Made by a program: the position numbers and the translations under genes
The notes under the pieces: generated by a model
Database searches by the model: none
What the model was told of the DNA's origin: nothing
The model's input: the letters and a program-made list of their open reading frames with translations, nothing else
From: a virus
Length of the DNA stretch: 27,268 bases
IMG/VR virus record: IMGVR_UViG_3300046002_007055
Span: 1-27,268 of that record
Direction: 5' to 3' (one strand)
Shown here: positions 1 to 27,268 of the stretch, piece after piece
How positions within the stretch are numbered: the first letter of the stretch is position 1
Layout of the letters: every line of letters begins with the position of its first letter

Positions 1-10
1 GGAGGTGCAG

Positions 11-463
11 ATGAAAGATGATTCGCAGACGAAGGTAGGCGGTGTGACCGTGACTTCAAAACGGGCATGTCATGGCACTGCAAGCGTGATGACACTGGCC
101 GGAGCGCTGACGGAAATCAATCAAAGGAAGGTTTGGAATCGAGTTCGCAATGGACTGTGTGCATCCAATGCGGCGATGCTGAGCATCGTTGAACTTCATC
201 TGGATGTCGGGATCGGTTGTCGTTCGTGCGCACCGATTGTTGGCCTGGGGACGGCGCTCATTTTTTTGGTGACGCGACAACAAAAGCCGGAAATGGATTT
301 GTTGGTGAGCGAGCGTACGAGGCAGGGGTACGCAATTTTGGTCTTTACAAGTGACCAAGACTTAAAGGCATGGGACTGGCTTAATTTTTACTCTCGTCTT
401 GAAACTTCAAAATCAGTCCTAGCAATTCATGAACTGCCCTTGTTTGGAGAGCAGGCGAAATAG
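11..463 (+). CDS. Hypothetical protein, 150 aa
   Basis: I do not recognise this protein. A strong Shine-Dalgarno (GGAGG at 1-5) sits five bases before the ATG at 11, which is why I prefer that start over the GTG at 5. The product is Cys- and Val-rich, with a hydrophobic stretch around residues 70-88 (VGLGTALIFLVT) that could be one membrane segment or a buried strand. Its last 83 bases overlap the 3' end of the repressor gene on the opposite strand, so the two genes converge with no terminator between them. Codon choice looks like a real gene, and the opposite-strand ORF at 56-358 looks less convincing. It could belong to the superinfection or immunity region of the phage or be the last host-side gene; nothing in the window decides. 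Confidence 0.5.
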   Translation: MKDDSQTKVGGVTVTSKRACHGTASVMTLAGALTEINQRKVWNRVRNGLCASNAAMLSIVELHLDVGIGCRSCAPIVGLGTALIFLVTRQQKPEMDLLVSERTRQGYAILVFTSDQDLKAWDWLNFYSRLETSKSVLAIHELPLFGEQAK

Positions 464-767
464 CGTCAAATTCTTGACCAAGTTTGTACCCCAACGGGGA
501 GAGGTTGGTGGCCGTTTCCCCTGCTGGCATCATGACTGTGCGCTTTTCTGTGTTGTTCCAGTTGGGGTCAACTTCTCCTCGCTCAAGCCAAAGGGCGTCG
601 CATCCCAGCTCATAAGCGAGGGCAGGCAATGCGGCGCTTTGCAGGATTGCTCCGCGCTCAATTTTGGAAATGGTTGCTTGCTTGCAGCCGGTCCTTTTGG
701 CGAGTTCAGTCTGTTTAAGACCCACTCGTTCACGGGCATATTTGAGGCGTTCGGCTAGTGTCGTCAT
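381..767 (-). CDS. CI-like XRE-family repressor
   Basis: A 128-residue DNA-binding protein with an N-terminal HTH_3/XRE domain (about residues 5-60; helix-turn-helix around QTELAKRTGCKQATISKIER). It is the probable lysogeny repressor, acting at the operator region between it and the divergent Cro-like gene. After the HTH comes a roughly 65-residue tail with no recognisable S24/LexA peptidase domain; the protein is too short for one, so it is unlikely to be induced by RecA-stimulated self-cleavage. A consensus TATAAT lies at 779-774 on the minus strand, six bases before the ATG. Transcription would then start at or next to the initiation codon, giving a leaderless mRNA, as known for lambda cI from PRM. 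The 3' end overlaps the convergent ORF at 11-463. Confidence 0.85.
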   Translation of the reverse strand: MTTLAERLKYARERVGLKQTELAKRTGCKQATISKIERGAILQSAALPALAYELGCDALWLERGEVDPNWNNTEKRTVMMPAGETATNLSPLGYKLGQEFDAISPALQTRAVHELLGLILKFQDESKN

Positions 768-802
768 GCATAAATTATAGCCCGTAAAGAATATTTATGC
801 AT
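766..802. promoter_or_regulatory. Immunity operator/promoter region between repressor and Cro-like gene
   Basis: A perfect 10-bp inverted repeat, ATGCATAAAT (766-775) and ATTTATGCAT (793-802), is separated by 17 bp. The two ATGCAT palindromes are 31 bp apart, about three helical turns. The left arm covers the repressor start codon and borders its -10 (TATAAT, 779-774 minus). The right arm lies about 17 bp before a TACAAT (819-824 plus) that could be the -10 of the Cro-like gene, so binding there would cover the -35 position. No good -35 is seen for either promoter. That these are the operators is inferred from position and symmetry. Confidence 0.6.
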
Positions 803-841
803 ATTACCATAAGTCAATTACAATGACGCTAAGGAATAAAA

Positions 842-1072
842 ATGACACCTAGAAAATTACTGAAGCTGATCCGTTACGTGGGTGAAATGTCTCAAGTCCA
901 GGTCGCGCAGGCCACTGGCATACCTCAATCAACGATCAGCAAAATTGAATGCGGCAAGGTTGCAGACGTCAAGAACAAAAGCTTCAACGCCCTGCTCACG
1001 CTTTATCAGGAGGTGTTGTCTAAGCAGGACACAAGCCACTTGATGCGCCTTCAACTCATGACGCAAAAGTAG
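842..1072 (+). CDS. Cro-like XRE-family regulator
   Basis: A 76-residue protein made almost entirely of one helix-turn-helix domain (QVQVAQATGIPQSTISKIE at about residues 18-36). It is transcribed divergently from the repressor and is the first gene of the rightward early operon, the position of Cro in lambdoid phages. Its likely job is to repress the maintenance promoter and temper early transcription during lytic growth. The ATG at 842 has AAGGA at 831-835. The HTH resembles that of the neighbouring repressor (both have an ATISKIE/STISKIE recognition helix), as expected if both read the same operators. A plasmid-type or toxin-antitoxin HTH is possible from sequence alone, but the position argues for Cro. 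Confidence 0.75.
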   Translation: MTPRKLLKLIRYVGEMSQVQVAQATGIPQSTISKIECGKVADVKNKSFNALLTLYQEVLSKQDTSHLMRLQLMTQK

Positions 1073-1079
1073 GCTGGTC

Positions 1080-1181
1080 ATGTACCTGCTTGTTCAGGAC
1101 TGCGCTGATACCACCGAATGCAGGGTTGTCCTGATGGCTTCATTGCGCTTGCGCGCCTCCTTGGTGCAGATGGATGTGTGA
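1080..1181 (+). CDS. Possible small ORF, 33 aa, coupled to the replication gene
   Basis: This ORF runs from the ATG at 1080 to the TGA at 1179-1181 and fills most of the gap between the Cro-like gene and the replication gene, whose GTG start lies three bases after its stop. The product begins MYLLVQDC and has no recognised domain. No convincing Shine-Dalgarno is present. It may be a leader peptide that brings ribosomes to the weak GTG start downstream, or simply a chance ORF. Confidence 0.2.
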   Translation: MYLLVQDCADTTECRVVLMASLRLRASLVQMDV

Positions 1182-1184
1182 GCT

Positions 1185-2171
1185 GTGAACTACTTTCCGT
1201 TCCACATGGGTGACTACATCTGCTCAACGCAGCATCTCTCGCTTGAAGAGGATTTGATGTATCGGCGCTTGCTGGACCTGTACTACATGGGTGAAAAAGC
1301 GCTCACAAAGGACGAGCGTCAGCTTTTTCGCCTGACCAAGGCCACCGGTGAAATAACCCAAGAGGCTGTGCGAACGGTGTTGGCTGAGTTTTTCCAGTTG
1401 ACAGAAATCGGCTGGGTCAACAAACGAGCCGAAATCGAACTCAAGGTCATGTGTGATTTGCGCGATGAAAAGCAATCTCGCAAGTCGAATGAAAAAGAGC
1501 GAATGCGCCGTCACCGTGAAAAGCGCTCCCACATGTTTGACGCCCTAAGGGCCATTGACGTGGTGCCCGCCTGGGATATCAGCCTTGAAAAACTCGAAGT
1601 TTTATTCCAAGACAGGTGTGGGAAAGAGGGTGAAAACCTGCAACCCGTACAGGTCAAGCCTGCAACGCACCTGCAACGCGTACAAAACGAAACTGCACCG
1701 GCTGTACCAATACCAATACCAATACCAAATACAAATACAAATACAAATACAAACACAAAGATAAATACAACAACCAAAAAACAAAACACCGCAACATTCG
1801 TTGCACCGCCTGACGGCGTGTCCAATTTGGTTTGGATGGATTTCTGTCAACTGCGCAAAACCAAGCGAGCCCACCTCAGCCCAACCGCACTTGAAGTCAT
1901 TCGCCGTGAAGCAGACAAGGCAGGGTGGAGCCTCGAGCAGGCCCTTCGCGAGAGCTGTGCACGGGGATGGACGGGCTTCAAAGCCAGTTGGGTGAGCGAT
2001 AAACCCGTTCCCCAATGGGCAGACAAACCCGCGTTCACCACCACCGTGCCAGGCAATAACCGCCTAGACCCTGCGCTTGAAAAAATCAAAGCCGACCGTC
2101 TGAATGCAGTGCCTATGCCCGATCACCTCAGGACCCAAATCCGCGAGTTGATCGAAAGAGGGAGGTCGTGA
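1185..2171 (+). CDS. DUF1376 (YdaU-like) phage replication protein
   Basis: A 328-residue protein with an N-terminal DUF1376 domain (about residues 1-90; MNYFPFHMGDY, HLSLEEDLMYRRLLDLYY), a family found in phage replication regions and named after YdaU of the Rac prophage. The conserved motif begins at residue 1, so the GTG at 1185 is the real start despite a weak ribosome site. A basic stretch (about 95-115) follows, then a low-complexity linker at about 174-193 made of alternating Pro-Ile and Asn-Thr pairs, then a C-terminal domain with the WTGFKASW motif typical of replication-initiation proteins. It probably acts at the phage origin as an initiator or helicase-loading factor. No separate helicase or DnaC-like loader is encoded in the window. 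It is followed directly by the zinc-ribbon gene (TGA then ATG with no gap). Confidence 0.8.
   Translation: MNYFPFHMGDYICSTQHLSLEEDLMYRRLLDLYYMGEKALTKDERQLFRLTKATGEITQEAVRTVLAEFFQLTEIGWVNKRAEIELKVMCDLRDEKQSRKSNEKERMRRHREKRSHMFDALRAIDVVPAWDISLEKLEVLFQDRCGKEGENLQPVQVKPATHLQRVQNETAPAVPIPIPIPNTNTNTNTNTKINTTTKKQNTATFVAPPDGVSNLVWMDFCQLRKTKRAHLSPTALEVIRREADKAGWSLEQALRESCARGWTGFKASWVSDKPVPQWADKPAFTTTVPGNNRLDPALEKIKADRLNAVPMPDHLRTQIRELIERGRS
1705..1752 (+). repeat. In-frame hexanucleotide tandem repeats
   Basis: About four copies of TACCAA (1705-1728) are followed by four copies of ATACAA (1729-1752), coding the Pro-Ile and Asn-Thr dipeptide runs of the DUF1376 protein linker. The unit is six bases, so copy-number changes would alter linker length without shifting the reading frame. 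Confidence 0.85.
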
Positions 2172-2453
2172 ATGTGTGCCAACTGCGATGCTGCCAGGCA
2201 CTACCCGAGACATCCTGTGTTCTGTCCATCCTGCATTTGGTGTGGTGGTCGTTACATCCAGATGCTGGGAACGCTGCCGATCTCCAAGATCCTCATCAGG
2301 GACCGCAGAAGGCATGTTCTAGCCACTTGGATTGCCCATGGGCACTTGGAGTGCCAGTTGAGGCGATTGGCCCTCCACGGGCCTTCCTTGGCTCCAGATC
2401 CGTCAGAGCCCACGACATCAACGAAAGCCCGCTCTCGCAGTCCGAGGCGGTAA
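2172..2453 (+). CDS. Small zinc-ribbon-like phage protein
   Basis: A 93-residue basic protein starting immediately after the replication gene stop (TGAATG), so translation is probably coupled. The N-terminus carries two cysteine pairs, MCANC (C2, C5) and FCPSCIWC (C18, C21, C24), consistent with a small zinc-binding fold. The middle (LPISKILIRDRRRHVLATWIAHG) is helical and Arg-rich, and the C-terminal 20 residues are Ser/Pro/Arg-rich and probably disordered. Similar small Cys-rich proteins of unknown function follow DUF1376 genes in other betaproteobacterial phages, as I recall, but I cannot name a function. An overlapping ORF in another frame (2168-2491) lacks these features and is a shadow. 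Confidence 0.6.
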   Translation: MCANCDAARHYPRHPVFCPSCIWCGGRYIQMLGTLPISKILIRDRRRHVLATWIAHGHLECQLRRLALHGPSLAPDPSEPTTSTKARSRSPRR

Positions 2454-2487
2454 TTGCCATGCGAGATTTTCCGATAAAGGTTCAGCC

Positions 2488-2682
2488 ATGAAATCACTCT
2501 CAAAAGCCCTGATTTGCATCCGCATTGGTGAGGTCACGACCAGGTTGAATGTCCTGCGAGATCTGGTTGTTGGCAACATGAGCGAGCAAGACGAAATGGT
2601 CTTTAGTTCCTTGCTGTCCTCAATCCGCTGCAATGTGAACGCCATTGAGGCCCTTTGCTCTGGCACGAAAGAAATGCCATGA
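2488..2682 (+). CDS. Small hypothetical early protein, 64 aa
   Basis: A short, mostly helical product (MKSLSKALICIRIGEVTTRL...) with a plausible ribosome site (AAAGG, 2476-2480) before the ATG. It lies in line with the early genes, and its stop overlaps the start of the VRR-NUC gene as ATGA, the usual sign of translational coupling in this operon. There is no recognised domain. The length and heptad-like spacing of hydrophobic residues would suit a small dimeric partner protein, but that is a guess. Confidence 0.55.
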   Translation: MKSLSKALICIRIGEVTTRLNVLRDLVVGNMSEQDEMVFSSLLSSIRCNVNAIEALCSGTKEMP

Positions 2683-3068
2683 GCGAGCACGACAGTCAGA
2701 CCGCTTTTTTCCGCTGGGCAGCGCTTCAAGGCATTGCAGGGCTAGAGCAAATGCATGCCATCCCCAATGGCGGCTTTCGGCACCCTTCAGTGGCTGCAAA
2801 GCTCAAAGCCGAAGGCGTCAAGCCTGGTGTGCCAGACGTGTACTGGCCACATGCACGGGGTGGCTTCATTGGGCTTGCGATCGAGTTTAAACACGCCAGT
2901 GCAGGCCCCTCCAAAGAGCAGCGCGAGCGCATCACCTCAATGCAGCATGCAGGCTGGTGCGTTTGTGTGTGCTGGGATTGGCAGGCCGCAGCAAGAACTG
3001 TTTTGGGCTATGCCGGAATGATGCACCTGAGCATGCCGATGAAAAGCACCTTGGTGGACTCGCTATGA
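2679..3068 (+). CDS. VRR-NUC domain nuclease
   Basis: A 129-residue protein that is almost all VRR-NUC, a PD-(D/E)xK nuclease fold. The signature is visible in order: the polar segment AIPNGG (28-33), GVPDVY with the metal-binding Asp53, then IEFK with Glu69 and Lys71, and a late Gln81 in KEQRERI. Stand-alone VRR-NUC proteins are common in phage early regions and are thought to cleave branched or recombination DNA. Being next to NinB supports a role in phage recombination or repair. I place the start at the ATG at 2679, which overlaps the preceding stop as ATGA, rather than an upstream in-frame ATG at 2655. The stop again overlaps the next start. Confidence 0.85.
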   Translation: MSEHDSQTAFFRWAALQGIAGLEQMHAIPNGGFRHPSVAAKLKAEGVKPGVPDVYWPHARGGFIGLAIEFKHASAGPSKEQRERITSMQHAGWCVCVCWDWQAAARTVLGYAGMMHLSMPMKSTLVDSL

Positions 3069-3550
3069 GCAAATCCATCACAGTCCTCATGTGGGAGCCT
3101 GTAACGGGATACCAAGCCATGACAAGCCAACTTTGGCCATGGATAAAGGCAACGCTTGTGGCAGGTCACAAACTGACCGTCAAGGCGTCAGTGCAAGAAG
3201 ATGACCGCACCCTGATTCAGAACCGTTTTTACTGGTCCGCCGGTTGCTTGGGTGCCATTGCTGAACAAGCCAAAGTGGCTGGCATTCGTTATGAGTCCGA
3301 TGCTTGGCACAACCTGTTCAAGCGCAAGTTCTTGGGTTACGAGATTCTGAAAGAAAAGGTGGCCGGAACCAAACGCACTTTGGTGATCAGGCGATTGCGC
3401 AGCACCAGTGATTTGAAGGTCAAGGCCATGAATACGTACCTGGAGCAAGTTCAAGCCTATGCCACCACCGAGTTGGGTGTGATTTTTGAGACTCAAGGCT
3501 GGCGACATGCAATAGATCCAGAAACGGGTGAGATTCGAGGCATGCGGTGA
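3065..3550 (+). CDS. ninB: NinB-like recombination protein
   Basis: A 161-residue protein resembling lambda NinB (Orf), a single-strand DNA-binding recombination mediator that can stand in for RecFOR. Recognisable family features include the region around TLIQNRFYWSAGCLGAIAEQ, where the target protein is expected to enter a helical core, and a central basic stretch (KRTLVIRRLRSTSDL). The C-terminus is short and acidic-basic mixed. The ATG at 3065 overlaps the VRR-NUC stop as ATGA, so I reject the longer in-frame start at 2957, which would run deep into the nuclease gene. Its place between a structure-specific nuclease and the putative late antiterminator matches the nin-region position in lambdoid phages. 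Confidence 0.75.
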   Translation: MSKSITVLMWEPVTGYQAMTSQLWPWIKATLVAGHKLTVKASVQEDDRTLIQNRFYWSAGCLGAIAEQAKVAGIRYESDAWHNLFKRKFLGYEILKEKVAGTKRTLVIRRLRSTSDLKVKAMNTYLEQVQAYATTELGVIFETQGWRHAIDPETGEIRGMR

Positions 3551-3607
3551 GTGTCAGTTTGATGTCTCACAGAACGAGCTTTTGCAATGGTCGAAGGAGA
3601 AAATCAA

Positions 3608-4114
3608 ATGTTGATTCAAGAGCGCTATAACTCGGCACGCGACACATCGAGCTTGAAAGTGGTGGCATCCACGCGCTACGCACCATCAGATATTTTGATT
3701 GCTGCTGGACTGACAGCCATTGAATGTGAGGTGGCCTTGTTGGTCTGGGACGTTGAAGCGAGGGGCAAGACTGCTTCGAAACTGGCACTGATCCATGAGT
3801 TGGCCAAGATGCTCAGTGGGTACAAGACTCGCTCACGAATCAAGTTCAAGGGTGATTGCCACAACATCGCCAAGGAGGTGATGGCATGGCGCTTGTATGG
3901 CGTGTGTCAGCCTTGCTCGGGACGAGGCTACCAATTGATCTTAGGCACGCCTATGCTGTCAAACGATTTGTGTAAACACTGTCTCGGAACTGGCAAGGTG
4001 CCGCTTCCCCGTGGTGAAGGTCACACCTGGTTGGTGGGTGAGATCGACCGATTGATTGCAAGGGCTGCTGGTGTGATGATGAAAAAACTTGCCGCGGAGA
4101 TGGACTTGGACTAA
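3608..4114 (+). CDS. Putative Q-type late antiterminator with DnaJ-like zinc finger
   Basis: A 168-residue protein. The N-terminal part is helical (DILIAAGLTAIECEVALLVW). The C-terminal half carries CxxCxGxG at 100-107 (CQPCSGRG) and CxxCxGTG at 122-129 (CKHCLGTG), two Cys pairs 18 residues apart. Lambda Q and Q82 relatives have a comparable CxxC...CxxC zinc motif. The gene is the last of the early operon and is followed by an intrinsic terminator and then the late genes, which is where Q should sit. If correct, it loads on RNA polymerase at a late promoter and lets it read through the many terminators downstream. I chose the ATG at 3608 because AAGGAG (3594-3599) precedes it; the upstream ATG at 3587 has no ribosome site. 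A zinc-finger protein of another function remains possible. Confidence 0.5.
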   Translation: MLIQERYNSARDTSSLKVVASTRYAPSDILIAAGLTAIECEVALLVWDVEARGKTASKLALIHELAKMLSGYKTRSRIKFKGDCHNIAKEVMAWRLYGVCQPCSGRGYQLILGTPMLSNDLCKHCLGTGKVPLPRGEGHTWLVGEIDRLIARAAGVMMKKLAAEMDLD

Positions 4115-4166
4115 GATGTCCTCAACGATAAAGACCGGGTGTTCCGGCCAGACTAAAAGAGTTACA

Positions 4167-4200
4167 AACCCGCGATGGAAACCTGTCGGCGGGTTTTTTT
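4167..4200 (+). terminator. Intrinsic terminator after the early operon
   Basis: A perfect 7-bp stem, AACCCGC (4167-4173) with GCGGGTT (4189-4195), a 15-base loop and a run of seven T to 4200. It lies 52 bp after the putative antiterminator gene, the position of tR' relative to Q in lambda. Confidence 0.8.
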
Positions 4201-4264
4201 GTTTGGTGCTGCTTTGAATCAAGAGAGCCTTTTAGAAAGCCGTGCAGTTAGTTCCACAAGCGAC

Positions 4265-4287
4265 GCTGAGATACAATGTATCTCAGC
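4265..4287. promoter_or_regulatory. Toxin-antitoxin operator palindrome with embedded -10
   Basis: A perfect 10-bp inverted repeat (GCTGAGATAC at 4265-4274, GTATCTCAGC at 4278-4287) with a 3-bp spacer, 22 bp upstream of the antitoxin start. TACAAT at 4272-4277 in its centre could serve as the -10, so antitoxin binding would block the promoter. DinJ/RelB-type antitoxins are known to repress their own operon through such palindromes. Confidence 0.75.
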
Positions 4288-4308
4288 AACTTGCAATAGG
4301 AGCATTCC

Positions 4309-4590
4309 ATGCCTGCTACCACCACAATGGTTCACGTTCGCGTGGACGAAAAAATCAAGACTCAGGCTGCAGAAACACTGAGCTCAATGGGCTTGACCGT
4401 TTCGGATGCAATACGCGTGTTCCTGACCCGGATCGTTGCTGACAAGGCGCTGCCGTTCGATTTGAAGGCACCGAATGAGACCAGTCGTGCCGCCATTGCC
4501 GAGGCCGATCAGATGATCCAGAGCCGTCGCGCACGCTTTGCAACTGCTGATGCTCTGTTGAATGACCTCGAAAAAGTCGACCATAAGTAA
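4309..4590 (+). CDS. RelB/DinJ-family antitoxin
   Basis: A 93-residue protein with an N-terminal ribbon-helix-helix domain (about residues 8-40; VHVRVDEKIKTQA...SDAIRVFLTRI) followed by the DinJ-like segment DKALPFDLKAPNETSRAAI, typical of RelB/DinJ antitoxins paired with YafQ toxins. The RHH part would dimerise and bind the palindrome at 4265-4287, and the C-terminal half should wrap the toxin. AGGAG at 4298-4302 gives a good ribosome site for the ATG at 4309. The toxin gene starts inside the antitoxin 3' end (29-bp overlap), ensuring coupled synthesis with antitoxin first. The pair is probably a moron carried for lysogen stability or phage defence. Confidence 0.88.
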   Translation: MPATTTMVHVRVDEKIKTQAAETLSSMGLTVSDAIRVFLTRIVADKALPFDLKAPNETSRAAIAEADQMIQSRRARFATADALLNDLEKVDHK

Positions 4591-4891
4591 GCGGGCAAAT
4601 TTGCCCCGTGCTTCTGACTACACCAGAGAGTTTCAAAAGGACTGGCAGCGATTGACCCACTCCGGCCGTTATGACATGAACCGCCTAAAAGAGGCCATGT
4701 TGTTGCTGGTCGCTAACAGCGGGCCGCTACCGCCTGAGTGGTTAGACCACATGTTGACGGGGGACTGGGCTTTCCATCGTGAATGCCACATTGGCGGTGA
4801 TTTCCTGCTTATCTACAGGCTTGACGACTCGGGTAAGACCGGGTCGGTGGTGTTTGTGCGCAGCGGGACACATGCTGAGCTTTTTTCGTGA
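4562..4891 (+). CDS. YafQ-family mRNA interferase toxin
   Basis: A 109-residue RelE-superfamily toxin that, by family, cuts mRNA in the ribosomal A site. It lines up without gaps with E. coli YafQ over the C-terminal half. The YafQ catalytic residues H50, H63, D67 and H87 correspond to H63 (LDH), H76 (ECH), D80 (GGD) and H104 (GTH) here. YafQ W68 is replaced by Phe81, a conservative aromatic change. The N-terminus has about 15 extra residues before the usual YafQ start; they are encoded within the overlap with the antitoxin gene, so an internal TTG at 4601 could be the true start. The toxin looks intact and probably active. Confidence 0.85.
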   Translation: MTSKKSTISKRANLPRASDYTREFQKDWQRLTHSGRYDMNRLKEAMLLLVANSGPLPPEWLDHMLTGDWAFHRECHIGGDFLLIYRLDDSGKTGSVVFVRSGTHAELFS

Positions 4892-4946
4892 CCTGTCCCT
4901 AAACGATTAATTACTCTTGCCAAGGGGTTGGCAGTTAAGAAATCAA

Positions 4947-5213
4947 TCAAGCTCTTCGAAATGGGCTTAATGGTTTGCGTTTGGGCACAGCACCTTGGTA
5001 CTGGTTTGCGTCAAAGTTCTTTCGTTGCTTGAGCAATTCATCACCGTCTAAGGTTTGCGCCAAATTTTCCCGGTCGCTGGTTGAGACACCATGCGATGCA
5101 AAATGAGTGCGCCAAGTATCGACCACGGCAATGACCGTCTGCACTTGTGCGGCGGCCTGAGCAGGCGCAATGCCAAATGCATCACACTGGGTCATGGCAT
5201 TGGCCAAGCTGGA
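4947..5213 (-). pseudogene. hipA remnant (C-terminal fragment)
   Basis: About 88 codons resembling the C-terminal end of HipA-family Ser/Thr kinases: SLANAMTQCDAFGIAPAQ, then a VVDTWRTHFASHGVS segment and a basic tail. Everything that makes HipA a kinase (N-terminal lobe, ATP-binding and catalytic loops, some 300 or more residues) is absent. The fragment is in a different reading frame from the upstream HTH gene and begins within about 30 codons of it, so a large internal deletion removed most of the toxin. The ORF extends back to 5348, but that upstream part is an out-of-frame reading of the HTH gene. Identification as HipA rests on resemblance of the tail and on the HipB-like neighbour. Confidence 0.55.
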
Positions 5214-5295
5214 CTTTTTTTGATGCACGCATGCGGGTCTCCGCTGAAGCCTGCGCACGGGCTTGGCCAAGCTGCACCGCTTGCCGAACATCGAG

Positions 5296-5574
5296 TTAAA
5301 GCGCGCCAAGATCATGTTCTGGTAATGCCAAGTCTCCCAGCGCACCATCTCTGTTGTTCAGCCACAAAGCAGTTGCCACCACACCGATGCTCACTGGGGG
5401 ATCACCCGCTTCAAGGCGCTGGAGCGTAGAGAGGCTAACGCCCAATCGCTTTGACCAGGTGCACAGCGACTTCTTCCTGCGCAAACGGGCCACAGCAAGG
5501 TCTGCACCAAGCTTTTGGAGTGATCCCAAGGTGGCAGGAGGGAGCAGGTTAATGGCTTTGGCGCTTCTTGGCAT
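5296..5574 (-). CDS. HipB-like XRE antitoxin, C-terminally truncated
   Basis: A 92-residue HTH protein (MPRSAKAINLLPPATLGSLQ; HTH around residues 36-58 with RLGVSLSTLQRLEAG) of the type encoded directly before HipA toxins (ATALWLNNRDGALGDLALPE). It ends at a TAA at 5298-5296. The same frame continues past this stop for some 26 codons of plausible HipB tail (LDVRQAVQLGQARAQASAE...RMRASKK), so the stop looks like a nonsense mutation rather than the native end. The DNA-binding domain is complete and the upstream inverted repeat is intact. The protein may therefore still bind its operator as an orphan regulator, although its toxin has been deleted. Confidence 0.65.
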   Translation of the reverse strand: MPRSAKAINLLPPATLGSLQKLGADLAVARLRRKKSLCTWSKRLGVSLSTLQRLEAGDPPVSIGVVATALWLNNRDGALGDLALPEHDLGAL

Positions 5575-5622
5575 ACCGATATATCAATGCAAATAGGCAT
5601 ACTTTGTATCGTTATATCGGTA
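5574..5622. promoter_or_regulatory. Operator of the HipB-like gene
   Basis: A perfect 10-bp inverted repeat, TACCGATATA (5574-5583) and TATATCGGTA (5613-5622), is separated by 29 bp of AT-rich sequence. The near arm overlaps the first base of the minus-strand start codon. HipB-type antitoxins bind paired inverted sites before their own operon, so this is the expected autoregulatory site. No promoter hexamers could be assigned with confidence. Confidence 0.6.
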
Positions 5623-5787
5623 CATATCAAGGGTGGCATAGTGATCGTGCGGTTTCCCTCAAAAGTTTGCAGATGATTACCGTGTCATATCTCTGGCGAT
5701 GTAAATTTGCGCTATCTGCAAAATAAGGTGGACAAGGCGGCTAGATTGAATATGGCCGTCAATTTCAACGATGGGGATGGTCGTTTC

Positions 5788-6336
5788 ATGAAAGATATGC
5801 TGGTGGTTTTTTCTCACGGCAAAGAGTCTGGCCCTTTGGGCTCCAAGATTCGTGCCCTGATGAAGGTAGCTGAAAGTCATGGTGCCGAAGTCTTGTCAGT
5901 GGACTACCGCGAGCATCCTGTCGGCACATTTCATGATCAGAATGCACCTGGTGAAGCAGACAGGCGGGTGAATCAACTGCTGGCTACTCCGTTACCGGAG
6001 CACCGGCAATTGGTACTGGTGGGCTCCAGCATGGGGGGTTATGTGTCAACCGTGGCGAGCAAAGACACGGCGGCTGCGGGCTTGTTTTTGCTGGCACCGG
6101 CTTTCTACTTACCCGGCTACACCGTACAGGATATATCGCTTGACGTCAGCAAAACCGTGGTCATTCACGGTTGGCGTGATGATGTTGTGCCGGTGCAGAA
6201 CAGCATTCGTTTTGCCCAGCGACATCGGTGTGGTCTGTATTTGATTGACGGAGACCACCGCCTCAATGAGGCGCTTCCCAAGATTGAACCCTTGTTTGCA
6301 CTGTTTTTGGCGCAAGTATCCAGTGCACAGGATTAG
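5788..6336 (+). CDS. Small alpha/beta-hydrolase fold protein
   Basis: A 182-residue esterase-like protein. The elements visible in order are VVFSHGKES (oxyanion-loop region, 6-14), the nucleophile elbow GSSMG with Ser81, a WRDDVVP segment carrying the likely catalytic Asp131 or Asp132, and GDH with His157. It lacks a lid or a signal peptide and should be cytoplasmic. Homologs of this small class usually begin close to the FSHGKESGP motif, so I chose the ATG at 5788 (GGGGA at 5773-5777) over the ORF start at 5707. The substrate is unknown. It lies between toxin-antitoxin loci and the packaging genes, on the same strand as the late genes, and is probably an accessory host-type gene carried by the phage. 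Confidence 0.72.
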   Translation: MKDMLVVFSHGKESGPLGSKIRALMKVAESHGAEVLSVDYREHPVGTFHDQNAPGEADRRVNQLLATPLPEHRQLVLVGSSMGGYVSTVASKDTAAAGLFLLAPAFYLPGYTVQDISLDVSKTVVIHGWRDDVVPVQNSIRFAQRHRCGLYLIDGDHRLNEALPKIEPLFALFLAQVSSAQD

Positions 6337-6381
6337 GGTGATGGCGTAAAGATCCGCCAAGCTTCGCATAGGGGCGAAGGC

Positions 6382-6657
6382 ATGGCGACCATGGTTGTGA
6401 AGCGCATCAGAGGCAGAGCATTACAAGCACTGCGTCATCGCCACCTGAGTGCACATCCTTTATGTGTGGTGTGTATGGCGCAAGGGCGTTTCACAGCAGC
6501 CACTGAACTTGATCACATCGTCGCCTTATGCAACGGAGGCGGCAACACGGACAGCAACTACCAAGCCTTGTGCCATGGCTGTCACCAAGACAAGACGGCA
6601 ATGGACAAGGGCCACACAGTTAGAGCAAGCACAGGGCTAGATGGCTGGCCACTGTGA
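6382..6657 (+). CDS. HNH endonuclease (packaging-associated)
   Basis: A 91-residue HNH nuclease. A zinc-binding Cys pair (C28, C31 in LCVVC) precedes the first motif ELDHIVAL with Asp44-His45. Asn59 follows in the NYQALC segment, then C64 and C67 and the final His68 with K71-T72 (CHGCHQDKT). HNH proteins encoded immediately before the terminase genes, as HK97 gp74, are needed for terminase cleavage at cos during head filling. Its position, directly before a candidate cos and the small terminase, fits. The G/A-rich sequence GGGGCGAAGG upstream of the ATG at 6382 serves as a ribosome site; a second in-frame ATG lies at 6391. Confidence 0.88.
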   Translation: MATMVVKRIRGRALQALRHRHLSAHPLCVVCMAQGRFTAATELDHIVALCNGGGNTDSNYQALCHGCHQDKTAMDKGHTVRASTGLDGWPL

Positions 6658-6676
6658 TGCTCAGATTTGTGGTGAT

Positions 6677-6730
6677 GCGGGTAGGGGCCATAAATCACTG
6701 CGGGATAAGCCTCGGAAACCGTAGCCAAGC
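6677..6730. other. Candidate cos (packaging) site
   Basis: In the 127-bp gene-free gap between the HNH and small terminase genes lies GCGGGTAGGGGCC, then TAAATCACTGCGGG and further G- and C-rich blocks ending AAACCGTAGCC. Phages with an HNH-terminase block commonly have cos here, and a G-run followed by an AAATC-x-CT-like block recalls cos regions I have seen in such phages. No nicking position or overhang can be assigned by reading. Confidence 0.35.
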
Positions 6731-6784
6731 CTCTCTTTTAATTCATTTACGGAAAAACGTGTCCAAACGGAACGGATTCAAGCC

Positions 6785-7243
6785 ATGGCAAGAAAAAAAG
6801 CACTGAGCCGAGACAGTCACTCGCACGTGATCAAACTCGTCTCAGAACTGTCTGAATCCATTCCTTTACCGGCGGGCGTGACCCTCAGAGATGAGGCTGA
6901 AATGGTCATTTGGGAGCAGTTCACCCGCGCGCGCACTCGCGAGGGCTGGCGTGAGTTTGATTTGCTGACACTGTCCAAGGCGGTTTATCTGGAGGCCGAC
7001 ATTCGCAAATATCGAATTGCTTTGGATAAGTCTGGCCCCATCGTCAAGAACGACAAAGGCACCCAGATCGTCAACCCATTCATTTCCCTGATCGACAGTT
7101 TGACAAGGTTGCAACTGGCGATCACCCGCACGCTGTCCATGAACCAGACCGCACAAGACCCCCGAACCTTGAACGGTCAGGGGCAAGAGCAAACCCGACT
7201 GCGCAATGTGGTCGATGATTTTGATGACCTGATCCCAAGATGA
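6785..7243 (+). CDS. Small terminase subunit (P27-like)
   Basis: A 152-residue protein with the features of the P27 small-terminase family: a helical N-terminal DNA-binding part (DEAEMVIWEQFTRARTR...REFDLLTLSKAVYLEADIRK) and a central oligomerisation segment that ends in the typical SLTRLQLAITRTLSMN helix. The C-terminus is acidic (VVDDFDDLIPR). TerS recognises phage DNA at cos or pac and recruits the large subunit. The neighbours agree: HNH nuclease upstream, large terminase downstream. It is separated from the latter by two inserted genes for a ParB-like protein and a DNA methylase. The stop overlaps the next start as ATGA. Confidence 0.8.
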   Translation: MARKKALSRDSHSHVIKLVSELSESIPLPAGVTLRDEAEMVIWEQFTRARTREGWREFDLLTLSKAVYLEADIRKYRIALDKSGPIVKNDKGTQIVNPFISLIDSLTRLQLAITRTLSMNQTAQDPRTLNGQGQEQTRLRNVVDDFDDLIPR

Positions 7244-7740
7244 AAATTGAACAACTGTCTGTTGAGGCCCTGATCCCTTATGCCTTGAACAGCCGAACGC
7301 ATGACGACGCCCAGGTGGCACAGATTGCAGCCAGCATTCGGGAGTTTGGTTTCACCAACCCAGTCCTGATCGACAAGGATGGCGGCATCATTGCCGGTCA
7401 TGGCCGGGTGATGGCCGCCAGAAAGCTGGCCTTGTCAAAGGTGCCATGTATCCGCATGGCTCATCTGACTGACACACAGCGACGGGCTTATGTCATTGTG
7501 GACAACAAGCTGGCTTTGAATGCAGGCTGGGACCAATTGCTGCTCGAAGGAGAGCTGCAGGGTCTTCACGCCGCTGAGTTTGATATGGGCTTGCTCGGGT
7601 TTGAGCCCGTGGAATTGCAGGCGGCCATGGGCATTGACATGGACACGCACCAGTCAAGGACCAAAGAGATTGATCCGGATGAGTTCGATCTGAACTGCAA
7701 GTGCCCCAAATGTGGGTTCGAGTTCGATGCAAAAACCTGA
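7240..7740 (+). CDS. ParB/sulfiredoxin-fold protein with C-terminal zinc ribbon
   Basis: A 166-residue protein with an N-terminal ParB/Srx domain: LIPYALNSRTHDD, NPVLID at 40-45, the phosphate-binding GHGR motif at 53-56, and the QRRAYVIVDNK segment. Such domains bind nucleotides (CTP in ParB, ATP in Srx) and some phage versions have nuclease activity. The C-terminus is a compact Cys cluster (C153, C155, C158 in CKCPKCGFEFD), a zinc-ribbon tail. In many phages this ParB domain is fused to an adenine methyltransferase; here the methylase is lacking and the gene is followed by a separate cytosine methyltransferase that starts inside its 3' end. A role in DNA modification or packaging-site handling is inferred from position. 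Confidence 0.75.
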   Translation: MKIEQLSVEALIPYALNSRTHDDAQVAQIAASIREFGFTNPVLIDKDGGIIAGHGRVMAARKLALSKVPCIRMAHLTDTQRRAYVIVDNKLALNAGWDQLLLEGELQGLHAAEFDMGLLGFEPVELQAAMGIDMDTHQSRTKEIDPDEFDLNCKCPKCGFEFDAKT

Positions 7741-8830
7741 TTGCGCTTGGAACCTCACGGATCTGAAGATGGTTTCCAAAAATGGCGTCAAGGTGATGAG
7801 CACGTTTGCATGTGGCGGCGGATCCAGCATGGGCTACAAACTTGCCGGATGTGAGGTGGTTGCAGCCAACGACATTGACCCAGAGATGGCTTGGCACTAC
7901 AAACTCAACATCAACCCGAAGCACTATTTCCTGTGCCCCATCCGGGACCTGCTCACCGCAGAGCTGCCGCCGGAGTTGTTTGATTTGGATATTCTGGATG
8001 GCTCTCCGCCATGCAGCACATTCAGTCTTGCGGGTAACCGAGAAAAGGACTGGGGCAAGGAAAAGCATTTCAAAGAAGGTCAAGCCAAGCAAGTGCTCTC
8101 AGACCTTTTCTTTGACTACCTTGATCTGGTGGGGCGTCTCAGGCCCAAGGTTGCCATCGCAGAAAACGTCAAGGGTTTGATCTCGGGGAACGCCAAGGGT
8201 TACACCAAGTTGATCATGGCCAGGTTCAAAGAATTGGGCTACCGCCCGCAGTTGTTTTTGTTGAACGCTGCGGACTGTGGCGTTCCTCAAAAACGTGAGC
8301 GCGTTTTCTTTTGCGCAGTTCGTGATGATCTGGATGTGCCAGCCTTGAAGCTCTTACCCACACATCACTGGATAGGAGCTGCGGCTGCGACCCGAGATAT
8401 TCAAGTTTTGACGGATGAAGAAAAAGAAGAAACAAAACCCAGCCCCAATGATTTGAAGTGCTGGCCCAACACAGTGCCTGGCAAGAACTATGCGGTGTAT
8501 TTGCTCAAGGCAGAAAACCGTGTGTCATGTTTCAATCAGTTCAGGCTTGATCCATTGGTGCCCAGCAACACGTTGACCGCCACCTCGGGTCTTTATACGC
8601 ACTGGTCGCAGTGCAGAAAACTCACCCTGCGTGAATGGAAGCGATTGGGAAGTTTCCCCGATGACTACCAGGCCAAGAACGCACGCATTGGCGCGTACTT
8701 GATTGGCATGAGTGTGCCGCCCAAATTGACGCAGCAGGTTGCTCGGGCAGTGTGTGAGCAGTGGCTGGGTAAGAAATACACGCAAGCAGCCTCACAGGCC
8801 GCCGATAAAGCAACAGAACAACTGCGCTGA
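7727..8830 (+). CDS. DNA (cytosine-5)-methyltransferase
   Basis: A 367-residue C5 methylase with all key motifs in order. Motif I FACGGGSSMGY (27-37) is the SAM site, DIDPE at 49-53, and motif IV GSPPCSTFS has the catalytic Cys96. Motif VI AENVKG has Glu146, motif VIII is QKRERVFF (188-195), and a C-terminal motif near residues 325-345 (IGMSVPPKLTQQVARAV) resembles motif X. The target-recognition region (about 200-300) is short. It probably modifies phage DNA to escape host restriction. I chose the ATG at 7727 because homologs start near this point; it overlaps the ParB-like gene by 14 bp. The gene lies inside the terminase pair, so it is expressed with the packaging genes. No cognate restriction enzyme is present. 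Confidence 0.92.
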   Translation: MQKPDCAWNLTDLKMVSKNGVKVMSTFACGGGSSMGYKLAGCEVVAANDIDPEMAWHYKLNINPKHYFLCPIRDLLTAELPPELFDLDILDGSPPCSTFSLAGNREKDWGKEKHFKEGQAKQVLSDLFFDYLDLVGRLRPKVAIAENVKGLISGNAKGYTKLIMARFKELGYRPQLFLLNAADCGVPQKRERVFFCAVRDDLDVPALKLLPTHHWIGAAAATRDIQVLTDEEKEETKPSPNDLKCWPNTVPGKNYAVYLLKAENRVSCFNQFRLDPLVPSNTLTATSGLYTHWSQCRKLTLREWKRLGSFPDDYQAKNARIGAYLIGMSVPPKLTQQVARAVCEQWLGKKYTQAASQAADKATEQLR

Positions 8831-10356
8831 TGGCTTCAGCATCCAGGACTCGCGGAACCAATGTCATCAATTTCATTGAACATTTCTGCAAGACGCCCAG
8901 TGGAACTCAGGTTGGCCAGCCATTGAAACTGATGCCGTTCCAAAAACGGTTCATCCTTGAGATTTACGACAACCCAGTGGGCACACGTCGTGCCTATCTC
9001 TCGGTGGGACGCAAGAATGGCAAAACGGCCTTGATCGCTTGCATCTTGCTGGCTCACTTGGTTGGACCCGAAGCCAAGCGCAATGCCCAGATCATCAGCG
9101 GCGCCATGAGCCGAGAACAGGCGTCCATCGTTTTTGACTTGGCTTCCAAAATGGTGGCGCTGTCACCCAGGTTGTCAAAGATTGTCAGAGAGGTTCCGAG
9201 CAGCAAAAAACTGATTGGCATCCTCATGAACACCGAGTTCAGGGCCATCAGCGCTGAGGGTAAGACGGCGCACGGACTGAGTCCAATCCTTGCCATCTTG
9301 GATGAGTTGGGCCAAGTCAGGGGCCCGCAAAGCGATTTTGTGGATGCCATCACCACCAGCCAGGGCGCACACGATGCGCCTTTGCTCATGGTGATTTCAA
9401 CGCAGGCACCGAATGACAATGACTTGTTGTCTATTTGGCTGGATGACGCCAAGACCAGCAAGGACAAGCGCATCGTTTCCCACGTTTACGAGGCCCTCAA
9501 GGACTGCGAACTCATGGACCGTAGTGCTTGGAAGTCTGCGAACCCTGCGGTTGGCAAGTTTCGCAGCTTGGCTGACGTCAAAGAACAGGCCGAGCGGGCA
9601 GGGCGGATGCCATCGAGCGAGCCCACCTTTCGCAACCTTGTGCTCAATCAGCGCATTGAGATGATGGCACCCTTTATCAGCCGAGGTGTGTGGGTTTTGA
9701 ACAGTGACACGCCAGATGACCAAGTGTTCTACGAAGAGCCTGTCTATTGCGGCCTGGACCTGTCGGCCAAGACGGATCTGACCTCAATGGTGATGATCGC
9801 CTACAGAGAAAAGTGGCACGTCAAGGCCTACTTCTGGACACCCGCCAAGGGCCTGCGTGACCGATCAAAGCGTGACCGCGCGCCCTATGACGTGTGGGAG
9901 AGCCAAGGATTGATTCGCGCCATTCCAGGTGCTGCTGTTGACTATGAGGCCGTGGCCAAGGACATGGCCGACATCCTTCAGGACTGTGATGTCCACGCCA
10001 TAGGGTTTGATCGATGGCGGTTTGACCTGTTGCAAAAAGAACTGACTGAAATTGGGGCCGATTGGCCCCTTTTTCCATTTGGGCAAGGTTTTAAGGACAT
10101 GGCTCCAGCCATCGACATGCTTGAGGAGTTGCTCTTGAACGAACAAATCGCCCATGGCGACAACCCCGTGCTCACGATGTGCATGGCCAACGCCCGCATC
10201 GAAAAAGACGCGGCCGGCAACAGAAAGATGAACAAAGCCAAGGCCACAGGACGGATTGACGGGGCCGTTGCATTGGCCATGGCCGTGGGCATGTCCAAGG
10301 TGCCTGAACTCCATGGCCCAAGCATCTATGAATCGCAAGAATTAAGGACGTTTTGA
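8830..10356 (+). CDS. terL: Large terminase subunit (TerL)
   Basis: A 508-residue packaging motor of the Terminase_1 (HK97-like) type. The N-terminal ATPase shows Walker A GRKNGKT (60-66), Walker B LAILDE (154-159) and the coupling motif around VISTQAPND. The C-terminal RNase H-like nuclease shows the acidic residues Asp310 (CGLDLS), Asp in IGFDRWRF, and Asp477 (GRIDGAVA). It translocates DNA into the prohead and cuts concatemers at cos, with the small subunit and HNH protein. The ATG at 8830 shares one base with the methylase stop (TGATG). The stop likewise overlaps the portal start. Confidence 0.95.
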   Translation: MASASRTRGTNVINFIEHFCKTPSGTQVGQPLKLMPFQKRFILEIYDNPVGTRRAYLSVGRKNGKTALIACILLAHLVGPEAKRNAQIISGAMSREQASIVFDLASKMVALSPRLSKIVREVPSSKKLIGILMNTEFRAISAEGKTAHGLSPILAILDELGQVRGPQSDFVDAITTSQGAHDAPLLMVISTQAPNDNDLLSIWLDDAKTSKDKRIVSHVYEALKDCELMDRSAWKSANPAVGKFRSLADVKEQAERAGRMPSSEPTFRNLVLNQRIEMMAPFISRGVWVLNSDTPDDQVFYEEPVYCGLDLSAKTDLTSMVMIAYREKWHVKAYFWTPAKGLRDRSKRDRAPYDVWESQGLIRAIPGAAVDYEAVAKDMADILQDCDVHAIGFDRWRFDLLQKELTEIGADWPLFPFGQGFKDMAPAIDMLEELLLNEQIAHGDNPVLTMCMANARIEKDAAGNRKMNKAKATGRIDGAVALAMAVGMSKVPELHGPSIYESQELRTF

Positions 10357-11648
10357 TGGCCTTTTGGCAAAAAATCACGGATGGACTGAGCCGCAAGAGT
10401 GCCAATCCGGACTGGGGAACGCTTGAGAGATATCTGGGATGGGCATTCGGTGGTGGCGTTTCAGCTTCTGGCATTGTGGTCAACCCACAAAACGCCATGC
10501 AGTCGGCATCCGTGTATGCGTGTTTGAAGGTTTTGGCCGAATCGGTGGGCATGCTGCCCATTCGGCTTTACCAAAAGGGCCCTAATGGGCAACGTACCGT
10601 GGATGAAACCCATCCTCTGTACGAGTTGCTGCACGAGCAGCCCAATGATTATCAAACCGCCATCGAGTTTTTGGAAATGATGGTGATGCACCTGAACTTG
10701 AGGGGCAACGCCTACGCCTACATCAACCGCACGAGATCAGGGCGAGTGGTGGAGCTGATCCCTTTGCACCCGGACTTCGTCTCTGTGGTGATGGACAACA
10801 CCAACACCGTCGTTTATCGGGTGGGTGCAGAAAACGGAGCCCAAACGACGATCGAACGCTCGCAACTGCTCCATGTCAAGGGACTGACCCTCAATGGATG
10901 GCTTGGCATCAGCCCGATCGCCTACGCAAGGGAGACGATCGGACTGGCCCTTGCCACAGAGAAGTTCGGTGGACAGCTTTTCAAGAACGGCGCAAAGATG
11001 GGCGGTGTCTTGGAGCACCCCGGAAAGCTCTCGGATGAGGCCTATAAGCGCGTCAAAGAGAGCTTTGACCAGGCCACCAGTGGAGAAAACGCCCACAAGT
11101 CAGCACTTTTAGAAGAAGGCATGAAGTGGTCGGCTGTGACCATGAACGCCAACGATTCGCAGTTTCTGGAGACGCGCAAATTTCAGCGGGGGGAAATTGC
11201 CTCTATTTTCAGGGTTCCACCGCACTTGATCATGGACTTGGAGAGGGCCACCTACTCCAACATTGAGCACATGAGCCTGGAGTTTGTGCAGTACAGCTTG
11301 ATGCCTTGGCTCACCCGGATTGAAAAAGCGATTCGTCGTGACGTGTTCACGACCGAAGAAAAGAAAAAGTTCACCCTCAAATTTGACGTCTCGGCTTTGC
11401 TGCGAGGGGACTCGGCCAGTCGCTCGGCTTATTACGCCAGCGGCATCACCAACGGCTGGATGACCCGCAACGAAGCACGCGGCATGGAGCACATGAACCC
11501 CATTGATGGCCTGGATGTGCCCTTGATGCAATTGAACATGGCCGATGGCAGAGTGCCTCCAGAACAAGCCACTCCAATCCCTGAGCCCATCGTCCATCGG
11601 GATGAACCCATCAAAACGCACATCAAACCTCGATCTTCCCAGGAATAA
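10356..11648 (+). CDS. Portal protein (HK97 family)
   Basis: A 430-residue portal of the HK97 gp3 type. The recognisable core runs from SVYACLKVLAESVGMLPIRL through AYAYINRTRSGRVVELIPLHP and LHVKGLTLNGWLGISPI to the IFRVPPHLIMDLERATYSN segment (family motif RxPxxLig...tysN). It forms the dodecameric ring through which DNA enters and to which the connectors attach. I take the ATG at 10356, overlapping the TerL stop, over a TTG one codon upstream. The C-terminal 40 residues are Pro-rich and probably disordered. Unusually, the next gene is not the prohead protease but a six-gene cassette of other proteins. Confidence 0.93.
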   Translation: MAFWQKITDGLSRKSANPDWGTLERYLGWAFGGGVSASGIVVNPQNAMQSASVYACLKVLAESVGMLPIRLYQKGPNGQRTVDETHPLYELLHEQPNDYQTAIEFLEMMVMHLNLRGNAYAYINRTRSGRVVELIPLHPDFVSVVMDNTNTVVYRVGAENGAQTTIERSQLLHVKGLTLNGWLGISPIAYARETIGLALATEKFGGQLFKNGAKMGGVLEHPGKLSDEAYKRVKESFDQATSGENAHKSALLEEGMKWSAVTMNANDSQFLETRKFQRGEIASIFRVPPHLIMDLERATYSNIEHMSLEFVQYSLMPWLTRIEKAIRRDVFTTEEKKKFTLKFDVSALLRGDSASRSAYYASGITNGWMTRNEARGMEHMNPIDGLDVPLMQLNMADGRVPPEQATPIPEPIVHRDEPIKTHIKPRSSQE

Positions 11649-11651
11649 GCG

Positions 11652-12116
11652 ATGACATCACCCATCACAACCGCGATCACCAACAGTTTCAAACTGGAAA
11701 TTTTGCAAGGCGTTCACCAAGCCGCAGACCTTTACAAAATCGCTCTGATTGGCGCTGGCGCAAGCGGCACCTACAACGCCTCGACCACCAATGTGGGCAC
11801 GCCAGGCATCGGTGCACCTTCATTGCACAACTTAGGCACGGATGAAGTTGTAGGCACCGGCTACACGGCCAACGGCGCAACTTTGGCGGATTATTCCGCG
11901 ACGGAAACGGGATCGGTTGCACGTTTGGACTGGGCATCACCGAGTTGGCCCGCTGCAACGATCAGTGCAATTGGTGCGGTCATTTACAACGCAACACGAA
12001 ACAACAAAGTTTTGGCAGTGTTTGACTTTGGCGGAACCATCACCAGCACTGAGGGTTTGTTCACAACTGCGATGCCCACAGTCGCAGACGGCACCAGCTT
12101 GATTCGAATCGTGTAA
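11652..12116 (+). CDS. Putative virion protein, 154 aa
   Basis: Starts three bases after the portal stop. The product begins MTSPITTAITNSFKLEILQG and continues as a Gly/Thr/Ala-rich beta protein (LGTDEVVGTGYTANGATLAD ... LDWASPSWPAATISAIGAVI ... VFDFGGTITSTEGLFTTAMP). I recall similar small proteins in other siphophages of Gram-negative bacteria, clustered with the next two genes; their role is not established. The composition and late-operon position suggest a virion-surface or decoration protein. There is no signal peptide and no catalytic motif. The stop overlaps the next start (TAATG). Confidence 0.65.
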   Translation: MTSPITTAITNSFKLEILQGVHQAADLYKIALIGAGASGTYNASTTNVGTPGIGAPSLHNLGTDEVVGTGYTANGATLADYSATETGSVARLDWASPSWPAATISAIGAVIYNATRNNKVLAVFDFGGTITSTEGLFTTAMPTVADGTSLIRIV

Positions 12117-12481
12117 TGGCCATGAACACACTTGCTGATCGCGTCAAAGATTACACCCATTCAACGGGCGAAGGTGCCATCACGCTGGCCAATAGCGCAC
12201 CGATTGGATTCAGAACTTTTGCAACAGCTTTTGGAGCGGTGTCAGCACAAGTGAGTTATTGCATTGATGACGGGGCAGGGCATTGGGAGGTGGGGAGTGG
12301 AACTTTCAATGGGACCACGGGACTGACTCGCACCACGGTGCATTCAAGTAGCAATGCCAATGCCTTGGTCATGTTTGCAGAGGGAACCAAAACCGTGTTT
12401 TGTACTGCACCGGCTGTCATTTTAGAAAATCAAACAGCTTCTGGCGGCTTGGAGCAAACATTGATGCTGATGGGCGCTTGA
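12116..12481 (+). CDS. Putative virion protein, 121 aa
   Basis: Begins MAMNTLADRVKDYTHSTGEG and has the layout of a small beta-rich family seen in phage structural cassettes: TITLA-like strand (GAITLANSAPIGFRTF), a YCIDDGAGHWEVGSGTF core and the closing HSSSNANALVMFAEGTKTVF strand. Relatives, as I recall, occur beside tail-fibre or head genes; no function is established. The ATG at 12116 overlaps the previous stop, and another ATG lies two codons further on. The C-terminal 20 residues (QTASGGLEQTLMLMGA) are hydrophobic and may contact a partner protein. Confidence 0.65.
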   Translation: MAMNTLADRVKDYTHSTGEGAITLANSAPIGFRTFATAFGAVSAQVSYCIDDGAGHWEVGSGTFNGTTGLTRTTVHSSSNANALVMFAEGTKTVFCTAPAVILENQTASGGLEQTLMLMGA

Positions 12482-12482
12482 T

Positions 12483-12812
12483 ATGACAACAACCTACAAA
12501 GTTCTCGGCCAGTGCGCCGCACAAGCCTCTACAAACACCGACCTTTACGCGGTTCCCTCCGCCACACAAACAGTGTGCAGCACATTGGCAGTGTGCAACC
12601 GAAGCATCTCAACAACGTTTCGAGTGGCTGTTCGACCGTCTGGTGCCACTCTTGCTGACCAGCACTACATCGTTTATGACAACTACGTCAACCAGTACGA
12701 CACGGTATTTCTCACGCTCGGGGTGACGCTGGCGGCAACGGATGTGGTCAGCGTCTACGCTGGAGCGGCCACACTTTCATTTTCTTTGTTTGGCTCAGAG
12801 GTGGCCGAATGA
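12483..12812 (+). CDS. Putative virion protein, 109 aa
   Basis: A single beta-sandwich-like domain: MTTTYKVLGQCAAQASTNTD, then YAVPSATQTVCSTLAVCNRS, FRVAVRPSGATLADQHYIVY, DTVFLTLGVTLAATDVVSVY. This pattern (a bundle of short strands with the VRPSGATLADQHYI signature) is a known phage family of unknown function that I associate with decoration or fibre proteins. Four Cys residues are absent from typical relatives in my recollection. It starts two bases after the previous stop, and its stop overlaps the start of the LRR gene as ATGA, so all three small proteins and the LRR protein are translationally linked. Confidence 0.65.
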   Translation: MTTTYKVLGQCAAQASTNTDLYAVPSATQTVCSTLAVCNRSISTTFRVAVRPSGATLADQHYIVYDNYVNQYDTVFLTLGVTLAATDVVSVYAGAATLSFSLFGSEVAE

Positions 12813-14620
12813 GTGTCCGCACAGTTCAAGGCTCTGGGATGGCTCAGCGCCACACCTCAAGCGCGGTGAAGTCTGCGGGCGAGAATGTTCTGGTCACTGT
12901 GTCGCCTTGGGTTCGTAACCCATCTTGGCTTGAGATGCCCACCGTTTTGAGCACTGATCAGAAATTCATCGGGCTGATCGCGGTCTTCTCCGACTCGTCG
13001 TATTCAGCCCTGACCGCTTCGGGCAATTACGTTGTGGATTGGGGCGATGGCACATCGCTGCAAAATGTTGCAAGCACTGCTCAAGCAGATCACCTCTACG
13101 ACTATTCATCGGCTGCTCTGACAGGAAGCGATGCGCCAGTGACCTTCACGGCATCCAACAGTACGGTCAATCGCCCAGCACATGGTTACAGCAATGACAT
13201 GGTGGTGCGCTTTTTCTGCATTGAATCGACAACAAGCTTGATTGAGGGACAGTTTTACCATGTCATCAATGCCCAAGCCGATGAATTTCAAGTCGCATCC
13301 ACGGTAGGGGGTGCAGCCGTCGCTTTGACAAATGACGGTTCAGCGGCCTTATTGCCTTACAAGCAAGCACTGGTCACAGTGACACCTCAAGCTGGGCACA
13401 ATCTGAGCGCCCTGAACTTGAACATCAAGAATTCCACAACGGGATTGGGCCAGTACGAGGCGGGATGGCTTGACATGACGGTGGGCAGTCCCAATTTCAG
13501 CACTGTGGGATTGTCCATTGCAGCAAGCTCTTCAAGCCGAGCTGTCATCATGAACATGTGTGAACGTGTGACAGTTGAGAATTTTGGCGGTGTGACCGAT
13601 TTGAGTTACCGCTTCTACGGCATGTCCATGTTGATGTCTGTCAACTTGTCCAACACGTCAGCAGTGACGGTGATGACAAGCATGTTCCAAGGCTGCACTA
13701 GCCTTCAGACATTGCCGCTGTTCAACACGGCAGCCGTGACGGTGATGGCGAGCATGTTTCAAGGCTGCTCTGGCCTGCAGACCATACCGCTGTTCAATAC
13801 CTCGGCCGTGACGAACATGAGCTCCATGTTCAGTATCTGTTTTGGCCTGAAGACTCTGCCATTGATGAACACATCGGCCGTGACGAACATGTCCAGCATG
13901 TTCCAAAACTGCTTCAGCCTGCAAAGCCTGCCACTGATCAATACATCCGCTGTGACGAACATGACCGCCATGTTCAGTACCTGCTACAGCTTGCAGAACG
14001 TGCCACTGTTCAACACGATGGCCGTGACGAATATGACGCAGATGTTCGGTACTTGCTACAACCTGAAGGCCGTGCCACTTTTCAACACGTCAGCAGTGAC
14101 GAACATGACGCAAATGTTTTACAACTGCTACAACCTCAAGACCGTGCCGCTGTTCAAAACGACAGCAGTGACGGTGATGAACAGCATGTTTTATAACTGC
14201 TCAGTTCTTCTCAAAGTGCCGTTGTTCAACACATCATTGGTGACGAACATGAGCCAGATGTTTTACAGCTGCTCAAGCCTTCAGTCCGTGCCACTGTTCA
14301 ACACGGCAGCCGTGACCAACATGTCGCAGATGTTCACAGGTTGCCTTGTTCTTCAAACAGTGCCTGCATTGAACTGCACTTCGGTCACGCTGCTTGGATC
14401 GATATTCGGATCTGACCCACAGTTGTCTCGCATCCAAGCCACAGGCATCAAGTACAGCTTCAGTGTGGCAAGTTGCAAGCTTTCAGCCGCTGCACTGAAT
14501 GAGATTTACGCGAACTTAGGCACTGTCACTGGGCAATCCATTACCGTCAGTGGCAACTACGGAACGACCACCGATGATCCCTCCATTGCTTCGGCAAAAG
14601 GCTGGACTGTCATTGGGTGA
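12809..14620 (+). CDS. BspA-like leucine-rich-repeat virion or surface protein
   Basis: A 603-residue protein in three parts. Residues 30-105 form a PKD/Ig-like strand region with VDWGDGT at 76-82, as in bacterial BspA-type proteins. Residues 110-185 look like an FCCH-like insert (PAHGYSNDMVV... GQFYHVINAQADEFQV). Residues 282-521 hold ten 24-residue repeats, consensus NTSAVTNMSxMFxxCxxLxxVPLF, with a degenerate eleventh; this is the DUF285/BspA-type LRR, a fold that binds proteins or glycans. A 60-residue cap follows. No signal peptide or anchor is present, so export would have to be by the virion. I infer a head- or neck-attached adhesin or decoration protein. Its location between portal and protease is unusual. 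Confidence 0.8.
   Translation: MSVRTVQGSGMAQRHTSSAVKSAGENVLVTVSPWVRNPSWLEMPTVLSTDQKFIGLIAVFSDSSYSALTASGNYVVDWGDGTSLQNVASTAQADHLYDYSSAALTGSDAPVTFTASNSTVNRPAHGYSNDMVVRFFCIESTTSLIEGQFYHVINAQADEFQVASTVGGAAVALTNDGSAALLPYKQALVTVTPQAGHNLSALNLNIKNSTTGLGQYEAGWLDMTVGSPNFSTVGLSIAASSSSRAVIMNMCERVTVENFGGVTDLSYRFYGMSMLMSVNLSNTSAVTVMTSMFQGCTSLQTLPLFNTAAVTVMASMFQGCSGLQTIPLFNTSAVTNMSSMFSICFGLKTLPLMNTSAVTNMSSMFQNCFSLQSLPLINTSAVTNMTAMFSTCYSLQNVPLFNTMAVTNMTQMFGTCYNLKAVPLFNTSAVTNMTQMFYNCYNLKTVPLFKTTAVTVMNSMFYNCSVLLKVPLFNTSLVTNMSQMFYSCSSLQSVPLFNTAAVTNMSQMFTGCLVLQTVPALNCTSVTLLGSIFGSDPQLSRIQATGIKYSFSVASCKLSAAALNEIYANLGTVTGQSITVSGNYGTTTDDPSIASAKGWTVIG
13652..14371 (+). repeat. Ten tandem 72-bp repeats encoding LRR units
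   Basis: Ten consecutive 72-bp units, each coding one 24-residue BspA-type repeat, with a weaker eleventh unit to about 14443. Units are diverged in sequence but share blocks such as GTGACGAACATG and CTGTTCAACAC, enough to allow copy-number change by recombination. Translation is continuous throughout, and the spacing has no unique spacers, so this is not a CRISPR array. Confidence 0.9.
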
Positions 14621-14659
14621 AAAAAATCAGCCTGTTCTTGTCAAAAATGAACGATCAAA

Positions 14660-15139
14660 ATGCTTGGCTTTAACGCCATCGCAGCGGCCCCCATAGCGGG
14701 TAATGTCGATTCAAGTGTTTCGGTATTGGGCTCATCTGGTTCAGCGAGCGCAGGCATGTTGCGTGGCCATGGTTCAGGGGCCATCAGACTCGGTGGCGTT
14801 GATGGCGCAAGCGCAAACGGGATATTGGTGGCTAATGGCTCTGCTGAAGTCGGTTTCAGTGGTGTAAGTGTTGCTACTCAAATTGAACGGCTCCAAAGTT
14901 TTGGTGGCGCTTATGCACCCCTCTTTGGAGCTCAAGCCGCATCCGCTTGTGGGATTCAATTTGCCAAAGGCGATGCGGTCCGTTTGCTTTTTTTAGAGGC
15001 AGTGACTGCTCAGTCGGGCGTGATGGATGCTTGGGGAAATCGGACCGTATTTCAACCAAATGAAAGGACATGGATGATCGAAGCCCAGGATCGAACATTT
15101 CCGGTCAAAGTGCAAAACAGAACATGGTGGGTCATTTGA
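14660..15139 (+). CDS. Gly/Ala/Ser-rich hypothetical virion protein
   Basis: A 159-residue low-complexity protein: the first 75 residues are Gly/Ala/Ser/Val-rich (GSSGSASAGMLRGHGSGAIR), followed by a short hydrophobic part and a C-terminal tail with a repeated aromatic motif (ERTWMIEAQDRTFPVKVQNRTWWVI). Such ERxW / DRTF / NRTW tails occur in small phage structural proteins of this cassette type, but no role is known to me. No clear Shine-Dalgarno precedes the ATG at 14660. The 39-bp gap after the LRR gene holds no terminator. The next gene follows after two bases. Confidence 0.5.
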   Translation: MLGFNAIAAAPIAGNVDSSVSVLGSSGSASAGMLRGHGSGAIRLGGVDGASANGILVANGSAEVGFSGVSVATQIERLQSFGGAYAPLFGAQAASACGIQFAKGDAVRLLFLEAVTAQSGVMDAWGNRTVFQPNERTWMIEAQDRTFPVKVQNRTWWVI

Positions 15140-15141
15140 AC

Positions 15142-15444
15142 ATGTACAACAGCTATGAGCTTTTTAATGGCCAGCCCATCATTTCGAAAGATCCCAACGC
15201 ACTCTTAGATTACACCTTTGATTGGACGCAGTATCTTGAGAGCATCTCTGACGTCATTCAAACTGTCACGTATCAGCTCTCACAAGGGCTGACTCAAACC
15301 CGCACGCAACACAACGAGACGCAAGCGCTCTCCTATTTGGGTGGAGGGGTGCTTGGAACGACTGAATCTGTCACTTGCCGAATCACCACAGCAGCGGGCC
15401 GTGTTGATGAGCGCACGATCTTTTTGAAAATTGAACAAACCTGA
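15142..15444 (+). CDS. Small Ig-like virion protein, 100 aa
   Basis: Begins MYNSYELFNGQPIISKDPNA and carries the pattern DYTFDWTQYL (residues 27-36), then alternating strand segments (VTYQLSQGLTQTRTQHNETQ) and a closing TESVTCRITTAAGRVDERTI. The DYTxDWxxWL-then-TCxIT...GRxD layout is a common small phage family with a likely Ig-like beta-sandwich fold. The ORF can be extended to 15070, but the family begins close to the ATG at 15142, two bases after the preceding stop. It lies just before the prohead protease and may be a head decoration or fibre component. Confidence 0.6.
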   Translation: MYNSYELFNGQPIISKDPNALLDYTFDWTQYLESISDVIQTVTYQLSQGLTQTRTQHNETQALSYLGGGVLGTTESVTCRITTAAGRVDERTIFLKIEQT

Positions 15445-15452
15445 GGAATCGC

Positions 15453-16109
15453 ATGAAAACTGTTGACGCGGCTTTTGAGATCAAAGAGATGGACGCCAGT
15501 GGCTCGTTCGCGGGCTTTGGAAGTGTTTACGGCAACGTGGACGGCGGAGGCGACATCGTTGCAGAAAATTCATTTGCAACAAGCCTGTCCCACTGGCAAT
15601 CCAAAGGCCGGATGCCTGCGCTCCTTTGGCAGCACAACGCCAAAGAGCCCATTGGTGCTTTTCAAAAAATGGAAGAAACACCCCAAGGCCTTTATGTGGA
15701 GGGCTGTTTGGCACTCAAGACCCGTCGAGGCGCTGAGGCCTATGAGCTGCTCAAAATGAAGGCGCTTTCGGGCTTGTCCATCGACTACATCACCAAGGAT
15801 TCGGATCTGAACACCAAAACGGGAATTCGGACCATTCGTGCGGCCGAACTCTATGGGGTGTCACTGGTGACGTTCCCCATGAATGATGCGGCCCGGGTGA
15901 CTTCGGTCAAAAGCATTGAAGAGATCGGCGATTTGAGCGGCGCTGAGTCGTACCTGCAGGAGTTGGGCGGCGTGTCACGTTCTGAGGCGAAAGCCGTGAT
16001 TTCCAAATTGTTATCCCTTGCTCGGCTTGAGGCAGAGGCAAAAGATGACAGTTGGGAGCTTGGGGTGATCTCCGCCTTGCTTCAAAAGCGCAAGGAGCTT
16101 ATGACCTGA
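15453..16109 (+). CDS. Prohead maturation protease (HK97 family)
   Basis: A 218-residue serine protease of the Peptidase_U35 (HK97 gp4) family. It cleaves the capsid N-terminal delta domain and itself during head maturation. His61 in LLWQHN and Ser109 in GLSIDY are the catalytic pair. The strand that follows (AELYGVSLVTFPMN, about 131-144) is the usual third motif; many relatives have Glu directly before the [IV]S there, here Gly135, so the third catalytic residue may be Glu132 or supplied differently. GAGGA at 15443-15447 is a good ribosome site. Two intrinsic terminators follow it, before the capsid gene. Confidence 0.9.
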   Translation: MKTVDAAFEIKEMDASGSFAGFGSVYGNVDGGGDIVAENSFATSLSHWQSKGRMPALLWQHNAKEPIGAFQKMEETPQGLYVEGCLALKTRRGAEAYELLKMKALSGLSIDYITKDSDLNTKTGIRTIRAAELYGVSLVTFPMNDAARVTSVKSIEEIGDLSGAESYLQELGGVSRSEAKAVISKLLSLARLEAEAKDDSWELGVISALLQKRKELMT

Positions 16110-16132
16110 ACACCATTTTTCCAGCATGCAAC

Positions 16133-16153
16133 CCGCCTTGAGCGGTTTTTTTT
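16133..16153 (+). terminator. Intrinsic terminator, protease-capsid gap (first)
   Basis: A short stem, CCGC (16133-16136) with GCGG (16142-16145), a 5-base loop and eight T (16146-16153). The stem is short but the U-tract is strong. It lies 24 bp after the protease stop. Confidence 0.6.
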
Positions 16154-16164
16154 CGTCCGTTTTG

Positions 16165-16187
16165 ACCGCCCACGTGGCGGTTTTTTT
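16165..16187 (+). terminator. Intrinsic terminator, protease-capsid gap (second)
   Basis: A 6-bp GC stem, ACCGCC (16165-16170) with GGCGGT (16176-16181), a 5-base loop and seven T to 16187. Two tandem terminators directly before the capsid start imply read-through by an antiterminated polymerase, or RNA processing that yields a separate, stable capsid message. Confidence 0.75.
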
Positions 16188-16202
16188 ATTTGGAGACTCT
16201 AA

Positions 16203-17450
16203 ATGTCCGATCTATCTGAAATTGCAAAAGCCATCGAAGCCTCAAACGCTGCGTTCGGGGAATTCAAATCATTCAACGATGCACGCCTTCTCAAACTGGA
16301 AAGCGACAAAGCTGGACAGGGCGATGACATGGCTGCCATGCACAAATCCTTCGATGACTTTTCCTTGCAAACCAAGGCTGTCAAGGAATTGCTGGAGACC
16401 ATGAGCGCCAAAGCAAACCGTCAGGTCTTTGTGGGCTCTGATGGCCGCGAAATCCCTGAAATCGAAGCGCAACACAAGAGTGCTTTTGGCAGTTACATCC
16501 GCAAGGGCGTTGAGTTTGACAAGTCGATCGAGCAGAAGGCCCTCAACATTTCGGCCTCTGGGGATGGTGGTTTTGCCGTGCCGAAGCTGGTTGACGCGAA
16601 CATCGATTCGCTGATTGTGAATATCTCGCCGATTCGCAGCATCTCATCGGTGCAGCAAATTCTCACCAGCGACTTTCACAAATTGGTCAACGTCCGCGGT
16701 ACTTCATCCGGTTGGGTGGGGGAACAAGCGGCCCGTCCCGCCACAGGCACACCTACTTTGGTGGACATTGCACCGCCCATGGGTGAGTTGTATGCCAATC
16801 CACAGGCCACGCAGCAAATGCTCGATGACGCGTTTTTCAACGTGGAGACGTGGCTCGCCGATAACCTGGCGACTGAATTTGCACGCTCAGAGGGGGCCGC
16901 ATTTGTCTCGGGCACGGGCGTGAACCAGCCTCGCGGCTTCTTGTCCGGTCCTGCGCCAGTGGCAACGGGTGACGCCACCCGCGCCTTTGGCACCTTGGAG
17001 TGTGTGGGGACAGGCGCATCTGGTGCATTTAAGACAGTCTCTGCCACGGTCAATCCGGTGGACGACCTTTATGCAGTCATCGGGAAATTGAAAGCCGGTT
17101 ACCGCGCAGGCTCCAACTGGGTGATGAACAAGGACACCTTATTCAAGGTTGCAGCGTTCAAAGACTACCAGGGCCGCTATGTTTTCACGCCAACGTCTGC
17201 ACCTGGTGTAGCCGATGCGGTGCTGGGCTACCCCGTGGTGGAAGCTGAGGACATGCCCAACATGGCATCAGGGAGTTTTTCGATTGTGTTTGGCAACTTC
17301 AAGTTGGGTTATTTGATCGTCGACCGCATTGGCACCCGTGTGATCCGCGACCCTTTCTCAAACAAGCCCTATATCGGCTTTTACACCACGAAGCGCTTGG
17401 GCGGAACGGTGACCAACTCCGAGGCTCTAAAGGTCTTGAAGTTCGCCTAA
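16203..17450 (+). CDS. Major capsid protein (HK97 fold)
   Basis: A 415-residue capsid of the Phage_capsid (HK97 gp5) family. Residues 1 to about 112 form the charged, helical delta (scaffold) domain, and the mature protein probably begins near Ala113 (QKALNISASGDGG), the counterpart of the HK97 cut after K103. The family segment FAVPKLVDANIDSLIVNISP and the later ATQQMLDDAFFNVETWLADNL and FVSGTGVNQPRGFL blocks are clear. TTGGAG (16191-16196) precedes the ATG at 16203. It is expected to be the most abundant virion protein, and terminator-like hairpins stand both before and after it. I did not look for crosslinking residues. Confidence 0.95.
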   Translation: MSDLSEIAKAIEASNAAFGEFKSFNDARLLKLESDKAGQGDDMAAMHKSFDDFSLQTKAVKELLETMSAKANRQVFVGSDGREIPEIEAQHKSAFGSYIRKGVEFDKSIEQKALNISASGDGGFAVPKLVDANIDSLIVNISPIRSISSVQQILTSDFHKLVNVRGTSSGWVGEQAARPATGTPTLVDIAPPMGELYANPQATQQMLDDAFFNVETWLADNLATEFARSEGAAFVSGTGVNQPRGFLSGPAPVATGDATRAFGTLECVGTGASGAFKTVSATVNPVDDLYAVIGKLKAGYRAGSNWVMNKDTLFKVAAFKDYQGRYVFTPTSAPGVADAVLGYPVVEAEDMPNMASGSFSIVFGNFKLGYLIVDRIGTRVIRDPFSNKPYIGFYTTKRLGGTVTNSEALKVLKFA

Positions 17451-17465
17451 TCCTCCCATTCATTC

Positions 17466-17502
17466 AGACCGCCTTTGCCTCGCGCAAGGGTGGTCTCACT
17501 TT
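17466..17502 (+). terminator. Possible terminator or hairpin after capsid
   Basis: An 8-bp stem with one G-U pair, AGACCGCC (17466-17473) with GGTGGTCT (17489-17496), followed by a weak, interrupted T-tract (CACTTTTC). It lies 15 bp after the capsid stop. With such a poor T-tract it may be a 3'-end stabilising hairpin rather than an efficient terminator. Confidence 0.45.
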
Positions 17503-17527
17503 TCACTGCAATATTTAGGAAATCCAA

Positions 17528-17953
17528 ATGAAAGACCTCCACTCAAATATCCACACCACCCAGGTTGTGGCCCCCGTGAGCCATGCCACGGGAGACGCAG
17601 CCATTGTTGGTTCCATCATTGACCGTGCAAACTTTGATTCACTTGAGTATTCCATCAACATTGGTGCAACCACAGCCACTGCTGGTACCTATTCGGTGAC
17701 GCTTGACCACGGAGACAACTCTGCGCTGTCTGATGCGACCACTGTTGCGGCTCCTGAACTTTCAGGAACCACTGCAAACGCTTCTTGGGTTTTTGGTGAT
17801 GCCAACAAAACCCGCAAGATCGGTTATGTGGGCAGCAAACGCTACACGCGCATGACGATCACGCCCACCGATAACAACGGCGCATTTCTTGTTGGCGTGA
17901 TTGCAATTCAATCCAATCCAGTCAACGCCCCTACGGCCAATCCCCCTCAGTAA
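17528..17953 (+). CDS. Post-capsid virion protein, 141 aa (putative decoration protein)
   Basis: Begins MKDLHSNIHTTQVVAPVSHA; the rest is a regular beta protein (DRANFDSLEYSINIGA, YSVTLDHGDNSALSDATTVA, WVFGDANKTRKIGYVGSKRY, TRMTITPTDNNGAFLVGVIA) with a Pro-rich end. I recognise it as a conserved family encoded directly after the HK97-type capsid gene in betaproteobacterial phages. Its slot corresponds to head decoration proteins, but biochemical evidence is unknown to me. AGGA at 17517-17520 is a good ribosome site. It is flanked by a hairpin after capsid and a strong terminator, so it is likely made at high level together with capsid. Confidence 0.7.
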   Translation: MKDLHSNIHTTQVVAPVSHATGDAAIVGSIIDRANFDSLEYSINIGATTATAGTYSVTLDHGDNSALSDATTVAAPELSGTTANASWVFGDANKTRKIGYVGSKRYTRMTITPTDNNGAFLVGVIAIQSNPVNAPTANPPQ

Positions 17954-17972
17954 TTTTCTTGAACGGGTTTAG

Positions 17973-18002
17973 GCCGCTCGGTGCAAGCCGAGCGGCTTTT
18001 TT
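17973..18002 (+). terminator. Strong intrinsic terminator before connectors
   Basis: A perfect 9-bp GC-rich stem, GCCGCTCGG (17973-17981) with CCGAGCGGC (17988-17996), a 6-base loop and six T (17997-18002). It is the strongest hairpin in the window and separates the capsid unit from the head-tail connector genes. Confidence 0.88.
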
Positions 18003-18014
18003 ATAGGACATATA

Positions 18015-18701
18015 GTGGCTTTAAAAATGACTGCTCCACCTGCCGTGGAGCCTTTTTTGGTGAGTGATGCAAGTCTGCGCCAACAGCTTCGCCTTGATAT
18101 TGGTGACACCAGCCAAGATACAGTGCTCGCCATTTTTATTGGCCAAGCTCGAGAGGCTGCCGAGCAAGACTGCCGGCGTGCGTTCATCACCCAGTCATGG
18201 CTGATGACGATGGACAAGTTTCCCATGCCGGGTATGGAGACATCAAGTGCCAACGGGTACGGTCCAGCCTGGGGTACAAGTCCAGGTCCATTGACCACTG
18301 TGCGGCCTGACAACTCCACAGGCCATGAAATCGCAATCCCTTTGCCACCGTTGCAGACGATTGATTCGATCAAATATTACGACCCCAATGGGGTTTTGAT
18401 GACGTTGGACCCGAGCCAATATTTCGTGGACTCAGTGTCTGAGCCTGCAAGGGTGATCCCTGCGCCTGGAGCGGCCTGGCCAAGCACCTTGAACCGGGCC
18501 AACGCGGTTGAAGTTCGATTCACATCAGGGTGGGACAGCACCGGTTTGACCTTGCCCAATGGCATCCGGGCCTGGATGCTGCTGAGAATCTGCGATCTTT
18601 TTGAAAACCGGGAAGCTGTGGTGATGGGTGCACGGGGGACTGTTGCAACACATCCCTATATCGAGCGATTGCTGGATCCCTACAGAGTGAGGGTGTACTG
18701 A
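18015..18701 (+). CDS. Head-tail connector (gp6/phiE125 gp8-like)
   Basis: A 228-residue protein of the HK97 gp6-like connector class (phiE125 gp8 family). The N-terminal helical part (SDASLRQQLRLDIGDTSQDT... FIGQAREAAEQDCRRAFITQ) is the typical gp6 signature and is followed by a beta insertion with FTSGWDST and a C-terminal helix ending DLFENREA. It forms the ring beneath the portal. The GTG at 18015 has AGGA (18005-18008) six bases before it, better placed than for the ATG at 18027. The stop shares a base with the next start. It is the first gene after the strong terminator. Confidence 0.85.
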   Translation: MALKMTAPPAVEPFLVSDASLRQQLRLDIGDTSQDTVLAIFIGQAREAAEQDCRRAFITQSWLMTMDKFPMPGMETSSANGYGPAWGTSPGPLTTVRPDNSTGHEIAIPLPPLQTIDSIKYYDPNGVLMTLDPSQYFVDSVSEPARVIPAPGAAWPSTLNRANAVEVRFTSGWDSTGLTLPNGIRAWMLLRICDLFENREAVVMGARGTVATHPYIERLLDPYRVRVY

Positions 18702-19054
18702 TGTTTGGCCATACGGCGGGACAGCTGCGTCACAGCATCATCATTGAGCAACGGAGCACGTCTGTTGATGCCGCCGGTCAGCAGTCCATCTTCTGGGCTG
18801 AATTGGCATCAACGTGGGCAAAGATAGAACCTACATCAGGTGGTGAGCAATCTGGCGTGGGTGAGAGCCGCGCACAAATCAGCCATATTGTCACGATCAG
18901 GCACCAAGCCGTGTTTGATGATCCGCGTGTCGCTGCCAAGTGCCGAATTAATTTCAAAGGGCGCTACCTGGACATCCTCCATTGCCGAAATTTGGAAGAG
19001 CGCGGCCGTTGGGATGTTCTGGAGTGCGTCGAGGGCCTGAAATATGTTGCTTGA
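18701..19054 (+). CDS. Head-tail adaptor / head-closure protein
   Basis: A 117-residue small beta protein of the Phage_H_T_join (SPP1 gp16-like) family: GQLRHSIIIEQRSTSVDAAG, a TWAKIEPTSGGEQ strand, SHIVTIRHQAVFDDPRVAAK and the end WDVLECVEGL. It closes the head after packaging and offers the docking surface for the tail. The ATG at 18701 overlaps the connector stop. Directly after its TGA (19052-19054), and in the same frame, the sequence continues as the C-terminal end of a gp10 gene, so an upstream-anchored deletion removed the rest of that gene exactly to this stop. Confidence 0.85.
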   Translation: MFGHTAGQLRHSIIIEQRSTSVDAAGQQSIFWAELASTWAKIEPTSGGEQSGVGESRAQISHIVTIRHQAVFDDPRVAAKCRINFKGRYLDILHCRNLEERGRWDVLECVEGLKYVA

Positions 19055-19180
19055 ACTTCAAAACGTCAACCCTTCATGCGCCCCGCATTTGAGTCAAAAA
19101 AACAAAGCGCTGTCAAAGCGATCAAAGACTATTTGGCTACCCGTATCCCCTTGGAACTTCAAAAATTAAGAAAACGATGA
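19055..19180 (+). pseudogene. Remnant of an HK97 gp10-like gene (C-terminal 41 codons)
   Basis: Open in frame from the adaptor stop, this reads TSKRQPFMRPAFESKKQ and continues to LRKR-stop. It matches the C-terminal end of the intact gp10 at 19754 (TSRMSARPFLRPAFEARKQ); hand alignment of the 32-residue tail gives 20 identities. The first three quarters of the gene are missing and no ribosome site or start precedes it. Its TGA (19178-19180) overlaps the DUF3168 start as ATGA, the ordinary coupling between gp10 and gp11, so this is the native gp10 of the left-hand phage, almost completely deleted. Confidence 0.75.
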
Positions 19181-19533
19181 GCATGATCACCCAACTTTTC
19201 TCGCTCCTGAATGGGGCAACAGATGCGGGCGGGAAGGTCTACCCCATGGTGGCACCCGATCAAACACGGGCACCGTTCATCACATACCAGCGAATCAGCT
19301 GGGTTAGTGAGGACGTCCTCGATGGCAGCCATGTTGACCTGGTCAACACCCGTTTGCAAATCGACATCTTCGCACCCACCTATTTGAAAGCAGCCTCTAT
19401 CAGCGAGAAGGTCGAAACCTTGATGATGGGCGGCTTTGCCCAAATCGTCTCAATTCAAAGCCAAGAAACCTATGAAGCAGCCGTCGATTTGTACCGCGTG
19501 ATTGCCGAGTATTCGATTTGGCACAAGCCCTGA
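19177..19533 (+). CDS. DUF3168 tail-completion protein (gp11-like)
   Basis: A 118-residue protein of the DUF3168 family: GGKVYPMVAPDQTRAPFITY, QRISWVSEDVLDGS, a VDLVNTRLQIDIFA core and the ending LYRVIAEYSIWHKP. DUF3168 proteins sit between head-tail joining gp10 and the tail tube and form the tail terminator. Its ATG overlaps the stop of the gp10 remnant (ATGA). It is the only complete DUF3168 in the window, belongs to the left side of the mosaic seam and must serve the tail genes that come from the right side. Confidence 0.8.
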   Translation: MSMITQLFSLLNGATDAGGKVYPMVAPDQTRAPFITYQRISWVSEDVLDGSHVDLVNTRLQIDIFAPTYLKAASISEKVETLMMGGFAQIVSIQSQETYEAAVDLYRVIAEYSIWHKP

Positions 19534-19556
19534 CAGGCTTTCTTTTTCCCCCTCCC

Positions 19557-19580
19557 AACCCGCCTCGGCGGGTTTTCTTT
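19557..19580 (+). terminator. Intrinsic terminator after DUF3168
   Basis: AACCCGC (19557-19563) pairs with GCGGGTT (19568-19574) around a CTCG tetraloop, followed by TTTTCTTT. It lies 24 bp after the DUF3168 stop and just before the tail-tube fragment, mirroring the terminator at 20308 before the intact tail tube. Confidence 0.75.
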
Positions 19581-19597
19581 TATCTGAAAGGTCAATC

Positions 19598-19735
19598 ATG
19601 GCATCCACAGCAATTTCGGCACAAGGCACGGTTTTGAGCATTGGAACAGGCACAGGTTCAAGCAAAGCCATCACGGGCATGGCATTGGACATCCGCATCA
19701 CGCTACTGGCCTCCCAAGGCTTGAACGAAGGATGA
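19598..19735 (+). pseudogene. Tail-tube gene remnant, 45 codons
   Basis: Begins MASTAISAQGTVLSIGTGTG, clearly homologous to the start of the intact tail tube at 20343 (MTSTAISAQGSVLSLATGSG). After about residue 28 it jumps to ALDIRITLLASQ, which may correspond to the DVRIT segment near the tail-tube C-terminus, implying an internal deletion of roughly 150 codons. It ends ASQGLNEG at the TGA at 19733-19735. A 45-residue piece cannot form a tube. It may still be translated, as the start region is intact. The next gene starts 18 bp on with a very strong ribosome site. Confidence 0.7.
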
Positions 19736-19753
19736 CAAAAAAGGAGGAAATTC

Positions 19754-20242
19754 ATGGCTGAACTTGAACACGTAAAAGGCCTCAAAGAGTTGTCTGCGGC
19801 CCTCAGAATGCTGCCCGACCGGATTGCCCGCAATGCCCTGAGAGGGGCAGTCTCAGCGGCTGCCGCCGTGGTGCGAAAGGAAGCGAGGCAGCGGGCACCC
19901 GTTTCAACTGGACCCATTAAACCGGGAGATCCAGCGCCGGGAACCCTCAAGCGGGCGATCTTCCAGAAACAGATCCCGCAGCTGTCCAGTCTGCTGAGCC
20001 AGACTTTTTATGTCGGAGTGCGTCACGGTAAGCGTTATCGCGTGAAGGGCAAAAAGGGCAACCTCTCCCAGGATGCTTACTACTGGCGGTGGGTGGAGTT
20101 CGGCACCTCCCGCATGAGTGCCCGCCCGTTTCTGCGGCCCGCCTTCGAAGCGCGAAAGCAAGCGGCGGTGCAAGCACTGGCTGACTACCTGGCCGTGCGC
20201 ATCCGCGAGGAGGTGACCAAGTTGCCGGGGAGCAAACGGTGA
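19754..20242 (+). CDS. HK97 gp10-like head-tail protein
   Basis: A 162-residue protein of the HK97-gp10 family: GLKELSAALRMLPDRIARNA, the basic helix VVRKEARQRAPVSTG, YYWRWVEFGTSRMSARPFLR and a basic tail. It helps join head and tail. AAGGAGG (19740-19746) gives the strongest ribosome site in this part of the window. Here composition becomes GC-rich: 40 of 60 at 19801-19860 by hand count, against 30 of 60 at 19381-19440. The gene stands after, not before, the DUF3168 and a broken tail tube, so gene order is abnormal and points to the seam between two parental phages. Confidence 0.85.
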   Translation: MAELEHVKGLKELSAALRMLPDRIARNALRGAVSAAAAVVRKEARQRAPVSTGPIKPGDPAPGTLKRAIFQKQIPQLSSLLSQTFYVGVRHGKRYRVKGKKGNLSQDAYYWRWVEFGTSRMSARPFLRPAFEARKQAAVQALADYLAVRIREEVTKLPGSKR

Positions 20243-20292
20243 TCCAGAAAGACCTTCAAGTTGAGGCGCAAACGGACACTCGTGCCAGTTAA
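20239..20292 (+). pseudogene. Possible gutted DUF3168 remnant, 17 codons
   Basis: From the GTG at 20239, overlapping the gp10 stop as GTGA, this reads MIQKDLQVEAQTDTRAS and ends at TAA (20290-20292). The overlap is exactly where DUF3168 normally starts after gp10, and MIQKDL fits a DUF3168 N-terminus; the DTRAS end may be its C-terminal part. It is too short for certainty, but it sits in the slot and order expected of the right-hand phage's own gp11 after an internal deletion. Confidence 0.4.
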
Positions 20293-20307
20293 CACTTTCT
20301 TCACATC

Positions 20308-20332
20308 AGCCGCCTTCGGGCGGCTTTTTCTT
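20308..20332 (+). terminator. Intrinsic terminator before tail tube
   Basis: A 7-bp stem, AGCCGCC (20308-20314) with GGCGGCT (20319-20325), capped by a very stable TTCG tetraloop and followed by TTTTTCTTT. It lies directly before the tail-tube ribosome site. Confidence 0.88.
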
Positions 20333-20342
20333 TGGAGCTTTT

Positions 20343-20975
20343 ATGACCTCTACCGCAATCTCGGCTCAGGGCTCGGTGCTGTCGCTTGCCACAGGCAGCG
20401 GAACCGCCAAGAGCATCTCGGGCGTCACGCTGGGCAATCCCACCATCATCACTTCAACTGCTCACGGCTTGTCGGTGGGCGATGTGATCACCATCTCGGG
20501 TGTGAACGGGACCACTTCTGTGAATGGATCCTGGGTGGTCCGCAACAAGACCACCAATACGTTTGCCGTAGACCTGGACACCACGGGAACGTCTGTCTAC
20601 ACCACAGGCGGCTCGGCGGTGCCGGTGCTGTGGACAGCGATTGCCAACGTGCGTACCTTCACGGGCTTTGATGGCGCGGCCAACATCATCGATGTGACCA
20701 ATCTTTCCTCGAGCGCGGAAGAGATTCGTCCTGGTATCCCGCGCTTTGGCCAGATGTCCTTTGAGATCGACTGGGACCACTCGGATGCCGGGCATCTGGC
20801 CTTGCTGGCCAAACAGCTCACGCAGGCACAAACGGCTTTCAAGCTGGGTTTGCCAGACACCCATGTGGCGTCCTGGAATGGCTATGTCATGAAAGTCCCA
20901 AGCCAGGGCGGTGTCGACCAAGTGGTTCGCGGCACGGTGGATGTACGCATCACGGGTCCCGTCACCTGGAGCTAA
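20343..20975 (+). CDS. Major tail tube protein
   Basis: A 210-residue tail tube protein. The tube domain is split: residues 1-28 (MTSTAISAQGSVLSLATGSG) and 95-210 (WTAIANVRTFTGFDGAANII, EEIRPGIPRFGQMSFEIDWD, VVRGTVDVRITGPVTW). Between them, residues 30-93 form an extra domain with HGLSVGDVITISGV and NGSWVVRNKTTNTFAVDLD, the FCCH-like small beta module often inserted in phage structural proteins and probably displayed on the tail surface. The tube polymerises around the tape measure. TTTGGAG before the ATG is the ribosome site and a terminator precedes it. The homolog at 19598 is a broken relic from another lineage. Confidence 0.85.
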   Translation: MTSTAISAQGSVLSLATGSGTAKSISGVTLGNPTIITSTAHGLSVGDVITISGVNGTTSVNGSWVVRNKTTNTFAVDLDTTGTSVYTTGGSAVPVLWTAIANVRTFTGFDGAANIIDVTNLSSSAEEIRPGIPRFGQMSFEIDWDHSDAGHLALLAKQLTQAQTAFKLGLPDTHVASWNGYVMKVPSQGGVDQVVRGTVDVRITGPVTWS

Positions 20976-21033
20976 GCCGATCGACAACGCGATTGCTTCC
21001 AACTGATTCTTCAACTTTTACTCTCAACAGACC

Positions 21034-21441
21034 ATGACCAAAATCCTCAGCAAATCAGACATCATTGCCGCCCAGGACCTACAGACGCAGGACGTGCAAG
21101 TCCCGGAGTGGGGCGGCAGCGTTCGGGTGCGATCGCTCACCGGTACCGAGCGCGATGCGTTCGAGACTTGCCTTGTCAAAGTGGTCGATGGCAAGCGCGT
21201 TCCCGACATGGACAACCTGCGAGCCAAGCTGCTGGCCGCAACCCTTGTCGATCAAAACGGCACTCCCCTGTTTTCTGTTGGTGATGTGGGGGACCTGAGC
21301 GATCTGGGTAGCAAGAGCGCTGCAGCGCTCGACCGGATCTTTGGCGTGGCGCAGCGGCTGAACGGCATGGCCGCTGATTCTGTGGAGGCCGCAGTAAAAA
21401 ACTCCGAGCCCGGCCAGAGCGACGGTTCTACTTCCGTCTAG
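21034..21441 (+). CDS. Tail assembly chaperone, upstream (G-like) product
   Basis: A 135-residue protein (SDIIAAQDLQTQDVQVPEWG, SVRVRSLTGTERDAFE, an LRAKLLAATLVDQNGTPLFS segment) of the tail-chaperone family that coats the tape measure before tube polymerisation. Most ribosomes would stop at the TAG at 21439. Near the end the gene carries A AAA AAC (21396-21402) in the correct phase for a -1 slip. Slipping gives a longer G-T fusion ending at 21746. The short C-terminal tail (NSEPGQSDGSTSV) after the slip site is disordered, as in lambda gpG relatives. Confidence 0.85.
   Translation: MTKILSKSDIIAAQDLQTQDVQVPEWGGSVRVRSLTGTERDAFETCLVKVVDGKRVPDMDNLRAKLLAATLVDQNGTPLFSVGDVGDLSDLGSKSAAALDRIFGVAQRLNGMAADSVEAAVKNSEPGQSDGSTSV
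21396..21402 (+). promoter_or_regulatory. Programmed -1 frameshift site (A AAA AAC)
   Basis: The heptamer AAAAAAC is positioned as X XXY YYZ relative to the upstream chaperone frame (GTA AAA AAC). The -1 frame is open from the slip to the TGA at 21744-21746, and the sequence it adds joins smoothly onto the known T-domain. The predicted fusion is 237 residues. A GC-rich stretch follows within 10 bases but I did not establish a definite stem or pseudoknot. Confidence 0.85.
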
Positions 21442-21455
21442 CCCTGGCGCTGGGC

Positions 21456-21746
21456 ATGTCGGTGCGCCAACTGCTGGCAAGTATGGACAGCTGTGAAATC
21501 ACCGAGTGGATCGCCTACGACCAGCTCGAGCCCTTTGGCGAGCAACGCGAGGACCTGCGGGTTGGCCAAATTTGCAGCACGGTGGCCAATCACAGTTTTT
21601 CGCCTCCAAGAAAGCCGCGCAAACCCACGGACTACATGCTGTTTGCGCATGCCGCTCACCCTGAAACCCAAGCCACCCAGTTGAAAGATGCCAAGGCGCA
21701 GTCGGACTTGATCCGGCAGGTGATCTTTGGCGTGAAGAAAGTCTGA
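21456..21746 (+). CDS. Tail assembly chaperone T domain (made by -1 frameshift)
   Basis: The 96-residue ORF starting at MSVRQLLASMDSCEITEWIA is the downstream part of the chaperone, with the DUF4035-like core SxxExxEWxAYxxLEPFGE. The frame stays open upstream to the slip at 21396-21402; the preceding residues PERRFYFRLALALG belong to the T domain and lie outside the ATG-started ORF, so this is not a separately initiated gene. The ATG at 21456 has no good ribosome site. As in lambda G-T, the fusion binds the tape measure and recruits tube subunits. Confidence 0.85.
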   Translation: MSVRQLLASMDSCEITEWIAYDQLEPFGEQREDLRVGQICSTVANHSFSPPRKPRKPTDYMLFAHAAHPETQATQLKDAKAQSDLIRQVIFGVKKV

Positions 21747-21747
21747 C

Positions 21748-24336
21748 ATGTCCCTGGGCACCCTTGTCGTTGAACTCACGGCCAACGTTGCGAAGTTCCA
21801 AAGTGACCTGGGACGCGCCGAGCAAATGGCTCAGAACTCGGCCAAGCGCATCGATGACCAGTTTGGCATCGTCAAGAATGCGCTGGCCAACTTCGGGGTG
21901 GGGCTGGCATCGGCCTACACGTTCGATGCCATCACCAAAAAGATCAAAGGGGTGATCAGCTCGGCCGCTGACTTGCAACAACTGTCCGAGCGCACGGGTG
22001 CGACCGTGGAAAGCCTCTCTGGCCTGTCCAGCGTGGCCAAGCTCTCAGGCACCGATTCCGAAGCACTGGCCACGGGCCTGCAAAAGCTCTCGCGCACCAT
22101 GGTCGATGCCCAGCAAGGCGGCACCAAGACGTCTGTTGCCTTTGCAGCGCTGGGCATCAGCGCCAAGAACTTGGCTTCGCAGCGCCCGGAGGATGTGTTC
22201 GTGCAGATTGCAACTCAGATGTCCAAGTACCAGGACGGTGCGGGCAAGACAGTGATTGCCATGGAGCTGTTGGGCAAGTCCGGTGCCAACTTGCTGCCCG
22301 TCATGAAAGACCTGGTTGAAGTCGGCGGCTACCAGGTCAAGGTCACCAGCGCTCAGGCAGCGATGGCCGATGAGTACGAGAAGAACATGATCCGGTTGCA
22401 TGCCTCCACGGACGCGATCTTCAAGAAGATCGGTCTGGAGCTGATCCCGGTGTTCAACGCCTTTGCCAAGGCGATGCTGGAAAGCCAGAACGCCAACAAC
22501 GGCTTGAAATCCGCTGTGAACGAGCTGGCTGCTGACGGCTCCATCCGCAGTTGGGCCGAAGGCGCTGCCATCGGGATGGCTTATTTCATCGATGTGCTGA
22601 GCGTTGTGCCCGATGTGTTCCAGATTTTGGGCAAGACCATTGGCGCAGCAGCTGCACAGTTCATGGGGTTGGCTCAGGCTATCCAGGGCGTCTCGCAGGT
22701 CATGTCCGGCGACTTCAGGCGCGGCGTGCAGACCGCACAAGAGGGGCTGGCCCAGATCTCCGGTGTGGGCAACGAGTGGTGGAAGGACATGCAGGAGATC
22801 TGGAACAAGCCCTTGTTCTCCGATCGCCTGAAAAAGCAACTGGAAGAAGCCCGCAAGGGTGCAGACGGGGCCCCAAGGCCAAGCCTGCCCAACCTCAACC
22901 TGGGCGGGGACAACGAGGCACTCAAAAAGCAACTCGAACGCCAGCTCAAGGGGTTTGATCGGCAGATTCAGGATGAGCAGCGGCTGTTTCAAACCCGTGA
23001 GCAGTTCCTCACGCGCTTTTACAGCGAAGACCTGATCTCCATCTCGGACTACTTCGACGCGCGCAAGAACGCGCTCGATGAGAATCTGAAGAACACCCTG
23101 GCGGCCTATGACCAGGAAGTGGCGGCGATGCAGTCCTACATGGCCAAGGTGAACGATGCCAAGGCCAAGCTGGAAGCTCAGAACAGGGTTGCAGACATAG
23201 GCGATCGGGCCAGGCAAGCGACCAGCGAAGCGCAAAGCAAGTCGCTGCTGCTCACGCTCGATCAGGCCAAGGCCACCAAGGGGTATGCCGACGAGGTCGA
23301 GCGCCTGAACATCCGGCTGCTGGAGATGCAAGGTCACTTGGGTGAGTCCAGCAAGCGCCAGATTGCGCTGTCGGGCAGGCAAGCGCGTCAGCGATTCACG
23401 GTAGAAGGCGACACCTCGGCTCTGGGCATACTGGACAAGGTCGAAGCCTTGCAACGTGCTCAGGGCGAGATGAATGAGATCAACCTCAAGGCCAGCCAGA
23501 TTGAGCAAAAGCTCGCGATCACCGAAGGCACGCTGTCCGCGCAAAGGCAAAGGGGGACGATCACCGAGCTGGAGAATCTGGCCAGTGTGAGCGTGGCCCG
23601 TCAGAACTCCGCTGAAGACTTAGCCAAGATTGCAGCGCAGATGATGGCTGTGGCCGTGGCTTCGGGTGATCCGCGACTATTGCTCAACGCTCAGGCTTTC
23701 CAGATGAAGGTGGAGGGCATTGCGGCATCGGCGGATGTGCTGGGACTCAAATTCAAGAACATTTTTGAGGACGGCCTGGCCAACTTCCTTACCGATGTGA
23801 TCGGACGCACCAAGTCGTTCAAGGATGCATTTCTCGATATGGCCAAGGGGATCGAGCAGGCCATCACCCGCATCGTGGCGCAGAACCTGGCGCAAAGCCT
23901 GTTCGGTGCGTCCGGCATGTTTGGCTCCTCAGGCGGACTTGGGGGCCTGGGCTCATCCATTGGAGGGTTTGTCTCGGGACTCTTTGGCGGTGGTTCTGCT
24001 GCAGGGGCTGCAGGGGCTGCAGGGGGCGCTTCCTCGGCCGCATTTTTGGGAACGGGCCTGAAAGTACCGGCCTCGTTTTTGAACTTGTCGGGGCTTGCCA
24101 CTGGCGGCGATGCTTATTCCAACCAGGCCTACCTGGTTGGGGAGAACGGTCCGGAGATCTTTAGCCCCAAGAACTCGGGCACAGTGATTCCTAACAGCCA
24201 GCTGTCGGGACTGGGTGGATCCCGGCCGATCGTGATCAACAACCATTTCTCAGCAGGCACGGACTTGCGCACCATTGATCAGGCGGCCACGCAAGTGGGC
24301 CTGAGGGTGCAACGCGCCTTGAGCAGGAGCACCTGA
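21748..24336 (+). CDS. Tail tape measure protein
   Basis: An 862-residue tape measure. The N-terminus (LVVELTANVAKFQSDLGRAE) is the standard start of this family, followed by helical, coiled-coil-rich regions (about residues 385-500 and 520-650), a Gly/Ala-rich hydrophobic section near 720-765 (GLGGLGSSIGGFVSGLFGGG) and the conserved C-terminal block YLVGENGPEIFSP. At about 1.5 angstrom per residue the tail would be near 130 nm. The hydrophobic part probably enters the host inner membrane at injection. No peptidase or lysozyme insert is seen. It starts one base after the chaperone stop. A 501-codon opposite-strand ORF inside it is a composition artefact. Confidence 0.93.
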   Translation: MSLGTLVVELTANVAKFQSDLGRAEQMAQNSAKRIDDQFGIVKNALANFGVGLASAYTFDAITKKIKGVISSAADLQQLSERTGATVESLSGLSSVAKLSGTDSEALATGLQKLSRTMVDAQQGGTKTSVAFAALGISAKNLASQRPEDVFVQIATQMSKYQDGAGKTVIAMELLGKSGANLLPVMKDLVEVGGYQVKVTSAQAAMADEYEKNMIRLHASTDAIFKKIGLELIPVFNAFAKAMLESQNANNGLKSAVNELAADGSIRSWAEGAAIGMAYFIDVLSVVPDVFQILGKTIGAAAAQFMGLAQAIQGVSQVMSGDFRRGVQTAQEGLAQISGVGNEWWKDMQEIWNKPLFSDRLKKQLEEARKGADGAPRPSLPNLNLGGDNEALKKQLERQLKGFDRQIQDEQRLFQTREQFLTRFYSEDLISISDYFDARKNALDENLKNTLAAYDQEVAAMQSYMAKVNDAKAKLEAQNRVADIGDRARQATSEAQSKSLLLTLDQAKATKGYADEVERLNIRLLEMQGHLGESSKRQIALSGRQARQRFTVEGDTSALGILDKVEALQRAQGEMNEINLKASQIEQKLAITEGTLSAQRQRGTITELENLASVSVARQNSAEDLAKIAAQMMAVAVASGDPRLLLNAQAFQMKVEGIAASADVLGLKFKNIFEDGLANFLTDVIGRTKSFKDAFLDMAKGIEQAITRIVAQNLAQSLFGASGMFGSSGGLGGLGSSIGGFVSGLFGGGSAAGAAGAAGGASSAAFLGTGLKVPASFLNLSGLATGGDAYSNQAYLVGENGPEIFSPKNSGTVIPNSQLSGLGGSRPIVINNHFSAGTDLRTIDQAATQVGLRVQRALSRST

Positions 24337-24971
24337 TGGCTTTTATCGAAAGCCCACGTTTTCCCGAATCCATCTCGTACCACTCCAGCGGTGGCCCGGT
24401 TTGGAAAACCCAGGTAGTGCAAACGTCCAGTGGGCGCGAGCAGCGAATCCAGACATGGCAGGACCCGCTGCGAAAGTGGGATGCCATGAACGGGGTGCGC
24501 ACGGATGCTGAGCTCGATCAGCTGCATGCATGGTTTTTGGTGACGGCAGGTATGGCCCATTCCTTCCGGTGGAAAGACTGGAAGGACTGTGTGGCGACGA
24601 CGGCCAACAGCATCGGAATAGTGAACGCAAATAGCCAGGGCAACGGCACATCACTGGGGCAGCTTTACAAGCGCTACGCTGTGGGCAGCTGCACCTATGT
24701 CAGAAAGATCATCAAGCCGGTGGCTGGAACGCTGCAGGTGTTCAAGAACGGGGTGGCGCTTACCTCGGGCTATGGCCTGGGTCAATGGCAGATCGACACC
24801 ACCACGGGTGCCATGTCCTTTTATGGCACCCCGCCAAGCGTCACAGACACCCTGACTTGGGCTGGGCAGTTTGATGTGCCTGTGCGCTTTGACACCGACA
24901 CCTTCAGCGCAAGCTACGAAGACCAGAACGCCAGCAGCGTGTCCTTACCGATTGTGGAGATTCGCGCATGA
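24336..24971 (+). CDS. DUF2460 distal-tail protein
   Basis: A 211-residue member of DUF2460, the distal-tail type of protein shared with gene transfer agents (RcGTA) and lambda-like siphophages. The features are MAFIESPRFPESISYHSSGG, LRKWDAMNGVRTDAELDQLH and the HSFRWKDWKDC block, followed by a strand-rich C-terminal half with a YKRYAVGSCTYVRKIIKP segment and FDTDTFSASYEDQNASSVSL. It forms the hexameric ring at the tail tip. It starts on the last base of the tape-measure stop (TGATG), and its own stop overlaps the next start as ATGA. Confidence 0.85.
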   Translation: MAFIESPRFPESISYHSSGGPVWKTQVVQTSSGREQRIQTWQDPLRKWDAMNGVRTDAELDQLHAWFLVTAGMAHSFRWKDWKDCVATTANSIGIVNANSQGNGTSLGQLYKRYAVGSCTYVRKIIKPVAGTLQVFKNGVALTSGYGLGQWQIDTTTGAMSFYGTPPSVTDTLTWAGQFDVPVRFDTDTFSASYEDQNASSVSLPIVEIRA

Positions 24972-26068
24972 GATCCATCTCAACACCGCTGGCCAACCAC
25001 CTGGCCAGTGACGTGGCCACGGTGGCCACGCTCTGGAAAATCACCCGCACCGACAGCCAGGTCTTTGGCTTCACGGACCATGACCAGGACTTGGTGGTGG
25101 GAGGCATCACCTATGCCAGCAATGGCGGGTACACATCGTCTGCCATTGTTTGGTCGGACAACCTGTCCACCAGCAACCAGGAAGTCACCGCTCTGATCGA
25201 CAACCCGGCGATTTTCACAGGGGATGTGCTGGCAGGGCTGTGGGACTACGCAAGCGTCACGCTTTACCTGGTCAATTACGCTGATGTCAGCATGGGCGTG
25301 CTGCCTCTGACCACGGGACTTCTGGGGCAGGTCACCCTAAAGCGTGGCCAGTTTGTGGCCGAGTTGAGAGGACTGGCGCAATTGCTCTCTCAGGAAATCG
25401 GATCCCTGTATTCGGCCACGTGTCGTGCTCAGTTGGGAGACAGCAAATGCAAACTGCCACTGGGTCCCTTGACGGTCAACGGTGCTGTGACCGCATTGTT
25501 TGCTGGCGGATCCCAGACGCGCATCTTTGAAGACACGTCCCTCACTCAAGTCGGTCCCACGCTCAGCCACACCAGTCAGGTCAATGTGGTGCCTTCAACG
25601 TCGCCATATGTCCTCAATCCCACCGTGCCGCAAGGAGGCAGTTGGGTGTCCGATGGTGGTGTGATTTATGTCGATACGGGTGATGCCCTGACGGCCGTGA
25701 CTTCCAACCCGGGTGAGGGCCAGTACCGCGTGATCAATGGGGTCTACACCTTTGCCGTGCAGGATGCCGGAGCCAAGGTGTCGATCACCTTCAATTACGC
25801 GCAGGGCTACTTCACCTATGGGCTTTTGACTTGGCTGACCGGCCAAAACGCTGGGTATCGGATGGATGTGCGCAATTTCTCACCCGGACGGGTAACCCTG
25901 GCCCTGCCCATGTCCCACCCGATTGCGGTGGGGGACACCTTCAGCCTCATTGCAGGCTGCGACAAGAACGCCAGTACCTGCAAGCTGCGATTTAACAACT
26001 TTGTGAATTTTCGGGGAGAGCCCTACATCCCTGGAACGGATGCCGTGCTCAGGCCTCAATCAAAATAA
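24968..26068 (+). CDS. DUF2163 tail-hub protein with predicted Fe-S site
   Basis: A 366-residue DUF2163 protein, a tail-hub component related to lambda gpL. Family motifs: HLASDVATVATLWKITRTDS, FGFTDHDQDL and the end FVNFRGEPYIPGTDAV. Four cysteines have the gpL pattern: C152-x8-C161 (TCRAQLGDSKC) and C331-x6-C338 (GCDKNASTC). Lambda gpL and its RcGTA counterpart bind an iron-sulfur cluster through such Cys, so the same is predicted here. The two pairs are separated by 169 residues, much more than in gpL, where I recall about 22; a beta-rich domain (170-300) fills the gap. Confidence 0.85.
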   Translation: MRSISTPLANHLASDVATVATLWKITRTDSQVFGFTDHDQDLVVGGITYASNGGYTSSAIVWSDNLSTSNQEVTALIDNPAIFTGDVLAGLWDYASVTLYLVNYADVSMGVLPLTTGLLGQVTLKRGQFVAELRGLAQLLSQEIGSLYSATCRAQLGDSKCKLPLGPLTVNGAVTALFAGGSQTRIFEDTSLTQVGPTLSHTSQVNVVPSTSPYVLNPTVPQGGSWVSDGGVIYVDTGDALTAVTSNPGEGQYRVINGVYTFAVQDAGAKVSITFNYAQGYFTYGLLTWLTGQNAGYRMDVRNFSPGRVTLALPMSHPIAVGDTFSLIAGCDKNASTCKLRFNNFVNFRGEPYIPGTDAVLRPQSK

Positions 26069-26084
26069 CCCGGAGAGATCAGTC

Positions 26085-26510
26085 ATGACTGAAGGCGTTG
26101 ATGTGATGAGGTCAGCGCGAAGCTGGCTGGGCACGCCGTACCACCATCAGGGACGGCTCAAAGGGGTGGGGGTTGACTGTGCGGGCCTCGTCATCGGTGT
26201 AGCGCACGAGTTGGGGCTGAGTGACTTCGACCTCACGGGTTACGCCCCCAGACCCGATGGGGACTCGCTGATGCGCCTGTGCCAGGAGCTGATGGTTCCC
26301 GTCACCGTAGAGCAGCTCGCCACTGGCGATGTGCTGCTTTTCAAATTTGAGGCTCATGCCTGTCATATGGGGTTTTTGACGAGTTGCGCGACCGATGCCC
26401 CTGCCTTGATCCATTCCTATTTGCCCCGGCGTAAGGTGGTTGAACATGGACTGGATGAGGTCTGGTGGCGACAAGTGGCAGGTATGTACCGTCTGCCGGG
26501 AGTGAACTGA
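26085..26510 (+). CDS. NlpC/P60 tail-tip peptidase
   Basis: A 141-residue NlpC/P60 hydrolase of the tail tip, counterpart of lambda gpK. The catalytic Cys32 lies in GVGVDCAGLVIGVA, His94 in ACHMGF, and His110 in PALIHSYL may be the third residue. Such proteins cut peptidoglycan stem peptides during injection or assemble with the tail hub. CGGAGAG (26071-26077) precedes the ATG at 26085, so I reject the longer in-frame start at 26040 that overlaps the hub gene. The stop shares a base with the next start. Confidence 0.88.
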   Translation: MTEGVDVMRSARSWLGTPYHHQGRLKGVGVDCAGLVIGVAHELGLSDFDLTGYAPRPDGDSLMRLCQELMVPVTVEQLATGDVLLFKFEAHACHMGFLTSCATDAPALIHSYLPRRKVVEHGLDEVWWRQVAGMYRLPGVN

Positions 26511-27268
26511 TGCAACTCGGAGTTTCCATTGCCGGAGCTGCCATTGGCTTTGCGTTCGGGGGGCCTGCCGGGGCTCAGTGGGGCTGGATGGCTGGGAGCA
26601 TGCTTGGCTCGGTCCTGTTTCCTGCGCACATGGAGGGACCGCACATGGCAGACCTCAAGGTGCAAAACAGCGCCTACGGTCAGCCCATCCCCATCGCCTA
26701 TGGGATGTACCGGATGGCAGGCAACGTCATCTGGGCTGCGCCACCGGTGGAGCATTCCCAGACCAGCGATGGCAAGGGCGGACCCTCTGTCACAACCCAT
26801 TCCTATTCGGAGTCTTTTGCCGTGGGCCTTTGTGAAGGGCCCATCGTGGGTGTGCGCCGCATTTGGGCCAATGCCAAGCTGATCTACGACATGAGCTCGG
26901 ACGCTACGCCCTCGAGCATCACCGCCAGTGCGCAAGTGGCATCCATGATCCGTGTTTATGTGGGCGATGAGTTTCAGGGGCCAGATCCAACGATGGAGTC
27001 GGATCTTGGGGTAGGCAATGTTCCGGGTTACCGGGGCCTGGCCTATGTGGTCTTCACCGATCTTGACTTGTCCGGGTATGGGAACTTCTTGCCGACCTTG
27101 TCATTTGAAGTGGTGACGGCCTCTGCGCAGACCTGGAGCCACCAAGTGCTAGCCACCTGGTCCTATCCGACATCCCTTGGCACGTTTTTTTCTGCGCCAT
27201 GCCTGAACACTTCCGTTGTGAATGCGCTGGCTTGGGGCTATTACTACGGATACGAAGGGGTTCAATCT
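26510..27268 (+). CDS. Tail-tip/central-fibre protein (lambda gpJ / RcGTA megatron-like), partial
   Basis: The first 253 codons of a larger ORF that runs off the window end. It opens with a hydrophobic Gly/Ala-rich segment (MQLGVSIAGAAIGFAFGGPA) like a tail-tip or tape-measure-contacting helix, then MADLKVQNSAYGQPIPIAYG and a YSESFAVGLCEGPIVGVRRI block typical of the long tail-tip proteins with phage-type TIM-barrel or fibronectin repeats. The family follows DUF2163 and NlpC in GTA-like and many siphophage tail modules and carries the host-contact regions. The C-terminal part, including any receptor-binding region, lies beyond the window. Confidence 0.78.
   Translation, partial: MQLGVSIAGAAIGFAFGGPAGAQWGWMAGSMLGSVLFPAHMEGPHMADLKVQNSAYGQPIPIAYGMYRMAGNVIWAAPPVEHSQTSDGKGGPSVTTHSYSESFAVGLCEGPIVGVRRIWANAKLIYDMSSDATPSSITASAQVASMIRVYVGDEFQGPDPTMESDLGVGNVPGYRGLAYVVFTDLDLSGYGNFLPTLSFEVVTASAQTWSHQVLATWSYPTSLGTFFSAPCLNTSVVNALAWGYYYGYEGVQS

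Follow-up and report, generated by a model that had tools for sequence, protein, structure and literature searches.

The window, by which we mean the whole stretch of 27,268 bases that was analysed, is one virus contig held in IMG/VR as record IMGVR_UViG_3300046002_007055. Pfam and PHROG profiles identify a tailed phage in which the genes for terminase, portal, capsid, neck and tail follow one another consecutively; the contig is a fragment. Among relatives whose host is named, the nearest are prophage-like loci in Burkholderiales/Comamonadaceae MAGs, with capsid proteins approximately 62–66% identical. A search of a phage DNA database with the window gave only matches of 67–113 bp in 4 records, and neither half of the window was traced in this way.

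Several genes outside the neck are also recognizable. The early region carries an overlapping pair of a RelB/DinJ-type antitoxin (PF04221, E 4e-19) and a YafQ-type toxin (PF15738, E 1e-26) at 4309–4891, and a C5 cytosine DNA methyltransferase (7712–8830; PF00145, E 3e-48) lies immediately upstream of the terminase gene. Between the portal and capsid protease genes is a 603-aa BspA-type leucine-rich/DUF285 repeat protein (12809–14620; Pfam E 8e-44), and this interval is an odd site in a phage for a BspA-type protein. Upstream of the protease, a glycine/alanine-rich repeat protein of 159 aa (14660–15139) has no Pfam match; its version in L002, a related locus described below, spans at least 507 aa (1–1524).

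Genes and remnants at the head–tail junction

Following the equivalences in Table 1 of PMC11661146, we refer to the adaptor (Ad1, HK97 gp6), the stopper (Hc1, PF05521, HK97 gp7), the HK97 gp10-like tail completion protein (TCP; PF04883, Ne1, lambda gpZ), the terminator (DUF3168/PF11367, Tc1, HK97 gp11, SPP1 gp17) and the tail tube or major tail protein (HK97 gp12). All four proteins of the Type 1 (SPP1/HK97-like) neck, Ad1, Hc1, Ne1/TCP and Tc1, are present in the window, with PF05521, PF04883 and PF11367 scoring above their Pfam cut-offs; the PF05135 match of the adaptor is below the cut-off, and this gene was assigned by PHROG 442. The TCP, terminator, tail tube and stopper each occur as one intact copy accompanied by a remnant in syntenic position. 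The original prediction had described this region as two incomplete copies of a gp10–gp11–tail-tube set that together make one complete set; the observation is confirmed, with all of the listed pieces present where they had been placed, among them the intact DUF3168, gp10 and tail-tube genes.

Features of the head–tail junction in the window
Feature	Lineage	Position (strand)	Evidence
Adaptor (Ad1, HK97 gp6-like)	Left	18015–18701 (+)	PHROG 442, E 6e-20; 88% identical to L002
Stopper/head closure protein (Hc1, PF05521), intact	Left	18701–19054 (+)	Pfam E 9.7e-20; 79% identical to L002
Frame-shifted 41-codon ORF opened by the retained start codon of the left TCP	Left	19044–19169 (+)	Alignment with L002 5429–6004
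TCP (HK97 gp10-like, Ne1), C-terminal remnant	Left	19067–19180 (+)	No in-frame start codon
Tail terminator (DUF3168/PF11367, Tc1, HK97 gp11/SPP1 gp17), intact	Left	19177–19533 (+)	Pfam E 1.4e-10; 84% identical to L002
Transcription-terminator-like hairpin (CCCGCCTCGGCGGG + T run)	Left	19555–19582 (+)	L002 equivalent at ~6377–6404, same place
Tail tube, N-terminal remnant, ~28 codons	Left	19598–19684 (+)	Aligned to L002 tail tube from 6423
Tail tube, C-terminal remnant (LDIRIT, ~6 codons)	Left	19685–19699 (+)	Follows ~516-bp in-frame internal deletion relative to L002
Recombination seam	Left to right	19694–19707 (+)	Runs in frame from the 3′ end of the left tail tube into that of the right stopper; shared CTGGCC
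Stopper, C-terminal remnant (LLASQGLNEG-stop, ~10 codons)	Right	19700–19735 (+)	Stopper C-terminus matrix and nucleotide comparison
TCP (HK97 gp10-like, Ne1), intact	Right (probable)	19754–20242 (+)	Pfam E 1.2e-6
Terminator (DUF3168), start remnant (VIQKDLQ, ~7 codons)	Right	20239–20259 (+)	GTGA overlap retained
Transcription-terminator-like hairpin (GCCGCCTTCGGGCGGC + T run)	Right	20308–20331 (+)	Same place in L003, L005, L006 and L087
Tail tube (PF16460), intact	Right	20343–20975 (+)	83% identical to L004
Tail assembly chaperones	Right	21034–21746 (+)	60–69% to right-lineage loci, 45–52% to L002; PHROG 344
Tape measure protein	Right	21748–24336 (+)	Long matches to right-lineage loci at ~59–73%, L002 at 31%; PHROG tape measure families

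The C-terminal remnant of a left TCP comprises 37 codons that align with residues 155–191 of the 191-aa L002 protein at 78% identity, in keeping with the earlier recognition of a gp10 C-terminal remnant. In addition, the start of the left TCP survives: its ATG at 19044 still overlaps the stop codon of the stopper as in L002, and the first ~8 codons are retained. Between these ~8 first and 37 last codons, 439 bp are missing relative to L002, which puts the retained start codons out of frame. The resulting ORF ends 7 nt upstream of the terminator start, and reinitiation on the terminator may therefore have been preserved.

Measured against L002, the intact left genes have dN/dS values of 0.03–0.11, and the TCP and tail-tube remnants give 0.15 and 0.29, respectively, estimates that rest on 37 and 28 codons. 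Selection therefore maintained these sequences over most of the period since they diverged from L002, and the left remnants are young.

On the right side, the predicted 17-codon DUF3168 stub proved to be the start of a right terminator that keeps its GTGA overlap, but only the ~7 codons VIQKDLQ are recognizable. The position of this remnant and its CGGTGATCCAG are identical to L006, and L087 shares the start; comparison of the 3′ remainder of the stub gave no recognizable sequence match. Likewise, the suggestion that the same transcription terminator precedes both tail tubes held for its position only: the two hairpins differ, each matching that of its own lineage. Farther downstream, the chaperone genes occupy two overlapping frames: the first stops at 21441, and the second, whose ATG lies at 21456, is already open before that codon, an overlap like that of lambda G/GT programmed frameshifting.

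Two parental types

The true parents of the window are absent from our comparison, and the two parental types are represented by relatives approximately 20–35% diverged. The left type is L002/L156 (one contig), whose capsid protein is 93% identical to that of the window and which carries an intact series of stopper, TCP (5429–6004, 191 aa), terminator (6001–6357) and tail tube (6423–7064), followed by its own chaperones and tape measure. The right type is matched by L003, L004, L005, L006/L083, L084, L085 and L087, with tail tubes that are 74–83% and chaperones that are 64–68% identical to those of the window and with the order TCP–terminator–tail tube intact in 7 of 7 loci, where the contig covers it; adaptors of this type are 36–37%, and stoppers 30–37%, identical to the left copies in the window. 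L005 also holds, in its terminator–tail tube gap, an apparent toxin–antitoxin pair (2730–3239, minus strand; ParE-like and RelB/CopG-like by eye) that runs on the opposite strand and is missing from the close relative L004.

Phylogenies split the halves of the window. Its stopper forms a clade with L156 and L111, and its terminator groups with the same two loci, whereas its tail tube falls in a clade with L003, L004, L005, L012, L013 and L087 (SH-aLRT 100 in each case). The nearest relatives thus differ to the left and right of the joint. This bears out the original prediction that two lineages were joined, as opposed to a recent tandem duplication, and the two halves do not share their closest relatives. 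For these lineages we also rejected the idea that the arrangement is a stable ancestral order: stopper–TCP–terminator–tube, the canonical order, is found in both parental types.

The intact TCP probably belongs to the right lineage as well. It is 64–69% identical to right-type loci (65–69% to L003–L006) and 49% identical to L002, it is without the ~30-aa insert typical of left-type TCPs, its GC content is of the right type, and it is flanked on both sides by right-lineage remnants. Its tree places it nearest L003, L004, L005 and L087 with weak branch support (19), and a placement with L156/L111 survives an AU test (p 0.16). The assignment is therefore carried by the indel, the GC content and the contiguity.

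Base composition changes along with the relatives. A change point at 19795, near the seam, separates 52.9% GC from 59.1% GC with a log-likelihood gain of 42.7, whereas 300 block shuffles gave gains of no more than 13.0, and the GC rise first noted from hand counts is thereby established. Third-position GC is 0.42–0.66 in the left neck, capsid and remnants, and 0.69–0.75 in the right genes.

The joint and a proposed history

The joint lies within the 45-codon ORF at 19598–19735 that had been described as a gutted tail tube. The gutted gene is real, but the ORF consists of three pieces, MASTAISAQGTVLSIGTGTGSSKAITGMA-LDIRIT-LLASQGLNEG-stop, of which the last is the end of a right stopper, a fourth gene that had been overlooked. 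Positions 19685–19699 match tail-tube 3′ ends at 13 of 15 nt and stopper 3′ ends at 10 of 15 nt at most, whereas positions 19700–19732 match stopper 3′ ends at up to 26 of 33 nt and tail-tube ends at 17 of 33 nt at best. Scored with a matrix of stopper C termini, the seam fragment ranks first, far above the second, among 832 stop-anchored 18-mers in the window; across related loci, its score is equalled or exceeded by 3 of 90,739 other stop-anchored 18-mers, no fewer than 2 of which are true stopper ends. The stop codon of the fragment is 18 bases upstream of the right TCP start, and right-lineage relatives with a stopper–TCP gap have gaps of approximately 5–20 bases. The separation of nucleotide matches, the matrix rank and the spacing of the stop together place the joint at approximately 19694–19707.

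In relatives, the corresponding ends read …ATCACC GGACTGGCC in the L002 tail tube and …CTGCTGGCCAGC in the L004 stopper, with CTGGCC common to both; these ~6 shared bases are read from diverged relatives rather than from the true parents. Two other readings of the ORF were rejected. Its end is not the start of a left chaperone gene, as it matches stopper C termini, and its last 16 codons are not stopper throughout, as LDIRIT better fits tail-tube ends.

We consider it highly likely that an L002-type phage, providing the head, recombined out of register with an L003–L006/L012/L087-type phage, providing the tail, and that three deletions followed, with each function kept once. The two lineages, remnants, deletions and reciprocal survival are documented above. 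At the joint, the final codons of the left tail tube would have been continued in frame by the final codons of the right stopper, with few shared bases (CTGGCC). Because the joint lies near the last codons of both genes, the first recombinant would have been fully redundant and hence viable, with every neck and tube gene present at least once, the TCP, terminator and tail tube present twice, and no essential loss.

From such a full double set, an out-of-frame deletion of 439 bp would have cut into the left TCP and an in-frame deletion of ~516 bp into the left tail tube, and a third deletion would have taken the bulk of the right terminator, leaving VIQKDLQ. The stopper and terminator would then have survived from the left parent, and the TCP, tail tube and tape measure from the right; through these reciprocal losses each function would remain once and the original gene order, stopper–TCP–terminator–tube, would become stopper–terminator–TCP–tube. 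Nearest relatives, trees and mapped deletions thus support the earlier interpretation of a left phage (head) joined to a right phage (tail) and then trimmed of redundancy. Added to it here are the position of the joint, between the 3′ ends of the left tail tube and the right stopper, and a first recombinant that was probably complete in neck functions.

Could the seam be artificial? Two phages occurring together could have been joined in silico or by amplification, giving a chimera of assembly or library, and it is true that the window is a single metagenomic contig from IMG/VR and that a degenerate pattern search of IMG/VR for the seam found no second copy, although the nearest records possibly lie outside the scope of that search. 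However, a chimera would fuse two otherwise intact genomes, whereas here three extra deletions hit exactly the redundant copies, in complementary fashion and up to ~700 bp from the joint; moreover, joints share ~1–7 bases (judged from relatives), too few for a k-mer assembler, and every required function is present. As a chimera leaves the three complementary deletions away from the joint unexplained, we regard it as distinctly improbable.

The pseudogene remnants would also be expected in a defective prophage undergoing ordinary decay, in which random deletions happened to leave a complete set, and the contig is a fragment known from its sequence alone. Against this, each function of the neck and tail is represented by one intact gene, the neighbouring structural genes have open frames and the intact genes are strongly constrained relative to L002, with the low dN/dS values given above, which makes coincidental survival very improbable. 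An old tandem duplication within one lineage, with copies that diverged and then decayed, would explain why two gene-block copies lie adjacent in the same orientation, but it is rejected by the trees and nearest relatives, which differ between the copies, and it retains almost no credence given that the GC step runs to the right end of the contig instead of bracketing a block and that the downstream tape measure and chaperones also come from the second lineage.

If out-of-register joining was indeed followed by deletion, the choice of surviving copies can be compared with neck anatomy. In the 80-alpha neck, the TCP (the HK97 gp10 equivalent) and the tape measure join in a β-sheet, and the terminator ring sits directly under the stopper ring (PMC11661146); in lambda, the terminator ring is bound by the stopper ring (PMC10721106). 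The corresponding partners in the window come from the same parent, the terminator and stopper from the left and the TCP and tape measure from the right, and the sole newly mixed ring–ring contact is that of the left terminator on the right tail tube. The losses therefore look non-random and suggest, in this single case, that protein partnership may have decided which copy was lost. It follows from the anatomy that the left DUF3168 terminator should be compatible with the foreign right tail tube. More generally, the prediction is that a tail terminator is able to close off a tail tube of foreign origin, and that the stopper–terminator and TCP–tape measure pairs stay together. It is conceivable, but rather doubtful, that out-of-register joining of phages with partner-guided reciprocal loss is a general route by which the conserved neck order is permuted, with the terminator–stopper and TCP–tape measure contacts picking the surviving copy.

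Comparison with known neck arrangements and mosaic genomes

Among 447 phages, the commonest order of the Type 1 neck is Ad1–Hc1–Ne1–Tc1, and no phage carries a second Ad1, Hc1 or Tc1 (PMC4362835). The window has the same four proteins and a tail tube, but differs from this description in its remnants of second copies and in its functional order, Ad1–Hc1–Tc1–Ne1, the commonest order being typical rather than obligatory. Our survey of 98 dereplicated junctions, window included, contains 69 with the canonical order, 23 with the TCP after the chaperone and 1 (standing for L122/L125/L126) with the functional order of the window; two TCP copies occur only in the window. The 23 junctions in which the TCP follows the tail assembly chaperone rather than preceding the terminator include L119, L131 and L104, and they indicate that the position of the TCP has changed in more than one way.

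The L122/L125/L126 loci of IMG/VR share the order stopper–terminator–TCP–tube with the window, but belong to an unrelated lineage and are free of remnants. L126 indicates that this is a stable arrangement elsewhere, and the order of these loci is possibly the finished product of a similar event.

Phage mosaicism is usually read from finished, clean junctions, with the intermediate unseen, and whether joints arise by homology or at random is disputed. In the window, the joint, the redundancy and the trimming are all legible in one genome. It illustrates a way in which a viable head–tail fusion could be reached, by doubling everything and then deleting, and a way in which gene order can change without transposition; it also suggests which neck interfaces may tolerate mixing. 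As in the mosaics of tailed phages, for which illegitimate and relaxed homologous recombination are debated (PMC3945230), and of mycobacteriophages (PMC3029335), two diverged genomes meet close to the ends of structural-module genes, and function is kept. Unlike the usual clean junction, the joint of the window is out of register and the redundant remnants are still there, so that the sequence of steps is legible.

The closest formal parallel outside mosaicism is tandem duplication–random loss, a model of mitochondrial gene order; a literature search for this process in phages, partial in coverage, gave only a mitochondrial review. Both involve a repeated block from which one copy of each gene is lost, a permuted order and remnants where they are expected; in the window, however, each of the two copies has a different viral source, and genes have apparently been lost non-randomly. 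The class of mechanism, phage mosaicism, is known, and the legible intermediate is the new part.
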